Below, in pieces: positions 1 to 64,000 of a stretch of DNA of 64,000 bases; position 1 is the first letter of the stretch; each line of letters opens with the position of its first letter. The translations under genes were made by a program, and so were the position numbers. The notes below the pieces were generated by a model. That model was not told the origin of the DNA, did not search any database, and saw only the letters and a list, made by a program, of their open reading frames with translations. Source of the stretch: Lysobacteraceae bacterium. GTDB taxonomy: Bacteria; Bdellovibrionota; UBA1018; JAGTJX01. Location of the stretch: NCBI GenBank assembly GCA_023657465.1, contig JAGTJX010000003.1, forward strand, positions 610,830 through 674,829. The letters are read 5' to 3'.

Positions 1-504
1 GACAGGGTCACGAGAGTATCTGTGTCCTCCGGAACGAGTATCTTCACCCCAGAGATCTTCACAAATCAGAAACGCTACTTTTGATCCATCACAATCCCAA
101 AGTTTGGGCTGGCTACCTGACTCGAAGTATCTCGACTCATCAAAGACATCATAAGTCGGAAGGAGGATCTTGGACTGAGTATAAACAATCTTGCCATCGT
201 CGATCACGCTGAGAGAATTCATGAGTTTCTGAGCATGAGAGCCAGGTGAGAGATGTCCCACAATGAGTGCACACTTCTTCCCACGAGTCGAATCCACGAG
301 CGACTGAAGCTCAAGATCCGAGCGAGCGAGAATATCAGGGCGATCGAGCAGATCTAAAGCGGGATATCCTAAGAGAGAGAGTTCAGGAGTGACACAAACT
401 CGTGCACCCTGCTGGATAGCCTCTTCTAGCGCACTCAAGATTCTTTCGCGATTTCCTTTAAGGTCACCAACAACGAGATCTAATTGTGCGAGAGCAATTT
501 TCAT
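1..504 (-). CDS. nadE: NAD+ synthetase, glutaminase (nitrilase) domain, 3' end outside window
   Basis: The 168 visible residues begin MKIALAQLDLVVGD and form the N-terminal nitrilase-fold amidase domain of glutamine-dependent NAD+ synthetase. That domain releases ammonia from glutamine for amidation of deamido-NAD. The Glu-Lys-Cys triad is visible as E41 (TPELSLLGYP), K112 (SKILLPTYDVFDE) and C148 (LICEDLW). The synthetase domain should lie beyond position 1 and cannot be checked. The ATG at 504-502 is four bases from the ndk stop, so the two are probably cotranscribed. Another carbon-nitrogen hydrolase is possible, but DVFDESRYF is typical of NadE. nadA lies at 57 kb. Confidence 0.85.
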   Translation of the reverse strand, partial: MKIALAQLDLVVGDLKGNRERILSALEEAIQQGARVCVTPELSLLGYPALDLLDRPDILARSDLELQSLVDSTRGKKCALIVGHLSPGSHAQKLMNSLSVIDDGKIVYTQSKILLPTYDVFDESRYFESGSQPKLWDCDGSKVAFLICEDLWGEDTRSGGHRYSRDPV

Positions 505-508
505 TTAA

Positions 509-937
509 TTAGAAACGCTTTTGTAACTCCGCTTTGTCGAAGAAGTAAGCGATCTCTCTTTGAGCAGATTGTGGAGAATCTGATCCGTGAACTGCGTTAG
601 CTTCGATAGAATCAGCGAAGTCTTTACGGATAGTTCCAGGAGCTGCGTTTGCAGGATTTGTTGCACCCATGATTTCACGATTGAGCATCACTGCTCCTTC
701 GCCTTCGAGAACCATGAGGAGTACTGGACCAGAGGTCATGAATGAAACGAGAGATCCGAAGAACGGACGCTCTTTGTGTTCAATGTAGAACCCTTCTGCT
801 TTCTCGCGAGAGAGTTTTGTGAATTTTGCAGCAGCGATTCTCAAGCCCTTTTGTTCAAAGCGCGTGATGACTTCGCCAATAACGTTTTTAGAAACTGCGT
901 TTGGTTTAATGATCGAGAATGTTTGTTCGTTTGCCAT
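509..937 (-). CDS. ndk: Nucleoside diphosphate kinase
   Basis: This 142-residue protein is the normal size for bacterial Ndk, which moves the gamma phosphate from ATP to other NDPs through a phosphohistidine. The N-terminus ([10 protein letters not shown]) and the NAVHGSDS active-site motif with His117 are intact. It ends in TAA, which shows that TAA works as an ordinary stop in this genome. It is the first gene of a short leftward unit with nadE. Confidence 0.97.
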
Positions 938-968
938 GAGGGATAATTAAGGGTTTAAAGTCATAGTG

Positions 969-1226
969 TCAATAGGCAGCAGAGGCAGCTTCATCGAACC
1001 GCTCTATGAACGAGATGAAATCCTGCTGAAGCGCATGGCCATACTCCACAGTCTCAAGGTTGAGCTCCACGATATTACGGCCTGAGTCAGTTTTAGCCTG
1101 GTCATGCGCAATGGCTAGCTTGTTGAAGAACTCTAAGTCCTTGTTCATTTTGGAAGGGTCGATCCTGATCTTAGGTGATTCTTGAGAGATTGCAAGTGAG
1201 GCTAGGCCTTGGATCCATCTCGCCAT
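969..1226 (-). CDS. Small hypothetical protein
   Basis: An 85-residue soluble protein starting MARWIQGLAS, rich in charged residues and probably helical (LNLETVEYGHALQQDFISFIERF). I do not recognise the family. It starts three bases after the stop of the leftward membrane-protein gene upstream, so it is probably the last gene of that unit. There is no signal peptide or membrane segment. Confidence 0.55.
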   Translation of the reverse strand: MARWIQGLASLAISQESPKIRIDPSKMNKDLEFFNKLAIAHDQAKTDSGRNIVELNLETVEYGHALQQDFISFIERFDEAASAAY

Positions 1227-1229
1227 TGT

Positions 1230-2240
1230 CTAGAGAATATGCCCATCGCTCTCAGCTGCTGTAGGTCCTACGAGCGCCCAACGGAGCGAGAAGTACAGAC
1301 TCACCATGCCGACAGTGATCAAGCTGGTTTTTCCTGTCTTGAAGACCAAGAACTTAACAAACATAGACTTGGGCACTGCCTGCCCGGGCTTGAGGCCCTT
1401 CCAGAAAAACTCTGCCCACTTCATCTGGGAAGTCAGAGACTTCAGTGCCTTCTTATCGTCCTTAGCAGCAGCAATATTCTGCTCGAGATCTGACAAGTAC
1501 TTCACTCGGTCTACGCTGACATCAGAAAACGTTTTGAGCTGCGTGGTGTTGGGAAACAGATCAAACAGATAAGGAGTGATGAACGTTACGCCGATATATT
1601 GGCTCATAAATGGCCACAAAAAAGCATAGGCCACAGTCGCATACGCGAAGATCATTTTCTCAGGAGAATCAGCAACAGCATAAGTCGCTCCACCCGTAAT
1701 CGTCCCGTAAGTCGCTGCTGAGTACCAATAATTCCAAAAAAGTTTTTCTTTCTTAGAAAGGTCTGGATCAATCGATACTCCATTTCTGAAGATCGCTGCG
1801 ATATTATATGAAAATTACGCTTCACTGAAGTTTGAAATGGTGTCTGAGGTGAACCAATCCTTGAAAACAGAAACATCGAGAAACTTTCCATCCTTATAGT
1901 AACTCGTTATTTGATTAGTGAACCATTTGAGAGACTTAGAAACCCAAGCGGAGATCGGAGTATTCACAATTCCGATGAGTGGCTGCTCAACGAAAACGAA
2001 GAATCGTTTCGCTTTTCCAATCTTTTCACCTAATGTGAGCTTGCCTTCTTTGATGTTGCGAGAGCAGTGCTGACCATCAGGCTCCGAACCAGTGGTTGCA
2101 GCTCGTGCCGAAAGAGAAGCTGCTTGGATTCCAAAAGTGATGATCAGAGCGGGTAGCAAAATGTGACGTATTCGCATGCTCCAAATAGAGTAAAGGAGAG
2201 CAAAACTCATCACAAACAGTATTCCTGAGTGCGTCATCAC
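1230..2240 (-). pseudogene. Membrane/secreted protein gene interrupted by an in-frame TAA
   Basis: Two open segments (1818-2240 and 1230-1814) are in the same frame and separated only by TAA at 1815-1817 (SEA-stop-FSYN). Coding-like sequence continues straight through the stop (FSYNIAAIFRNGV, then LFWNYWYSAATYG), so this is one gene with a nonsense codon. The N-terminus has a signal-like hydrophobic stretch (HILLPALIITFGIQAASLSA). The C-terminal half has hydrophobic segments around FAYATVAYAFLWPF and TVGMVSLYFSLRWAL. The start could be the first ATG or an internal Met such as MRIRHILLP. I do not recognise the family. Readthrough or sequence error cannot be excluded. Confidence 0.6.
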
Positions 2241-2323
2241 TATGTTGATCTCTTCATATTGACTGCATAAAACACGACTGATAGCTCATGGCGTTCGTTC
2301 AATTTATTTATACAAGGGTATTT

Positions 2324-3403
2324 ATGAAATCTAAAGTCATGTCGTCTTCTCTACTCATCAGCGCTGTGATTGTATCCGGCTGTGGTCTCATCAAAAACAT
2401 GGATGAAATGCACGACGCCACCATGGAAATGAATGATGGCACCAAGGCGATGGGTAAAGACGTTAAAGCGACGAAAGAAACCTCAATGAGCATGTTCATG
2501 GAAATGAGAAAAGATTCTGCTTCAAAAGACAGGAGAGAAGTCCTCAACGATCTCGAGACGACTGACGAAATCGAAGCAAAGCTTTCTCAAGCAAAAACTT
2601 ACGTCGACTCCATGGAATATCAACATTGGGATCCTGCCATTGAATCTCTGGAAAAACGTGAAGACATCATGGCTGAAGGCATGAGGCAGTTCTATTATGA
2701 TATTTCTGAGTTCATCAAAGACCGAGATCAAGTCAGTCCGATTAAAACAAAAAACAACATGGAGAATCTCTATGCATTCTCAGCAGCACTCAGTCACGTG
2801 AGTGATTCACAAAAACACATGGTCGGAGGCTCCGAAACTTCCCTCTTGAGTCCGCTCGACATCATGATCTCTGCTCTCACAAAGCAAGCTCAGATCAATG
2901 TGGGCACGCTGAAGAGCGACTCTCTCACTTTTGCAGAGAAAGAAGTCGTGAAAAAAGCAGAAGATACAATCTATCTCATTCGTCTCCGCCATAACTTCCT
3001 CATGGCGTACACCTATGCACTCACTGCTCAATCATCGAATGGTAATCTCCCCACTACTTTCCAAAAACTAAAAGTACTGATGAAGACTAAGCTCTCTAAG
3101 AAATATCAATGGACTCCGAATTTCGCTTCACGTAATCCTGAGCAAATTAACTTTGCAACTGACGTGGCTCAGAACTCAATCAATGCTGGAAGCTTCTTAA
3201 GATCTATCGGCTACGACCCACTCACAAATAAGACTATTGAGAAGATTCAAGCGCGAGCTGATTTTTCAGCTTTCGACTTAATGAGAATGAGTGATGATGG
3301 TCAATCCGAGAAAGCACTATCAATTGCTAAGTTCACTGCGATACATTCACAACTCGTAATCAACAAAGAATTCCTTGCCAAAGATAAGAAGAAGAGGAAA
3401 TAG
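2324..3403 (+). CDS. Predicted lipoprotein, helical, unknown function
   Basis: I place the start at ATG 2324, preceded by an AAGGG ribosome site; an ATG at 2288 would add twelve residues before the signal peptide. The signal peptide ends in a lipobox (AVIVSGC), so the mature protein is probably lipid-anchored. The first mature region is Met/Asp/Lys-rich and looks coiled-coil (MDEMHDATMEMNDG). The remainder is mostly helical with no motif I recognise. The Lys-rich C-terminus (KDKKKRK) ends three bases before the M64-type gene, so the two form a unit. Confidence 0.75.
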   Translation: MKSKVMSSSLLISAVIVSGCGLIKNMDEMHDATMEMNDGTKAMGKDVKATKETSMSMFMEMRKDSASKDRREVLNDLETTDEIEAKLSQAKTYVDSMEYQHWDPAIESLEKREDIMAEGMRQFYYDISEFIKDRDQVSPIKTKNNMENLYAFSAALSHVSDSQKHMVGGSETSLLSPLDIMISALTKQAQINVGTLKSDSLTFAEKEVVKKAEDTIYLIRLRHNFLMAYTYALTAQSSNGNLPTTFQKLKVLMKTKLSKKYQWTPNFASRNPEQINFATDVAQNSINAGSFLRSIGYDPLTNKTIEKIQARADFSAFDLMRMSDDGQSEKALSIAKFTAIHSQLVINKEFLAKDKKKRK

Positions 3404-3406
3404 TTC

Positions 3407-4783
3407 ATGAACAAGTACGCTTTAGCACTGAGTTTACTACCCTCTCTATCGATCCATGCTGATGAGCTCTTCTATAGAGTAAAAGAAAAAGTTGATGGTG
3501 ACAAAATCACTGTGATCTCGGTTGATCCGATTCAACGCAAGAAGATGCCAGCAAAAGTCACCATCAGAGCTCTTCCGATGTACCTCGTCGAAGGTACTGA
3601 CGTAAACACTTCATCGTTCAAATACAACGAACGCTTCATATACGCGCACGAGTTACTTCCAGTACACAAGAGCTTCATCAAACAATACGGTGTCGCTAGC
3701 AAAACCAAGCTCGTAGAAATTCCAGGAGCTGAAGTACGAACTCTCGTGTAGCAAGGTCCTCCTGCTAACCGAATCAATCTCACTATGGTGAACGATCGTT
3801 ACACTTCCTCACAAATGGAAGCCTTCTTCAAAGACGCTCAGCGCTTGACTGATGATCTTTTCCAAACTCCTACATTCAAAAGCTATCTCGCTCTCTTCAA
3901 TGTCTATGCGGTTTTCGTTCCATCAAAGGAATCTGGAATCACTGACTTGACAAAGAAGAACACCACACTAGGACTCTACCGTAGCCCTGCAGGTTCTAAG
4001 CGTGCGATCATGCCAGCCGATACTTCCTTCATTGAGAGCGTGCTGAAACTTGCTCCTGCGACTGGCTATCCCATCCTCATTGCAAACGATAACTTCTACG
4101 GAGGACTGGGTGGCCGTTACGCGATCACTGCTCGTTCTGTACGCAGTGGAGCAATCGTACTCCGTCACGAACTCGGACATAAATTCGGTAACATCGGCGA
4201 AGAATACGACGGTGGCCAAGTCTATCAAGGTGCTAACTCCTCTGATGATCCGAAGTCCGACTGGAGTGAGTGGTTCACTCATTGCGCAAGAAAGTACGAA
4301 GCCAAGTTCCTCACAGGCGACTACTTCTGGCAGAATTTACGTGATGGTGCCTACACCGATACTTTTTACATCCCAGCTACACGCAACGGCCGAGGTTTCA
4401 CGTTTGAACTCTGGATCAGCACTGTAGGCTGGCAGACACCAAGTGACGTGACAATTGAACTCGATGGAGCAAAAGTTACTTTCGACGGTGAATTCACATT
4501 CTTAGCGCGAGTGAAGCTCTTCGACTCTGTGACTGTTGGAGAAAATAAGCGCAATGAGAAAATGGTAAAGCTCTCTGCTTTGAGCTTGGATGACCTAGCC
4601 GTGAACTGGTACAAGATTGAATCCGATGGTACCGAAACAGAACTCAGTCAGTACCGCGATCTACTCAACTGGAAAATCCCAGAAGGACTTAAAGGTAAAT
4701 TCCGTGTACGCGCATCATTCGAAACGGACGAAGTGAGAGCATACACCAAGGATTTCAAAGCGAAATATGACTTCACGAACTGA
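3407..4783 (+). pseudogene. M64 (IgA peptidase-like) secreted metallopeptidase gene, interrupted by TAG
   Basis: The open segments 3407-3748 and 3752-4783 share a frame and are split by TAG at 3749-3751. The signal peptide (MNKYALALSLLPSLSIHADE) and N-terminal domain lie before the stop. The peptidase domain lies after it: GPPANRINLTMV, the FNVYAVFVPSKESG signature, and the zinc motif HELGHKFGNIGEEYDGG. A beta-rich C-terminal domain follows. The family's conserved entry to the catalytic domain runs straight across the stop, so this is a nonsense codon and not two genes. The next ATG after the stop (3785) would give a product without export signal. It overlaps the next gene by 17 bases. Confidence 0.8.
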
Positions 4784-5615
4784 ACCGAAAGGTGAGTCCA
4801 AAGAAAAGTCTGAAATCAGAGAAGGACAATCCGTAGAGCTTCTGAAGGCACTTCACATCCTCACACGCGATGGGACGATGAACAGCGATTCACGCCGTAA
4901 GCTCAAGCAAGTGTATCACTTGGTAAGCTTCATAGAGCCTATCCTTAAGGAACTCTTGAAACGCGAGCAACCTGTGAACATCGTCGATGTCGGTGCAGGC
5001 AAGTCTTACTTGGGATTCATTCTCTATGATTTGTTCCTGAAGGATGCTACCAATGTGAAAATTTGGGCGATTGAAACGAGACATGATCTCGTAGAGAAGT
5101 CTGAGAAGCTAGCTTCTCAGTTTAAGTTCGACCGCATGAAGTTCATCAATGAGAAGATCTCTGACAGTAATAGTAAGAGCGAACTCCCTAAGAAGCTTGA
5201 TCTCGTTTTGGCTCTCCATGCCTGCGATACAGCAACTGATGATGCCATTGATTTTGGTTTGAGCTCGCGAGCGGAGCACATCGTGCTTGTGCCTTGCTGC
5301 CAAGCTGAGATGGCTGAGAAACTCAAAGCCCTTCCCTCAACTCACGCGATACGAGAACTCTGGGCACATCCTCACCATAGAAGAGAGTTTGGCAGTCATC
5401 TCACGAACGTATTACGAGGACTGAAACTTGAATCCTCTGGCTACAAGGTGCGAGTAACTGAACTCGTGGGCTGGGAGCACTCTATGAAGAATGAACTCAT
5501 TGTGGCGTCAGAGCTTGATAACAAGAGCTATGTGACTGAGGCTCGTAAGAGGTGGAAGTCCATGAGCGAGCAGATTCCCGTCAACACCCGCACTAGTTTT
5601 ACAACTAAAGATTAG
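4767..5615 (+). CDS. SAM-dependent methyltransferase (Methyltransf_32-like)
   Basis: A 282-residue protein with a Rossmann methyltransferase core. The SAM-binding loop is IVDVGAGKSYLG near residue 75, an acidic residue follows in WAIETRHDLV, and LALHACDTATDDAI plus VLVPCCQAEM are typical of the Methyltransf_32 group. The substrate is unknown; RNA or protein is possible. The ATG lies inside the end of the peptidase gene, so translation may be coupled. It ends in TAG with no sign of decay, just before a long palindrome. Confidence 0.75.
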   Translation: MTSRTEPKGESKEKSEIREGQSVELLKALHILTRDGTMNSDSRRKLKQVYHLVSFIEPILKELLKREQPVNIVDVGAGKSYLGFILYDLFLKDATNVKIWAIETRHDLVEKSEKLASQFKFDRMKFINEKISDSNSKSELPKKLDLVLALHACDTATDDAIDFGLSSRAEHIVLVPCCQAEMAEKLKALPSTHAIRELWAHPHHRREFGSHLTNVLRGLKLESSGYKVRVTELVGWEHSMKNELIVASELDNKSYVTEARKRWKSMSEQIPVNTRTSFTTKD

Positions 5616-5626
5616 TACTCAACTCT

Positions 5627-5709
5627 CCCTTATAAGATTGTGGCATGAATGTGGCATTGCCTAGCTCCAGGTTTTCGCGTACCACATTCATGCCACAATC
5701 TTATAAGGG
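5627..5709. repeat. 28-bp perfect inverted repeat between convergent genes
   Basis: Left arm 5627-5654 (CCCTTATAAGATTGTGGCAT and eight more bases) is the exact reverse complement of right arm 5682-5709, with a 27-base spacer. The flanks also pair partly (AACTCT on the left, AGAGTT on the right). It sits between the ends of two convergent genes, so it may act as a bidirectional terminator. The perfect 28-bp stem is long for that, and a palindromic mobile repeat is an alternative. Confidence 0.9.
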
Positions 5710-5735
5710 CGTGAGAGAGTTATATTTAACAGGGC

Positions 5736-6611
5736 TTATTCATTCAAATTAATTTTTTGATAGAGAACAGGAGTCACCCACTTCGTCGTGGGAGACTTCT
5801 CTTTTAGCATTCGCTCGAGCTTGTCTAATCCAGCTCCTGGGAGCCACTGCTTTTCCAACCACTCAGACTTTAAGAAGAACACATCGAAGTGAATCGGCAC
5901 TACTCGTTTAGCCTTTACCACTAAAATACTGTTATCTACCCAATCTTCTACGCTTCTACGATTCGCTATTCCTGCAAAATAAGTATCCACACGCCCTGAA
6001 TACTTCTTATTTGCTGGATGGAATCTCCCGCCTTGGTCAAAAAGAATATTACCCAGGAGATGCTCGATGAAATAATTCCAGGTCTCCCCTTCTCGGTACT
6101 GATAAAACTTAAAATCAAATCCTGGGGCAATCTCTCCAGGAAGGAAATGAAAGAGCGATGCAATCGGAGCGTGGCCTCTTCTAATTGGGGTGATTTTGAA
6201 CTTGCCGATCTGTACGGGTTTCTCTGGAGTGAGCTCGATATACTTAGGTGCGGGAGAATACGCCTCGGTGATTCGCTTCACAGATACTCCACCATAAATC
6301 GGAGCACGCATCATCAGAGCGACTTCTGCTCCATCTACTGCGTGATCGAAGTGAGTGTGGGACATGAATACTCCGCTAACTCTCTCGATTTCGGCTTTCC
6401 TCAACATCGTTGAAACTCTAACGACATCACTCTTCAACTCCGTTCCAAAGAGCCAATGGGAGAGTGATGGCTTAGTCGGGACAGGGTCGAAGATGAGCGT
6501 ATCCTTGCCATCAGTGATTGCTACGCCTGCTACTCCAAGCCATTTAGCGGAGAGTGAGTCCTTAGCAAAAACAATAGGTTGTATGATTAAGTTCAAGAGA
6601 AGCATGATCAT
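5736..6611 (-). CDS. MBL-fold metal-dependent hydrolase, exported
   Basis: The protein carries the metallo-beta-lactamase metal motif SHTHFDH, then DPVPTKP upstream and RRGHAP and PIHFD later, as in UlaG/RomA-type MBL hydrolases. I choose the start at 6611 (MIMLLLNLIIQPIVFAKDS), which gives a plausible signal peptide and avoids overlap with the divergent gene at 6663. An upstream ATG at 6686 is possible. The substrate is unknown. Confidence 0.8.
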   Translation of the reverse strand: MIMLLLNLIIQPIVFAKDSLSAKWLGVAGVAITDGKDTLIFDPVPTKPSLSHWLFGTELKSDVVRVSTMLRKAEIERVSGVFMSHTHFDHAVDGAEVALMMRAPIYGGVSVKRITEAYSPAPKYIELTPEKPVQIGKFKITPIRRGHAPIASLFHFLPGEIAPGFDFKFYQYREGETWNYFIEHLLGNILFDQGGRFHPANKKYSGRVDTYFAGIANRRSVEDWVDNSILVVKAKRVVPIHFDVFFLKSEWLEKQWLPGAGLDKLERMLKEKSPTTKWVTPVLYQKINLNE

Positions 6612-6662
6612 ATTCAATAGAGATATTGTAAGGCAATTAGTGTAAACACGGTAGCGCAAATC

Positions 6663-7565
6663 ATGAACGCTCAAAAACGATTTCAAAAAGTGAATATTGA
6701 GATCTCAAACATCTGCAATCTCCAATGCAGCTTCTGTCCTCCTGTTGAGCGCTCGAAGAAGTTGATGGATATCAATTTGTTCGAAAAGATCATCTCTGAA
6801 GTTGCTCCGCTCACTGATCAAGTAGCGCTTCACCTCATGGGCGATCCACTCGTGCATCCCAAGCTTCAGCAGTTCTTAGATATCTGTAGTTTGCGTACAG
6901 TACCCGTGTTCCTCGTCACTAATGGCGTACTCATGCGCGATCACCAGTCCGATCTTCTTCTCCACTCCACCATCCGGCAAGTGAACTTCTCACTTCATAG
7001 TTTCTTCGATAATCATCCTGATGCTGATCCAACGACGTACCTCGAGCAGATCTTCCGATTCACAGAGACTGCAATAGTGAAGCGCCCTGATCTCTACATC
7101 AATTACCGTTTATGGAATCTTGATTCTCCTCAAGGTACGGGAGCCAAGAATCGCGAGATGCTTAAGCGAATTGAAGAGCGCTTCGACTTCACACCTAATC
7201 CTTCATCCGATGTCAGAGTCCAGAAGAGCAAACGAATTAAAAACAGACTCTATCTCCACCTTGACACCGAATTCACTTGGCCTGCGATGAGCTTGCCTCA
7301 ACTTGGCGTACAAGGCACTTGCTTAGGACTCACGTCGCACTTCGGAATTCTAGCGGATGGAACTGTAGTCCCCTGCTGTTTGGACAAAGAAGGCGATATT
7401 CCACTTGGGCGAATCGGTGACCAGTCCATTGTCGAAATTCTAGTCTCCGAGCGTGTTCAAAATATTCTGCGCGGATTCAAATCACGAAAACTTGTCGAAG
7501 ATCTCTGCAAGCGCTGTCAGTACATTGAGCGGTTTGAGCAGAAGACCATGAATCAAGTCCTATAG
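6663..7565 (+). CDS. Radical SAM/SPASM domain protein
   Basis: A 300-residue protein with the radical SAM cluster motif CNLQCSFC near residue 18, binding a 4Fe-4S cluster and SAM. A C-terminal SPASM-like region has further cysteines (GTCLGL, VVPCCLDKEG, LCKRCQY) for auxiliary clusters. LMGDPLVHPKL and FLVTNGVLM match the SAM-binding core. Relatives modify peptides or other substrates; nothing nearby identifies the target. The gene ends in TAG, running 13 bases into the convergent argJ. Confidence 0.85.
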   Translation: MNAQKRFQKVNIEISNICNLQCSFCPPVERSKKLMDINLFEKIISEVAPLTDQVALHLMGDPLVHPKLQQFLDICSLRTVPVFLVTNGVLMRDHQSDLLLHSTIRQVNFSLHSFFDNHPDADPTTYLEQIFRFTETAIVKRPDLYINYRLWNLDSPQGTGAKNREMLKRIEERFDFTPNPSSDVRVQKSKRIKNRLYLHLDTEFTWPAMSLPQLGVQGTCLGLTSHFGILADGTVVPCCLDKEGDIPLGRIGDQSIVEILVSERVQNILRGFKSRKLVEDLCKRCQYIERFEQKTMNQVL

Positions 7566-8737
7566 TGAGCATTGATGCTCACGTATTCGTGAGTGAGATC
7601 ACAAGTCCAGACTTCAGATTGTCCTGAGCCATGACCCACATTGAGTTCAACGGTAAGATCAGGAGCTTCTAGAATCTTCAGCGCTTCTTCTTCTGAGAAT
7701 GCGAGAGGCTGGCCAGCTTCTACTAATTTTAAATTTCCAAACTTAAGTTGAGCGAGTGACGGATCAAACGTCACGCCACTACGACCTGCAGCTGCAAGCA
7801 CCCTACCCCAGTTTGCGTCTTTGCCATAAATCGCAGTCTTAAAGAGAAGCGAGGTCGCAATCGTTTTTGCGATCTGAGTTGCTTCACTATCAGTCTTCGT
7901 TCCAGAAACTCGGAGGGTGATGAGCTTCGTTGCACCTTCGCCATCTCTGAGAATCTGCTTGGAAAGATCAGTACACACTTCGAGGAGCGCTTCCGAGAAC
8001 TTCGCAGCGTCGGGAGTGATCCCGCTTGCGCCACTTGCGAGTACTGCGAAGGTATCATTGGTCGAAGTATCTCCGTCGACCGTGATACGATTGTAGGACT
8101 TGTCCGCGACTTCACGAGTGATCTTCTTCAATACTTCTGGCTCAAACACTGCATCGGTAGTCACAATGCAAATCAAAGTCGCCATATTGGGATGAATCAT
8201 CCCTACACCTTTAGCCATTCCACCGATCCTGACTTCGCCTTGGGAAGTCTCAATCACGGCTTGGGCTTTCTTAGGCTTCGTATCTGTAGTCATGATTCCA
8301 AGAGCAGCGTTCGCCCCGCCATCTGTTGAGAGTGACTTCTTCAACTCCTTGATTCCAGCAGAGACTTTCTTCATCGGAAGTTGCTGACCAATCACACCTG
8401 TGGACATGACCAGCACTTCTTCTGGTTTGCAGCCCACTGCCTGAGCAGTTTCTTGCGCCATTGTAAGAGCATTCTTATAACCTTCTTCGCCAGTCACAGC
8501 GTTTGCACATCCACTGTTCACGATCACAGCTCGGATTTTGTTATGGGACTTTTCTAAGTTTGCCTTACTCACGACAACAGGTGCTGCGTGAACGAGATTC
8601 TGAGTGAAGACCGCGCCAGCTGGAATTGCGTTTTCAGCTGTGATCAGAGTCATATCAAGGAGTCCCACCTTCTTCTTGATCCCTGCAATGACTCCTGCTG
8701 CTTGAAAGCCTTTAGGGAAAGTAACGCCTACGCTCAT
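7553..8737 (-). CDS. argJ: Glutamate N-acetyltransferase / amino-acid acetyltransferase ArgJ
   Basis: A 394-residue ArgJ, which transfers acetyl from N-acetylornithine to glutamate and so recycles the acetyl group in arginine synthesis. The autoproteolysis site is intact (MIHPNMATL, nucleophile Thr187), so the precursor should split into alpha and beta chains. VNSGCANA and KDANWGR are also conserved. It is the last gene of the leftward arg operon and overlaps the GNAT gene by four bases. Confidence 0.96.
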   Translation of the reverse strand: MSVGVTFPKGFQAAGVIAGIKKKVGLLDMTLITAENAIPAGAVFTQNLVHAAPVVVSKANLEKSHNKIRAVIVNSGCANAVTGEEGYKNALTMAQETAQAVGCKPEEVLVMSTGVIGQQLPMKKVSAGIKELKKSLSTDGGANAALGIMTTDTKPKKAQAVIETSQGEVRIGGMAKGVGMIHPNMATLICIVTTDAVFEPEVLKKITREVADKSYNRITVDGDTSTNDTFAVLASGASGITPDAAKFSEALLEVCTDLSKQILRDGEGATKLITLRVSGTKTDSEATQIAKTIATSLLFKTAIYGKDANWGRVLAAAGRSGVTFDPSLAQLKFGNLKLVEAGQPLAFSEEEALKILEAPDLTVELNVGHGSGQSEVWTCDLTHEYVSINAHYRT

Positions 8738-9246
8738 TTAATTGCCCTCAATAATGTTTTAGATACTGCGACTTCAAGGCAGTTAGTCTGAAATGAACAG
8801 TTCAAACAATCTCCAACGATCTTCTCTGGGAATCTGAGCTTAGGCACGACATGAAATCCTGACTTCTTAAAAAACTCAGGTGTCACAGTGAGTGCAAATA
8901 GCGTTTTAATTTTGAGTTGCTTGGCTCTTGTGCTTAATTCTTTCAGTAGCTGTTTACCAATTCCGTACCCTTGTAATCCTGGCTTCACGGCAAGAGATCT
9001 CACTTCTGCGCGATCTCTACTCCAGATCTTCAGTGATACGCAACCTACTATTACCTCATCCATCTTCAACAGAATGAAACTGTGTAAATCAGTAAGGATC
9101 GATTCCTCTGAGCGAGGGAGGAGTACTCGTGGAGATTTGCTGTTTACTGAGAACTGCGAGATCAATCCTTGAATCGCATCGACGTCTTCTACTGTAGGAA
9201 AACTGATTACTGGTAATGATTTAAGTTCTAAATTTTTTTTAAGCAC
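8734..9246 (-). CDS. argA: GNAT acetyltransferase, probable short-form N-acetylglutamate synthase
   Basis: This 170-residue GNAT protein has the acetyl-CoA loop GLQGYGIGKQLL, preceded by AEVRSLAVKP. It ends with the Cys-containing tail DCLNCSFQTNC and EVAV that I associate with short ArgA-type proteins (compare PRSEESI near the N-terminus). It sits between argD and argJ with overlaps on both sides, which supports a role in making N-acetylglutamate. An ArgJ able to use acetyl-CoA would make it partly redundant. The exact substrate is inferred. Confidence 0.75.
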   Translation of the reverse strand: MLKKNLELKSLPVISFPTVEDVDAIQGLISQFSVNSKSPRVLLPRSEESILTDLHSFILLKMDEVIVGCVSLKIWSRDRAEVRSLAVKPGLQGYGIGKQLLKELSTRAKQLKIKTLFALTVTPEFFKKSGFHVVPKLRFPEKIVGDCLNCSFQTNCLEVAVSKTLLRAIK

Positions 9247-10423
9247 TGTTTTTCATTTCCTTCAAAGCTTGAGTAAACGCTGCCATGAATTCATCAATGT
9301 GCATCTTCTCGGTGATGAGCGGAGGGAGGAGTCTCAGTACATTCTCACCTGAACTAATGCAGAGGATGCCTTGTTCAGCGAGTTGCTTAATCAGTGGCGC
9401 GACTTTGATATTCATCTCCACACCGATCATGAGTCCTGCGCCTCTGATCTCTTTGATGATTGAAGGGAAGCTAGCCTGTAGGTCGTTGAGTTGTGAACTC
9501 AGCATATCGCCCATCTCTGTAACTCGGGAGAGGAATCCAGGTTTCAGCACCTCAGTGAGTACAGCAACTCCAGCAGCTGCGACAATGGGATTCGCACCGA
9601 ATGTGCTCCCGTGATCTCCATAGTCCATACTCTCTGCTACTTCATCAGTTATGAGAACTGCCCCACAAGGAAGTCCGCCGCCCAGAGGCTTAGCAAGAGT
9701 CATCATATCCGGAGTCACTCCACTCCACTCGTGAGCCCAGAGCTTGCCAGTACGACCCAGACCACATTGAACTTCATCAAACACAAGAAGTGCGCCGTGC
9801 TGGGTACAGAGCTCACGCACTGACTTCAGAAATTCTGGATTAGCTGGAATAATCCCGCCTTCACCTTGAATGGGTTCAAGGAATACGGCTGCAGTCTGCT
9901 TATTGATTCCGAAGAGAACTGAGCTCATTGAATTGAATTCTAGAAACTCTACTTCTGGAATCAGAGGTTCAAACGGCTCACGGTACTTGGCCTTCTCAGT
10001 GATCGAGAGTGCACCTAGTGTCCTGCCGTGAAACCCACCTTTAAAAGAAATGATTTTATGTTTATCAGTCGCTCCTGATTTTAATATTTTCTTACGAGCA
10101 AACTTAATGGCAGCTTCGTTGGCTTCTGTACCTGAGTTACAGAAGAACACTCGCTCAGCAAAAGAATTCTCAATCAAAGTCTCAGCGAGTTTCCTCATGG
10201 GAGCAGTCCAATAAAGATTGGAGACATGCGAGAGCTTGGCTGCTTGCTCACTAATCTCGCGCACTACTGAAGGATGTGAATGGCCTAGTGCCTGAACTGC
10301 AATCCCTGAAGCGAAGTCCAAATACTTCTTCCCAGTTGTATCGTAAACGTACATGCCTTCACCACGCTCAAGTGTGAATGGGAATCTCTGATAAACATTG
10401 AGCAGTGGATCTTGAATACTCAT
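9239..10423 (-). CDS. argD: Acetylornithine aminotransferase
   Basis: A 394-residue class-III PLP aminotransferase converting N-acetylglutamate semialdehyde to N-acetylornithine. Conserved features are FFCNSGTEANEAAIK, FDEVQCGLGRTG with Asp216, and the PLP lysine K245 in LAKPLGGGLPCGAV. The position between argB and the acetyltransferase supports ArgD over other omega-aminotransferases. It overlaps both neighbours. Confidence 0.95.
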   Translation of the reverse strand: MSIQDPLLNVYQRFPFTLERGEGMYVYDTTGKKYLDFASGIAVQALGHSHPSVVREISEQAAKLSHVSNLYWTAPMRKLAETLIENSFAERVFFCNSGTEANEAAIKFARKKILKSGATDKHKIISFKGGFHGRTLGALSITEKAKYREPFEPLIPEVEFLEFNSMSSVLFGINKQTAAVFLEPIQGEGGIIPANPEFLKSVRELCTQHGALLVFDEVQCGLGRTGKLWAHEWSGVTPDMMTLAKPLGGGLPCGAVLITDEVAESMDYGDHGSTFGANPIVAAAGVAVLTEVLKPGFLSRVTEMGDMLSSQLNDLQASFPSIIKEIRGAGLMIGVEMNIKVAPLIKQLAEQGILCISSGENVLRLLPPLITEKMHIDEFMAAFTQALKEMKNSA

Positions 10424-11157
10424 GAGAACACCGTCCCTTCTCTTCCATCTTTGGTGATCCAGACTTCTGGAATACCTGCAGCGACTGCACTGAGCGCCGC
10501 TCTCACCTTAGGGATCATACCGCCTGTGATGGTTCCATCGGCAATCAGTGCTTCTGCTTCCGCTACATTCAACCGATCCATCTTCTTACCCTGTTTGAGT
10601 ACTCCAAGAACATTCGTCACAAACCGGATGGATTGAGACTTGAGAGCGAGAGCCACGCCCACTGCTGCAGAATCTGCATTGACGTTGTAAGCTTGTCCCT
10701 CTTCATCCACTCCGAGTGGAGCGATCACGACGATCTTCTCCAGTTTCAGTTGAGACTGAATGGGTAGAGTGTTGACTCCAGTGACTTCTCCTACGAATCC
10801 TAAGTCCTGTCCGTCCTCAAGTACGAGCTTCTTAGCTTTGATGAGTCCACCTTCAAACCCAGCCATGCCTTCAACAGCAAGTCCACCTAAACGGAGTGCA
10901 GCTACGATCGCAGAGTTGATTTTCCTCCAGAGCACGAGCTTCACTAGCTCTAATGTTTGAGAGTCTGTTACTCTTAATCCATCGATGGTTTTGTGTGGAA
11001 TTCCTGCTTCCGACTGAAGCTTGGTGATTGAGCTTCCGCCACCATGAACGAGGATCACTCCTGTGTCTTTGAATTGAGCAAGTTCTTGAGAGAAGTTTTT
11101 GAGAAACTCCTTATCTTCAGACTCTGCTCCACCTAGTTTAATCACTGTAGTCTTCAT
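10420..11157 (-). CDS. argB: Acetylglutamate kinase
   Basis: A 245-residue amino-acid kinase that phosphorylates N-acetylglutamate. The VILVHGGGSSI loop and the late NVNADSAAVGVAL and GGMIPKVRAAL motifs are present. No N-terminal helix of the arginine-sensitive hexameric type is visible, since the protein starts directly with MKTTVIKLGG, so feedback inhibition may act elsewhere. Its ATG overlaps the argC stop. Confidence 0.94.
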   Translation of the reverse strand: MKTTVIKLGGAESEDKEFLKNFSQELAQFKDTGVILVHGGGSSITKLQSEAGIPHKTIDGLRVTDSQTLELVKLVLWRKINSAIVAALRLGGLAVEGMAGFEGGLIKAKKLVLEDGQDLGFVGEVTGVNTLPIQSQLKLEKIVVIAPLGVDEEGQAYNVNADSAAVGVALALKSQSIRFVTNVLGVLKQGKKMDRLNVAEAEALIADGTITGGMIPKVRAALSAVAAGIPEVWITKDGREGTVFS

Positions 11158-12176
11158 AAGCCCGCATCCTCAGGGAATCCACACATGAGATTCGAGTTCT
11201 GGATCGCCTGCCCTGCTGCACCTTTGACGAGATTGTCGATACAGCTCGTGATAATTGCCATACCACCATGTACTTCAAGTGAGATCACACAGAGATTCGT
11301 TCTTGTAACATACGAGAGCTGCGACTGCTTGCCTTCAGGCAATACTCTCACGAACTTTTCGTTTTCAAAGAAGCTTGAAAAGAGTGATCGGAGTTTCTTC
11401 GAGTCTATTCCGCCCATAACAGGTACATAAATATTGGAGAGAATCCCGCGGTCTACTGGAATCACTTGTGGTGTGAACACAAACTCTGGTGCCTTCCCAA
11501 GAGCGGACGTCAACGTCTGTCTGATCTCTGGATAATGTCTATGAGAGTGGCCGATACCATAAGGGCGCATGTTCTCGATCATTTCACTGAAGAGTGAACC
11601 TACGACTGCTTTTCTGCCTGCGCCGCTCATGCCGCTCTTCGAATCGATGACGATGGAACCTGAACCCATCAAACCAGGCTCTCGTGAGAACGGAAGTAAT
11701 CCCAAAGCTGCACTCGTAGGATAGCAACCTGGGTTTGAAACTAAGCGCGCTTTCTTAATTTTTGCACGGTTGAGCTCGGGGAGTCCGTAAACAAATTCCC
11801 GTAATTCGCTCTGAGCTGGGTGTGGATGGCCGTACCATTTTTCATAATCCGCCACATTTTGAAGTCTGAAGTCACCACCAAGATCGACGACTCGAACGTT
11901 CTTCTCGATGCACTTCTTCACTAGCTGAGGTAGCTCACTGGATCCATGAGACAGACAGAAGAAGACTAATTCAACTGAACCCATGTCTGCTTCTGCGGAT
12001 GAGATGAGTTTGATGTTTTCACGGCTTGAAGAAACAGTGGGATAAATATCCGAGAGGCTTAGGCCTGCGGAACTTTCCCCGGTTGCAAAAGCAACCTCGA
12101 ACTGGGGATGGCGTTTGATCCATTGTATGAGCTCAAATCCTGTGTAACCGCTCGCTCCAAAAATTCCGATTTTCAC
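11154..12176 (-). CDS. argC: N-acetyl-gamma-glutamyl-phosphate reductase
   Basis: A 340-residue NADPH-dependent reductase, first gene of the arg operon. The nucleotide loop GASGYTG is at residues 7-13 and the catalytic Cys151 is in VSNPGCYPT. The start is GTG (GTGAAAATCGG). All five genes argC-B-D-NAGS-J overlap by 4-8 bases and run the same way, so they are surely one transcript. I did not find a convincing ARG box in the short upstream gap 12177-12241. Confidence 0.95.
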   Translation of the reverse strand: MKIGIFGASGYTGFELIQWIKRHPQFEVAFATGESSAGLSLSDIYPTVSSSRENIKLISSAEADMGSVELVFFCLSHGSSELPQLVKKCIEKNVRVVDLGGDFRLQNVADYEKWYGHPHPAQSELREFVYGLPELNRAKIKKARLVSNPGCYPTSAALGLLPFSREPGLMGSGSIVIDSKSGMSGAGRKAVVGSLFSEMIENMRPYGIGHSHRHYPEIRQTLTSALGKAPEFVFTPQVIPVDRGILSNIYVPVMGGIDSKKLRSLFSSFFENEKFVRVLPEGKQSQLSYVTRTNLCVISLEVHGGMAIITSCIDNLVKGAAGQAIQNSNLMCGFPEDAGL

Positions 12177-12241
12177 TTCTTGTTTTAGTACCCCTCAATC
12201 AAAAGAAGTAACTGAAACTTTCCCCTCGCGCAAGAAAAGTT

Positions 12242-13375
12242 TTACTGCCCCAAGATCGCTTTTGCGACCCATGCTGCTTGAGAAACGCAACCTTGGAGAA
12301 GGAATCCCCCTGTAGGGACATCCCAGTCAATCATCTCTCCAATACAGTAGATCTTTGGAAACTTCTTGAGTCTCAGATTCTCATCGAGCTCGCTCCAATC
12401 CACTCCTCCACCTGAGGATATCGCTTCATCCAGTGGTTGCGTAGCTGTGAGCGTGAGTGGGAACGACTTAATCCTCTCGGCCATCTCACTGGGAGTGAGT
12501 GACTTGAGTAGCGCAGGTTCTGTCATATGGAAAATGAGCGAGTCAGCGACTGGTGAAAGCTTCAGCATCTTCTGTACTCGTCTCATAGGCGAGAGATTTT
12601 CCTTTGCGCTCTCAAGCCTAGTCACTAGATCTTCAATTGTGGAGTCGGGCTTGAGATCAATTCTCACTTCACCTGCTTCGCCCAAGAAATAAATCGGAGT
12701 GCCCTCAAGTCCATACTTCGTGACCATGAGTTCACCCTTCTTCGATCCTCGCGAACTCGTGAGCACGATCGTCTTCAGAGGCTTGCCTTCAGACTCTGCA
12801 AGAAACTTCGCAGGCCACGCGACTTGATAACCGACATTGGACGCAGTGAAGTCATTGAACTTGATTCCAAGATCCTTCAGGATCTTCACCCACCGGAGCG
12901 GCTTCTCATCCGGCTCCCAGCTCCCACCACCAAGCGCTAGAATCGTAGCATCGTATTGCTTCGTCTCTGCAATCCCACCCCACTCTGTCCCGAATCTAAA
13001 CTCCACTCCTTGAGTGACGAGACGCTCTTGCCAAAGTTTTAGTAAGTTTGCAGCCTTCATGTCTTCGACGAATACTCGCCTGCTTGTACCGACGAACGTG
13101 GGAATGCCTAACTCTTCGATCCAGTTTCTCCATTGGCGTGCAGTGAATGCACGGATCATCTTGTCCCACATCTCGTGAGGCGCGCCATATTGCGCGACCA
13201 ATTCTTCTAGTGGAGCATCGTATGTAATGTTGAGGCCTGAACTTCCAGCAATGAGGAGTTTACGTCCCGCTGATTTTCTTTTCTCGTAGACAGTCACCTT
13301 CATGCCCGCATCCGAGAGCTGATCTGCAACCATAAGTCCTGCTGGGCCTGAGCCGATGATCGCGATGTTTTTCAT
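12242..13375 (-). CDS. FAD/NAD(P)-binding flavoprotein, HI0933/YhiN family
   Basis: A 377-residue flavoprotein with an N-terminal dinucleotide loop (GSGPAGLMVADQL), KRKSAGRKLLIAGSSGLNIT, ALGGGSWEPDEKP, and the C-terminal GGVDWSELDENLR and GEMIDWDVPTGGFLLQGC. These fit the HI0933/BaiN family, of mostly unknown substrate. The C-terminal run binds FAD in related structures. It overlaps the upstream lipoprotein gene by four bases. Confidence 0.85.
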   Translation of the reverse strand: MKNIAIIGSGPAGLMVADQLSDAGMKVTVYEKRKSAGRKLLIAGSSGLNITYDAPLEELVAQYGAPHEMWDKMIRAFTARQWRNWIEELGIPTFVGTSRRVFVEDMKAANLLKLWQERLVTQGVEFRFGTEWGGIAETKQYDATILALGGGSWEPDEKPLRWVKILKDLGIKFNDFTASNVGYQVAWPAKFLAESEGKPLKTIVLTSSRGSKKGELMVTKYGLEGTPIYFLGEAGEVRIDLKPDSTIEDLVTRLESAKENLSPMRRVQKMLKLSPVADSLIFHMTEPALLKSLTPSEMAERIKSFPLTLTATQPLDEAISSGGGVDWSELDENLRLKKFPKIYCIGEMIDWDVPTGGFLLQGCVSQAAWVAKAILGQ

Positions 13376-14136
13376 GTGAATGGGGACACTATTGAAAATG
13401 GCCCATTAGTAACAGTGAGAATAGGATACGAACATCCAGGGCAATCTTCGGAATTTAATGGAGCTGCGTTTTCTGTTGGATCAGCGCTATTTAAATTATC
13501 AAAATGAACAAGAAGCCTAGTATTCCTGTCTGAAGTAAAAGGACTAGCCGCTGGGACAAAATCTCCAGTATAACGAGCAAAATTAGACACTCTCACTTTA
13601 TCAATTACACCAGGAAACCAAGCGGTACCCGTTGTATCGCTTCCAATATATGTAGAAGCTGCAGTGCAGTTCAAACCTCCACCACCTCCACCAGTTCCTG
13701 CAAAAACACCATTAATGTAGAGATTAACAACGCTACTTGAAGGATGAGTCATCGCAACATGAGTTCGAACTCCTAAAGTAATAGGAAAATTAGAAGTAGT
13801 TGCAACATAAGTACCACAACCACCATTGGTTACCACTCCGACCAAGTTAAGTCCTGTTGTTATAAAAACCTGTGGCCTAAAGGAACCAGAATTAAATCTA
13901 TAAATATATCGATTGCCAGAAGGAATATAAGAATCAAGCCTTACCCAAGCTTCTATTGTAAGTGGAAAGATAAGAGTCATCGAAGAATGTGTGACCACTG
14001 CAGAGCCCGACCCATAAAACTGAAGCGCTCTACCGAACCATTGACTAAATACTGAAGACATTGACGTCAGCATCCCAGGCCCGCAGCCAGAAACATTAGC
14101 ACAAGCAATCAACACAAGAATTGAAGTGTAACGCAT
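13372..14136 (-). CDS. LamG-like (ConA-type) lipoprotein
   Basis: The protein starts MRYTSILVLIACANVSGC with a lipobox, then has one ConA-like/LamG jelly-roll domain: LTIEAWVRL, the Gly-rich loop in LYINGVFAGTG, and the closing PGVIDKVRVSNFARYTG. A GTG at 14157 would add seven basic residues. A surface location and glycan binding are inferred. The second mature motif CGPGMLTS recurs in the broken homologue at 52.8-53.5 kb, so this is a small paralogous family here. Confidence 0.75.
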   Translation of the reverse strand: MRYTSILVLIACANVSGCGPGMLTSMSSVFSQWFGRALQFYGSGSAVVTHSSMTLIFPLTIEAWVRLDSYIPSGNRYIYRFNSGSFRPQVFITTGLNLVGVVTNGGCGTYVATTSNFPITLGVRTHVAMTHPSSSVVNLYINGVFAGTGGGGGGLNCTAASTYIGSDTTGTAWFPGVIDKVRVSNFARYTGDFVPAASPFTSDRNTRLLVHFDNLNSADPTENAAPLNSEDCPGCSYPILTVTNGPFSIVSPFT

Positions 14137-14173
14137 CTTGTATTTATACCTCTTCACGGGTTAAAAGTATCAT

Positions 14174-15061
14174 ATGAAACGAAGCAAGAACACAAGAGCC
14201 CTCATCAGTAGAGACGGAAGTTTCAATGTCATCTCGCGAGGAGTCGATGGTCTCAAAATTGGCGATCTCTATCACACTCTCCTTACCCTTCATGGCGGAA
14301 TACTTCTTTTGCTCACCTTTGCACTTTTCATCGCAGTGAACGTCATTTTCGCTACTCTTTATTATTCTTGTGGTCCGACTGCACTCGATGGCATCGATCC
14401 TAGGAACGGTTTTTCTTACTGGTTTGATTGTTTCTTCTTCAGTGTTCAGACTTTCGCTACTATTGGTTACGGCAAAATGGTCCCTATTGGCACTATCCCT
14501 AATATTCTCACTGTCATTGAATCGTTCATCTCCCTCATGATGGGAGCGATCATCACAGGTATTTTCTTCTCCAAGTTTTCTCGAGCCACTGCACGCGTCC
14601 TCTTCAGTAACAAAGCCTGCATCACTACAGTTGATAGTGATCTCTGTTTGTTTTTCAGAATGGCGAACGAGCGGTTCAATCAAATTGTCGATGCGGAAAT
14701 TGATTTTTACTTATTAAAACGAATAGAAACAAAAGAAGGCAAAACGTATCGCGTCCCTATTCATCTCGAATTAGAAACCAAACGCATTTCGATTTTCGCT
14801 CTTGGATTCACAGTATTTCACATCATCGGTAAGCACAGCCCTCTCCACGGACTCACAGAAAAAGACATCCACCAAATCGACGGACAATTCGTCGTCACTG
14901 TCCGCGGTTTGGACGGAACTATGAATCAAACCATTCATGCCAGACACGCTTACTCTCCAAACGAAGTCATGTGGGGACATGATTTTGTAGACATGATGAA
15001 CTCAACCAAGGAAGTGACTGAAATTGACCTGTCCTTGATTCATGATACGCACGCTGTTTAG
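14174..15061 (+). CDS. Inward-rectifier potassium channel, KirBac type
   Basis: A 295-residue KirBac-like channel. A first membrane helix (GGILLLLTFALFIAVNVIFA), the pore loop with selectivity filter TIGYG at residues 96-100, and a second helix ending FFSKFSRATARVLFS are followed by the cytoplasmic immunoglobulin-like Kir domain (ACITTVDSDLCLFFRMAN). All expected parts are present. It is divergent from the lipoprotein gene, with starts only about 40 bases apart. Confidence 0.93.
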   Translation: MKRSKNTRALISRDGSFNVISRGVDGLKIGDLYHTLLTLHGGILLLLTFALFIAVNVIFATLYYSCGPTALDGIDPRNGFSYWFDCFFFSVQTFATIGYGKMVPIGTIPNILTVIESFISLMMGAIITGIFFSKFSRATARVLFSNKACITTVDSDLCLFFRMANERFNQIVDAEIDFYLLKRIETKEGKTYRVPIHLELETKRISIFALGFTVFHIIGKHSPLHGLTEKDIHQIDGQFVVTVRGLDGTMNQTIHARHAYSPNEVMWGHDFVDMMNSTKEVTEIDLSLIHDTHAV

Positions 15062-15096
15062 TGCTTTTAGCCCATTCGCGTGTTAATGTAACACCC

Positions 15097-16236
15097 ATGG
15101 CAAAGATTATAATTCGTGAAGTTGTAGACAATAAGTCCGGCATCAAAGAGTTCGTCGATGTGATGTGGAAAATTTATGATCAGAAGAAGTTCCCTCAATG
15201 GGTTCCACCTCTGAGACTCTCAGTCATTGAAGCACTCGATACTGTACATAATCCTTTTTACAAACGCGCTACCATTCAGATGTTCATCGCTGAGCGCGAT
15301 GGCAAACCTGTTGGTCGTATCGCAGCGGTTGAGAACCGAGCACACAACGAATTCCATAATGACAAGATCGGCTTCTACGGATTCTTCGAATGTATCGAAG
15401 ACCAAGAAGTCGCAAACGCTCTCTTCTCATTTGCAGAAAAATGGTTGAAGGCGCGTGGACTCACTGCCATGCAAGGACCGATGAATCCATCAACCAATCA
15501 TGAATGCGGTCTCCTCGTTCGAGGTCAGAGCCAACACCCGACCATCATGACGACTTGGAATCCTAAGTATTACGAAGAACTCCATGATTGCTATGGTCTC
15601 ACTAAGGCCAAGGATCTTGTGGCCTACATCATTGCCCGTGAGAAGAACACCGAGCTCCCAAAGAAAGTCAAAGACCACGTTGCAAAACTCAGAGCAGAAA
15701 ACTCACGAGTGAAATTCCGTGACTTCGATGTGAAAAACTTCACTAAGGAAGTCGAAAACTGTTTTGAAATTTACAACTCTGCTTGGGAGAAAAACTGGGG
15801 ATTCTTCCCTATGACCAAGGAAGAGTTTGTCTATGCCGCTAAGGACATGAAGATGATCATGGATCCCAAGATGGCATTCATGGCTGAAGTGGATGGAAAA
15901 CCTGCAGGATTCATGCTTGCTCTTCCTGATATGAACCACGTGTTCAAACGCATTCCTACTGGCAGATTATTTCCAACTGGAATATTCAAACTTTTAATCG
16001 GTAAGAAACTCATGAAATCCGTACGCATCATCACTCTCGGTGTGAAGCCAGAGTTCCGAGGAACTGGAATCTTCGCACTCTTCACCATGGAATCCTTCGA
16101 ACGCGCTCAGAAGTACGGATACATTGCGGGAGAAGCCTCATGGATTTTAGAAGACAACGTTGAAATGAATAAGCCTTGGGTAGACTTGGGTGCTCCACTC
16201 TATCGCAGATGGCGTATCTACGAGAAGCAGCTTTAA
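15097..16236 (+). CDS. GNAT-fold protein, unknown substrate (YghO-like)
   Basis: About 379 residues from ATG 15097; an upstream GTG at 15061 would add twelve. The N-terminal segment (WKIYDQKKFPQWVPPLRLS), AMQGPMNPSTNHECGLLV, and the C-terminal acetyl-CoA-type stretch TLGVKPEFRGTGIFALF with EASWILEDNVEMN match a family of large GNAT-like proteins annotated as hypothetical (YghO). The substrate is unknown. The preceding channel gene ends 36 bases before the chosen start. Confidence 0.75.
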   Translation: MAKIIIREVVDNKSGIKEFVDVMWKIYDQKKFPQWVPPLRLSVIEALDTVHNPFYKRATIQMFIAERDGKPVGRIAAVENRAHNEFHNDKIGFYGFFECIEDQEVANALFSFAEKWLKARGLTAMQGPMNPSTNHECGLLVRGQSQHPTIMTTWNPKYYEELHDCYGLTKAKDLVAYIIAREKNTELPKKVKDHVAKLRAENSRVKFRDFDVKNFTKEVENCFEIYNSAWEKNWGFFPMTKEEFVYAAKDMKMIMDPKMAFMAEVDGKPAGFMLALPDMNHVFKRIPTGRLFPTGIFKLLIGKKLMKSVRIITLGVKPEFRGTGIFALFTMESFERAQKYGYIAGEASWILEDNVEMNKPWVDLGAPLYRRWRIYEKQL

Positions 16237-16242
16237 ACACAG

Positions 16243-16881
16243 ATGCTTCATTCTAATTCTAAACCTTTACTCAGAGGACATTTTCACCAAGCCATGTTTT
16301 TTATCATGATAGGTGCATGTGTTCCTTTGATCATGAGATGTCATAATTTAGCTGAGAGAGTTTCTATCATCATTTATACCCTGTGCACGCTAACGATGTT
16401 TGGAGTGAGTACACTATATCACCGGAAAAACTGGAACAAAAAACATCGCTTATTCTGGAAAAAGCTCGATCATTCTGCCATCTTTCTCATGATTGCAGGT
16501 ACATTTACTCCCATTGCTTTTCTCAGTTTAAGTCCATCCTCAAGCACAAAACTTCTCATCATGAGTTGGGGAGTAGCCCTAGCAGGAATTGTACAATCTA
16601 TCTTTTTTGTAAATCTACCTAAACTCGTTCATTCTATTATTTATTTAACGGCAGGATATTTAGTTCTACCGTATTTTTCAGAAATTAAACTTTCAGTAGG
16701 CCAGAGTAATATCTGGCTGATCATTGCTGGAGGAATCGCCTTTTCATTAGGAGCTATTTGTTACGGTATTAAGCGACCGATTCTCAATCCACAAGTGTTT
16801 GGATACCATGAAGTGTTCCACCTGTTAGTGAATTGCGGCGCCATTCTTCATTTTATTGTGATCAATTCATTAATTAAGTAA
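16243..16881 (+). CDS. Hemolysin III / PAQR family membrane protein
   Basis: A 212-residue, seven-helix membrane protein. The family's metal-site motifs are visible: STLYHRKNW in the first region, KLDHSAIFLMIAGTFTPIA in the second, and GYHEVFHLLVNCGAILHF near the C-terminus, giving the conserved Asp/His set. In eukaryotic PAQRs these bind zinc; the bacterial role is uncertain. It is the last chromosomal-type gene before the element array. Confidence 0.88.
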   Translation: MLHSNSKPLLRGHFHQAMFFIMIGACVPLIMRCHNLAERVSIIIYTLCTLTMFGVSTLYHRKNWNKKHRLFWKKLDHSAIFLMIAGTFTPIAFLSLSPSSSTKLLIMSWGVALAGIVQSIFFVNLPKLVHSIIYLTAGYLVLPYFSEIKLSVGQSNIWLIIAGGIAFSLGAICYGIKRPILNPQVFGYHEVFHLLVNCGAILHFIVINSLIK

Positions 16882-16906
16882 CGAACATCTTGTTATCAAT
16901 TTGCAG

Positions 16907-16980
16907 GTGATTTCAACTAGTGAGTCTCAAATGAAAAAGGCCACTCTCTTGAATGAGAACGGCCTTCATCGAATGGTTGC
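16907..16980. repeat. Left-end att-like repeat of the tRNA-fMet element array
   Basis: This 74-bp stretch repeats, with changes, the sequence at 31453-31523 and at 51614-51684. It includes GTGATTTCAACTAG, a terminator-type hairpin (AAGGCC...GGCCTT) and the tRNA 3' end GAATGGTTGC. It is probably the displaced host sequence downstream of the tRNA, and so the outer left boundary of the array. The stem region is the most diverged of the three copies. Confidence 0.75.
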
Positions 16981-17262
16981 ATCGCTGTGTCCTAAGTCAT
17001 TGCAATAACTTATGTTTGAGGGCATCCGGAAATCATCCACGCGGTATATTGGCGATGGGTCGCTCGTGCTGATTTCAGGTGGGTTATGGAACCGACGAGT
17101 TAACCGTGGATTTTTGATCGGAAAGCCAACCACTGAATCGGATGCGGCCATCGATATCGGGATTAAGAATGGAGCGGCTATCCGAAGTACTCGAAATGTT
17201 TGGCGGTTCATGAAATCCTTCTCTCGAAAATTAATTTGATAAATTGAGTTGGCTAATTATCG
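16981..17262. other. Intergenic remnant to the right of the left att repeat
   Basis: No convincing gene here. A 75-codon rightward open frame (17012-17239) and an overlapping leftward one exist, but neither has a ribosome site or a recognisable domain. Decayed element-end sequence is my best reading. Confidence 0.4.
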
Positions 17263-18033
17263 TCAATCCGTGACGAAATGGTGCAGAACGAAAATCGTTC
17301 CAATCCCGACGAGAAATCCGAGCGTCTGGCGGAGACTGCTTTTCATGTTGGCTTTATGATGAAGGACCGGAGCTAAATCCACAGTCGCGATATGAAGAAA
17401 ACTTGCCGCAGAGATCGCTAAAATATACGGCACGAACCGTTCAATGCTGGCTCCAAGCCACACTGTACATAGAGCGCCGACCAATGTTCCCAATGCCGAC
17501 AAAAAGTTCATCCAGTATGCCTTCCACCGCTCCATCCCGCTTTCGATCAGTATGACGAAATCGCCTAGCTCTTGCGGGATTTCATGCGCGATGACCGCGA
17601 AAGAGGTCGTGATCCCTAAGGGCACTGAAACGGAAAATGCGGTCGCGATCAAAACGCCATCCACAAAGTTATGGAGCGCATCCCCAATCAGGATCAAGGG
17701 GGCAGATGGAAGAACGTTTTTTTGATTTTCTTCGCATTGCCTGTGTCCGGCGGTGTGCGCATGAAGGTGTGGAAACCGAAGTGCCTTTTCCAGGATGAAG
17801 AAAACTGCCAACCCCGCGAGTACGGTCTGTAAAACGAGCTCCACAGGCGCCTGGGCGATTGCGTGGGGAAGAAGACCTAAGAACGTAGCGCCCAGCAATG
17901 TGCCGATGGCGTATGAGAGAAGGAAATTTCTTAATCGTTCGTGTAACTTTGGGAAGAGGAGTAATACGCCGGCACCAGTAAGGGCGCCTACGCTGCCTAA
18001 GAGACTAAATAGGAAAATTTACCCAAGATTCAT
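17263..18033 (-). pseudogene. ZIP-family metal transporter with nonsense codon 5
   Basis: The natural start is the ATG at 18033-18031, overlapping the upstream stop as ATGA. Translation would run Met-Asn-Leu-Gly-stop, with TAA at 18019-18021, and then continue in frame as IFLFSLLGSVGALTGAGVLL, a typical ZIP first helix. The remainder has a His-rich cytoplasmic loop (HLHAHTAGHRQ) and the metal motifs DALHNFVDG and AHEIPQELGD. An internal start at 17898 would lose the first helix. Family members move zinc or other divalent metals inward. The fifth position often carries a Trp-like residue, so one or two changes could have made the stop. Confidence 0.75.
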
Positions 18034-18563
18034 GTCCGACTGGGCTTGCTTTGCGTGGGTTCAGGCTGGTCAAGCCTAAGTACAAAGTGCTCCCACGCAT
18101 AAACGAGACCGACAAAGTAGATGAGGACCACGAGCAGGATAAGAGCGATCCCGTTCATGAGAAACGGATGACCGATCGGCCCATAGATCGAAACGGAGAG
18201 GACCTGAGTAAAGATAACGATGGCATATGCCGTCATCATGAGAGCAGGAGCTCGAAAAAGCCCCCGAAACATCGCCAGTCCTCCGATGATCAACGCTAGT
18301 GACGAGACCAATTCAAGTGCTACGTGAGTGAATAAAAATCCAAAGCTTCGCATGAGAGATTCGCGGCCATCAATAACGAAATAGGTCCAAGCTCCAAACA
18401 TCAGTACGCCGAGAAGAAACGAGAATCCACCTGCGAATCTCTGAGGACCATTGTAACGGCGGCGTCCCTTTTTGGCTCCGGTTTCGGCAAGTATCAGATA
18501 ACCGACAAAAACTACGGACAGTAATCCTCCGAGTATCATCCCAGTAATTTCAAGCTGACTCAT
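18030..18563 (-). CDS. Hypothetical inner-membrane protein
   Basis: A 177-residue protein with about four or five hydrophobic helices (ILGGLLSVVFVGYLILAE, FSFLLGVLMFGAWTYFV, LELVSSLALIIGGLAMF, IALILLVVLIYFVGLVYAW). I know no family. It lies between a His-rich protein gene and the ZIP gene with coupled start, so a role in metal handling is a guess from context only. Confidence 0.65.
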   Translation of the reverse strand: MSQLEITGMILGGLLSVVFVGYLILAETGAKKGRRRYNGPQRFAGGFSFLLGVLMFGAWTYFVIDGRESLMRSFGFLFTHVALELVSSLALIIGGLAMFRGLFRAPALMMTAYAIVIFTQVLSVSIYGPIGHPFLMNGIALILLVVLIYFVGLVYAWEHFVLRLDQPEPTQSKPSRT

Positions 18564-18574
18564 TCTAATGCTCC

Positions 18575-18943
18575 TTAAACGTCGCGATTCTGAATAAGTG
18601 AGGTCTCGATTGTCTTCTTCAGGTCGCGTATGGTCCTGAATATCTTGGAGTGAACTCGCTTGTTGTGCTCGTGTTGCGTCTTGTGCTCAGCGTGTGTCTT
18701 GGCGTGTTTTGCGTGAATCGCCGGCGTGTGATTACCATCACTTTTCAGATTTTTCAGAAACTTCTCGTTCGTATGAATCTCCTTCTCATGGCACTTGAGG
18801 ACCTTTTGATTGTTTTTCAGCAGATGTGTAACATTTGCGACTGCTTTGAGCATTTCTTTATGCTCGGCCATCCATGAATGATGTTCTTTTTTCCAGCGCA
18901 GATGATCTTTGTACCATTTAGAATGGTCAGTTTTGTAGCTCAT
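18575..18943 (-). CDS. Histidine-rich helical cytoplasmic protein
   Basis: 122 residues with an unusually high histidine and lysine content (for example HLRWKKEHHSWMAEH and HAKHAKTHAEHKTQHEHNK). No signal peptide or cysteine pair is present, and the pattern suggests a long helix or coiled coil. Beside a ZIP transporter it could buffer metal, but this is inferred. A ribosome site (AAGGAG-like) precedes the ATG at 18943. Confidence 0.65.
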   Translation of the reverse strand: MSYKTDHSKWYKDHLRWKKEHHSWMAEHKEMLKAVANVTHLLKNNQKVLKCHEKEIHTNEKFLKNLKSDGNHTPAIHAKHAKTHAEHKTQHEHNKRVHSKIFRTIRDLKKTIETSLIQNRDV

Positions 18944-19001
18944 TTCTTAATTCTCCTTATGTTTAAGTTGCCGTGATTTAAAAATTCAGACTACCTTTTA
19001 A

Positions 19002-19475
19002 CTAATAGTCAATAATTTTATCCGCCTTCATGAACATCTCGGTGATCGAGTTTTCGTCACCCAGTTTTGCTCCCGCCCTAAGATTTTCTCTCTTGATACC
19101 CTCGACTTCGGCACAGTGCGGGCAGACAATGATCGTGACCCCCTTTGCAACGAGTTGGTCGTATAGCTCTCCGACCGAGGGGCCATGTCCACCCCAGGTT
19201 AGTGCCATGTTTGCGCGCTTATCGGCAAGCCGTACCCCCTCAAGATTCAAGAACAGGCTCACGACCTGTTTCTTTTTAGTGAGCATGTCGGCCACTTTTA
19301 ATGCCATGACGCAGCTGTGGAGATCGTTGGTGAAGCTTCCGATCTTGACGACGAAGGCTTGGGTTTGTGCCGATTCTGCCGCGTAAGCCGCTGAATCAGT
19401 CGCGGAAAATGAAGGGGCAACAGCAAAGAGGGCTCCAGCGAGGGCAATAAATGTAAGTGACGGATGAATTTTCAT
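19002..19475 (-). CDS. DsrE/DsrF-like secreted protein
   Basis: 157 residues with a signal peptide (MKIHPSLTFIALAGALFAVAPSFSA) followed by a DsrE-like fold. QAFVVKIGSFTNDLHSCVMAL, VVSLFLNLEGVRLA, and a TIIVCPHCAEVEGI strand match the family's layout, with a CPHC pair at the usual cysteine position. DsrE proteins relay sulfur or bind small ligands; here export suggests a periplasmic role. Last gene of the metal-themed remnant as ordered here, with its own upstream promoter region. Confidence 0.7.
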   Translation of the reverse strand: MKIHPSLTFIALAGALFAVAPSFSATDSAAYAAESAQTQAFVVKIGSFTNDLHSCVMALKVADMLTKKKQVVSLFLNLEGVRLADKRANMALTWGGHGPSVGELYDQLVAKGVTIIVCPHCAEVEGIKRENLRAGAKLGDENSITEMFMKADKIIDY

Positions 19476-19820
19476 GATGATGTGACTCCTTTTTTGTGTG
19501 CCTTTATACTTCAGTGTACTTCAATATTCGTGCCAACCGACTGAGGTGCATTTTTATTTGCGCGGCTGTTTCTTTTACAGTGCATCGCTAACCTGCCAAG
19601 AAATCAGAAAACGAAGCATTTTAATCGTAATTCATGCGCATCTTATGAATGAGCATGCGGCTTTGGAAGAAATCGAACTGATTCGCGAGTGACGCAAACG
19701 ATTGAAGGTGAGGATACTGCCACAAAAGTTTGATGGGGAATGTTGGCTCTTGGCTGACGCATTTTGTCCCATTATATAGGTTCTTCTTTGTTGAAAGTGG
19801 ATAGAGCACCTCGAACAAAA

Positions 19821-19857
19821 AAGCCCCGATCCGAAGACCAGGGCTTAAATTTGGTTG
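19821..19857. repeat. Degenerate att-like hairpin plus TGGTTG
   Basis: A short hairpin (AAGCCC...GGGCTT, 19821-19846) is followed a few bases later by TTTGGTTGTACCCC. The order hairpin, AT-rich spacer, TGGTTG is the same as at 20844-20894 and 43134-43181, so this looks like a decayed junction. The remainder of 19476-19871 shows no gene I can support. Confidence 0.5.
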
Positions 19858-19871
19858 TACCCCTTGGTGGT

Positions 19872-20105
19872 TTAACTGGAACGGGGATAGGCAGGAAAAT
19901 TGGGTTTGCCGGGACGTAACCGAAGTCTCCTGCAAACCCAATTTTTAGTTTTGGCAGTTACCTGTTTCCGTTTGATTACTTCAACAACGTCAACGAATCC
20001 GACAATACATCCAAATGGTAGGTCGTCTGGACTCACCTTGATGCCATAATTTTCGAGACACCAGAGCCTGTCTTTGTTAAGCGGTGGCAGATGCGCAGAC
20101 AGCAA
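19872..20105 (-). pseudogene. Possible ASCH-domain protein fragment
   Basis: 77 residues containing LPFGCIVGFVDVVEVIKR, which resembles the central strand region of ASCH domains (RNA-binding, PUA-like). The N-terminal part of a typical domain is missing and the C-terminus (RPGKPNFPAYPRSS) looks like read-out into foreign sequence. It lies between two att-like junctions, so a truncated gene is likely. Low certainty. Confidence 0.35.
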
Positions 20106-20300
20106 TGGTTCAGCGCTTCTTGAGATTTTGAGAACGATTCTCTACGTTTTTACCTTTCTAAAAAATGCAGTGAGCCCATGGTTGGGTAATGCGCAGCGCC
20201 GTTATAGATTTTGGAAATGCTCGTTACATGATTCTCAGATTCCTTTCTGAGATTATACCAGAAGACTGCCTAGCAGTTTTCCGGAGCTAGTGATGTTGAT

Positions 20301-20471
20301 CTAAGGGCTAGCTGGCAGCAACGGTGCTTGGCCCCACTTAGATGCTTTCGTTTCCTGGATGAGTTGAAGCTGCGCTTTACGGACGGCGTAGATCAGTTTT
20401 GGAAGCTGCCCTGTTGATGCTGCGAGCATGACAATTCCAACTACAGCAGTGGTCAATTTATCGATGTACAT
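20301..20471 (-). CDS. Small protein with one hydrophobic segment
   Basis: 56 residues starting at ATG 20471, chosen because an AAAGGA ribosome site precedes it. The sequence MYIDKLTTAVVGIVMLAAST contains one short hydrophobic stretch, followed by a charged tail. No family recognised. The gap between this and the att-like repeat (20472-20843) holds no gene. Confidence 0.4.
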   Translation of the reverse strand: MYIDKLTTAVVGIVMLAASTGQLPKLIYAVRKAQLQLIQETKASKWGQAPLLPASP

Positions 20472-20843
20472 AGGATGATCCTTTCGTCGCTCTGAATTTT
20501 GAGCGCTAGGTTTTATGTGTAAGCTTGCTAGGACAGGGTAGCGCCCCATTCTAGCAAGCTGCTAAAATGCTCTTTGAAATCGAGTTCTTGCCTTGGGTCA
20601 GGATGACTTGTGGTTTTAGTCATCCAGCTTTTTTGAAGAGAAAGTGCCCGCGGATGCCAGAGATTTTTGGCATCCTAAAAAAATGAGAAAGTTCCGTCTG
20701 GCATCCATTCGGCATCCACGCAGATGACTTTCAAGCAACTTCAAGTGACCTCCGAAAATCAGAAAAGTTTGAACGACTTTTCGTATTTCTCCGGGGTTTT
20801 TCGTTATTTCGGTTTGTTTTTGATGAGTTGTTTATGAAGCAGA

Positions 20844-20894
20844 AAGGGGTTCAGCCTTGTGAGCTGAACCCCTTCCTAATTTTGGTTGCGGGGG
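20844..20894. repeat. Att site at left end of element E1, with hairpin
   Basis: A perfect 11-bp stem (AAGGGGTTCAG, 20844-20854, with CTGAACCCCTT, 20864-20874) is followed by TTTTGGTTGCGGGGGCTG. The 15 bases TGGTTGCGGGGGCTG match the 3' end of the tRNA-fMet gene at 51678. The first integrase gene ends about 90 bp to the right. This is the layout of an element end integrated into the tRNA 3' end. Confidence 0.8.
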
Positions 20895-20983
20895 CTGTAA
20901 AAACGTAACCCCTTATAAACTTTATTCTTTTGAATTGCCGCGGTAGCAAACGGTAGTTTTTTCATCTAGGTGCGCGTTATGCG

Positions 20984-22090
20984 CTAAGTCGTTTCTTTCA
21001 CCAATGAAAGAATACGAGCATCTGTGAGTTCGGGTAGCTTGTACCCAAGCTTATCGGTTCCACCTTGAACATCTACCCCAGCCTTCCTGAGGTAGCCATT
21101 CGTGGTCTTGAGCTGACCATGACCGACCATCGACATTACACGAGCGAGTGATTCCCCACGAGACAATAAGCTCGTGATGAAAGTAGCCCGGAGGTCGTGG
21201 AATTTGATCTCGGTGATCCCAATCATTTTGCAGAACTCACGAGTCACCTGTGCCTGAGCTCCACCTTCCCATTCGGGGAGGATCGGAAGCACTGATTCTC
21301 GTTCTGCTCCATGCCTGAGTTTAAGTTCTCTTAAGAACCCTGCGAGATCGTCTGAGATCGGAACAACCCGTGACCGATGGGTCTTGGTTGGCCCGATACC
21401 ATTTTTTGAAGTCCATTGCTTAGAGACAGAAATCTTCCTGCCTTCTAAATCAACATCACTCCATTTGAGAGCAAACATCTCGCCTGATCGCATTCCCGTC
21501 ATCAGAGCAAAGGCCTAGATAGGGTAGAAGCGATGGTTACATATTTTTGCTTCTCTGAGAAAGATACTCACTTCGGTTGTTGTGAGAACTTTCTGTTCCA
21601 CCTCGGGAGCTTTGACCTGAACCCCATTACAGGGATTACGAACCAACTCTCCTTCCTCGACAGCCATCTCAAAAAGTCTTTTCAGCATTTTTAGAATGGT
21701 TTTCAAGTTCTGAGAGGATTTTACCTTTGAACAACGTTCAAATATCATTTCGTGAACGTCGAACTTGGTGATGGACGAGATCTCTCTTTGATCCCAATGT
21801 GGCGAAATCCATTTTTTGATTTGAGTTTCGTAATTGTAGATCGTCGATGGCTTGAATTCGAGCTTCATATATCGCACGCACCGTGCAAACCACTCGTGCC
21901 ATCTATATGGGACTTTCTCTTCTTTCTTCAGCGCAAGATCTCGCTTGAATTCAAACTCGATCTTTTTCGCTTTTGCGAGAGTCTCGATTTTCGAGAGCTT
22001 CTTTTGAAAGCGTCGCCCACGAGAGTCGATCCCATTGACATAGACACGATAATAGAGAGTATCGTTTTCTAAGTATTTATTGATTGCCAT
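20984..22090 (-). pseudogene. Tyrosine integrase of E1, interrupted by TAG at a conserved Trp
   Basis: Two in-frame segments separated by TAG at 21515-21517. The close relative at 43278-44384 reads FYPIWAMALMTGMR where this reads FYPI-stop-AFALMTGMR, so the stop replaces Trp (TGG to TAG, one base). Otherwise it has the N-terminal SAM-like binding domain and the catalytic Arg (TGMRSGEMFALKW), HDLRATF, GHGQL and NGYLRK motifs. It should direct site-specific recombination at the tRNA-fMet 3' end. As written, the element cannot make its own full integrase unless the stop is suppressed. Confidence 0.9.
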
Positions 22091-22154
22091 TTATTTTCTC
22101 CTTTTTCTCAAAGAAGAATTTGAAATTGGCCACAAATTGAAATTACCTAACATT

Positions 22155-22340
22155 TCACTGACCTTCTAAAAGGGCATCAAGCTCGCTTTTTTTGAAATAA
22201 AGGCGTCGACCGAATTTGCGGAATGGGACTTGGTGTCTCCAAGCCAATATCCGTAAAGCACCAATCGACTTTCTCAAATAGTGAGCTGCTTCTTCAGAGG
22301 TCATCCAGTTGTCAAAGAACTGCGGTTTCTCATATTTCAT
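22155..22340 (-). CDS. Excisionase-like helix-turn-helix protein
   Basis: 61 residues from ATG 22340, preceded by an AAGGAG site. The MerR-type winged helix of helix-turn-helix_17 proteins is visible: NWMTSEEAAHYLRKSIGALR, then FRKFGRRLYFKKSELDALL. Upstream of an integrase gene it is probably the recombination directionality factor. A longer reading from 22412 lacks a ribosome site. Confidence 0.75.
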   Translation of the reverse strand: MKYEKPQFFDNWMTSEEAAHYLRKSIGALRILAWRHQVPFRKFGRRLYFKKSELDALLEGQ

Positions 22341-22461
22341 ATCATACTCCTTCGTTTGACTGGCACTGATGAAATGGCCAGTATGAGCGGAATAGAGCAG
22401 TTTGCATGCCATTAATTGAAGCCAATTATTTCAGATACTTAGGTATGAATTAAATTCGCTC

Positions 22462-22479
22462 ATTCGGATTTTTCCGAAT
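22462..22479. promoter_or_regulatory. 18-bp operator-type palindrome ATTCGGATTTTTCCGAAT
   Basis: Perfect 7-bp arms with a four-base centre, upstream of the NtrC-type regulator gene. The same 18-bp pattern, with one changed arm base (ATTCGGAATTTTCAGAAT), recurs at 23934-23951 before the sigma-54 promoter. A binding site for that regulator is the likely role. Confidence 0.6.
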
Positions 22480-22516
22480 ATTTTACGTTTATTTCAGAAT
22501 TTAAATTGAGCTCTTA

Positions 22517-23908
22517 ATGCAGGCCTGCTATCAAGTCCTCGGTATGAGAAAGACTCGGGTTTTACTATTAGAAGACAACGCTATTTTTGGCACCATAGTC
22601 AAAAAGCCGCTCGAGGCCGTCTTTGATTTAAAATGGGTTCGCACTCTCGAAGAAACCAGAGAAGAGTTGAACTCCTCTCATTACGACATCTTCATCATCG
22701 ACAGATATCTTGAGAACGACAAAATCGGATTCGATATCATTCCTGAGATTAGAGCCAAACAGCCTCGCTCAGTGATTCTTGCATTCACTTCAGACGATTC
22801 TCCAGTAACCATCATGGACGCTCTAGCTAAAGGAGCAACTGACTATCTCGTAAAGTCTCATGATACCGCGACAGATATTATTCCTAGAATTATGGTCGCT
22901 CAGACCAGGGTCATACTGGAGCTAGAACTCAAAAAAGCTCAGCAGTTGGTGAAGTCCGACTCTGACTTTGAAATTATCGGAAATTCAAAATCCAGCCGTG
23001 AACTCAAAGAACAAATCGAGCTCTTTGGTCCTACAGAAGTAAATGTGCTGATCCAGGGCGAAACGGGCACTGGCAAAGAACTCATCGCAAAACAACTCAA
23101 TGCCCATGGAAAACAATCTCTAATTAGACCTTTTATCACTCAAAACTGTGCAAACCTTTCTGATCAACTCTTTGAGAGTGAACTTTTTGGTCATAAGCGT
23201 GGTGCATTTACTGGGGCTGTTAGCGATAAAATCGGCAAGATTGAACTCGCAAACGACGGAGACCTATTTTTAGATGAGATTGGTGATTTATCTTTAAGCA
23301 CTCAAGCAAAACTACTGAGAGTACTTGAGTCTGGCGAGTATTATAGGGTTGGTAATACCAAGCCTTCATTTGTAAAAGTCAGAATCATCGCAGCTAGCCA
23401 TAAAAATCTCGAATCACTTGTCGATCAGAAGCTGTTTCGTGAAGATTTACTATTTCGATTAAACTCCGTAGTTCTTCATACAACTCCACTTAGGGAACGA
23501 ACATCTGAAATTCCGGTTTTGGCTCAATACTTTGCTGACAAAGAGAGCAATGGACTCATTCATATTCCTGAAAAAGTAATGAAGTATCTCAAAGATGAGC
23601 CTTGGAGAGGTAATGCCAGAGAATTAAAACACAAGATCCAGGCTGCATGTATCATTGCAAAATCTCAAAACAGACTTGAATTAGATCTCAGTGACTTTTC
23701 GAAATTCAAACGGAATCCTGATTATGGAGTCCCAGGTTTAAGAATTAAGCTAGATGGAGATGATTCTTTGAGCGAGATCATTCACAGAACGAAATCCCTA
23801 GTGATCGATGCTGCTATTATGAAATGCAACGGCGATACAAAAAAAGCGGCCGACCTTCTCAAGGTTCATCGCTCAACGATTTACGAAGTAAAATCAAACG
23901 TCAGATAA
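22517..23908 (+). CDS. NtrC-family sigma-54 response regulator
   Basis: 463 residues in three domains. A receiver domain (LLLEDN near 17, phospho-acceptor Asp62 in FIIDRY) is followed by an AAA+ domain with Walker A GETGTGKE (181-188), the sigma-54 contact GAFTGA (229-234) and Walker B GDLFLDEIGD. A Fis-type helix-turn-helix ends the protein (TKKAADLLKVHRSTIYEVKS). A start at 22544 is also possible. No sensor kinase is nearby. A sigma-54 promoter and a related operator lie just downstream, so it probably drives the next gene and may regulate itself. Confidence 0.93.
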   Translation: MQACYQVLGMRKTRVLLLEDNAIFGTIVKKPLEAVFDLKWVRTLEETREELNSSHYDIFIIDRYLENDKIGFDIIPEIRAKQPRSVILAFTSDDSPVTIMDALAKGATDYLVKSHDTATDIIPRIMVAQTRVILELELKKAQQLVKSDSDFEIIGNSKSSRELKEQIELFGPTEVNVLIQGETGTGKELIAKQLNAHGKQSLIRPFITQNCANLSDQLFESELFGHKRGAFTGAVSDKIGKIELANDGDLFLDEIGDLSLSTQAKLLRVLESGEYYRVGNTKPSFVKVRIIAASHKNLESLVDQKLFREDLLFRLNSVVLHTTPLRERTSEIPVLAQYFADKESNGLIHIPEKVMKYLKDEPWRGNARELKHKIQAACIIAKSQNRLELDLSDFSKFKRNPDYGVPGLRIKLDGDDSLSEIIHRTKSLVIDAAIMKCNGDTKKAADLLKVHRSTIYEVKSNVR

Positions 23909-23933
23909 TTCATTTTCTATACAAACCGAATTC

Positions 23934-24017
23934 ATTCGGAATTTTCAGAATAATTTTTAACTCACTCAAAGCCAACTTGTTGAAATAATTCAAATCGCAT
24001 CTTGGCACATCGATTGC
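23934..24017 (+). promoter_or_regulatory. Sigma-54 promoter with upstream activator site
   Basis: TTGGCACATCGATTGCTTT at 24002-24020 has GG at 24004-24005 and GC at 24016-24017, exactly ten bases apart, as in the -24/-12 consensus. About 55 bp upstream is an 18-bp site (23934-23951) like the operator at 22462. The next start codon is ATG 24049, with GGAG at 24037-24040. The activator gene lies immediately upstream. Confidence 0.8.
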
Positions 24018-24048
24018 TTTATGCGTTTCCAGAAATGGAGACGTTAAG

Positions 24049-24813
24049 ATGAGAATTACAAATCGAGATACTGAAATTTTAGAGTTCCTTTACAAGCAAG
24101 GAGTCGCCTTGAGTTCACAATTAAGTGCGAGGTTCTTTCCTTCTGATGATGCGTGCAAGATACGATTGAGCACTATGATTAAAGCGGGATTAATCGAATC
24201 TGTCAGAATTATGGATTATCAGGATGTGATTCCTTCCAGGTTTCTCCCATTATTTCAAAAACTAAAAATCTACGGTGGAAATCGAGCGAAACTCAAAGTC
24301 TATCGCCTAGGAGCGGAGTTGCGAGCCAAGGAAAAACATTCTCAAACCATTGCTACTCCGATTTTTTGGATGCACCAGCTGGAATTGAATGATGTGCTTT
24401 CAAAAGTTGAGGGCTACCTTAAAGAAAAATACCCCGATGGATACTTTCTTTGTGATTCGAATATGCGTCGTGAAGAAGGCCGGTATGGAACAAAAGGAAT
24501 TCAAGTCCCAGATATTGTTTGGAGATATAAAGATATTGATTACGCGTTTGAATACGAGAGAAACTTTAAGAACGAAATGGATTATGTATTTCGTTTTTCA
24601 AACTACCAAAAATCAAGATACGCCAAAGTAATTTACGTCGTTGAAAACGAAAAATTAATGGCTCGTCTCTCAAAATTAGCAATGGCGTTTCCTAAAATTG
24701 GGTTTTCGATGTTCTATTGCAAAGACGTGTTCAGTTATTTCAATGGCCATCAATCCTTCAATGAATTTCTAGCCATTGAAAAACATCTACAAGCTCAGGG
24801 AATTAACGTGTAA
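24049..24813 (+). CDS. Replication-relaxation-like winged-helix protein
   Basis: 254 residues with an N-terminal winged helix (RDTEILEFLYKQGVALSSQL) and a middle part containing FWMHQLELNDVL, VPDIVWRYKDIDYAFEYERN and IYVVENEK, as in the replication-relaxation/MobC-like family found on mobile elements. The acidic FEYERN region looks like a PD-(D/E)XK-type strand. It is the only gene behind the sigma-54 promoter, so it may control excision or replication of E1. A protein of the same general type is at 33492-34256 in E2. Confidence 0.65.
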   Translation: MRITNRDTEILEFLYKQGVALSSQLSARFFPSDDACKIRLSTMIKAGLIESVRIMDYQDVIPSRFLPLFQKLKIYGGNRAKLKVYRLGAELRAKEKHSQTIATPIFWMHQLELNDVLSKVEGYLKEKYPDGYFLCDSNMRREEGRYGTKGIQVPDIVWRYKDIDYAFEYERNFKNEMDYVFRFSNYQKSRYAKVIYVVENEKLMARLSKLAMAFPKIGFSMFYCKDVFSYFNGHQSFNEFLAIEKHLQAQGINV

Positions 24814-24835
24814 TTGATGCGCCTCAAAACCCTAT

Positions 24836-24977
24836 CGCGACCCCACACTCGAACTTCCGCATCCTCTTGAAATCTATCGATTCCCCAACCGCCCACCCAC
24901 ACACACCTTCAGTATGCATGGGTGGGCGGTTGGACAGAGGATGAGAAGTTGAGTGAGATAAGGAGTGTGGGGTCGCG
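24836..24977. repeat. Compound hairpin of E1 (three nested stems)
   Basis: Outer stem CGCGACCCCACACTC (24836-24850) pairs perfectly with 24963-24977. The middle stem (24852-24867 with 24936-24950) has a small bulge. The inner stem CCAACCGCCCACCCA (24885-24899) pairs perfectly with 24919-24933. Open frames on either strand here are by-products. The same plan occurs once in E2 and once in E3 with different sequences. Confidence 0.9.
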
Positions 24978-25049
24978 GGGTGGAGCAGTGGGTATAGTGT
25001 TATAAGAGATAGGAGAAGGAAAATGGGAATAAGAAGAGTAAAAATACTA

Positions 25050-25067
25050 GTTGTCAAATATGACAAC
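25050..25067. promoter_or_regulatory. Operator palindrome GTTGTCAAATATGACAAC
   Basis: A perfect 18-bp palindrome twelve bases upstream of the toxin-type start, repeated exactly at 44981-44998 in front of the paralogous HTH gene of E3. Position and copy number point to autoregulation by the HTH protein. Confidence 0.75.
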
Positions 25068-25078
25068 TTTGAGGTATT

Positions 25079-25381
25079 ATGGTTTTAGTGGATCGACGAG
25101 AATACGTAATTAACATCACCGTGAATTCTAGGTCGATCCATAAGGTCATTATCGACTCTCACTATGAGGCTAAACACAAAGATGCCATTAGTGATGAGCT
25201 GATATTAAAGCTCGTGCAGCTCCTGGATGGAGGTACTTACCCTGTTCAGGATCGTGACAAGCCTTATGAGTATTTCGTGACCGACCACATGAAACTTGAT
25301 GGAAAAGACTACAAGCTCGTTTGGTTACTAGAAGATGACGAACTCTATATCGGGGTCGTCAACGCATACAGGAGGAAGTAA
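25079..25381 (+). CDS. Probable toxin of a toxin-antitoxin pair (RelE/HigB-like)
   Basis: A 100-residue protein ending in [24 protein letters not shown], a strand pattern that resembles RelE-superfamily or related small nucleases. It is two bases from the HTH partner and behind the palindrome at 25050, the usual order for HigBA-type pairs (toxin first). No catalytic set is obvious to me, so the enzymatic class is unproven. Confidence 0.55.
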
Positions 25382-25383
25382 TC

Positions 25384-25686
25384 ATGGGTTTTCCAAGTGA
25401 AAAAGAATTAGCAAGAGTCAGATCTAAACTCAAAAAGAGTGATGGCTTCCTCATGCTCTCTCCAGACGCTGATGAACTTGAGAGATTCAGGTTCATGATC
25501 TGCCAAGAACTCCTTAAGCACGCCAACCAGCATGAGATGAATGCGGTAGAGATGGCAAAATTTTTAGGCATCACCAAAGCTGACATGAGCAGAATCTTCA
25601 ATCACCGAATTACTAGGTTCAGCACTGATAAGCTTGTTAGACTTTATTCGAAAATTAATCCTGATTACCGGCTGAAGGTAGCCTGA
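25384..25686 (+). CDS. XRE-type HTH antitoxin/regulator
   Basis: 100 residues with an HTH around MNAVEMAKFLGITKADMSRI and a conserved tail RFSTDKLVRLYSKINPDYR. The first 40 residues form a separate N-terminal segment. It follows the toxin-like gene by two bases. The paralogue at 45025-45327 in E3 is about three quarters identical, with the same operator but no toxin gene. Confidence 0.8.
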   Translation: MGFPSEKELARVRSKLKKSDGFLMLSPDADELERFRFMICQELLKHANQHEMNAVEMAKFLGITKADMSRIFNHRITRFSTDKLVRLYSKINPDYRLKVA

Positions 25687-25698
25687 GCTTCTGATCAA

Positions 25699-27732
25699 TT
25701 AAATGTTCGCCTGAATCCCAAGAACGATGTTTCTACCCGGAAGAGGCGCGCGGTCTTTTAAGAATGAAACGTGAGTGCGTGCTTCTTCGTTCAAAAGATT
25801 ATTCACCCTTAGTTTTGCTTGAAGGACCCCAAAAGAAGTGTTGATGGGTGCCTCAAGCGCCAAATTCACCAAATAATAGCCTTCTGTAGGTAGTTCTCCG
25901 GGAGCGGTCATCGCTTGTCTTTCCGAGTGTTGCAACTCAATGCCTGTTCTTAGAAAATTTGTATTGTAATCAATTCCAATTGTTTCACGAATGGGAGTGA
26001 TTCGCGGTAGATTCTGCGATGTAGAAATGTTGAGACCTCTTACAAAATCCACTTTTGCTTCGACTTCAAAAAAACCAGCTCCCACTTTCCAAGGAAGCTC
26101 ATGTCGGTACTCTAGCTCAGCTCCGTAAAGTCTCGCTTCGACGGATCTATAGTTGTAAATGTCTAGGCCAGAACCAGCGTCACTTGATCCTGTTGGCAAT
26201 AAGGCAATGAAGTTTTGAAAGTCTTGAATATATACACTCACTCTACCTTCGGATTGCTTCGTTTTTTCACGCAGGGAAAGTTCGGCTGCTCGACCATTTT
26301 CGATCCCGATTTCTCTATCGCCGACCTCAAAAATGCCTGTGCCGATATGGGGACCATTAGCGTAAAGCTCCTGATAGTTGGGTGCTCGTTGACTGAACGT
26401 CGTATTGAGTCCCAATGAGTAATCAGTGCTCAATTGATAAAGAGTTCCTATGGATGCACTCAAAGGTACAAAGTATCTTGAACTTTCAGGTCCAAAATTT
26501 GAGCTACTTTGTGCAGTCACCTGCGAGCGTTCGATTCTTGCGCCGAACGATGGTGTCCATCGACCCAGTTTAAGTTCTTCATATCCAAACACTGCAACCG
26601 ATGTATTGAGTGTGGTAGGGAGGAATGCTTCTGCTCCACTTGCACTAAAATCAAAGTATTGTCCCTGAGCACCGATAATTCCCTCAAATGCACCGAGACT
26701 TTTATGCTTCAAATCTACGCGCGCCTCAGCACCTCGGTTCATAAAAGTAGTCCCAACGGTACCGTTTTCAAGCTCTTCATGTTTGTAATACGAATAGGCT
26801 GCCTTGATTCGTGCTGACTGAATAAAGCCCGCACCCTTAATCTCACTTCCAAGATCAAGTCTTTGCCGCTTTAGATCGATCTTGACGTCAGGCTCAGCGA
26901 CCGTTCCATAAAGCGTATCGAATGATGAAAACGAAGCACCGGCAAATCCAGAATCAAACACATAGCTTCCACCCAAGGCCCCTTCCCAGGCACGGTTACT
27001 GCTGTTGGCAACTTCGCCATAGGGTTCAGGTGTGAGAGGCGAAGAGGCTCGGAGAGCTGCTGATCTTGCAAATCCCGGGATTTTATAATCATTCGATCCT
27101 CGTAGTACTCCGTCAAAATGAAGAGCAAAATTTCCAGCTTTGGTGTTGTAGATGAATCCGCCGTTTCGTCCCAAATCCACTGATGAGAACTGAGAATTAA
27201 TGCGAAGATCGGGTGAATCTGTAAGCTTCTCGGGGATTCTCCCGTTTACCATATTGACGACACCACCAATTGCGCTACTTCCATAAAGAAGTGATGCCGA
27301 GCCGCGAATGATTTCGACTTTCTCCATCAAAAAAGGATCGGCAGATACGGCATGATCAGGACTGGTGCCCGACGCATCCAATGTACCAACACCGTTTTGC
27401 AAAATCCGAATCCTTTCGCCATCCAATCCGCGAATAACGGGACGACTTGCGTTCGGTCCAAAGAAGCTGGAGCTGACACCGGCTTCTCTAGAGAGTGTTT
27501 CTCCGAGTGTGTTTTGTTTTCTTCGTTCAAGTTTTCTGCCGGAGAGATCGCTGATCGTTGGAACAAATTCGTTGACGGAGCTTTTACCCCAAGACTGTCC
27601 AAAAACAGAAATCTCGGGCAAAAGATAATCTTCTTTTTTTGATGCTGTACTGGGCTCGGTCGGCTCTTCGGCCAAAACAGAGCTATCATTTAAGAGCGAA
27701 ACAAAAAGTACTGCTGCAACCCAACACTTCAT
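25699..27732 (-). CDS. TonB-dependent outer-membrane receptor, ZnuD-like
   Basis: 677 residues with a signal peptide (MKCWVAAVLFVSLLNDSSVLA), a plug domain containing RPVIRGLDGERIRILQNG and SPDHAVSADPFLMEKVEI, and a barrel ending in the aromatic-type strand GRNIVLGIQANI. The plug motifs resemble ZnuD-type zinc receptors. A Zur-type operator lies just upstream, and tonB and the Fur-family gene follow, so zinc uptake is the likely role. Iron or heme is the alternative. Confidence 0.85.
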   Translation of the reverse strand: MKCWVAAVLFVSLLNDSSVLAEEPTEPSTASKKEDYLLPEISVFGQSWGKSSVNEFVPTISDLSGRKLERRKQNTLGETLSREAGVSSSFFGPNASRPVIRGLDGERIRILQNGVGTLDASGTSPDHAVSADPFLMEKVEIIRGSASLLYGSSAIGGVVNMVNGRIPEKLTDSPDLRINSQFSSVDLGRNGGFIYNTKAGNFALHFDGVLRGSNDYKIPGFARSAALRASSPLTPEPYGEVANSSNRAWEGALGGSYVFDSGFAGASFSSFDTLYGTVAEPDVKIDLKRQRLDLGSEIKGAGFIQSARIKAAYSYYKHEELENGTVGTTFMNRGAEARVDLKHKSLGAFEGIIGAQGQYFDFSASGAEAFLPTTLNTSVAVFGYEELKLGRWTPSFGARIERSQVTAQSSSNFGPESSRYFVPLSASIGTLYQLSTDYSLGLNTTFSQRAPNYQELYANGPHIGTGIFEVGDREIGIENGRAAELSLREKTKQSEGRVSVYIQDFQNFIALLPTGSSDAGSGLDIYNYRSVEARLYGAELEYRHELPWKVGAGFFEVEAKVDFVRGLNISTSQNLPRITPIRETIGIDYNTNFLRTGIELQHSERQAMTAPGELPTEGYYLVNLALEAPINTSFGVLQAKLRVNNLLNEEARTHVSFLKDRAPLPGRNIVLGIQANI

Positions 27733-27759
27733 AACTTACTGTTTATTTCGAATACTCCA

Positions 27760-27782
27760 TAAATGCAAGTTATTTGCATTTA
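27760..27782. promoter_or_regulatory. Zur/Fur-type operator upstream of the receptor
   Basis: TAAATGCAA and TTGCATTTA form perfect 9-bp arms with a five-base centre, overlapping the promoter region before the receptor start. The same 9-5-9 arrangement is at 28886-28908 before the Fur-family gene. Confidence 0.8.
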
Positions 27783-27792
27783 CAAAAAAGTT

Positions 27793-28443
27793 CTAGCGAT
27801 TGATTTGATACAAAATAGGAATATGTAAATGCGCTCCGCCCCTCATGATAACTGGCAAAGGTGGAAGCTTTTTAAGAGAAAGGACGGTCTCTTTTGCTCC
27901 TTCGTTCAGTGCGTCAAAAGTTGATGGTGTTTCAACTTTAGGATTTGATAACGTTCCGTCAAGAGCCACATCAAACGAAATCAAAACCTGACCTTCTTCT
28001 TCACGAAGTAGTGCCAATCTTGGATATTTTTTTGTTTCATTGATCAATCGCGTAACTTCAGCAATATACGCTCCAACCTCACTCGCGTTTCCGCCACCTT
28101 CACCGACGCCCTTGTTTGCTGTTCCAGATTTAAGCTCATCGGAGTTTGCTTGATCATGCAGCTTTTCGGCTTCTCTTTTTTTCTTCTTTGCTTTGGCTAA
28201 AATAGCATCCTTGTCCAAGGCGTCTTCATTTTGTTTTTTCTTGGTTTTCTTCACCTCAGAGTGAAGCCCTTCGCCTGCGGGTCCGCCAAGCTCTACTTGA
28301 AGAATAGAAACTTTTCCGGTTGTTTGCTGATACTGCGTTAGATAAACCGAAGCAAAAACTAACCCATGAATCAGAAGGCTAAAGTAAATAGCAGGAATCT
28401 CTTTAAGTGCCACAATCAAGCTGCCCTTTGGCATTTGGGACAA
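27793..28443 (-). CDS. tonB: TonB-family energy transducer
   Basis: 216 residues: an N-terminal membrane anchor (IYFSLLIHGLVFASVYLTQY), a Lys/Glu-rich spacer without the usual Pro-Lys repeats, and a TonB C-terminal domain (YPRLALLREEEGQVLISFDVALDGT). It couples inner-membrane energy to the receptor gene next to it. It overlaps the end of the Fur-family gene upstream by about 28 bases, so the two are cotranscribed. No exbB/exbD is in the window. Confidence 0.85.
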   Translation of the reverse strand: MSQMPKGSLIVALKEIPAIYFSLLIHGLVFASVYLTQYQQTTGKVSILQVELGGPAGEGLHSEVKKTKKKQNEDALDKDAILAKAKKKKREAEKLHDQANSDELKSGTANKGVGEGGGNASEVGAYIAEVTRLINETKKYPRLALLREEEGQVLISFDVALDGTLSNPKVETPSTFDALNEGAKETVLSLKKLPPLPVIMRGGAHLHIPILYQINR

Positions 28444-28856
28444 ACACCAAAAAAATCAAGACGGTGATCAAGCTCTGAATAGCCTAATTTTTTTAACCAA
28501 GGTGGGATTTGCTTGATGGTGCATTCCTGGATAAGTTCAACAACCTTACAAATTCTGCAAATCAAGTGATGGTGGTGATGAGAATCTTTTGAGTGTGTAT
28601 CTTCTCGGAGTTCATACCGAATCAAACCGTCTCCAAGTGCTACTGATGTCAGAATGCCCACTTCTTCAAATTTCCTAATGCATCGGTAAACCGTAACAAA
28701 ATCGGCTGTGCCTTTTTTGAGCGAGGAATGGATTCCCTCAATACTGAGGAGTTGATGATCTTTAGCAAGCAGCTCAAGAATGTGAATGCGGATGGGAGTT
28801 ACTTTCAAACCAGCTGCTCTTAACATGATGATCCATTTTTCTTTTGTTATTGCCAT
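28416..28856 (-). CDS. Fur-family regulator, probably Zur
   Basis: 146 residues with the Fur winged helix (AGLKVTPIRIHILELL, TVYRCIRKFEEVGIL), the metal site DSHHHHHLICRICK, and the CPKC second half of the structural zinc site. Control of zinc uptake is supported by the operator in its own promoter and in front of the receptor. Fur itself (iron) is the alternative, since the receptor substrate is inferred. Confidence 0.85.
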   Translation of the reverse strand: MAITKEKWIIMLRAAGLKVTPIRIHILELLAKDHQLLSIEGIHSSLKKGTADFVTVYRCIRKFEEVGILTSVALGDGLIRYELREDTHSKDSHHHHHLICRICKVVELIQECTIKQIPPWLKKLGYSELDHRLDFFGVCPKCQRAA

Positions 28857-28880
28857 GGTGGCTGCATCTTGCCAAAAGTG

Positions 28881-28913
28881 TTCTATAAATGCAATTTATT
28901 TGCATTTATAGAA
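28881..28913. promoter_or_regulatory. Extended Zur/Fur operator upstream of the Fur-family gene
   Basis: TTCTATAAATGCAA (28881-28894) and TTGCATTTATAGAA (28900-28913) are exact inverted arms of 14 bp around a five-base centre. The inner 9-5-9 core equals the receptor operator, so the regulator likely represses itself and the receptor. Confidence 0.85.
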
Positions 28914-28963
28914 TAACCTCCTCAGCAGGGTTATTCTTAAGTCCGCTGCTAGCCCCTCGCATA

Positions 28964-29863
28964 TTACTCATCTTTTAAGTCTTTCTCATCTTTACCCCAC
29001 GGCTGTGGGTTTGCCTGATAGTAACGATCTCGGTACATGTAAAAATATGGTGGTTCTGTATGTACCTTCTTTAAGGATACAGGGATTTCAAAAGTGTTAA
29101 ACACTTCATTGAAACGCCCCATCATTACTAGATCAACAACATCTTCAGCTGTATTGGCAACAGAAGCTTCATTCATATCTAAATAAGCAAACGAACTTAA
29201 TGTCGTTACGGAGCGAATTGCATTAATTATTTTCTCTAAGCGATCAAAATGGGTTCCAATATCCTTCAGAGTAATTTCTTTTGAATTCTCGGCATGCGAA
29301 TGCTCTTTGTGTTCGTGTTTGTGCGCTCTTCGTGCGTCGCGATCATGCACCATTTCTTCCGCTAATTTCCAAAACTGATCCTTAAGTGCGTCTACATGGC
29401 TGTGATTAGCCCGTTTATCAGAAACATTTTTGAGGTCAGGAAAAAGATCTAACAAAGATTCTTCAATTCCTTTGGCGATGAATTTTTGTGTATCAACCTT
29501 TAATTCTCTTTTTAGACGCGCATGATCTTGAGGTGTTAACGGTTGTCCTCTAGAGCCAGAAATATTAGGCTCTGAAACTTCAATTTTTTTATGACTTGTT
29601 GTCCGAAGCTTGGCTGCGTGAATTTTTAGTTGACCGAAAAAACCACCTGGTTGGCACATTCCACGATATAGAGAGGCTAATTCAATAATTAGCATTTCAT
29701 AACTGTCCCAAATCATTTGGTAGATAAAATCGTTACGAATTATGAACTGCTTACCACCCGTTACTTGTACAAGTTGTTTTAAAATTGCATCAAGGTAGTA
29801 GTATCGCTTCTTAATGCGAAGAATTTTGTATTCCAAATCTTTTAGTAATTCTTCAATACTCAT
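28964..29863 (-). CDS. Hypothetical protein, His-rich central segment
   Basis: About 299 residues from ATG 29863 (MSIEELLKDLEYKILR); an upstream reading to 29941 is possible. Mostly helical, with QMIWDSYEMLIIELASLYRG near the N-terminus, which has a weak look of AbiU2/HEPN-type helical proteins, and a charged middle HKHEHKEHSHAENS. No motif allows a function call. It lies between the zinc module and an IS element and could be element cargo or part of a defence gene. Confidence 0.5.
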   Translation of the reverse strand: MSIEELLKDLEYKILRIKKRYYYLDAILKQLVQVTGGKQFIIRNDFIYQMIWDSYEMLIIELASLYRGMCQPGGFFGQLKIHAAKLRTTSHKKIEVSEPNISGSRGQPLTPQDHARLKRELKVDTQKFIAKGIEESLLDLFPDLKNVSDKRANHSHVDALKDQFWKLAEEMVHDRDARRAHKHEHKEHSHAENSKEITLKDIGTHFDRLEKIINAIRSVTTLSSFAYLDMNEASVANTAEDVVDLVMMGRFNEVFNTFEIPVSLKKVHTEPPYFYMYRDRYYQANPQPWGKDEKDLKDE

Positions 29864-30120
29864 AATCCCACACCATATTCTAATATATCCCCAAACCCGC
29901 CAGGCAATTACCTCAAAAGAAAATAGTAGTTTTTTCCACACCCCTTTAGTTTAACCACCCGAATCTTCGTGAAGCGATTGGAAATTTAGATACATCTAAA
30001 ACACTTCAAAAGAGGACTCTCTACCGAGACCATGAAAAATCTCGCGGTAGCAAAACGGTAGCAAAAAAATAGCAAACTCATGAAATGTCGCGACATTTCG
30101 AGGGTCCAATAGCAGTACAT

Positions 30121-31400
30121 AGGTGACAGGTTGTTATCACTACATAGGTTACACCGAATGGTGTCAGAATCCTTGCTACTGAGGAGGGTTCTGAATGCCG
30201 TGGAAAGTGAGTCATCTGGTGAGCGAAAGAATGAAGTTTTTAATGCGCCTAGATCAAGGCGAGAATATGAGTACTCTGTGTCGTGAATTCGGAATTTCAC
30301 GAAAGACTGGATACAAGTTCTTGGAAAGATATAAGCTCTATGGCATAGATGGGCTAAGTAACCAGAAACGCAGCCCAATTACAAAACCTTTTAAAATGCC
30401 CGAGTCAGTTGAGTTCAAAGTATTGGAGCTCAAAGAGCGATACCCTGATTGGGGAGCTAGAAAAATCCGGGAGCGACTGCCGTCTGCCGGAATTTTGGGT
30501 TGCAATCTGCCTTCAATCATTACAGTGCATAGAATTCTGCGTAGACATGGCAAAGTAGAACGGAAGAAACAAAGGCTCTCTGGCAGCACAGCATTTCGAT
30601 CTGAAAAAATTCGATCGACATCAGCACCCAATCAAATCTGGGGACTTGATTTCAAAGGTCAGTTCAGAACGAGAGACGGAAAACTCTGTTATCCGCTCAC
30701 TCTTTCCGATCATTTTTCTAGATATTTACTTCTCTGTGAAGCTCTCGAAGGCGCTCAGACAAAACCAGCAGAAATTGCGTTATCTGAGGTGTTTCACCTC
30801 CATGGACTTCCTGATGCGATTTTATCCGACAATGGCTCTCCTTTTGGTTCTCAAGGACTTTTTAAGCTCTCGAGGCTATCCGTTTGGTTCATGAGACTAG
30901 GGATTGAAGTGATGCGAATCGAACCTGGTCATCCCGAACAAAACGGGAGACATGAGAGAATTCATCTGACACTCAAGCGAGCAACCACTCGTCCTGCTGC
31001 AAACAATCTCTTCCAGCAACAAGAGAGGTTCGATCGATTCATACGAGAGTACAACGATGAACGTCCTCACGAAGCTCTTAATATGAAAACACCTGCGTCG
31101 GTATGGACCCAACCCAACAGAAAAATGCCAGCCACTCTTCCTGAACCTGACTACAAAGCTGAGGATCTCATTCGAGAGCCTACCAATTACGGCCAGGTTC
31201 ATTTACAAAGAGGAAAAATGTTCACTCTGAATAGTGTTTTTACGGGTCAGCCCATTGCTCTAACTGAGGTGGAGGAGAAACTCTGGAGAATTAGATTCAT
31301 GAATTATGAAATAGGTTTTTTTGATGAGGCAGCTGAAATGTTTAAGCCGAATACGTATTTAACCCTGTTACCTATGTCCTGATAACAATGTGTTACCCAT
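30121..31400 (+). mobile_element. IS481-type insertion sequence
   Basis: Matching terminal inverted repeats: the left end reads TTGTTATCACTACATAGGTT and the right end, reversed, reads TTGTTATCAGGACATAGGTA, around a single transposase gene. The exact tips and target-site duplication are not clear by eye. The element sits at the right end of E1, just before the att repeat at 31453. Confidence 0.75.
30195..31382 (+). CDS. IS481-family transposase (DDE)
   Basis: 395 residues with an N-terminal HTH (MSTLCREFGISRKTGYKFLE), an HTH_21-type linker (YPDWGARKIRERL) and the rve catalytic core: first Asp in IWGLDFKG, second in AILSDNGSPF, and Glu in HPEQNGRHERIH. Apparently complete and full length. Starts MPWKVSHLVSERMKF, typical of this family. 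Confidence 0.92.
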   Translation: MPWKVSHLVSERMKFLMRLDQGENMSTLCREFGISRKTGYKFLERYKLYGIDGLSNQKRSPITKPFKMPESVEFKVLELKERYPDWGARKIRERLPSAGILGCNLPSIITVHRILRRHGKVERKKQRLSGSTAFRSEKIRSTSAPNQIWGLDFKGQFRTRDGKLCYPLTLSDHFSRYLLLCEALEGAQTKPAEIALSEVFHLHGLPDAILSDNGSPFGSQGLFKLSRLSVWFMRLGIEVMRIEPGHPEQNGRHERIHLTLKRATTRPAANNLFQQQERFDRFIREYNDERPHEALNMKTPASVWTQPNRKMPATLPEPDYKAEDLIREPTNYGQVHLQRGKMFTLNSVFTGQPIALTEVEEKLWRIRFMNYEIGFFDEAAEMFKPNTYLTLLPMS

Positions 31401-31452
31401 GTTTGGACTTGCACAGAGACATCTCAAGTTAGGGACTGTTGGCCGTGCCCAA

Positions 31453-31523
31453 TGATTTCAACTAGTTGATCTAAATGAAAAAGGGCCACTCTCTTGCGAA
31501 AGCGGCCTTCATCGAATGGTTGC
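31453..31523. repeat. Att-like repeat between E1 and E2
   Basis: About 71 bp nearly identical to 51614-51684, including the tRNA terminator hairpin (GGCCACTCTCTTGCGAAAGCGGCC) and the tRNA end GAATGGTTGC, after which the two copies diverge. One extra G distinguishes this copy. The second integrase gene ends 73 bp to the right. Confidence 0.85.
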
Positions 31524-31595
31524 CTCGTCCTACTTGTAATGATTCCAATGCTTTAGCAGCTATGGAAACCACTTGGCAGCAGCCTTACTGCTACC

Positions 31596-32852
31596 TCACT
31601 TGGGGCTTGGTAACCTCCTGCTGTTCAGAGGAGTTACCGTAGCTATCTGAACTCCCTGAGGGCTTAGTCGATCCCCCACTGCATTCATGAGGGTTCGATT
31701 GGTTTCAGACTCTACTTTAGAGCGATAATCCAAAGGATCAGTGATCCCTTTGTCATTCACTCCAGAAAGTCGGACATAATGCATCATTGTTTTGATACTT
31801 GTCCAACCCCCTACTCGCATCACGCTTGGAACTGCCACTCCACGCTTCAAGAGCTCTGTAGCAAAACATGCGCGTAATGTGTGAAAGCAGACAGGCGTGA
31901 TTGCAATTTCTTCACAAAACTGCCTGAGCTTTCTTGCTTGTTCACCGTTTTGCCATAGTCCTGGCCTTGGAAGAACGTATCCTGGGTATTTGCATGCGCC
32001 TCTTTGTACATCATGATCATGTGTTCTTTTCAGCTCCATAATAACTTCCCAGAGCGGTTCGCAGACTGAGACATGTCGCCACTCTCCGGTCTTTGTACAT
32101 TTTTCCACTTTGTACTTTTTATTATAGGAACGTTGAACAGTAATCATGCGATCTTGAAGATCGATATCAGACCATTTCAGAGCATAGAGCTCTCCGTTCC
32201 GACATCCTGTGTAGATCGCAAATGCCCAAATATAATACCAGACAGGTTCATATTCACGAGCATACGAGAGTAGTTTTACAATCTCGTCATCTCGCAGAAT
32301 CTCAGTCCACATCCTTCGGCGACTTTTGATCGATACAAAGGAAGTTGGGCTTTGTTTAATTCCACGAACATGACTAAAAAGCATTCCAAACTCAAAGACT
32401 TTTCTGATGTCACCTTTAACTTTTCCGATATGAGAATCAGAACAGCTTTACTCCTTCATCTGATGAAAGAGCTTGGTGACGTCAGGTGCTGATATTCTTG
32501 CAGCAGTTTCTTGATACCAATTCGACGTCCAATTATGAAGCGCTCGAATTGCTTCATCGTAGGTCTGGCGCCCTTGGCACCAGTCACCCTTTTGAAGCTG
32601 GTCCCGTACGTGAACATCATAAAGTGACAACAAGGTTTCCCAAGTTGTCCCATCATTTTCTCTCTGAGCTTTTTCTCGCTCGGCTTCGCGAAGAAGATCT
32701 CTCTCCAAAGTGTTTGCTTTTTGAGAACCGACAGAGATTCCATCAAATCTGCGCTTCAATTGAATGCGCCCATTCGGATGATCTTTGCAGCGAACACTTA
32801 CGGTTATGAGAAGTTTCTTCACTTCATTTTCAATGACTTCTTTTTGCGGCAT
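31596..32852 (-). pseudogene. Tyrosine integrase of E2, interrupted by TAA
   Basis: Two in-frame halves are split by TAA at 32448-32450 (LFHQMKE-stop-SCSDSHIGKVKGDI), in a helical region before the catalytic domain. The catalytic part is intact: GCRNGELYALKW, HTLRACFATEL, GGWTSIKTMMHYVR. It belongs to a different subgroup from the E1 and E3 integrases. Without readthrough the protein would lack its N-terminal DNA-binding half or its catalytic half. Confidence 0.85.
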
Positions 32853-32861
32853 AACTACCTC

Positions 32862-33185
32862 CTATTGTTTTATTGGGAGAGTAATCAGCCGCTCAAGTTC
32901 ATCCCTCAAAAAGCGATTAAGCCTTCCGAGTTTATGAGCCCTGACTTTGCCTCGGTAAATCATCGTTTTCAGACTACTTACCGAGACTCTTAAATACCGA
33001 GCTGCCTCAACAGTTGTAAGCCATCTTACTTGATTCTGTGAGACACCCGATTCACCTAAAAAACTTTCAAAGAACAATACTTCTGACTTAGAATCTACCC
33101 GACTTTTCGATCCACTACCAGTTCTTGTCTCATCGTTTTTATTTATATTTTGCTCCCCTCTTGTATTTGTATTTTTATCATTCAT
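32862..33185 (-). CDS. Excisionase-like HTH protein of E2
   Basis: 107 residues. A polar, probably disordered N-terminus (NTRGEQNINKNDETRT) is followed by an HTH_17-type domain: WLTTVEAARYLRVSVSSLKT and KLGRLNRFLRDELERLI. Directly upstream of the integrase gene, so probably the directionality factor for E2. Confidence 0.75.
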   Translation of the reverse strand: MNDKNTNTRGEQNINKNDETRTGSGSKSRVDSKSEVLFFESFLGESGVSQNQVRWLTTVEAARYLRVSVSSLKTMIYRGKVRAHKLGRLNRFLRDELERLITLPIKQ

Positions 33186-33212
33186 TTATTTTTACTCCTT
33201 TTTTTAACACCA

Positions 33213-33319
33213 CCCGCCGCATTACCCCGTCTTTACTGACCACTTCCAACCGTCAACATTACGTAGTTAATGTAGGTGGGGAGTGGTCAGGAAAGCGTAG
33301 AGGGGTAAAAGGCGGCGGG
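33213..33319. repeat. Compound hairpin of E2
   Basis: Nested stems: CCCGCCGC (33213-33220) with 33312-33319; TTACCCC (33222-33228) with 33302-33308; CTTTACTGACCACT (33231-33244) with 33282-33295, one mismatch; and ACATTA (33256-33261) with 33268-33273. The architecture copies that of E1 and E3 without sequence likeness. No gene is seen in the remaining intergenic sequence, which also has GTTAACC/GGTTAAC and GCATTTGCG-type small hairpins. Confidence 0.85.
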
Positions 33320-33491
33320 CGGCAGTTTTAAGTTTATGTTCTCTTTGAATTTTTCGATTTTGTTCATATTTTTGGCCTCAACAGTTAACCCGCTGCTGTT
33401 GGCTGGTTAACTTGCACTTATTTGCCCACGATCTGGCATTTGCGCTGAACGCAAAAAATGCATCCAACTTGAGAGCAAAACATTTTTGGAT

Positions 33492-34256
33492 TCAGTGCTG
33501 AGCAATATACTCAGAAATTGTTGATAAGCTTTGAGTATTCAAAAACATCAAAAAGTTATCCCCATAATGTTGAATTCTGAGAGCTGTGGGCAGAACCCGC
33601 ATCTTGTAAACACGTTGTAGGCTATCAGAGATTTTAGGATTGCTACAGACATAGAGCACTCCATCCAATCGTGATCGTGATGCAAATTTCTTTAACTTCT
33701 TCGCTAAGCGAAATTTTGATTTAATGCTGCGCTCGACCTCAACGGCAATGTTGATGGTATTGCTCGAATGTATCGACGGTATCCGCAAAAGCAGATCTGG
33801 AAATAAATCAACATCACCGTCATCAGGAATTAAAAGCGTTTCACGAGCACTCTTGTCTTGGGCAATCTTAAAATCACTGATTACTTTTGCATCCGGATAA
33901 AGGTCACTAAACCTCTTTGACCAGATCACACAATCTTGCCAATGCTCCAGTGCCTCAGTTCCACCAGGAATGCGCTCGAAGGACTCCTCAGAAACACTTA
34001 AAATCTCTGACAGAAGTGTTTTCGCACCAACTCCATCTGACAGTTGGAGATATCGGCCTGCGTGTTTAGAAACAGATGAATGTCGCTTTTTTATCAGACC
34101 AACACTTGCTAACCTTTGAAGCACTTCATTCACTCTTCTCTCTGACATAATCGGAGAAATGACCTGCCTAAGTGTAGCATTGGTGAGTGGGCCATGCTCA
34201 TAGAGAGCACGTAGAATTTGTTTACTTCGCTCGCGCATACGAATGATTTTAGACAT
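33492..34256 (-). CDS. Replication-relaxation-like winged-helix protein of E2
   Basis: 254 residues, the same length as the E1 protein at 24049. It has an N-terminal winged helix (ILRALYEHGPLTNATLRQV) and a C-terminal half with FPDLLLRIP, INIAVEVERSIKSKFRLAK and LDGVLYVCSN, again resembling the family's VPD...EYERN layout. Its acidic EVERS strand corresponds to FEYERN in E1. It overlaps the next gene upstream and is probably involved in element mobility. Confidence 0.6.
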   Translation of the reverse strand: MSKIIRMRERSKQILRALYEHGPLTNATLRQVISPIMSERRVNEVLQRLASVGLIKKRHSSVSKHAGRYLQLSDGVGAKTLLSEILSVSEESFERIPGGTEALEHWQDCVIWSKRFSDLYPDAKVISDFKIAQDKSARETLLIPDDGDVDLFPDLLLRIPSIHSSNTINIAVEVERSIKSKFRLAKKLKKFASRSRLDGVLYVCSNPKISDSLQRVYKMRVLPTALRIQHYGDNFLMFLNTQSLSTISEYIAQH

Positions 34257-34557
34257 GATTGATCTCCTTGGTTGTTTGTTTTTTCTTTGAAGGTTTTCCT
34301 CTTAGGTCGGTCAGCATCTTGATAGCTAGATCGATGTCGATTTCATCCTGAGAAGCAAGCACTCGGAGCGATCGGCGCAGATCCGTGTGCTTTGCTTGCA
34401 AGTGTTTGATGTCGACTTTTGAATTTAAGATCAGTTCATTGATTACATCTGAGTAACCAATCGAGCCGACATTAAAACCCTCATTTGCCTGATGAGTGAT
34501 TTGCTTAATGGTCGACCATGCGTCTTCAGCAAATACAACTTGTAGTCGTTTTATCAT
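34249..34557 (-). CDS. Small hypothetical protein, possible DNA-binding accessory
   Basis: 102 residues, beginning MIKRLQVVFAEDAWSTIKQI, a pattern reminiscent of ribbon-helix-helix proteins, followed by helical and basic segments (KPSKKKQTTKE). It overlaps the replication-relaxation gene by eight bases and is one base from the lipoprotein gene. A relaxosome accessory role is only a guess. Confidence 0.5.
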   Translation of the reverse strand: MIKRLQVVFAEDAWSTIKQITHQANEGFNVGSIGYSDVINELILNSKVDIKHLQAKHTDLRRSLRVLASQDEIDIDLAIKMLTDLRGKPSKKKQTTKEINHV

Positions 34558-34898
34558 TATCGCATTCCTTTCTTAGATTTGTTTCTTGGGATAATGAATG
34601 GAGATGGTGGTAGATCACCAAAGTTCATGTCGATCTGATCAGCGAGTTGTGATTGCCTCGACTCTTCAACAGAACCGTGCACCAAGTAAGATGTGAGAAG
34701 TCCAAACGCAGATCCAATGCCCGCACTGATCGCTACGTCCTGAAAGCTTGGCTGCTGTTCGCTACCGATACGGCCCGAGTACACAGCCGCGATGCCTGTA
34801 GCTGCACCCATGCCAGCGCCGAGTTCAAGTGACTCGTTCATAGTTGCACACGATGACAGCGCTAAGACTGTCACCACAGCAAAGTGATACATTTTCAT
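34557..34898 (-). CDS. Small lipoprotein with glycine-zipper segment
   Basis: 113 residues with a lipobox (VLALSSC) and a Gly/Ala-rich hydrophobic stretch (LGAGMGAATGIAAVYSG, then ISAGIGSAFGLLTSYLV) like glycine-zipper envelope proteins. On a transfer element it may be a surface exclusion or envelope protein; I cannot assign it further. Confidence 0.6.
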   Translation of the reverse strand: MKMYHFAVVTVLALSSCATMNESLELGAGMGAATGIAAVYSGRIGSEQQPSFQDVAISAGIGSAFGLLTSYLVHGSVEESRQSQLADQIDMNFGDLPPSPFIIPRNKSKKGMR

Positions 34899-34991
34899 TG
34901 AGATTCTCCATTAAATAAGCTGGAGTGGCTGGATTAACTGGTGGGGTTACTGGATTGACTAGGGAGCTGGAAAACTAGAAAATTGAAACTT

Positions 34992-35726
34992 TTAGTGAGG
35001 AGCCAAAATAAATTTATTTTTCGGCATCATCGAGGCGACGCTGTCGCGGACATCAGCATCGGCTGTCACAATAAGAGGTAACTTGGATTTTAGGAATAGA
35101 TTGATGATCATAGCATCAGAGGTGCCAATACCAGTCCTGCCAACGATATCGACCATGTCTATCCATTTAGGGTTTTCGTTAAAATATTTTTTTGTTTCTA
35201 TTTCTCTCGTACCTAGTGACTGCACGTTGTACATCGATATAGCTTTATCCCAGACCTTAGTAATATACGGTCTAAAATGTACTTCACAAAATCCATCCCA
35301 GCTCAAGAGATGATTCGCCCTTGCGTGCTCATTGAGCAATACCCTGTAGCGTTTAGTCTCAGCGTCTGATATTTTAAATACTTTGCCTTCATCTAATGCT
35401 GTTTTCATACGTGTTTTGAGAGACTTTAAACTATGCTCTACTTTTGGGTCGAGCTCATTGCCCCAAGTTTCATACAAATCCCTCAAACCGTAGGGAATTA
35501 GCACTCTTCTGTTGAGTTCGATAAACTCTGATCGAATATTGATGTTTGTAAAAATCGGAATTTTTAGTGAGTTCAACTCATTAAAAACTTCTTCCGCCCA
35601 GTCATTAAATGGATCCAATTCAAATGTGGCTGCAAAAAGCACATTCGTGTCGATGATGCATCCATTAGCTAAGGCGCTATCTTCGGCAAGCTTCTGTCGA
35701 AGTGTATTCAGTTTTAACAACATCAA
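34992..35726 (-). CDS. PIN-domain protein
   Basis: 244 residues. PIN-type acidic motifs are visible: first Asp in CIIDTNVLFA, then GTSDAMIINLF, and final Asp residues in LIVTADADVRD. These would bind metal for RNA cleavage. The central helical insert is longer than in small VapC toxins. It overlaps the small charged gene upstream by four bases, which could encode its partner. Confidence 0.7.
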   Translation of the reverse strand: MMLLKLNTLRQKLAEDSALANGCIIDTNVLFAATFELDPFNDWAEEVFNELNSLKIPIFTNINIRSEFIELNRRVLIPYGLRDLYETWGNELDPKVEHSLKSLKTRMKTALDEGKVFKISDAETKRYRVLLNEHARANHLLSWDGFCEVHFRPYITKVWDKAISMYNVQSLGTREIETKKYFNENPKWIDMVDIVGRTGIGTSDAMIINLFLKSKLPLIVTADADVRDSVASMMPKNKFILAPH

Positions 35727-35911
35727 ATATCTGCCTCAGGTCTATTAGGGCGAGCAATTTTCTTTTCGTCGTCTTTTTCAATCCTGGATTTTTCCTTGAG
35801 ATATTCTTCTTTGAGTTTTTTAGCATTCTCTTTCATTTGCTTTTTAGTTTCGTTAGACCATTCACGAAATTTTTCGCTTCCAGTTTTTTCTTTTTTATTG
35901 TTCTCAGTCAT
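35723..35911 (-). CDS. Small highly charged protein, possible PIN partner
   Basis: 62 residues from ATG 35911, which follows an AAGGAG site; a longer reading from 35944 lacks one. Almost entirely Lys/Glu/Asn helix (NETKKQMKENAKKLKEE). It ends by overlapping the PIN gene start, which is the usual arrangement of an antitoxin, but no DNA-binding domain is seen. Confidence 0.45.
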   Translation of the reverse strand: MTENNKKEKTGSEKFREWSNETKKQMKENAKKLKEEYLKEKSRIEKDDEKKIARPNRPEADI

Positions 35912-36001
35912 ATCGGACTCCTTTTTTATTACTAACCTAAGCATAGTTATAACACCACTTTGACGAGCTGCAACATGTGATTATTAAAGGTGTTTTTCGT
36001 C

Positions 36002-36935
36002 TCATGCACCCAACCTCGGGAACCGTATTTTAAACACACTCGAAGCCCCGTGAGGTGTCTCCTCACCATGAGCAATAAGAACTGCTCCCATTCCTGTAGG
36101 GAGAGTCTTAAACAGGTCAGGAGATGCCCTGAATTGGTGGGCCTCTCGCTGGGTTCCTTCACTCAGCGTCTCTGCCAGATCTATCTCTTTTGCATTAGTG
36201 ATCCGCTGAGTAGTCTTTTGATAGAGTTTTGTTCCAAATGAACGCGCAAAAAACTCTGCTGAATCAGGGTCATTGATTCTGAGTACAATTTTAGTTCCAG
36301 CATTGTCCGTGATTCGATTGAGAAAGCCTTCAGAAACTTCAGCGAGATCCCCAATACTCTGATGTGAAAAATGAAGCGCAAGACCTGCAGACCTAGCCTT
36401 AGAGATCAAGTCAGCAAATTCTGGGCAAGCAAAAGAAGCAAACTCGTTTAAATAAACTGGGATAAATCTTTTTTCTTTTGAAACCTGCTCAGAGCGATGC
36501 GCGGTTCCCGCCAAAAAACTGAGGTGGTTGATTAAAAGTCTTCCGAGCGTGGTCACTAACTGTGGTGACATGAGACTTTGTAGTCTGAAGTATAAAATTT
36601 TTCCACTTTCAGCAGCCTGCAGATCGATCTGCGAACCCTCTTTGGGTGATAGTGTTTTAGATAGATGCCCCATACAGAGTGTTTTGATTTGATCGCGAAG
36701 ACCAGAGAGCTCCATGAAATCACGTTCAGCCAATTTTTTTTGGATATGTTTCTGAAACAGCGATTGCCGTATATGAGTCGGGATCTTCGAGATATGTGGC
36801 GAGATCAATGAGTCTCGGGTTTCTCTTTTTATGTCCATGATAAATTTGAAATAGAAGCTGTAACGCAGAGAACGCTTTTGATTTGTAATATTCTTCACTC
36901 CAAGTCAGAGAAGAAAACAATCTTTGTGCAGATTC
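36002..36935 (-). pseudogene. VirD4-like coupling protein, C-terminal fragment (copy 1)
   Basis: The sequence starts abruptly at SAQRLFSSLTWSEEYY and ends with a natural C-terminus (SVFKIRFPRLGA). It lacks the N-terminal membrane and Walker A part. An eight-A run near 36734, against seven in copy 2, shifts frame between YPKK and LAERDF. The Walker B strand reads PVYLNEFASFA where copy 2 has the normal Asp (YLDEFASFA). It is an inverted partial duplicate of 38005-39273. Confidence 0.85.
36366..36935 (-). repeat. 570-bp inverted repeat, left copy
   Basis: This stretch matches 38548-39117 in opposite orientation over its whole 570 bp, differing at scattered positions and by two compensating one-base indels. 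It lies within the two coupling-protein copies. The 1.6 kb between the repeats holds the end of an upstream transfer gene, the VirB10-like gene and the coupling-protein N-terminus. Confidence 0.9.
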
Positions 36936-37173
36936 TACGGGCGTTCTTCTGCCGAATTGGAAGCAAGTTCGCTTGACCAGCCAAGGTCGAGCTCTCGTGC
37001 CCTATAAGTTATGGAGCGAGCGAAAAGACGTGCAGCGAGATTCAAGTGTCAAAGCTAGATTTATTTTTGCAAAGCCAAATCTCCAAAGAAATTTACAGGA
37101 TGCAACCCTTGTTCTGCCTCTCATCGGTGATTCGAGAGCTATCAGTCTACAACTTAAAGGAGGCATCCGTTGA
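36936..37173 (+). pseudogene. 3' fragment of a transfer gene
   Basis: An open frame with no start codon of its own begins exactly at the repeat boundary (GVLLPNWKQVRLTSQGRALV) and ends in TGA overlapping the TTG start of the next gene. The protein looks like a C-terminal domain of a secretion-system component, but I cannot name it. Its 5' part has been lost at the duplication junction. Confidence 0.5.
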
Positions 37174-37943
37174 CAAACCCAAACTCTGCAACCAATAGAA
37201 TTAAACGAAGTTTTTTTGATCGCTGGTCATCTGAGGATTACCCAGGTGCAGAACCGCGATTTCAAGTCGGGTTATTTACAAAAGATATTGCCATTTTTAT
37301 TTTGTTTCCCATTGTTGTACTGACGGTGGCGAGGTCTTGCGATCTAGCGTCTTCTTCGCCACGTAGATCAAATACATCTCAGCAGCAAAGACGTGATCTG
37401 CGCGGTGACATTAATAAATCTCAGATTATCAACTTTGGATCAAAAGGGTCTGATGGGTTAAGCCGCCCTGGTACCCATAGTGGGTACTTGAAAAAGGCGC
37501 CAGGCACTCTCGTTAAACTCAAACTCATGAATGTGGTTGAGACCTATGCGACCGCTCCCGTGCATGCTCAGATCATCAATGCAGGTTTAGGCAACAGCCT
37601 CATGGGTGGCACGTTGATCGGTGATGCTAGTCCTGACCCTGCTTTTGAGAGGATTACGATTAATTTCCGGTATGCCAAAGATCCTAATCGCGACGGTGTT
37701 GCTCTATCCATTTCTGCTAGAGCATTGAGTCCTGATGGAACGCTTGGGCTTGATGCCACAAAGAAAGAGGGATTCTTTGCTCGCTCTGTCTACAACTCAG
37801 CATCTGGTGCCTCGCAAGAGGCTCGCAGCAAAATGGGGTCTAGTGTCGATTTTAAAGATGTGCTTTTTAGAGCTCTCACTGCTGGCTTAGTTCAAGAGTT
37901 TGGATCAGGCACTGAAACTGAAAAAATAGATCACAAATATTAA
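37170..37943 (+). CDS. VirB10/TrbI/DotG-like type IV secretion protein
   Basis: 257 residues from TTG, after a strong AAGGAGG. One membrane helix near the N-terminus (IAIFILFPIVVLTVA) is followed by a periplasmic linker and a region GTLVKLKLMNVVETYATAPVHA, GGTLIGDASPDPAFERITINF and GVALSISARALSPDGTLGL, resembling the beta-rich outer-membrane core domain of VirB10/TrbI proteins. It is shorter than usual and lies between an upstream fragment and the coupling protein gene. Confidence 0.65.
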   Translation: MTNPNSATNRIKRSFFDRWSSEDYPGAEPRFQVGLFTKDIAIFILFPIVVLTVARSCDLASSSPRRSNTSQQQRRDLRGDINKSQIINFGSKGSDGLSRPGTHSGYLKKAPGTLVKLKLMNVVETYATAPVHAQIINAGLGNSLMGGTLIGDASPDPAFERITINFRYAKDPNRDGVALSISARALSPDGTLGLDATKKEGFFARSVYNSASGASQEARSKMGSSVDFKDVLFRALTAGLVQEFGSGTETEKIDHKY

Positions 37944-38004
37944 CTCTGTGCCCTTCGACTGAGTTTTTTGCAGAGCTAACAGATTTCTTTCCGGGTGGCT
38001 CTAA

Positions 38005-39273
38005 GTGATTACAGACGAACTCTTACTCGCTCTTTTGGTGTTTGGTCTTGGTGGCATGGCTATCACGCAGTTTTACACATCGTTAGGTGTCGTGGATGCT
38101 TTTCTTTTTATTGTGTTCTCGGCAGCGTCTGCCTCGATAGGTTTAGTTTTATTATGGGAACAGAGATCTAAATCAGGGCGAGACGGAAAAAAACGTCAGG
38201 AATTTATCAAAGAATTACCTCGTTTTCTACTTTGTGCCAACATTGACTCTATTTGCTTAGGTCGTGATGATGATTTGAGAGCGAAAATATATCTCAAAGA
38301 CTCTCTGAGGTTGCGACATGTTCATATTTTGGGAGCGACAGGATCTGGTAAAACAGAAAGCGTTATTTTAAATTTTTTAATGCAAGACGTGGCCAGAGGT
38401 TACGGCGGGATAATTCTTGATGCCAAGGGTGATGCATCGTTCTTGGCTGAACTCAAGAGGTGCATTCCAGAGGATCGTTTGCAGGTTTTTGATTTGGGGT
38501 CAGAAGAAAGCCTGACCTATGATCCACTCGTAGCAGGTACGCCGCTTGAATCTGCACAAAGATTATTTTCTTCTCTGACTTGGAGTGAAGAATATTACAA
38601 ATCAAAAGCATTCTCGGCTCTACAGCTCATGTTTCAAATTTATCATGGACACAAAAAGAAAAACCCAAGACTGATTGATCTTGCCACTTATCTCGAAGAT
38701 CCTGACTCGTATACAGGAGTTACTGCTTCAGAAAAATATCCAAAAAAATTAGCTGAACGTGATTTCATGGAGCTCTCAGGCCTTCGCGATCAAATCAAAA
38801 CACTCTGCATGGGGCATTTAGCTAAAACTTTATCACCGGAAGAGGGTTCACAGATCGATCTGCAGGCTGCTGAAAGTGGAAAAGTTTTATATTTCCGACT
38901 ACAAAGCCTTATGTCACCACAATTAGTGACTACACTCGGAAGACTTTTAATCAATCACCTCAGCTTTTTGGCAGGAACCGCTCATCGCACTGAACAGGTT
39001 TCAAAAGAAAAAAAGTTTATTCCGATTTATTTAGACGAGTTTGCTTCTTTTGCTTGCCCAGAGTTTGCTGACTTGATCTCTAAGGCTAGATCTGATGGCC
39101 TATGCGCTTCATTTTTCTTCTTCCTGCTGTTTCAGCCAACCACCCAGCATTTTACCTACTTCATTGATCCTATAAACTCCGTGTTTATAACCTGCGTGGG
39201 GCAAAATCTTCTGCTCGTGAGCAATACGAAGAATGATTCTAATTTCTTCGAGCTTCAGATTGGCTCGCCTTAA
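38005..39273 (+). pseudogene. VirD4-like coupling ATPase, 3'-truncated (copy 2)
   Basis: Starts at GTG 38005. Two membrane helices (residues 5-25 and 32-50) precede Walker A GATGSGKT (110-117), LDAKGD and Walker B (YLDEFASFA). After FADLISKARSDGL a one-base insertion relative to copy 1, then a foreign junction at about 39117, replace the C-terminus with unrelated residues. The normal C-terminal third is present only in copy 1. Coupling proteins feed DNA or protein substrate to type IV secretion channels. Confidence 0.8.
38548..39117 (+). repeat. 570-bp inverted repeat, right copy
   Basis: Partner of 36366-36935. Homology starts at GAATCTGCACAAAG and ends at CTTCATTTTTC, which is also where the avd gene ends on the other strand. 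The junction therefore abuts the DGR genes. Confidence 0.9.
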
Positions 39274-39450
39274 AATGAACGCCTTGTTTTTAGCGTACCT
39301 AGCCTCCGTAAAATCCTCGACTACATCGAACATGAGGTTAATTAGGCGGTCCGTTAGTGTTCCACGAACCCGTTTGGGGAATTTTTCGGCCGTTTGCACC
39401 ACCCAAGTGAGTGTCTCAATCCACTTAACGAATATCGGTAGATCATCCAT
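39109..39450 (-). CDS. avd: Avd-like DGR accessory protein (four-helix bundle)
   Basis: 113 residues in the order typical of Avd proteins of diversity-generating retroelements: FVKWIETLTWVVQTAEKFPK, RLINLMFDVVEDFTEARYA, ILRRANLKLEEIRIILRIAH and the end INEVGKMLGGWLK. Avd forms a pentameric basic barrel that binds the reverse transcriptase and template RNA. Its stop codon lies inside the coupling-protein junction sequence. The HRDC gene upstream overlaps it. No reverse transcriptase follows. Confidence 0.85.
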   Translation of the reverse strand: MDDLPIFVKWIETLTWVVQTAEKFPKRVRGTLTDRLINLMFDVVEDFTEARYAKNKAFILRRANLKLEEIRIILRIAHEQKILPHAGYKHGVYRINEVGKMLGGWLKQQEEEK

Positions 39451-39946
39451 CGGATTTGATCGCTTCTCTGATTACCGTAATTTTTAAAACATCCACGGTA
39501 TAACGCTCGATCTTACCAGCACCCACTCCATCCACCCTGCCAAGATCAGCAGGCGACTGGGGTCTGCTTTTAGTGATGGCGGCAAGCTGTAGATTCGTAA
39601 AAATGAGATAAGGTGGAACGCCGTCTTTTTTGCAACGCTCAGCTCTCCAATCCCGTAACTGATTAAACAAAATCATATCAACGTCACTGAGACCCTTCTT
39701 CCATTCCTCTTTTACCTTCTTCTTCTCATCACCGTCCTGTGGAGGAATAATACTTTTTTGAGTTTCTTTCCTAAACGGATAATACTTGATGATGAGAATG
39801 AGATAGGGAATTTCATTTCTAATCAGAAGGTGATCCGTGATTTGTAGCACTTCTTTGTCTCTTGAAAATTCTTGAATGACTCTATCGTCAAACTCACCCA
39901 TCAGTGCATCGAACTTTAGAGAAAAAATTTTAAGAAGCATGGACAA
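39443..39946 (-). CDS. HRDC-domain protein (DGR-associated type)
   Basis: 167 residues. The C-terminal half is an HRDC domain (LRDWRAERCKKDGVPPYLIF, then LAAITKSRPQSPADLGRVDG with VGAGKIERY). The N-terminal half (SLKFDALMGEFDDRVIQEF) is the form of small HRDC proteins that accompany some DGRs in place of or beside Avd. HRDC binds nucleic acid. It overlaps avd by eight bases; the 160 bp upstream to 40107 is AT-rich with no template-repeat-like sequence. Confidence 0.8.
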   Translation of the reverse strand: MSMLLKIFSLKFDALMGEFDDRVIQEFSRDKEVLQITDHLLIRNEIPYLILIIKYYPFRKETQKSIIPPQDGDEKKKVKEEWKKGLSDVDMILFNQLRDWRAERCKKDGVPPYLIFTNLQLAAITKSRPQSPADLGRVDGVGAGKIERYTVDVLKITVIREAIKSDG

Positions 39947-40107
39947 CCACCCCTTAAAGAAAACATTACAAAAAATATGCCAATCAAATTTATATGATTT
40001 GATCTGAATTCATCACGTGAAATCTTTTGAGGTGATTCTGGCATACGCACTTAATTTTCCTTAAATGATAAATATGTAAATTTTACGAATTTGGAATTGA
40101 AAACAGC

Positions 40108-40476
40108 TCAAAGTGACACCACATTATTTTGAATGATCGCAATGAGTTCATCTGTTTGAAAAAGCTTGTTTATTAGATCACGAGCACCACAGCGAACTGC
40201 ATCAGCCTTCGTATATAGAGGGTTTCCAGTAATTAAGACGATAGGCGTTTCAATGCCCCGGTCTCGCATTGCTCGAGATAATTCAAACCCTGTCATTTCG
40301 GGCATATTGACATCACTTAAAATCAAATCCACCTCATTAGAAAGCAAAAACTCTAATGCGATCAATCCGTTTTCAGCTTCAAATACCCTCATATTCAGTT
40401 TTCCAATATAGGACTTTACGACCCCTTTAAACAGAGCGTCATCATCGACCAGTAAAATGCGTTTATCCTTAGTCAT
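40108..40476 (-). CDS. Single-domain response regulator
   Basis: 122 residues: a stand-alone CheY-like receiver. The acidic pair is in LLVDDDALF, the phospho-Asp in LILSDVNMPE, Thr in VLITGNPL, and the usual Lys position reads INKLF. No output domain. The partner kinase is unknown. Leftward, 161 bp before the HRDC gene. Confidence 0.85.
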   Translation of the reverse strand: MTKDKRILLVDDDALFKGVVKSYIGKLNMRVFEAENGLIALEFLLSNEVDLILSDVNMPEMTGFELSRAMRDRGIETPIVLITGNPLYTKADAVRCGARDLINKLFQTDELIAIIQNNVVSL

Positions 40477-40524
40477 CGCAAGAAAGATATCACGATAAAC
40501 GACAAAACAGGAGCTAGTTAGCTG

Positions 40525-40797
40525 GTGGTGCTAATTAGCTCTAAATCAGATTCTAAGAGAGTGAAGAAAACTGAATACGATAAATATACTAAAGATACGA
40601 TTAGAGCTATTGCCTCCAATATACGCGGCATAAGAGAGAGAAAAGGGCTGACTCAAGAAGACGTTGAGAAGTTCGATTTTAATTCAAAATGGTACCAAGA
40701 AATCGAACGCGGCGTTAAAACCCCAACACTGCCCACGCTTTGTAAGCTAGCTAAAGCTTTCCGTGTCGATCTTAGGGATTTTTTTAAAGGCATCTAA
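40525..40797 (+). CDS. XRE-family HTH regulator
   Basis: 90 residues from GTG, with AGGAG upstream. Cro/CI-type HTH: IRGIRERKGLTQEDVEKFDF then WYQEIERGVKTPTLPTLCKL. It is divergent from the receiver gene and convergent with the DGR target. It might control either, but nothing more is visible. Confidence 0.8.
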   Translation: MVLISSKSDSKRVKKTEYDKYTKDTIRAIASNIRGIRERKGLTQEDVEKFDFNSKWYQEIERGVKTPTLPTLCKLAKAFRVDLRDFFKGI

Positions 40798-40825
40798 ACA
40801 ACTCTAATTTAAAAAATTGTGGCGA

Positions 40826-40887
40826 CCTTCGGCCATATCTCTTCGGCTGTCCTCCCTCCGATCGGGCCTACGAGACATGGCCGAAGG
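40826..40887. repeat. Inverted repeat downstream of the DGR target gene
   Basis: CCTTCGGCCAT (40826-40836) and ATGGCCGAAGG (40877-40887) are perfect 11-bp arms with a 40-base spacer. It lies about 55 bp beyond the target stop. It could be a terminator shared with the convergent HTH gene, or a DGR target-recognition hairpin, though it is farther from the VR than in the Bordetella phage model. Confidence 0.7.
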
Positions 40888-40941
40888 AAAGACATGAAGA
40901 ATTAAAAGCAGAAGAGTGTAAAAGGGTAAAAGCGCAAAGTG

Positions 40942-41064
40942 TTACTGTGTCCTCAACAGCCGGAAGCCGACGCCGTGCCAGCGGACGTCCGGGGAGTCGT
41001 AGCCGCGAGGAGCAGAGCGCAGGTGCCGCGCAAAGCCGTTCCAGCCACCGCCGCGGATAACGCG
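40942..41064 (-). other. Predicted variable region (VR) of the DGR target
   Basis: Last 40 codons plus stop. Codons at the positions usually variable are mostly NNC: AAC, GGC, CAC, then GGC-TAC-GAC, GTC, and CAC-GGC-GTC. All of these can arise from AAC or ATC by changing only adenines. Fixed motifs RGGGW, RSA, SPD and GFRLL separate them. No matching template repeat occurs in this window, so this is inferred from the protein pattern. Confidence 0.7.
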
Positions 41065-42405
41065 GGAAGAGCCCGAGCTGGCCAGGGGATCGGTCACGGA
41101 GCCTTTTGAATAATCTCCGTACGCATCTTCTACCCATTCCCATACGTTGCCATGCATATCGTAGGTGCCATTTGAACTTGCTTGCTTACTTGCTACTTCA
41201 TGAGTTTTGTTACCAGAATTTCCGTAGAACCAAGCGTACTCGCCTAACTTGCTCGTATCGTTACCGAATGAATATGCGGCCTGCGAACCACTACGTGCTG
41301 CGTACTCCCACTCTGCTTCTGTTGGTAAGCGATAAGTGTAGTTGTCAGCTTTGTTAGCATTCAGTTTGGTGAGGAACGCCTTGATGTCGTTATACGACAC
41401 TTGCTCAACTGGAAGGTTCGGGCAAATGCTTGTTCCACCAATAACGATGTTATCGTCAGCGCAATAAGAAGCTGAGTTAAAAGCGGATGGATTCGTACCC
41501 ATCACCTGAAACCATTGAAGCTGAGTCACTTCGGTTGCTCCGATTTCAAAGTCATGACTGATCGTCACAGAGTGAGCAGTCTCATCGCTGTAACGTCCTG
41601 ATTCAGAGTCAGGAGATCCCATTTGGAATGTTCCCTTTTTGATATCAACAAAAGGCATCGAGATTCCTTGAAAGAGCTGAACATAGCTACGCAAAATATT
41701 GAACTCGAAGCTCTCTTTATTCTTACCAAAGCTGAATTTAGTAAGATCTGATTTACTGATGAGATCGTCTACTAAATGATCAACGAGATCATTTATTGCT
41801 TTCACTGCCGATTTTAGTTCAGTTCCAGAAATTAACTCAGTTTTAACTGCGTCAAGTTTCTTTTGAAGATCTGATTTCTCAGTCACTTTGTTTCCTGCTG
41901 CTTCAGCACCCTCTGCGTCGATGAAAGCCTGAATCTTGGCAATTGCTTTCTCAAATGCAGCTTTTTGCTTCTCTAAATCCGCTACGTGAGGAAGTTGATT
42001 TTGTTTTTTATAGAGATCGATCTTCTTATCCATCTCGTCTGAATATTCTCCGTTTGGAACTTGGAGAGCCATTTTCAAATGTTCTTTGAATTCAGAGACA
42101 GGAACTTGGGATACTTTGGTTCCAGCTTTGGTTTTGCAGTCTTGGCGCTGGGAACCTGCTTTGAGTAGAGTCAAATCCTCACAAGCTTGAATGACGATAT
42201 TGCTACCATCTTTGTAGAACAGAATGACTTCGCCGTTTGGCCCCACGATGCCCACATCATAGAAGCTTGCGATTTTTCTTGCCGCTTTCTTTGTGTATTT
42301 TGTAATTTTAACTTTTGCTTTTTTCGCGGCTGGTTTTGCAACTTTTGCTTCTGCACCTGCGATTGCAAAGATTGCTGCTATTAAGGTTATTCCGATTTTT
42401 TTCAT
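40942..42405 (-). CDS. Probable DGR target: secreted FGE/C-type-lectin-fold protein
   Basis: 487 residues from ATG 42405 (MKKIGITLIAAIFAIAGAEA, a signal peptide). A basic Ala/Lys segment and a coiled coil (roughly 115-215) lead to an FGE-sulfatase-type domain from about 252: FQMGSPDSESGRYSDE, GATEVTQLQWFQVMG, RLPTEAEWEYAARSG, MHGNVWEWVEDAYGDY. It ends in the RVIRGGGWN...GFRLLRTQ module that carries the variable repeat in known DGR targets. The last 40 codons are far more GC-rich than the remainder. HRDC and avd genes lie 1 kb downstream on the same strand. A display or ligand-binding role is inferred. Confidence 0.85.
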   Translation of the reverse strand: MKKIGITLIAAIFAIAGAEAKVAKPAAKKAKVKITKYTKKAARKIASFYDVGIVGPNGEVILFYKDGSNIVIQACEDLTLLKAGSQRQDCKTKAGTKVSQVPVSEFKEHLKMALQVPNGEYSDEMDKKIDLYKKQNQLPHVADLEKQKAAFEKAIAKIQAFIDAEGAEAAGNKVTEKSDLQKKLDAVKTELISGTELKSAVKAINDLVDHLVDDLISKSDLTKFSFGKNKESFEFNILRSYVQLFQGISMPFVDIKKGTFQMGSPDSESGRYSDETAHSVTISHDFEIGATEVTQLQWFQVMGTNPSAFNSASYCADDNIVIGGTSICPNLPVEQVSYNDIKAFLTKLNANKADNYTYRLPTEAEWEYAARSGSQAAYSFGNDTSKLGEYAWFYGNSGNKTHEVASKQASSNGTYDMHGNVWEWVEDAYGDYSKGSVTDPLASSGSSRVIRGGGWNGFARHLRSAPRGYDSPDVRWHGVGFRLLRTQ

Positions 42406-42418
42406 ATAATTTCTTTTT

Positions 42419-42460
<42 letters not shown>

Positions 42461-42716
42461 AAGAAAAGTATTCTTGGTCTGGATTGGCAACTCAAAAATA
42501 ACAACAACTGTTATTTTCCCTACTGTTATCTATCGGCATTTCTGCTTGAAATTAAAGAGATTTCTAAATTCTTAACTATCGCTTGCTGAACACGAGCCAA
42601 TCCTGACTCTAAAACTCATATAACAGCTTTTAAGTTTTCGAGCTCTGCATGACAGATAGCGGCTGTCACTGATCTGACACATGTGTTTCACAGTTTTTAG
42701 TCGAGCTAGCAGAGCT

Positions 42717-42905
42717 CTACTGAAACCGCTTGGCCTCTTCAGGGAACACTGAAATCGGTTTCCAATCTACGCGTAAAACATCTCGTGAGCGTTTTTCAAA
42801 CATTTGGACGCACGAGCGCGTATGGCAGTTTTTAAATTCTGAAATAGAAATTCCAAATTCTAAAGCAGTAGCGATGAGTATGAGTTTAACGAGCAATTTG
42901 TACAT
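42717..42905 (-). CDS. Small protein with N-terminal hydrophobic segment
   Basis: 62 residues from ATG 42905, which has AGGAG ten bases upstream. MYKLLVKLILIATALEFGIS looks like a signal or anchor segment; the remainder is basic with two cysteines (KNCHTRSCVQ). Family unknown. A longer frame from 43073 lacks a ribosome site. The gap 42906-43133 has no other gene. Confidence 0.5.
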   Translation of the reverse strand: MYKLLVKLILIATALEFGISISEFKNCHTRSCVQMFEKRSRDVLRVDWKPISVFPEEAKRFQ

Positions 42906-43133
42906 ATAGATTCTCCTGGTTTTGTGTTGTGGCTGCCACGTTTTTGCGGCAGCCAGTTTTAATAGAAGTTTTGGACATGGCAGCTTGTGGCAGCCAAAAG
43001 GCAACCACCTACCTGTCTTTCTTGCGACTTTGAGCAACTTTAAGAAGTCAGGGAACTTGAGCGACTGATGCACTTTCCCGGTTGTTTTTGGCTGTTTGCT
43101 TGGTTTTATACTACTTGGACAGTGATTACAGAA

Positions 43134-43181
43134 AAGCCCCGAACTGAGTAGTTCGAGGCTTCCGTATATTGGTTGCGGGGG
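43134..43181. repeat. Att site between E2 and E3, with hairpin
   Basis: A hairpin (AAGCCCCGAACT...AGTTCGAGGCTT) is followed by TATATTGGTTGCGGGGG. The 12-bp core TGGTTGCGGGGG equals the tRNA-fMet 3' end. The third integrase gene ends about 97 bp to the right, as at 20883. No terminator-plus-tRNA-flank copy of the 51614 type is present here. Confidence 0.8.
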
Positions 43182-43277
43182 ATTTTAAAACTTAAAGTCC
43201 CGTAATCATTGCAAATCTGAATTTTCGCTTTAGCAAAATCGAGCAAACCTTTCATCTATGGTGCGTTATGCACGAAG

Positions 43278-44384
43278 TCAGGTCAATTCTTTCACTATTG
43301 AGAGAATTCGACCGTTCGCAAGTTCGGGCAACTTGTACCCTAGCTTGTCTGTCCCACCTTGAACGTCCACCCCAGCCTTTCTGAGATAGCCATTCGTGGT
43401 CTTCAATTGTCCATGTCCTACCATCGACATCACCCTGGCTAGCGATTCTCCACGAGAGAGTAAGCTCGTGATGAATGTAGCTCGGAGGTCATGGAATTTG
43501 ATCTGAGTCACCCCGATCATCGCACAGAACTCACGAGTCACCGCTGCCTGAGCGCCTCCTTCCCATTCGGGGAGATGAGGCAGCACCGATTCCCGCTCTG
43601 CTCCGTGCTTCAATTTCAATTCCCGGAGGAACTGAACGAGAGCATCTGAGACCGGAACCACTCTCGACCGCTGGGTCTTCGTGGGTCCAATTCCATTTTT
43701 GTTCGTCCATTGTCTAGAGACAGAAATTTTCCTACCCTCTAGATCAACGTCTGTCCACCTGAGTGCGAAGAGCTCACCCGATCTCATTCCTGTCATGAGA
43801 GCCATTGCCCAGATGGGGTAGAATCTGTGATTACAGATTTTTGCCTCTCTGAGAAAGATCTCCACTTCCGAAGTTGTCAGAACTTTCTGTTCGACCTCGG
43901 GAGCTTTGACTTGGATTCCGTGACAGGGATTACGATCGATCTTTCCTTCTTCGACCGCCATCGCAAAAAGACGTTTGAGCATTTTCAGCACTGTCTTTTT
44001 ATTCTGCGGTGATCTCATAGCAGAGCAATGTTCGAAAATCATTTCATGAACATTGAACTTGGTGATTGAGTTTATCTCTTTTTGATCCCAATGTGGCGCT
44101 ACCCATTTTCTAATCTGGGTTTCGTAATTGTAGATCGTCGACGGTTTCATTTCGATTTTCATTTGCCTCATGCAATGTGAGAACCATTCGTGCCATCTGA
44201 ACGGAACATCCTCTTCTTTTTTCTGAGCCAGGTCTCGCTTGAATTCAAACTCGACTTTAACTGCTTTTGGGTGAGAATCGATTTTCGTTTTTGTTTTCTG
44301 AAAACGATTCCCCCTTGAGTCCCATCCGTTCACATAAACACGGTAATAGAGTTTACCGTCTTCGTAGTACTTATTAATTGCCAT
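43278..44384 (-). CDS. Tyrosine integrase of E3 (intact)
   Basis: 368 residues, complete. N-terminal AP2-like/SAM-like binding part (MAINKYYEDGKLYYRVYVNG), then the catalytic domain with Arg in ALMTGMRSGELFALRW, HDLRATFITSLL, MVGHGQLKTTNGYLRKAG. Most of the length is alignable with the broken integrase of E1, at roughly 80% identity in the parts I compared. Being intact, it is the only integrase in the array able to work as written, and may act on E1 ends as well. Confidence 0.93.
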   Translation of the reverse strand: MAINKYYEDGKLYYRVYVNGWDSRGNRFQKTKTKIDSHPKAVKVEFEFKRDLAQKKEEDVPFRWHEWFSHCMRQMKIEMKPSTIYNYETQIRKWVAPHWDQKEINSITKFNVHEMIFEHCSAMRSPQNKKTVLKMLKRLFAMAVEEGKIDRNPCHGIQVKAPEVEQKVLTTSEVEIFLREAKICNHRFYPIWAMALMTGMRSGELFALRWTDVDLEGRKISVSRQWTNKNGIGPTKTQRSRVVPVSDALVQFLRELKLKHGAERESVLPHLPEWEGGAQAAVTREFCAMIGVTQIKFHDLRATFITSLLSRGESLARVMSMVGHGQLKTTNGYLRKAGVDVQGGTDKLGYKLPELANGRILSIVKELT

Positions 44385-44635
44385 TACTTCTCCTTTTTAT
44401 GGAGTAACACCTGACAATCTCTTAACTTGAATCTCAGTCGGCTACCGAGATAGTACGCTGGGATCTGATTTCTATGAGCCATGAGCCTCAGCGCAGTATC
44501 GGTAATCGACAAAATTTTTGCAGCTTGCTTGGTATCTAACCAAGTGCTGAGAATTTCTTTCTTTTCATCTACCGGCAAATTTTCAAAGAGCCCTTCCCCT
44601 TCTTTGAAAAAAGGGGCAACAGTTAAACTTTTCAT
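44384..44635 (-). CDS. Excisionase-like HTH protein of E3
   Basis: 83 residues with an HTH_17-type domain (TWLDTKQAAKILSITDTALR, YYLGSRLRFKLRDCQVLL). It overlaps the integrase start by one base. Homologue in position of 22155 and 32862. Confidence 0.7.
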   Translation of the reverse strand: MKSLTVAPFFKEGEGLFENLPVDEKKEILSTWLDTKQAAKILSITDTALRLMAHRNQIPAYYLGSRLRFKLRDCQVLLHKKEK

Positions 44636-44760
44636 ATCTTACATCTCCTCTAGTTACAAACTCTCGTGATTGAGAGTTCAATTATTGGACTACCTAGAGC
44701 AATCCGTGTGCCAAGTTGAGAAAGAATTTAAATGGTCGTGAGGAGAGATATCTTGGAGCT

Positions 44761-44859
44761 AGTCCACTTTTTGAGACTGGCAGTCCCCTTTTTGAGACTC
44801 GAGTCCGGATTTTCGGAATATTCAGTCCGAAATTTCGGAGTAGTCCGGAAATCCGGACT
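44761..44859. promoter_or_regulatory. Array of five 18-bp palindromic repeats
   Basis: Units begin at 44761, 44782, 44802, 44824 and 44842, each AGTCC-N8 to 10-(A/G)(A/C)T. Examples are AGTCCGGAAATCCGGACT (perfect) and AGTCCGGATTTTCGGAAT. Start-to-start spacing is 18-22 bp, about two helical turns. The CGGATTTT...GGAAT version resembles the E1 operator at 22462. Operators or iterons are possible. The rest of the 389-bp gap 44636-45024 holds no gene. Confidence 0.8.
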
Positions 44860-44980
44860 GATGCATGTATGTAAACCGTGCGATGAGTTTGGAAAAGTCG
44901 CAGATTAGGAGAAAAAGTCGTAGAAAGAGAGACTTTTTCTGGGTGGATAGAAACGTCTATACTTGTTTATAAGAAAAATA

Positions 44981-44998
44981 GTTGTCAAATATGACAAC
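44981..44998. promoter_or_regulatory. Operator palindrome GTTGTCAAATATGACAAC, E3 copy
   Basis: Identical to 25050-25067. It lies 27 bp before the orphan HTH gene at 45025. Confidence 0.75.
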
Positions 44999-45024
44999 CT
45001 TGAGACATACTGAAAACAATAGCC

Positions 45025-45327
45025 ATGGGTTTTCCAAATGAGAAAGAATTAGCCAAAGTCAGAACAAGGCTCAGCAAGAAGCCTGGGTTTCTCATGCTAT
45101 CTCCTAATGCTGATGAGCTTGAAAAATTCCGATTCCAGATTTGTCAGGAACTCCTCAAGTACGCAAGCCAACATGAGTTGAGCGCCGTCGCTATGGCAAA
45201 GCTCTTGGACATTACCAAGGCTGACATAAGCAGGATCTTTAACCATCGCATCACTCGGTTCAGTACAGACAAGCTTGTCAGGCTTTACTCTAAGATTCAT
45301 CCCAATTACCACTTGAAGATTACATAA
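45025..45327 (+). CDS. XRE-type HTH protein, orphan antitoxin paralogue
   Basis: 100 residues, starting MGFPNEKELAKVRTRL and ending RFSTDKLVRLYSKIHPNYH, roughly three quarters identical to 25384-25686. The toxin-like gene that precedes the E1 copy is absent, with only the shared palindrome in front. It could protect against the E1 toxin or be a leftover. Confidence 0.75.
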   Translation: MGFPNEKELAKVRTRLSKKPGFLMLSPNADELEKFRFQICQELLKYASQHELSAVAMAKLLDITKADISRIFNHRITRFSTDKLVRLYSKIHPNYHLKIT

Positions 45328-45381
45328 GATCTCTGCTGTTCATTATAAAGTGAACAGACGTTAATATTAGGCCCGATAGAC

Positions 45382-46827
45382 TTAAGGGACTGTGCACAAT
45401 ACATCTAGATGAGCTAGTTTCTGAATCGAAGGAATGCTTCTTTCATTCCAACCACCAGTACGACCCTCTGCTACGTGCCGATCTAAAGCAGCTTGAACCA
45501 AGTCTTTAAACTCTGCAGCGGAACTCGCTTCAAAAAGAGATTTTACTTTTTCAAAATGAGCCCGCGATTTAAGACGAACATAAAACTCAAAAACTTGAGA
45601 GTGCTCTCTATAAAATAGAGTTCTTGGGTACCACGCAAACAATGATCCTTTAATAGATTTCACAAAGTAAATCAAACTATCTGCCAACATCAGGTCAGTA
45701 AATTTAATCTGCGAGTGAACAGAACGCTCCTTTAACTTTTCACCTACTATAGTAATTAAATTTGAATTAACCCTTCTCTTATAAAACTCTTCTAAACTTG
45801 CGATATAGCCATCAAAAACTGTAACGTCATCGTCTCGATGATTATTCCCATCATAAAAAAAGTAATTTCCGTTTAAAAGAATTGCCGCATCAACGTATTT
45901 TTGTTTCTTTATCAATGCTGCAAAAACATACAGAAGAAGTTCATAATTAAAAAACTTATAGGCATCAAAATCGCTCTCTTTCCATGCAGTAATATGCTTA
46001 GGACGAAAATTAAACTGCAGTGTTTTCTCAAGAAATTCTTTAATAGATTCAATCGAAAAATCTGGCTTATACTTTATTAGATCCATTACAACATCTATTA
46101 TAGAATCTCTGATTGGTTGGAGCCTACTCATATTACCGAGAACTCGTAAGTCTACCTCTGCCTCCACCCCTTTAGTTCTTTCTTCTTCAAGCTGAACAAG
46201 AACAGACTCAAAAAAATCATCAACTAAGCCTACAGCTGATACACGATCATTCATCAACGCTGATCGAATTTGCTTTTGAATAGACACACAACGATATGAA
46301 ACGTCCTGACTTTCTTCTTTTAAAAAATCCGGCATCACTCCTTTTGGGGGCTTTTTATAAAATGGCCGATCATAAATATTTCTTAAAAGCTTTTCGTAAT
46401 TCTCTTCAAAACGATCCTTGTCACCAAGGTCAATGTAAATTCTGCTCGAAGCAAACGCTGGCAAACAGATCTTCCCCTCTTCATTCTTCTCTAGAGCAAT
46501 AGGAACAAATTTTTCTTGAGTTACATTTTCGTATATCTCTTTTGATATAATTTGTGACTCAGTGCCAACTCCACCAAGGCGGCCATCGGCCTTTTCAGAA
46601 TACACTCGGTCGCAAACCATAAGCACACGATGAATCCCTGGGTCTTTAACCATTTTTTCCATAAAATGAAATTTATCCTGTCCCTCTTTGAGGTCCCATT
46701 TGTCGAAAACGGTATCCACTCCATCACTTCGTAAGCGCTCGGCAAGCCCTACTACCCATTGCTCATGCACTGGGTTAGTCCAGCTATATGAAATAAAAAC
46801 TCTTGGATCTGTAATTTTCCCAGTCAT
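45382..46827 (-). CDS. SEFIR-domain defence protein
   Basis: 481 residues. The N-terminal SEFIR (TIR-like) domain is clear: RVFISYSWTNPVHEQWVVGL, GVDTVFDKWDLKEGQDKF and a predicted strand ending HRVLMVCDRVYSEKADGR. Bacterial SEFIR proteins are reported anti-phage effectors that deplete NAD. The C-terminal part (from about 180) is helical and unrecognised, probably the sensing half. A single-gene system as seen here, next to an AbiE pair. Confidence 0.85.
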   Translation of the reverse strand: MTGKITDPRVFISYSWTNPVHEQWVVGLAERLRSDGVDTVFDKWDLKEGQDKFHFMEKMVKDPGIHRVLMVCDRVYSEKADGRLGGVGTESQIISKEIYENVTQEKFVPIALEKNEEGKICLPAFASSRIYIDLGDKDRFEENYEKLLRNIYDRPFYKKPPKGVMPDFLKEESQDVSYRCVSIQKQIRSALMNDRVSAVGLVDDFFESVLVQLEEERTKGVEAEVDLRVLGNMSRLQPIRDSIIDVVMDLIKYKPDFSIESIKEFLEKTLQFNFRPKHITAWKESDFDAYKFFNYELLLYVFAALIKKQKYVDAAILLNGNYFFYDGNNHRDDDVTVFDGYIASLEEFYKRRVNSNLITIVGEKLKERSVHSQIKFTDLMLADSLIYFVKSIKGSLFAWYPRTLFYREHSQVFEFYVRLKSRAHFEKVKSLFEASSAAEFKDLVQAALDRHVAEGRTGGWNERSIPSIQKLAHLDVLCTVP

Positions 46828-46931
46828 AGTAATCCCTCTTTCGTTCTGCTGATAAAATCTAATGTTTTGATAAAAAAAGCAAAAAAAGGCTGATTTTACC
46901 TTTGTTTTAACTTGACGAATCCTGTTTAGCT

Positions 46932-46961
46932 AATACGATGGCGAAGCAGAGCCATCGTATT
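46932..46961. repeat. Palindrome between divergent SEFIR and AbiE genes
   Basis: AATACGATGGC (46932-46942) and GCCATCGTATT (46951-46961) form a perfect 11-bp stem with an eight-base loop, and TAGC/GCTA flank it. It lies between divergent starts, so an operator or structured leader is more likely than a terminator. Confidence 0.7.
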
Positions 46962-47091
46962 ACGCTAATTTTCTTAAGGCTAGAACTGCGCTATGCACCA
47001 ATTTCTTTGCCTATAACCTAACTATTTTTCATCGGAGCTCATTTCGACATAATTATTAAACCAAGCACCTAATTGACGCCATAACCCATAT

Positions 47092-47175
47092 ATTACACAA
47101 ATACCATAAATATTATGGTATTTGTGTAATAAGCCGATATGACATATAATACATAAATATTATGGTATTTGTGTA
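47092..47175. promoter_or_regulatory. Operator repeats upstream of the AbiE pair
   Basis: An 18-bp arm palindrome (47092-47109 with 47113-47130; right arm TTATGGTATTTGTGTAAT) is followed by a third copy of the half site, TTATGGTATTTGTGTA, at 47160-47175, which ends just before the ribosome site of abiEi. AbiEi antitoxins bind inverted repeats in their own promoter, and this fits. Confidence 0.75.
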
Positions 47176-47186
47176 TGGAGCGTAAA

Positions 47187-47810
47187 ATGAAGCAAATAGC
47201 TGATCCGAACAAACTACTGTTTCAACTTGCTGAGTCTCAGCGAGGGCTATTCACGGCCTCTCAGGCTCATGAACTTGGCTTTGTGCCAAACAACCATGCT
47301 TATCACGTCAAGCAAGGCCACTGGACCAAAGTAGAGCGCGGAATCTATCGCTATAACCTCTTTCCGTACGACCCTGAAGAATCTCTCGTCCAACACTCCC
47401 TCTGGAGTAGGAATCGAGAAGGAAAACCTCAGGGAGTCTTCTCGCATGAAACTGCGCTCAAATACTATGAACTCTCTGATCTCGACTCAAAGAAGATCCA
47501 CATGACCGTTTCAAAGGATTTTCGAAGAACCAGCAAAACCCCAAAAATCCTCACGCTTCACTTTTCAGATCTTTCTAAAGATGACATTAAACAGAGCCGC
47601 GGGTTTTCTGTGACGACTCCACTAAAAACGATTCGTGACATTATCGAAATCAAAACCATCTCATTTGATTTCATAGAACAAGCGATCCGAGAATCGCTTA
47701 CCCAGGGACTCATTCGTAAAGCGGAGCTACAAAATCTCATCTCGCATCTTCAAATCGATGCTGACCTCAAAAAAGACCTTGAAAAGATTCTTAAAGGAAA
47801 AAATAAATGA
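47187..47810 (+). CDS. AbiEi-type antitoxin (type IV TA)
   Basis: 207 residues from ATG 47187, preceded by GGAG; an upstream GTG at 47169 is inside the operator. N-terminal winged helix (QRGLFTASQAHELGF, WTKVERGIYRYNLFPY) and the family's C-terminal part (GVFSHETALKYYELSD, VTTPLKTIRDII). Represses the operon through the upstream half sites. It overlaps the toxin gene by four bases. Confidence 0.85.
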   Translation: MKQIADPNKLLFQLAESQRGLFTASQAHELGFVPNNHAYHVKQGHWTKVERGIYRYNLFPYDPEESLVQHSLWSRNREGKPQGVFSHETALKYYELSDLDSKKIHMTVSKDFRRTSKTPKILTLHFSDLSKDDIKQSRGFSVTTPLKTIRDIIEIKTISFDFIEQAIRESLTQGLIRKAELQNLISHLQIDADLKKDLEKILKGKNK

Positions 47811-48679
47811 AAATCAAAACCTATTCTAGTCCTACAGATTTCAGAAGAGCACTCGATGAACGGATTGTCGATATTGCAAAAAAAGAGAACGCCGAAGTAC
47901 AAAAGCTCAGACGTCACGTTGCTTTTGACAGACTGCTAGCCAGATTATTTACAGATGCAAATGCACCTTGGGTTTTAAAAGGTGGATATGCCATGCAACT
48001 CCGCACTCCTGATGCAAGGATCACCAGAGATGTCGATCTCGCCATTCGCACTGAAAAGCTATTGTCTCATGAGCCAGATGAGCAAAACGCTGCAATTCGT
48101 GACCAACTCATAGAAAAAACAAGACTCGACTTAGGGGATTTCTTCAGCTTCGTCATTTCAGATGCAATCAAAGATCTAGAGGCTGCACCCTACGGCGGAG
48201 CTCGCTTTCATGTTGAGGCTGTAGTTGATGAGAAGACATTTCAAAAGTTTCATCTCGACATTGGTATTGTCGATACATTCATTGAACCTCTCGAACAATT
48301 GCCCGCTCGCCCGTGGCTTGAGTTCGTAGGCATCAAATCCATGAGCTATCCAGCTATTCCAAGAGAGCAACAGTTTGCAGAAAAAATTCATGCCTATACA
48401 GCTCCTAGGCCAGAGGGTCGAAGAAACTCTCGAACCAAAGATTTAATCGACATGATCCTCTTGATAGAAACCAACACCCTAGATCCAGAAAAATTAGCGT
48501 TTGCCGTAAATGCCACTTTCAAAAGAAGAAAAACGCACAAGTTTGAATCAAAACTTTTATCACCACCAACATTTTGGAAAGAGCCTTATGCAGAAATGGC
48601 AAAGGAGAGCGGACTTTCTCCTGACTTAGACGCTAGCTTTCAAATAGTTCAGGATTTTATTTCAAAAGTGTTTTCATAA
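47807..48679 (+). CDS. AbiEii/AbiGii-type nucleotidyltransferase toxin
   Basis: 290 residues with the nucleotidyltransferase core: VLKGGYAMQLR, ARITRDVDLAI (metal-binding Asp pair) and later REQQFAEKIHAYTAPR. AbiEii-type toxins modify tRNA or bind GTP and stop growth, aborting phage infection. Full length and directly behind its antitoxin gene. Confidence 0.9.
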   Translation: MKIKTYSSPTDFRRALDERIVDIAKKENAEVQKLRRHVAFDRLLARLFTDANAPWVLKGGYAMQLRTPDARITRDVDLAIRTEKLLSHEPDEQNAAIRDQLIEKTRLDLGDFFSFVISDAIKDLEAAPYGGARFHVEAVVDEKTFQKFHLDIGIVDTFIEPLEQLPARPWLEFVGIKSMSYPAIPREQQFAEKIHAYTAPRPEGRRNSRTKDLIDMILLIETNTLDPEKLAFAVNATFKRRKTHKFESKLLSPPTFWKEPYAEMAKESGLSPDLDASFQIVQDFISKVFS

Positions 48680-48692
48680 AATTCAAATAACG

Positions 48693-48858
48693 CGCACGTA
48701 CTCAACCAAGGACTACCCCTTTGGATCAACCTTGCAACTTCCTAAAATCCTTCGGCTTTTGCACTAGACCCCCCACCCCCACCTTGTGGTGTGTATGGGG
48801 GGTCTAGTGCCGGAAGTTGGTGAGATGGTTGATGGGTATGATGAGTTGAGTACGTGCG
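48693..48858. repeat. Compound hairpin of E3
   Basis: Outer stem CGCACGTACTCAAC (48693-48706) pairs perfectly with 48845-48858. ATCAACC (48725-48731) pairs with 48827-48833, CAACTTCC (48735-48742) with 48812-48819, and GCACTAGACCCCCCA (48761-48775) with 48796-48810. A CACC/GGTG loop stem is innermost. Same architecture as in E1 and E2. Confidence 0.9.
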
Positions 48859-48937
48859 TGTATTTATTTATTTTTTAAAGCGGAGCTTTGGGTTGGAGGG
48901 TTAGACATAGGCCTTTAGATTGGGATATGACTGACTC

Positions 48938-49216
48938 ATGGAACAGATAATAAAAGACATTGTTGAAAGAGTAAGCAAGCATGTTGAGTTTGAACATAGG
49001 ATACCAAAAGGAATGCGGTTAACCACAACTGATCATAAATATTTAGTTAGAAGAATGACCAGCAAAAATGATGAGTGGACTGTGAGTGAAGTGGGTCAAT
49101 CTATCGAGACGCTAGAAAATACGTTCCGAGGTTCATTGGATAATTGTAGAGGTCACCTACATTCCAAAGGCTACAAGCTCGACGAAATTGTTTTAGATTC
49201 AGTTAGTAATACCTGA
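48938..49216 (+). CDS. Hypothetical protein, 92 residues
   Basis: Starts MEQIIKDIVERVSKHVEFEH, soluble and charged, with no motif known to me. It stands alone between the E3 compound hairpin and the convergent GIY-YIG gene. An ordinary element cargo gene is all I can say. Confidence 0.5.
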   Translation: MEQIIKDIVERVSKHVEFEHRIPKGMRLTTTDHKYLVRRMTSKNDEWTVSEVGQSIETLENTFRGSLDNCRGHLHSKGYKLDEIVLDSVSNT

Positions 49217-49260
49217 GTTGTTTTGAAGAGTTCTTTTTATTTTCAATGGGCAGGACGACA

Positions 49261-50643
49261 TCATTTGCCTCGTAAGCGATATTTCTTATTGGCTGGAATT
49301 GACATGTGAGCGCAGCAGAACTTTAGAATATTACGGGAGACTGCTACTGAGTAGCCTGTGCTGTTTTTTTTCCAATCACGTCTAGTCATATATTTTTTTG
49401 CATCAGTAATTAATTCTTCTTTTGTCCATTTTTTACGCAACTCAATCATATGCGAGCAACATACGTCTAACCATTTTTTGCGGTGAGCAATGCTGTATGC
49501 TGAACCAGCATCTCTCCATAGGCTTTTCGTTTTATATTTTAAAGCATCTTTTTTGCAGGCTTCTAGTGTCCACTTAATCGAAGGGCCACCTTTTTTTGTT
49601 TTCATGTGAGAGCATATTTTATTTAATATTCCTCGTTTGGCGGCCACTTGGTAGGCCCCATTTGCAGCCTTTCGGAAGTCACTTCTAAACGAAAACGATT
49701 GGGCCAGAGTTTTTAGCTCTTTGTTTGTCCATGGATAGTTTATATAATTCATATGAGAACAGATTTTATTCATCCACCCACGCTTTCTGGCGGTGACAAC
49801 TGCACTTGGGTTAGCCTTTAAAAAAGCTTCTCTAGTTTTATATTTTTTTGCTTCTTTGAGACAAGAGTTAAAATCCCATTTAATGATATTGCCACCAAGA
49901 CTACCGGCTTTATTGATGTTTAAAATCTTCCACCCTTTTTGAATGTAAAGATCTATTAACTTCTGTTCCTGTTTAGCGGCTTCTCCAGCAGGATAAAGCA
50001 CATCAAATTTAATAAATTTATTCCCAATAGTTCTCTTCTTTTTCATCAAAATCTTATGATTCTTCATATGGTGTTCATATCTACGATCAAAGTTGTATGT
50101 AAGTCCCACATAAACACTCTTGTCAGGGTGCTCGATAGCGTATATTTTTCTGAGTGTATAACTGCCTTGAGCTTTCATATGTCTCGTTATTTTTTCTAAC
50201 CACCCCCGGCGTCTTGCAAAATGATACGTGGACGAATTTTTAAAAAAATCTGAGCGTGTTTTAAAATGTAATGCCTCTTTCCTGCATTCTTCGAAGGTCC
50301 AGTCCATTTTGTAGACAGAATGTAGTTTGGCCTCTTTATATAACTTCTGAAGTAATCCAAGACTTCTTATGTACATATAAGCCGTTTTATATTTTTGAAT
50401 AAATTCACTTCTTGATTTGCAAGCTTTAGCGGCTACTAGGGTTTTTTCGTAGTCCCAATACTTATTTGGAGTACGTCGCTCTAAATTTGCTTTTATGCAG
50501 ACATAATCAATTTTCTTTATATATTGAAGATGCCAATAAAGGTTTCTGTGCCTGGCTTTAAAGTCTTTTAATGACTTGAATTTCTTAGCAATTAGTACAA
50601 TGTCTTCAATACGTAAATCAGTTTTGATTTTATGTTTAGGCAC
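49261..50643 (-). CDS. GIY-YIG endonuclease-like protein with tandem repeat motifs
   Basis: 460 residues. A GIY-YIG domain lies near the middle (IYAIEHPDKSVYVGLTYNFD, then RRYEHHM). Around it are about eight repeats of a 35-50 residue unit with a Trp-Thr/Asp start, an acidic lead, a Tyr-Lys-Thr-Arg core and an ending ICSHM or CCSHM (for example WMNKICSHM, GILNKICSHM, WLDVCCSHM). The repeats resemble DNA-binding modules of phage-type endonucleases. Beside a nuclease gene, so a defence or homing role is possible. Confidence 0.75.
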   Translation of the reverse strand: MPKHKIKTDLRIEDIVLIAKKFKSLKDFKARHRNLYWHLQYIKKIDYVCIKANLERRTPNKYWDYEKTLVAAKACKSRSEFIQKYKTAYMYIRSLGLLQKLYKEAKLHSVYKMDWTFEECRKEALHFKTRSDFFKNSSTYHFARRRGWLEKITRHMKAQGSYTLRKIYAIEHPDKSVYVGLTYNFDRRYEHHMKNHKILMKKKRTIGNKFIKFDVLYPAGEAAKQEQKLIDLYIQKGWKILNINKAGSLGGNIIKWDFNSCLKEAKKYKTREAFLKANPSAVVTARKRGWMNKICSHMNYINYPWTNKELKTLAQSFSFRSDFRKAANGAYQVAAKRGILNKICSHMKTKKGGPSIKWTLEACKKDALKYKTKSLWRDAGSAYSIAHRKKWLDVCCSHMIELRKKWTKEELITDAKKYMTRRDWKKNSTGYSVAVSRNILKFCCAHMSIPANKKYRLRGK

Positions 50644-50667
50644 TATTTACCAGCTAACGGTTGGATT

Positions 50668-51429
50668 TTATTTCTCATTATCAGTCTCATTAATTGCATT
50701 GATGTACTGACAGTAATCACAGTCATTCGTTACATCTGGTATCTTGTCGGATTCGAGGCATTTATGTGCGTTTCTAATTGCCGGCTCAACCCAAGAATAA
50801 TTAATCTCATAGGGCAACACAGAAATATCAAATTCAAGCTTTTGATCAAACTTCTGTTTATCGGCCTTACCATTGCAATAAACGAAGTATCCCTTTGGAT
50901 AGATTTTGAAACCATTCTGAAGAAACAGCCATCCATATAGATCCATCTGTCTTTTATAGCTAAGCTGCCAGTCAGCATCGAGACTAACTGCCTCTTTTTT
51001 TGATGTGGCTTTGTAATCAACGATTATCAATTCATCTGATGGAGTTATCCAAATGTCATCGACTCCACCCGTAATGATCAGGTTCGTTTTTTTATCGTGA
51101 AATTGAATCCCTTTATGCAATGAATCTCGCCACTCCTCCATTTTCTCGTGTTTGAAAGGAATGGCATCGATTCCATTCTTCGTGATGAGTGGATGTGGTT
51201 TTTGTTTCTCTCGATATGAATCGAACTCTTTTTTTAACAAGGTATCAACCGCTGAGTTAAGTGCAAATGGATACCCAGGCGGACGCCCAGTGCCCAGTCG
51301 ACGATCAATGTAGAAGCATCTTGGACAGTTCACGAACAGTTCAACTTTAGTGCGACTGAGCTTAAAGGGACTGGATGATTTTGGGTCGTACAGGTTTCGA
51401 GTACGTTTGGCGTTATAGTATTCGCTCAT
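50668..51429 (-). CDS. PD-(D/E)XK nuclease, Cas4/RecB-like
   Basis: 253 residues with LSRTKVELFVNCPRCFYIDR, the active-site run IITGGVDDIWIT then LIIVDYKATS, QMDLYGWLFLQNG, and a C-terminal NDCDYCQYINA. The outer cysteines (CPRC and CDYC) could hold a 4Fe-4S cluster as in Cas4. No cas genes or CRISPR array occur here, so a stand-alone exonuclease is indicated. It lies 24 bp from the GIY-YIG gene on the same strand. Confidence 0.85.
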   Translation of the reverse strand: MSEYYNAKRTRNLYDPKSSSPFKLSRTKVELFVNCPRCFYIDRRLGTGRPPGYPFALNSAVDTLLKKEFDSYREKQKPHPLITKNGIDAIPFKHEKMEEWRDSLHKGIQFHDKKTNLIITGGVDDIWITPSDELIIVDYKATSKKEAVSLDADWQLSYKRQMDLYGWLFLQNGFKIYPKGYFVYCNGKADKQKFDQKLEFDISVLPYEINYSWVEPAIRNAHKCLESDKIPDVTNDCDYCQYINAINETDNEK

Positions 51430-51613
51430 GGTTGACCTCCCCTCTAATCGTCTTTGATAGGTTCATTAATCTAAAATTGTACGGCTTCTACGAGTAAAAT
51501 CAAAGATTCAGAACTCAAACCAACTAAGCATTCAGTAAGCAAAAAGTAAGCAAGACGGGGAAATATCGGCATGTATCGAGAAATTTCAAGTTAAGAGCTG
51601 TCGGCGCTCCCCA

Positions 51614-51677
51614 GTGATTTCAACTAGTTGATCTAAATGAAAAAGGCCACTCTCTTGCGAAAGCGGCCTTCATCGAA
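51614..51677 (-). terminator. tRNA-fMet terminator and right att flank
   Basis: Read on the minus strand, AAGGCCGCTTTCGCAAGAG... pairs with GGCCTTTTT, followed by T-rich sequence: an intrinsic terminator for the tRNA. The same 64 bp, plus the tRNA end, recurs at 31453 and, diverged, at 16907, so it forms part of the att repeat. Confidence 0.8.
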
Positions 51678-51754
<77 letters not shown>

Positions 51755-51842
51755 TCATGAACTTTTACAGTGAAGTGCAATCTAGCCCCATCCGCATTAA
51801 AATTCAACCCCTGACCTGCGATTTTTAAGTTATCCTAAAATC

Positions 51843-52754
51843 ATGCAGAAAAGAGCCTTAAAAAACCTCTCCGCACTCTCTCTTGCCCTCATCTTAGGCT
51901 TCGGAGGTTATGCATTACTCAATCCCCTCCTCCTGAGGGATCTCAAGCACTCAGCCGAACTCTGGCTGGGAGGCGTACGCCCCATCTGGTCATCCGCAGG
52001 ACTGAGTGGCTACAAGGTGGGTTCATGCAATCCTGCGACCATGCAGTGCCAATGCTTCGCACTCATTCATGGACTGGGCGATCAAGCTCTTGGTTGGAGG
52101 AAGTTCCTCTTAGATACGCAGAAAACTGACTGGGGTCAGAAGCAGAAATGGGTCGCACTCAACATGCCGCTGAATCCTAAGAATCCTTCTGTTCGTGCAA
52201 TCGCTCGTCAAGTAGAAGAGGCGCTCAAGCCTCTCTGCACAAAATGGACCGTCGTCGGAAATAGTTTTGGTGGATGGATTGGCGCATGGACTGCGATTCA
52301 ATATGACGACGTCCATAGACTCGTACTCATTGGATCCGCGGGACTGAAGCAAACGAGAACAGATACGGGAGCTTCCTATTTTAGTTCACCCACAGTCGCT
52401 TCGCTCAAAGATTTTCTGAACAAAGCTTATGCACATCCTAGAAATGATCTCAGTGATCAGACTCTAGCCATTGTCGTTGAGAAAATGAAATCCACTGGAC
52501 TCAAGTCTCTGATGGAGTCTCAGACGAGTGACGACGATCTCGATCATGCTATTCGTAACTTGAAAAAACCAGTGACTCTCATCTGGGGTGAGAAAGATCA
52601 AATCATCTCACCCAAAACAGGGAAACTTTTTCAGAAACTCATCCCACGCTCCAAGTACATTGAGATCAGTGATTGCGGACATCTTCCACAGAAAGAATGC
52701 CCTCATGATTTGACACTAATACTTGAACAACAGTCATCCTCTCCCCTTCACTAG
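51843..52754 (+). CDS. Alpha/beta hydrolase, membrane-anchored
   Basis: 303 residues with an N-terminal hydrophobic anchor (LSALSLALILGFGGYALL). Hydrolase fold: oxyanion loop ALIHGLGDQALGWRKF, nucleophile elbow VVGNSFGGWIGA with Ser, Asp in WGEKDQIIS, and His in SDCGHLPQKE. Substrate unknown. The end overlaps a hairpin CTCCCC...GGGGAG (52741-52766) followed by TTTA, probably its terminator. Confidence 0.85.
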   Translation: MQKRALKNLSALSLALILGFGGYALLNPLLLRDLKHSAELWLGGVRPIWSSAGLSGYKVGSCNPATMQCQCFALIHGLGDQALGWRKFLLDTQKTDWGQKQKWVALNMPLNPKNPSVRAIARQVEEALKPLCTKWTVVGNSFGGWIGAWTAIQYDDVHRLVLIGSAGLKQTRTDTGASYFSSPTVASLKDFLNKAYAHPRNDLSDQTLAIVVEKMKSTGLKSLMESQTSDDDLDHAIRNLKKPVTLIWGEKDQIISPKTGKLFQKLIPRSKYIEISDCGHLPQKECPHDLTLILEQQSSSPLH

Positions 52755-52845
52755 GGGAATGGGGAGTTTAATGCCCCAGGATTATTTATGAATATTACTG
52801 AAGGAAAAATTACAGTTAAAATAAATAGAATGAATGGATTCGACT

Positions 52846-53520
52846 TCATGGAAACGGCGATGTCAAATAAGTTGGATTACTAAAGAGACTAAATAAAAGT
52901 GGACTTGCCCCTGTATACCTCACTGTATTTGAAACTCTCAATTCATCAATCACACCTGGAAACGCATTACTAAGTGCATACTATTACCCATTCGACTAGT
53001 AGTTGCGGTACATGTTTGACCCACAACTGGACTAGCTCCACCGTTATTAGGATCTAATACGCCGTTGAAATATTGAGAAGAACTGGCCGCATTATAATTA
53101 AAAGCTATAAGCGCAATACGATAGGAAACACCCACCTGTAAAACTGTTGCAGAAGTAAATGTCAATGCAGCTGCTGAACAAGGTGAACCTGAAACGGCAG
53201 CAACAACCTGCATCCCAGAATTAACATACAAATAAGGTGCATTAGAAGAAGCATTGTCCATTTGGAAAATATAAGCGTTCCCAGTCGGGACATTATTCAA
53301 CCTGATACTAGCTTCTATTGTTGCGCCTGTACCTGTGCCACTATTTGTTAATGTTTATGGTGCATGATTAAAACTCACCACTTCTGAGCCACCTGTTGTT
53401 TGATTGCATAACCAAGCACTCCTAATCCAGTCGATGACTTACTCGTTAACATTCCAGGTTCACAACTAGATACTAATATGACAGTTACTAGCAAAAGCCC
53501 TAAAACAGTTTTAATATCTT
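52846..53520 (-). pseudogene. LamG-like lipoprotein pseudogene
   Basis: Homologue of 13372-14136. Fragments in different frames give a lipobox (TVILVSSC) and CEPGMLTSKSS, GTGATIEASIRLNNVPTGNA, and FPGVIDELRVSNTVRYTG. Lesions: no ATG (ATT at the expected place), a frameshift after GYAIKQQ, an in-frame stop after NHAP, and another shift near 52950. The end SPFP is earlier than in the intact paralogue. Confidence 0.75.
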
Positions 53521-53574
53521 AATGGAAACCCCAGCACGGACTTGGACAGTCGTTTGAGAGGAAGATGGGAAATC

Positions 53575-54424
53575 TTATTCAGTTGCGCTCAGCCCGAGTT
53601 CATTTATTTTCCAAATATTGATGAAATAACCCACTTTGGCTTGAGTGAGTTTATTCATACCTCCTGCAACACCAAACCAATTCTGCATACCCATACCAAG
53701 CTCTAAATTAACTTTATTAAATAAAGTAAAAAACCCAGTCTTGAAACAAGCTCCACAGAAGGAAAAAATCCGCTTGATGAACCTTTGTTAGGAAAAGCAC
53801 TTATTCCAAATTTTATATAAACAGGAATACTCGTATGTCTGAGTAATGGTTCCCATCCTGCACCACCGGTATAGATAAACTGAGATGCGTTTTGGAATTG
53901 ATACATGCTAAATGCTGTATAGTTATTTGTTACGAACAAGAATCTTGCACACGTTCCTCCGTTAGGTCCCGATAGATCTTCAGTGGTTTTGTTGCCTGAA
54001 GCGTCCCATTGATTCCAAGTACAGACTTTAGTTCTCTTAGAGAATCTTCCTCGCTGGGAGAGCTCTCCCTCTTCACTCCAGAAACTCCACTCACCTTCAG
54101 GAGTTCCCTCAACCCAGACGCCTTCATCTTTTAATTTTCCATTTACATAATATCTACGCCACTCGCCATGCATGAGCTCTTTTTTGAAGTAGCCCTGCAC
54201 TTTGATTTTGTCGCTACCTGGATAGGGTCTAAACTCGGACCGTCTTTGACTTTCTCAAGCTCGCAGAATCCTGCTAATGAGGAATCCTTGGTGTCTGTGA
54301 TCTCTACCCACCTGTGATCGTCGCTGATTTTTTGACACTTCTTCTTCGCCTACTCTAACACGTCAGCGTTGGCAACCAAAGCAAACAAAAATGGGAGTAA
54401 AATTGTAGCACTTAGAATCAACAT
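53575..54424 (-). pseudogene. MORN-repeat-like protein pseudogene
   Basis: Starts with a signal peptide (LILSATILLPFLFALVANA), followed by TAG at 54350-54352, then KKKCQKISDDHRWVEITDT. A frameshift lies near KDGP/FRPYPG. The middle has MORN/YwqK-type repeats (HGEWRRYYVNGKLKDEGVW, GEWSFWSEEGELSQRGRF). A T-run near 53725 shifts frame before GMGMQNWFGVAGGM and the end LGLSATE. Likely a decayed surface protein gene. Confidence 0.65.
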
Positions 54425-54478
54425 GATTGAGAGAAAATTTAATTTGATTTGTCCCAAATGGGTTGGATAATTAAAGTG

Positions 54479-54691
54479 ATGAAAGTTTTTTTTGTACTAT
54501 TGCTACTCGCGACCAACCAAGCCATAGCCCAAGAGACATCTGATGCCAATAAAGTCGGTGAATGGAACAATCCTCTCACGATTGTCTCCAAGCCTTGCCC
54601 CAAGTGTAGACCAAACGAAGCCTTCGAGAAGAAAGCAGCCGTAACTACAACGATTCCTACTGAAGAAGCAAACGCTCAAAAAGGTTTGTAG
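54479..54691 (+). CDS. Small secreted protein
   Basis: 70 residues from ATG 54479, starting MKVFFVLLLLATNQAIAQ, a signal peptide. A CPKC pair follows in SKPCPKCRPNEAF; the remainder is short and polar. A start at 54449 is possible but less likely. Family unknown. Confidence 0.5.
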   Translation: MKVFFVLLLLATNQAIAQETSDANKVGEWNNPLTIVSKPCPKCRPNEAFEKKAAVTTTIPTEEANAQKGL

Positions 54692-54750
54692 CAATAGTTT
54701 AGAGTGCTGGAGCAAATGCACTCAATCTCTTTGCGATTCAGCGCAAAGAT

Positions 54751-56040
54751 CTACATGAACTTGATGACTTGATCAGCGAATCCAGAGCACTTCACTTCAC
54801 GCACGCCCTGAGCGCCTTCACCCGTCATGAGACGAGCGAAGTCATAAGTCACATGTTTAGCACCGATAGCACCATCCATACCTTTGATGATGAGATCTGC
54901 AGCTTCTGTCCATCCCATGAACCTCAACATCATCTCACCGGAGAGAATGACTGAGCCTGGATTGACCTTGTCGAGATTCGCGTACTTAGGTGCAGTGCCG
55001 TGTGTCGCTTCAAATACAGCGTGGCCGGTTTTGTAATTGATGTTTCCTCCGGGGGCAATTCCGATTCCGCCTACTTGTGCTGCGAGAGCATCAGAGAGGT
55101 AGTCGCCGTTGAGATTCAATGTCGCAATCACATCGAACTCATCAGGACGTGTGAGCACTTGTTGGAGCGCAATATCAGCGATCGCGTCTTTGATTAAGAT
55201 TTTTCCACTTGCAAGCGCTGCAGCTTGTTCCTTATTAGCAGAGTCTTCTCCAGACTTCTTCTTGGTCTTCTCATAAGTTTCCCAAGTGTAGACCTTGCCT
55301 TTGAATTTCTTCTCAGCAACAGCATACGCCCAGTTACGGAAACCACCTTCGGTGTACTTCATGATGTTGCCTTTGTGTACGATCGTGACAGACTTGCGTC
55401 CTTCGCGAATCGCATACTCGACAGCTGCAATCATGAGACGCTCAGTTCCTTCTTTCGAAACTGGCTTAATTCCTAAACCTACAGATCCTGGAAAACGGAT
55501 TTTCTCGTAGTCTTTTTTGAAATTTTTCTTTAGAAACGCGAGCAGCTTCTTCGCTCCTGATGTTCCTGCTTCGAATTCAATCCCTGCATAAATGTCTTCG
55601 GTATTCTCACGGAAGATCGTCATGTTGACTTTGCTAGGATTCTTCACAGGTGATGGGACACCTTTGTACCAACGCACAGGACGTAAGCAGACATAGAGAT
55701 CGAGCATCTGTCTTACTGCGACGTTAAGTGATCTGATTCCACCACCGATGGGAGTGGTGAGTGGACCTTTGATCGAGATCAAATATTTCTTAAGATCGCG
55801 GATGGTTTCATCGGGAAGCCAGTTCTTCGTTTTCTTAAACGCTTTCTCGCCAGCGAGAACTTCAAGCCATGATATTTTGCGTTCACCGCCGTATGCCTTC
55901 TCTACCGCAGCGTCGAATACGCGCTGTGAAGCTGCCCAGATGTCTGGACCTGTTCCATCTCCCTCGATGAAAGGAATGATGGGGTGATTTGGGACGTGAA
56001 GCTTGCCGCCTTTAGTTTTGATCTGAGCTGGTTTTTCCAT
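54751..56040 (-). CDS. icd: NADP-dependent isocitrate dehydrogenase
   Basis: About 429 residues, starting [17 protein letters not shown]; an upstream start at 56079 would add 13. Oxidises isocitrate to 2-oxoglutarate in the TCA cycle. Substrate-binding [33 protein letters not shown], catalytic Lys in [12 protein letters not shown], and [19 protein letters not shown] are intact. 2-Oxoglutarate feeds glutamate and thus the arg operon. Confidence 0.95.
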
Positions 56041-56189
56041 AGACTGAAGAGAATAGTGATGACCAAGAGCAGTAGTCAATATTTTCTAAACTATTATTCC
56101 TAGGATGACTCAGAATTCAAATACCGTAGAATGGAGTTTGCTTAAGAAACCATTCTTTAGTGAGTTAATTTAAAGAACGTCACAGATCG

Positions 56190-56414
56190 GTGAACTTCGT
56201 ACACTCAAGACCTTATCGCAAGAATGACAACTGTTACGCAGAGCAGAAGAACTTCACTCATGTGAGGGAGCTATTTGGGTACATTAAGATCGATCAGAAG
56301 CATTATGTGGAAAGGATGAATAGGATCTACAAAGAACTCTGGAACCTAATCAATAACTTTTTTTACCGAGAACGAAGCTCATCAGAAAAGAAAGTATTAG
56401 ATCACGCATCATAA
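56190..56414 (+). pseudogene. Transposase integrase-core fragment
   Basis: 75 codons ending in TAA with SRPYRKNDNCYAEQKNFTHV and RELFGYIKI, the end of the DDE catalytic core in an IS family whose proteins read SRPYHKNDNCYVEQKN. Both earlier catalytic residues and the 5' part are missing, so this is a remnant in the gap after icd. Confidence 0.65.
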
Positions 56415-56462
56415 AGACCTTCGATAGACCCATGGCGCCCTGAGCTTTGTTTCCTCAGCAAA

Positions 56463-56867
56463 TTACATCGACAAGAAAGAATCGGGTTGATGTGGATGTA
56501 GGAATTTTGGTCGTTTCAGTGAGTGATTGGATTTGGGCTTTACACTTTCAGGAAGATCAGTTGCAGAATCAATTACGTCCTCATTTGGATCCACGTGCAT
56601 ATCGTCCGTCACTTGATCTATCATAATAGTCATTCCGGCCTTCACACCCACTTCTACCTGAATCGTTTCTGGATTCAGCTTACAAATCCTAGGCCAATAC
56701 TCTAGGGATCCATAGAATTTGACAGCGAGGCTTTTTAGGGTTTCCCCTGCCTTGACTGTGTAGGGATTGAGTTTGAGCTTTTGACGAAGTGCAGACCATT
56801 CAAGCTGATCCAGTTTATCACCTTCAACTGCAGTTCCAGCTAGAGTGGATTGACTCATTAAAATCAA
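56463..56867 (-). CDS. LysM-domain protein
   Basis: 134 residues as read, with one LysM domain (YTVKAGETLKSLAVKFYGSL, then WPRICKLNPETI) for peptidoglycan binding. The signal-like segment IKIILALILMSQSTLAG begins before the nearest usable start, at a codon ATA, while the TTG at 56867 or the ATG at 56858 (MSQSTLAG) leaves only part of it. The true start is uncertain, and an ATG lost to mutation is possible. Confidence 0.65.
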   Translation of the reverse strand: MILMSQSTLAGTAVEGDKLDQLEWSALRQKLKLNPYTVKAGETLKSLAVKFYGSLEYWPRICKLNPETIQVEVGVKAGMTIMIDQVTDDMHVDPNEDVIDSATDLPESVKPKSNHSLKRPKFLHPHQPDSFLSM

Positions 56868-56962
56868 TGCTAAAATAATCTTTATCTCTAGGATAATTGT
56901 AAACGAATCGTCTTTTTAATCTAATTGATTCCTCATAGTCACCGCGATAGAACCCAATCACT

Positions 56963-57892
56963 GTGAAGTCACATACCCAAATCGAAGATCTTCTCGAACT
57001 CAAGCGCCGCAAGAACGCTGTGATTTTGGCTCACTATTATCAAGATTCCGATATCCAAGACATTGCGGACTTCATCGGTGACAGCCTCGATCTCGCTCGT
57101 GCTGCGAAGTCCACAAACGCAGATCGAATTCTATTCTGCGGTGTTCATTTCATGGCAGAGGGCGCGAAGATTCTGAACCCTTCTAGGCAAGTTCTTATCC
57201 CTGACTTGAAAGCAGGCTGCTCGCTCTCCGACGGTTGCCCCCCGGATAAGTTCGCAGCATTCAAAAAGCAGTTCGATAATCCCTTCGTCATCTCCTACAT
57301 CAACTGCTCTGCTGAAATCAAAGCGTTAAGCGACGTGATCTGCACGAGTACTAATGCTGAGAAAATTCTGAGCCGTGCACCTAAGGATCGTCCGATCATC
57401 TTCGCTCCTGACAAGAACTTGGGCGGATACCTAAAGAAGAAGACAGGTCGAGACATGAGCCTCTGGAATGGCTCGTGCATGGTTCATGAGACGTTCTCTC
57501 GCAGGAAAATCATCGATCTGAAGACAGAATATCCCGACGCCGAACTCATCGCCCACCCAGAGTGCGTAGAAGAATTACTGAAGCATGCTGAGTTCATTGG
57601 ATCAACGAGCGCGCTTCTCAAGCACGTGATCTCATCCCCTGTGAAGAAGTTCATCGTTGCGACTGAAGCAGGCATTCTCCATCAGATGCAGAAGCAAGCT
57701 CCGACTAAGATTCTGATCCCTGCTCCACCTGAAGCTTCTTGCGCTTGTAATGAGTGTCCGTACATGAAACTCAATACTCTCGACAAAATGTACGCAGCTC
57801 TCGATACAGAGAAACCAGAGCTCTTCATGAATGAAGATTTAAGATTGCGAGCGCTTAAGCCTCTGGAACTCATGCTCGAGTGGTCGAACTAA
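56963..57892 (+). CDS. nadA: Quinolinate synthase A
   Basis: 309 residues from GTG. Condenses iminoaspartate with dihydroxyacetone phosphate for NAD synthesis, using a 4Fe-4S cluster held by three cysteines: [10 protein letters not shown] region, NGSCMVHE, and [28 protein letters not shown] is the family signature. nadB and nadC are not in the window; nadE is at the far left. Confidence 0.96.
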
Positions 57893-57898
57893 TTAACC

Positions 57899-58723
57899 AT
57901 GGATATTGATGGCATTCATTATAATTACTCTGAAGCGGGAGACCCTACCAATCCTGCGATCCTCTTCCTCCACAATGGTGGCGGAGATCATCGATCTTGG
58001 ATCTACCAACTCCGCGATCTATCTCAAGACTTCCACTGCGTGGCGCTTGATATTGTAGGTTACGGTGAGTCCACGCGCCCTGAGTGCGCTTACACTGTGG
58101 AATGGATGGCAGATCTCACCACAAAGTTCATCAAGAAGAAGTTTGATAAGCCCATCTCGATTGTCGGTAATTGCATTGGTGGATCGAGTGCGCTGGAGCT
58201 CATTCAGAATGATCCTACACTGGTCTCACGCCTCACGATTTTGAATACTTGTTTCGGACCCGCAGGCATGAGCGGGGTGACTAAGACTTTCTATCAAGTT
58301 CTTCCTAAGAACATGTTCCTATTGAAGATCATTTTTAATCGTATTGAAACTTTCATGCAATCTGAAGGCGTCCAGAAAGAAAGTCTCTCGCAACAATTTT
58401 ATAATCTTCACGACTCCAACAACGAAGGCATTGAGATGGAAAAGAAAATTTCAATTCACCCACTGCAAAAACGCTCAAGAAGAAACACGATCTTAGGAAT
58501 GAAGAGTTTTGCAAAATTTTCCCGCCCCTTCAAAAAAGACAAACTCACTCTCCCCATCCAAGTCATCTGGGGTAAAAAGAACACAGTCATGAGCCCGAAG
58601 CTAGGCGAATGGCTAGCGGGTTATCTAGGCGCGCCATTCTACTTTATGAATAAAAGCTTCCATATGCCCATGAGTGAAGAACCTATTGAATTTAATAAGT
58701 TGATCAGGCAGCTTCACACTTAA
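57899..58723 (+). CDS. Alpha/beta hydrolase
   Basis: 274 residues, soluble. The fold shows LFLHNGGGDHRSWIYQL, nucleophile elbow IVGNCIGGSSALE, and late VIWGKKNTVMSPKLGEW and SFHMPMSEEP. The elbow has Cys where Ser is usual (GNCIGG), so the nucleophile would be a cysteine, as in dienelactone-type hydrolases; activity on esters is uncertain. Six bases after nadA. Confidence 0.8.
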   Translation: MDIDGIHYNYSEAGDPTNPAILFLHNGGGDHRSWIYQLRDLSQDFHCVALDIVGYGESTRPECAYTVEWMADLTTKFIKKKFDKPISIVGNCIGGSSALELIQNDPTLVSRLTILNTCFGPAGMSGVTKTFYQVLPKNMFLLKIIFNRIETFMQSEGVQKESLSQQFYNLHDSNNEGIEMEKKISIHPLQKRSRRNTILGMKSFAKFSRPFKKDKLTLPIQVIWGKKNTVMSPKLGEWLAGYLGAPFYFMNKSFHMPMSEEPIEFNKLIRQLHT

Positions 58724-58725
58724 AC

Positions 58726-59343
58726 ATGGCATCCATCGAAATCTCAAAACTCAACATCACTGAAATTTATAGACTCATGATCTCTGCGATTGTTCCACGT
58801 CCAATCGCATGGGTTTCTACAATTGATGGAACTGGCCAAACTAATCTGGCACCTTTTAGTTACTTCAATGCAGTATCGAGTACTCCTCCTAGTCTTCTTT
58901 TTTGTGTCACCCGCAAACCAGATGGTTCGAAGAAGGACACAGAACTGAATATTCTTGAAACTCGTGAATTCGTCGTGAACTCCTCCAATGAGTGGAATCT
59001 AGAGATGGTGAATGAGTCGAGTGCACCCTACCCTCATGGAGTCAGTGAATTCGCAAAAGTAGGAGCAACTCCGGCAGCCTCATCTCTTGTCAAACCTCCT
59101 CGAGTACTACAAGCAGGAGTCTCCATGGAGTGCAAACTCCTAGACACTCTCCAAGTCGGTCAGGGTAACCTTGGTAGCTCTCTCATCATCGTGGGCCAAA
59201 TTGTTGCAATGCATGTGCGAGATGATTTGCTCATCAATGGCGAAATCGACTTTGAAAAGTACAAACCCCTCTCAAGGCTTGGTGGCCAACTCTACGGAAT
59301 GAATACAGCATCCATTGAGAAACCTCGTGGTGTTGTGAAGTGA
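58726..59343 (+). CDS. Flavin-reductase-like domain protein
   Basis: 205 residues of the FMN-binding split-barrel family (DIM6/NTAB): IVPRPIAWVSTIDGTGQTNL, APFSYFNAVSSTPPSLLF, KDTELNILETREFVVN. It probably binds FMN; the partner is unknown. Two bases after the hydrolase gene, so cotranscribed. Confidence 0.85.
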   Translation: MASIEISKLNITEIYRLMISAIVPRPIAWVSTIDGTGQTNLAPFSYFNAVSSTPPSLLFCVTRKPDGSKKDTELNILETREFVVNSSNEWNLEMVNESSAPYPHGVSEFAKVGATPAASSLVKPPRVLQAGVSMECKLLDTLQVGQGNLGSSLIIVGQIVAMHVRDDLLINGEIDFEKYKPLSRLGGQLYGMNTASIEKPRGVVK

Positions 59344-59361
59344 GAATGATAGGATGAGCCC

Positions 59362-59877
59362 ATGTTACTAGCAGATTTTTTAGGTGAGTTTTTAGGTGCG
59401 CACGCAGAAGCTCTCGGACGCTTGTCCTCTCTCATGAGTGATGACATCGTCGTACAACTCATGGAAGACGAACGCACTCACACTCCGTCCACTGAACTCA
59501 AGCAACTCGTCGATCAAGTCTGGAACCCTAAGAACACGATTCTAGTTTCTGAATCCCCCTACATGACGATCGAACAATGGGTGAGACAACACCGAATCGG
59601 TAAACAACTCGAGTTTTATGTTTGGGCTTACCCTGCTTATCGCATGATCATTGAATCTGCTCTCACACCAGAATCTAATTCATTATTAAAGCATGATGAC
59701 AAGAAGTGGGACGAACTCTTCGCCGCTTGTCGTAACGAAGGCATCGAATGGATCAAGTCTCAGAAGCTCGATGAACCCCTTCACACTGCTTCATTGAAGT
59801 CCGTGGATCTCTCATGGGTGAAGTTCAGAGCGAATATGTTAAAACGCCTCGGACGGAGAACTCTGAGTCAGGTATGA
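59362..59877 (+). CDS. Hypothetical protein, 171 residues
   Basis: Soluble and mostly helical, beginning MLLADFLGEFLGAHAEALGR. No motif I know. It ends TGA inside the start of the epimerase gene (ATGA), so the two are translationally coupled; a link to envelope sugar synthesis is only positional. Confidence 0.6.
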   Translation: MLLADFLGEFLGAHAEALGRLSSLMSDDIVVQLMEDERTHTPSTELKQLVDQVWNPKNTILVSESPYMTIEQWVRQHRIGKQLEFYVWAYPAYRMIIESALTPESNSLLKHDDKKWDELFAACRNEGIEWIKSQKLDEPLHTASLKSVDLSWVKFRANMLKRLGRRTLSQV

Positions 59878-60842
59878 AAACCATCGCAGTGACAGGAGCA
59901 GCTGGATTCATTGGTTCAAGAACGATTCTTGAATTACAAAAACGCGGATACAAAACCATCAGCGTCGATGCAGTAGAACACTTCCAGACTCGTGGTGAAC
60001 TCTCGATCATTCCTCATGAGATGATCATCGCGCGTGAAGGATTCATTAAGTGGCTTTTGTCTCATTCAGTAGAAGCCATCTTCCACTTAGGTGCATGCAC
60101 GGACACAACTGAGCTTGATGAGAATTATTTACGCCAGATCAACTTTGAGTATTCACAAGCGATCTGGAGTCACTGTGCGCGCAAGAAGATTCCTCTGATC
60201 TATGCTTCCTCTGCTGCTACTTACGGCGGTGGTGAGAATGGCTACGACGATAACGAAGACGCAATCCCTACTCTCCAACCCCTCAATCCATACGGTTGGT
60301 CGAAGCAAGCATTTGATATTTGGGCATTGAGCGAAGAACGTGCGGGTCGCACTCCATCTGCATGGAGCGGATTTAAGTTTTTCAATGTTTATGGTTGGGG
60401 CGAGAAACATAAGAAAAAGATGGCAAGTGTGATCGTCCATGCATTCCATCAGATCAATGCAACGGGGAAAATGAAGCTATTTAGATCGCACAAAGCAGGC
60501 ATCGGTGACGGAGAGCAGAAACGCGACTTCATCTTCGTTGAGGATGTCGTTGATGTGCTCCTTTTCGCTTATGAGAAGTCTATCCGAAGAGGGATTTTCA
60601 ACCTGGGAACAGGCCAAGCGAGGACGTTTCTAGATCTCATCAGGGCTACGTTTATGAACATGGGGCGCACTGAAAACATCGAATTCATCGATACCCCAGA
60701 GATCTTGCGTGCCCGTTATCAGTACTTTACGCAAGCTGAGATGGGTAAGTTACTTAGCCTCGGCTATACACGTCCTTTTACGAGTTTAGAGGATGGGGTC
60801 GCTCGTTACGTTTCCCAGCTAAAAAACAACTCTCCCACTTGA
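59874..60842 (+). CDS. hldD: ADP-L-glycero-D-manno-heptose 6-epimerase
   Basis: About 322 residues from ATG 59874. Extended SDR fold: VTGAAGFIGSRTILEL for NAD(P), FHLGACTDTTELDENYL with the family's ACTDTT, LIYASSAATYGGG, catalytic Tyr-Lys in NPYGWSKQAFD, and VYGWGEKHKKKMASV. Makes the L-glycero heptose for LPS inner core. It sets the cell as Gram-negative. Confidence 0.92.
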   Translation: MKTIAVTGAAGFIGSRTILELQKRGYKTISVDAVEHFQTRGELSIIPHEMIIAREGFIKWLLSHSVEAIFHLGACTDTTELDENYLRQINFEYSQAIWSHCARKKIPLIYASSAATYGGGENGYDDNEDAIPTLQPLNPYGWSKQAFDIWALSEERAGRTPSAWSGFKFFNVYGWGEKHKKKMASVIVHAFHQINATGKMKLFRSHKAGIGDGEQKRDFIFVEDVVDVLLFAYEKSIRRGIFNLGTGQARTFLDLIRATFMNMGRTENIEFIDTPEILRARYQYFTQAEMGKLLSLGYTRPFTSLEDGVARYVSQLKNNSPT

Positions 60843-60878
60843 TCAAGTGACGAGTCTTAGATACCCTCTCTGAGTCAT

Positions 60879-61691
60879 ATGGCAACGCGTCTACCACTCA
60901 CGATTCGATTAGAACAGTTTGAAGGTCCACTCGACCTTCTCCTCTTCCTCATTCAGAGCAATGAGCTCGATGTTTCTAAGGTCTCTCTTGGTAAGATCAC
61001 TGACCAGTATCTGATTTATATTGAACACATGACAGAGATGAACTTCGATATTGCAAGCGAGTTCTTAGTCATGGCTGCAACTCTCATCGTCTGGAAGAGC
61101 AGATCACTTCTGCCTCAAGAAGTAGATCCTAATGCTGTAGGTGAAGAAGACGATGTCATCACTCAAGAAGAATTGATCCGTCAGATCTTAGAACGTAAGC
61201 GTTTCTTAGAGATGGCAACTGATTGGCAGGGGCTCCCGATGTTAGGCGACGATGTGTTCTCGCGTCCTAATCGCAAGCCACCGATCGAACGCGTGTGGTG
61301 TGACATGAATATTTCTGACATGGCCCTCTCTTACCAAGAGATGCTCATCCGTGCTCGCAAGCGTGGACAGATCTTGAAGAAGGAAACAGTCTCTGTTGCT
61401 GAGAAGATTTATCATTTCGCTGACAGGTTAGAGGTAGGCAAGTTGACCGAGATGCGCGACATGCTCACTGCGCTTCCTAGCAAGGGTGAATGGGTTGTCA
61501 CCTTCCTTGCGTCGCTTGAACTAGCGCGAATGAAGAAACTCAAAGTTTATCAGAACCAAGCTTACGATCCGATTTTCTTAGAACTCATAGAGACGCTCAA
61601 AGGCATCAACCTCAGTCTCATGATGAAGGAACTGCAGACTTTCGATTCCGCAACCTCAGCAACACCGTCTCCAGAAGGAATTCCATTATGA
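60879..61691 (+). CDS. scpA: Segregation and condensation protein A
   Basis: 270 residues with RLEQFEGPLDLLLFLIQSNEL, KITDQYLIYIEHM and EFLVMAATLIVWKSRSLLP, the kleisin N-terminus that binds SMC. The C-terminal winged helix is in LPSKGEWVVTFLASLELARMKKL. Works with ScpB, whose gene overlaps by four bases. Confidence 0.95.
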   Translation: MATRLPLTIRLEQFEGPLDLLLFLIQSNELDVSKVSLGKITDQYLIYIEHMTEMNFDIASEFLVMAATLIVWKSRSLLPQEVDPNAVGEEDDVITQEELIRQILERKRFLEMATDWQGLPMLGDDVFSRPNRKPPIERVWCDMNISDMALSYQEMLIRARKRGQILKKETVSVAEKIYHFADRLEVGKLTEMRDMLTALPSKGEWVVTFLASLELARMKKLKVYQNQAYDPIFLELIETLKGINLSLMMKELQTFDSATSATPSPEGIPL

Positions 61692-62836
61692 CCAAAAATA
61701 AAGACAAGAAAAACGAAGTCACTTTCATCTCTGATCCATTCAACATGAATCATGCACTTGATGAAGTCACTGATCTCGCAACAGAGCTCGACAATGAACC
61801 CGCACTTGAGCTCGATCCCATCGAAGAAACTGACAAGAAACTTTCAAGCCTTGCCGCTACCATGGAAGAAGAGCACGAGAAGAACGTGGCAGAACTTGCA
61901 GCATTAGCCAAAAACACAGAAGCAGAATCCGCGAAGGAACTCGCAGCTCAGATCGCAGAAGACGTAGCCCTTGAAGCAGCACTCAAAGCTGAAGAAGAAG
62001 CCGAAGCAACTGTAATTGACGATGAACTCAGAGCCGCTCTCCCTTCACGTGACGAATCAGGCAACATCGATGTTGCTGAGATGGAGTCTTGTATTGAAGC
62101 GATTCTATTCATGAGCGACAAGCCTGTATCACTCGCTAAGCTTCGTTCCTTCATTGGTGAAGACTTCGAAAAGGAACTTTTCACACAAGCCATTGAATCG
62201 ATGAAAGTTCGCTACTCAGCTATTGCACACGGATTCGAGTTGCTCGAGATCGCAGGAGGCTATCAACTTCGCACGAAGCCAGGCAGATCTGCTCTTGCTA
62301 AGAAACTCGCTAAGATCACCACCCAGCGCCTCTCTCGTGGAGCGATGGAATCACTCACGATCATTGCGTACAAGCAGCCTGTAATGAAGGAAGAATTAGA
62401 CAAAATCCGTGGCGTCGATTCGTCTCACTTCATTCGTACTCTGCTAGATAAAAAACTCATTGAGATCTCAGGCCGCTCAGAACTTCCAGGCAGACCCATG
62501 GTCTATGCGACCAGCAATGACTTCCTTGAGATCTTCGGACTGAACTCTCTTGCCGATATGCCGCCACTTCGTGAAATCGAAGAAATGGTCCCAGGCTCAG
62601 AGACTCAGCTCCCAGACGAAGATCCTAGGGCAGCACAGATCCGTAAGATGTTAGGCCAGATGAAGCTAGACCCTGAACGCATCAGTTATAATGCTAAAGA
62701 AGATGAGCAATTCCTCTCCGACATCCGCGAGAAGGTGAAAGCGATTCCGATCAGCACTCCGTATTTGGAGAGCTTACAAAACGAAGCCGCGATCGAAGCT
62801 TCGCAGTCCGCTGAACCACCGACTCAGCTTCTGTAG
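61688..62836 (+). CDS. scpB: Segregation and condensation protein B, long acidic N-terminus
   Basis: 382 residues, against roughly 190-250 usually. Residues 1-130 are an acidic Ala/Glu-rich extension (LAALAKNTEAESAKELAAQI) without recognised domain; the winged-helix pair follows: SCIEAILFMSDKPVSLAKL, GGYQLRTKPG, AMESLTIIAYKQPVMKEELD, RPMVYATSNDFLEIFGL. A further ~80-residue tail ends it. Function in the SMC complex is secure; the extension's role is unknown. Confidence 0.93.
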   Translation: MTKNKDKKNEVTFISDPFNMNHALDEVTDLATELDNEPALELDPIEETDKKLSSLAATMEEEHEKNVAELAALAKNTEAESAKELAAQIAEDVALEAALKAEEEAEATVIDDELRAALPSRDESGNIDVAEMESCIEAILFMSDKPVSLAKLRSFIGEDFEKELFTQAIESMKVRYSAIAHGFELLEIAGGYQLRTKPGRSALAKKLAKITTQRLSRGAMESLTIIAYKQPVMKEELDKIRGVDSSHFIRTLLDKKLIEISGRSELPGRPMVYATSNDFLEIFGLNSLADMPPLREIEEMVPGSETQLPDEDPRAAQIRKMLGQMKLDPERISYNAKEDEQFLSDIREKVKAIPISTPYLESLQNEAAIEASQSAEPPTQLL

Positions 62837-62853
62837 TATTATTAGTAGTGAAT

Positions 62854-63562
62854 TTACTTCACTGCTTTCACAAGCGCTGACCAATAATCTGGACTCGATG
62901 GTCTAGGGTACCAAGCCATGGCCATAGGCTGATCAAGTACTTTTCCTTGATTAAGGACTACGATCTCACAGCGTTCACTGAATCTCTCTGCAAACTCAAG
63001 AGTGAGCACTCCATAGCCGACTCCAGCCTCAATCATTTCAGCAAGACTCTCATTATTGTTTACGAAGTATCTCTCAGTACGAGCGAGATCTGAGAGTTTA
63101 AATTTTCTTAGATAATTAAAAGTCATGTGATCATTCGGACCAAAATCAATAATACGCTCACTACTAACGACGTCTTGAATGGTACGACTTTTCCAAGGTT
63201 TAGGACCAACAAGAGCATAGCGATTGGGTTTGAGCATTTTACTATCTAGCTCCCTAGGAACAAGATCGGGATGAACCACAGCGATTTGGGCAACTCCAGT
63301 CTTGAGATCATCAATCCAATTGCCCTGATCAGTTTCATCAGTGATTTTGAATCGCAAGAGCAACTCACGGTATTGTTTCATCACTTCCATGCATGCGGGT
63401 ACGATTCTCGTACGCATGAGTGGTCGAGAGCGATCCTTCTAGAGCACGAATTCTCTGAGTCACACCGGTTTGAGTGATTCCTAAGTCCTTGGCTGCACCG
63501 TGGACTGTTTTAGATTTTGCAACGGACAGAAAGGCCTCTAACTGTGGAGAACGTAAACTCAT
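62854..63562 (-). pseudogene. LysR-family regulator pseudogene (ArgP-like)
   Basis: The HTH half (63365-63562: SPQLEAFLSVAKSKTVHGAAKDLG, TGVTQRIRALEGSL) and effector domain (62854-63417: CMEVMKQYRELLLRF, GVGYGVLTLEFAERF) are in different frames. At ENRTRMH/CMEVMK the usual linker is missing some residues, so a small out-of-frame deletion is likely near 63375-63395 (GCATGCATG repeat). The effector half resembles ArgP/IciA. Probably non-functional. Confidence 0.75.
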
Positions 63563-63645
63563 AAATAATGTTCATATCATCATAATAATGAATTTCTCAA
63601 ACTAAGCCTAGAATCCTACTGTCTGTTACGAGGAGAACAGCCTGT

Positions 63646-63915
63646 ATGAAGTTATATCTAGTTCACTGCGGATTTTACGATATGGAACTCTGCGAAGGAA
63701 TTTACGAATCCCATATCAATTTGATGGTCGTAGCAGAGAGTTTTGATGGCGCACGCCAGAAAGTACGTCAGAACCCAAAATTCAAAAAGAAGAGAATGCA
63801 TGTCGATGGTTTGCAAGAAATTGTACTTGTCGACGGATTCAATCTGAACCTGACACCCAACTTTGTGCGCACTGGTGAAACAGAACTCATCAGCAACAGA
63901 CATCGCGATTTATAA
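63646..63915 (+). CDS. DUF1543-type protein
   Basis: 89 residues, MKLYLVHCGFYDMELCEGIY then SHINLMVVAESFDGAR and KKRMHVDGLQEIVLVDGF, the signature of DUF1543 proteins. Function unknown. It starts after AGGAG (63630s) and is followed six bases on by another ribosome site. Confidence 0.8.
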   Translation: MKLYLVHCGFYDMELCEGIYESHINLMVVAESFDGARQKVRQNPKFKKKRMHVDGLQEIVLVDGFNLNLTPNFVRTGETELISNRHRDL

Positions 63916-63925
63916 AGGAGATAGT

Positions 63926-64000
63926 ATTCTGCTCAATCACAACATCAAACCCGTGAAATGCTTCCTAAAAAAGGAATACCTCTACAATCTCGACGAGCAC
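63926..64000 (+). CDS. Start of a further gene, runs off the window
   Basis: AAGGAG at 63915-63920 precedes an open frame reading LLNHNIKPVKCFLKKEYLYNL to the window end. The first in-frame start-like codons are ATT 63926 and CTG 63929, then GTG 63953; no ATG. Too short to identify. Confidence 0.4.
   Translation, partial: MLLNHNIKPVKCFLKKEYLYNLDEH

What the first reader, a model, noticed from the sequence alone, without database searches (positions are those of the whole stretch)
39109..42405. Diversity-generating retroelement with target, HRDC and Avd genes but no reverse transcriptase
Seen: an FGE/C-type-lectin-fold protein whose last 40 codons (RVIRGGGWN...GFRLLRTQ) have the DGR variable-region layout, plus, on the same strand, HRDC and Avd genes. 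Known: these parts accompany DGR reverse transcriptases, which normally lie downstream of avd with a template repeat. Here avd ends exactly at the junction with a coupling-protein duplicate (39109-39117), so TR and RT appear to have been deleted or moved. The VR may be frozen, or diversified in trans by an RT elsewhere.
Basis: partly seen in the sequence, partly recalled or inferred. Interest (0 to 1): 0.95.

Follow-up and report, generated by a model that had tools for sequence, protein, structure and literature searches.

The report
Truncated sister copy of diversifying cassette
This bacterial genome holds two related gene-diversifying cassettes; the one in this window kept its variable target gene and helper genes but lost its reverse transcriptase and template, so its target is likely frozen, while the complete sister cassette on another contig probably still rewrites its own target.

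Summary
Window 39094-42460 encodes an FGE/C-type-lectin-fold target with a DGR variable repeat (VR), a response regulator, an HRDC protein and Avd, without RT or template repeat (TR). The missing half is in the same genome: contig C4 carries a sister DGR with all parts including RT and TR, 88% identical over the shared 3.4 kb. The genome gave one RVT_1 match, one TR and two VRs. In the window the RT frame is cut after MKRIGH, at a junction with a truncated conjugative coupling-protein gene. The window VR is a real DGR VR: 22 of 33 TR adenines differ, against 9 of 96 other bases. Eight of those nine are private, silent and spread along the VR; the ninth is shared with the C4 VR and is that VR's only non-adenine difference. 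So the resident TR has not rewritten the whole window VR since those differences arose; it was probably written by this copy's own lost TR and is likely frozen. The window Avd also has K69E, where 91 of 94 homologues have K. Degenerate DGR loci beside complete ones are published; this is a new, well-resolved member of that kind, useful because silent marker bases make trans retrohoming testable.

The parts
40942..42405 (-). DGR target gene (487 aa, FGE/C-type-lectin fold, VR at its C-terminus)
   Evidence: Pfam FGE-sulfatase 3.3e-42; 92% identical to the C4 target; best fold match T. denticola variable protein 1
40948..41076 (-). Variable repeat (VR), 129 bp
   Evidence: Aligns to TR C4:13548-13676; 22 of 33 A sites and 9 of 96 other sites differ
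40826..40887 (.). Inverted repeat 61 bp or more beyond the VR 3' end (arms 22 nt, 86% complementary); a similar one lies in the same place on C4; role untested
40525..40797 (+). HTH gene, divergent to the others, also in the C4 locus
   Evidence: Pfam HTH_3 3.7e-9
40108..40476 (-). Single-domain response regulator, also in the C4 locus
   Evidence: Pfam Response_reg 3.4e-24
39443..39940 (-). HRDC accessory protein (165 aa)
   Evidence: Pfam HRDC 2.2e-17; family found next to DGR RTs in 31 of 64 loci
39109..39450 (-). Avd accessory protein (113 aa), full length, with K69E
   Evidence: K in 91 of 94 homologues at residue 69
39095..39112 (-). Remnant of the RT gene: ATG and codons MKRIGH (15 codons if the longer TTG-started frame of C4 is counted)
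   Evidence: against C4 RT MKRIGHLFEK
38005..39093 (+). 5' part of a conjugative coupling-protein gene (363 codons, no stop), truncated at the junction 39093/39094
36366..36944 (-). Inverted, partial second copy of the coupling gene, 89% identical to 38539-39117
42419..42460 (.). TCTGGCC x 6.0 just upstream of the target start; homology with C4 ends here (C4 has 9.1 copies)

Best explanation
Window 39094-42460 is an RT-less and TR-less sister copy of the complete-looking DGR on contig C4 of the same genome, and its VR was probably written by a TR of its own that has since been lost, so it is likely frozen now. Shown: both loci, their 88% identity and common gene order, the RT cut after MKRIGH, the single RT match and single TR in the assembly, and adenine-biased differences in both VRs. 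Shown: the window VR has 8 private silent non-adenine differences from the resident TR, at VR positions 18 to 120. Inferred: retrohoming copies the TR and alters only adenines, so rewriting by the C4 TR would have erased these differences. Inferred: they were already in the lost TR, because the coupling-gene stub ending at the same junction has no stop in 363 codons and looks younger than the VR divergence. Inferred: RT and TR were lost by illegitimate recombination between the RT 5' end and a coupling gene, which share the motif TGCGYTTCATTTTTC beside the switch point. Predicted, untested: the target is still made, as a fixed variant, and the C4 locus goes on diversifying its own target. Not resolved: whether the two copies arose by duplication in this genome or by two acquisitions.
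For: One RVT_1 match in the genome, on C4; all DGR parts around it incl. TR; 88.0% identity over 3371 columns; TR search finds only itself and two VRs above chance. Window VR 22 of 33 A sites and 9 of 96 others; C4 VR 25 of 33 and 1 of 96. 8 of 8 private non-A differences silent; the ninth, at position 126, is shared by both VRs. In other HRDC-type loci 26 of 34 adenine-biased TR-VR pairs have at most 3 non-A differences and only 2 have 9 or more. Simulated neutral stub: 6.7 stops expected at half of the VR's silent distance (0 of 2000 runs without a stop), P=0.022 at a quarter. RT remnant MKRIGHQI*. Window Avd K69E against K in 91 of 94.
Against: All three accessory proteins are full length, and dN/dS between the copies is low (avd 0.02, target body 0.066, HRDC 0.125); most of that time may predate the RT loss, so it neither proves nor excludes present use. 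6 of 34 pairs in loci with RT hits have 4-8 and 2 have 9 or more non-A differences, so a poor match is not by itself proof of inactivity. Conversion tracts shorter than the 38-nt gap between differences 27 and 66 are not excluded. At a tenth of the VR distance a stop-free stub is unremarkable (P=0.19), and the stub is assumed neutral. The assembly is 96.3% complete, and no reads were seen.
Confidence: 0.72

Rival explanations
1. The window target is still diversified in trans by the C4 RT and TR, as a remote target.
For: An RT, Avd and TR of the same family are in the genome; the VR 3' end keeps the base that distinguishes both VRs from the TR (position 126); trans activity is reported for two degenerate loci of Thiohalocapsa PB-PSB1 (PMC10907252, section 8).
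Against: 8 private silent differences from the resident TR over positions 18-120, where the C4 VR has none; [quoted passage not shown]
Confidence: 0.12
2. The assembled genome is one structural variant: other cells of the population keep RT and TR at this locus and diversify it in cis.
For: Such variants were seen by long reads at DGR 3 and DGR 7 of PB-PSB1 (PMC10907252, section 8); the junction looks young.
Against: No reads or second strain available; the genome is the only member of its family (f1) in the 55-genome order search.
Confidence: 0.1
3. The junction is an assembly error, or the second RT and TR lie in the missing part of the genome.
For: Completeness is 96.3%; no reads were seen.
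Against: The two copies differ by 12%, so collapse of the copies is unlikely; the window lies within one contig (C2:610830-674829); the shared motif at the junction is only 15 nt.
Confidence: 0.04
4. The target is an ordinary FGE paralogue and the tail is just the family motif.
For: The tail motif RGGGW...GFRL occurs in FGE homologues of 2 of 2 same-order genomes in which no DGR-type RT was found.
Against: Adenine-biased match to a TR, p=4e-10; gene order of a complete DGR; DivGenRetAVD over its cut-off.
Confidence: 0.01

Closest known systems
Degenerate DGR loci of Thiohalocapsa PB-PSB1 (PMC10907252; passages, sections 5 and 8 read)
   Same: Several DGR loci in one genome, one complete per class, others lacking key machinery
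   Different: [quoted passage not shown] the window VR does not. It is nearer to their DGR 7, whose VRs match no TR perfectly
Leftover remote target of Treponema denticola SP32 (PMC4891356; passages)
   Same: A VR that fits another type of TR better than the resident one; HRDC accessory gene in the DGR; read as a leftover
   Different: In the passages seen only the target is left there; here HRDC, Avd and regulator genes remain and the break point in the RT is visible. The better-fitting TR is known there, not here
Pseudogulbenkiania sp. NH8B distal targets with a strongly mutated RT (PMC3521204; passages)
   Same: A DGR thought to be duplicated, with one RT lost
   Different: The authors infer that the remaining RT serves all VRs; here the VR has gathered non-adenine differences
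L036, Chromatiaceae CTD079 (named genome record)
   Same: Target, HRDC and Avd intact, RT cut short (97-aa frame)
   Different: The only RT match in that genome is this remnant; no complete sister DGR was found there

Membership tests
Complete DGR | DGR-type reverse transcriptase at the locus | tested here: not met
   RT cut after MKRIGH; only RVT_1 match is on C4
Complete DGR | Template repeat at the locus | tested here: not met
   TR only at C4:13548-13676
Complete DGR | VR with adenine-directed differences from a TR | tested here: met
   22 of 33 A sites vs 9 of 96 others
Complete DGR | Avd or other accessory protein | tested here: met
   DivGenRetAVD 94.4 bits, cut-off 80; HRDC 2.2e-17
Complete DGR | Ongoing diversification of the VR | not testable with these tools
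   No reads or strains
Degenerate DGR locus (RT-less remnant) | Target with VR, RT and TR missing, remnant of the lost part | tested here: met
Degenerate DGR locus (RT-less remnant) | A complete related DGR in the same genome | tested here: met
   C4:13548-18000
[quoted passage not shown]
   9 of 96 differ, 8 of them private to this VR
Remote target diversified in trans | IMH-like 3' end and downstream hairpin | tested here: inconclusive
   Position 126 distinguishes both VRs from the TR; inverted repeat 40826-40887, fold z-score -2.8 here and -1.7 on C4; it lies about 60 bp beyond the VR, its role is unknown

The most novel reading that the evidence does not exclude
Losing RT and TR from one of two DGR copies locks in a useful variant: the window copy is a fixed 'memory' receptor kept beside a sister that goes on exploring, and its HRDC and regulator genes (if not its altered Avd) still serve the C4 RT in trans.
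Probability: 0.14. Interest if true: 0.65.

Novelty: new member of a known kind. Interest (0 to 1): 0.42.

Why it matters
An active-looking DGR and a truncated sister lie in one genome, and the resident TR differs from the truncated copy's VR by silent marker bases. Those bases make trans retrohoming directly testable: a window VR that gains the C4 silent bases would be proof. The locus also shows one way a DGR can decay: RT and TR go, by recombination with a conjugation gene, and target and helpers stay. Target-plus-HRDC remnants without an RT may not be rare (9 of the 64 loci, as classed).

Tried and rejected
Tail motif as evidence for a DGR: rejected, since FGE homologues in 2 of 2 same-order genomes without a DGR-type RT match show it. 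Resident TR as author of the present window VR: rejected on 8 private silent differences. Selection after RT loss: not resolvable; dN/dS between the copies mixes times before and after, and polarising with P0002, P0148 and P0029 gave 8 window-side vs 4 C4-side (4 unresolved) for HRDC, 1 vs 1 for Avd and 10 vs 8 (24 unresolved) for the target. Named relatives: a genome-contig scan with the single HRDC protein confirmed none; a second with an alignment gave 64 loci. Viral contigs: none with the HRDC alignment; the target gave 166 relatives, 80 kept, best 47% identity, not studied further. RT against plasmids: 3520 records, all under 60% identity, not pursued. Promoter scan upstream of the target: none found, 1.2 expected by chance. 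The TR-VR count listed 50 rows; the 16 rows with no more differences at adenines than elsewhere (reversed pairs, other repeats) were dropped before the count of 34. The ORF lists were cut in the output; only the parts shown were used.
Full report
WHAT IS THERE. On the minus strand the window holds a target gene (40942-42405), a response-regulator gene (40108-40476), an HRDC gene (39443-39940) and avd (39109-39450), with an HTH gene (40525-40797) on the plus strand. Profile searches support each: FGE-sulfatase 3.3e-42, Response_reg 3.4e-24, HRDC 2.2e-17, HTH_3 3.7e-9, bAvd 65.3 bits (cut-off 40), DivGenRetAVD 94.4 bits (cut-off 80). The target's best solved relative is T. denticola variable protein 1, by sequence and by the fold of an AlphaFold2 model with mean pLDDT 79.6.

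THE MISSING HALF IS ON ANOTHER CONTIG. The window lies in a 2.83-Mb, 4-contig genome (completeness 96.3%). Its only RVT_1 match is C4:13896-14492. Around it lies a DGR with all parts in the same gene order: target 16534-18000, HTH 16118-16390, response regulator 15701-16072, HRDC 15036-15539, Avd 14702-15043, RT 13692-14732, TR 13548-13676. Window 39094-42460 and C4:14687-18055 are 88% identical. A search with the TR found only itself and the two VRs above chance. Avd has two matches in the genome; FGE-sulfatase has three, one of which is the TR itself.

THE BREAK. Homology to C4 stops at 39094, 15 bp past the end of avd. The RT codons MKRIGH survive (the start codon is inferred; the longer C4 frame begins nine codons earlier with TTG); then the frame runs into antisense coupling-gene sequence and stops. 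Beside the switch point the parents share TGCGYTTCATTTTTC. The coupling-gene stub 38005-39093 is open for 363 codons. On the other side homology ends in a TCTGGCC repeat just upstream of the target start, 6.0 copies here and 9.1 on C4.

TWO VRS, ONE TR. Against the TR the C4 VR differs at 25 of 33 adenines and 1 of 96 other bases; the window VR at 22 of 33 and 9 of 96. The single non-adenine difference of the C4 VR (position 126) is also in the window VR. The other 8 window differences are at VR positions 18, 24, 27, 66, 84, 93, 108 and 120, and 8 of 8 are silent. Adenine-site changes in the window fall 13, 8 and 1 at codon positions 1, 2 and 3. So the window VR was made by a DGR, but its backbone is not that of the resident TR. 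For scale: in 26 other HRDC-type loci, 26 of 34 adenine-biased TR-VR pairs have at most 3 non-adenine differences, 6 have 4-8 and 2 have 9 or more. A poor match therefore also occurs beside an RT, and alone does not prove inactivity.

TIMING. The copies are far apart: dS 0.67, 0.47, 0.41 and 0.57 for target body, regulator, HRDC and avd, with dN/dS 0.066, 0.15, 0.125 and 0.02. Silent distance in the VR is 8 of 33.7 sites, 0.286 corrected. If half of that had arisen in the window after the RT was lost, a neutral stub of that age should carry 6.7 stops; it has none. At a quarter P=0.022, at a tenth P=0.19. Hence (inference) the junction is younger than most of the VR differences, which were then already in this copy's own TR. 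This assumes a neutral stub, uniform mutation, and one event that removed RT and TR.

STATE OF THE HELPERS. HRDC and Avd are full length. Polarised by the nearest homologue, HRDC has 8 window-side and 4 C4-side changes (4 unresolved), Avd one each. The window Avd change is K69E: 91 of 94 homologues have K, the others R, T and V. That may be early decay, but one change is weak evidence.

HOW COMMON. A scan of named genomes with the HRDC alignment gave 64 loci: 31 with an RT of at least 150 aa nearby, 9 with a target and HRDC but no such RT despite at least 2.5 kb downstream, 2 cut short by the contig end, 20 with HRDC alone, 2 without a hit by this query. In the genomes of the 9, an RT-alignment search (E<=1e-10) found nothing in 5 (G055, G056, G060, G061, G066), one short fragment each in 2 (G057, where it is the locus's own remnant, and G058), three weak matches in G062 (63-65 bits) and four in G065 (48-155 bits); the three best DGR RTs of G059 scored 376-402 bits. 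L036 is most like the window: target, HRDC and Avd intact, RT frame of 97 aa. The window differs in having a complete sister in the same genome.

WHERE IT SITS. In the 55-genome order search 4 genomes had an Avd match at E<=1e-5, so the DGR is patchy. Both copies lie among integrase and conjugation genes.

WHAT IS KNOWN. Degenerate DGR loci beside complete ones, and the non-adenine test for trans activity, are in PMC10907252 (passages, sections 5 and 8). A leftover target that fits another TR better is in PMC4891356 (passages). A duplicated DGR with one dead RT is in PMC3521204 (passages). Dispersed target paralogues, one with remnant TR-VR homology and no RT nearby, are in PMC7517822 (passages). 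PMC8144416 says that its survey would miss remote targets (passage). My paper searches were made; nothing in the listings or passages I saw described this locus, and subscription journals are mostly not held.

VERDICT. This is a truncated sister copy with a probably frozen VR, ordinary in kind, unusually well resolved, and with silent marker bases that make trans retrohoming testable.

Noticed in passing
window 42419-42460; C4:18012-18075: A TCTGGCC tandem repeat directly upstream of both target genes, 6.0 and 9.1 copies; 7-bp units that differ in number could act as an expression switch.
   Followed up: no
window 16907-16980, 31416-31523, 51578-51684; tRNA-Met 51678-51754: Three similar direct repeats, the last touching the tRNA-Met gene end, look like attachment sites of two islands in tandem; the window cassette lies in the second.
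   Followed up: partly
C4:1273-3615 and 28482-30834 (L002, L003): Direct repeats of about 2.4 kb (88.7%) with tyrosine-integrase-like genes bracket about 27 kb that hold the complete DGR and T4SS-like genes: the DGR seems to ride on an ICE-like element.
   Followed up: partly
window 40525-40797: The HTH gene has dS 0.13 between the copies against 0.41-0.67 in the neighbours (Fisher p about 1e-5 on rounded counts): gene conversion between the copies, or extra constraint.
   Followed up: partly
window 36366-36944 and 38539-39117: Inverted partial copies of a coupling-protein gene, 89% identical; the minus-strand copy has a 1-nt length difference that shifts the frame and lacks its 5' part.
   Followed up: partly
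L036 (Chromatiaceae CTD079) 8947-11107: A parallel case: target, HRDC and Avd intact, RT frame cut to 97 aa, no other RT of this type found in the genome.
   Followed up: partly
L055 and L032 (second target): TR-VR pairs with 13 and 9 non-adenine differences although an RT hit lies in the same locus: candidates for stalled DGRs.
   Followed up: no
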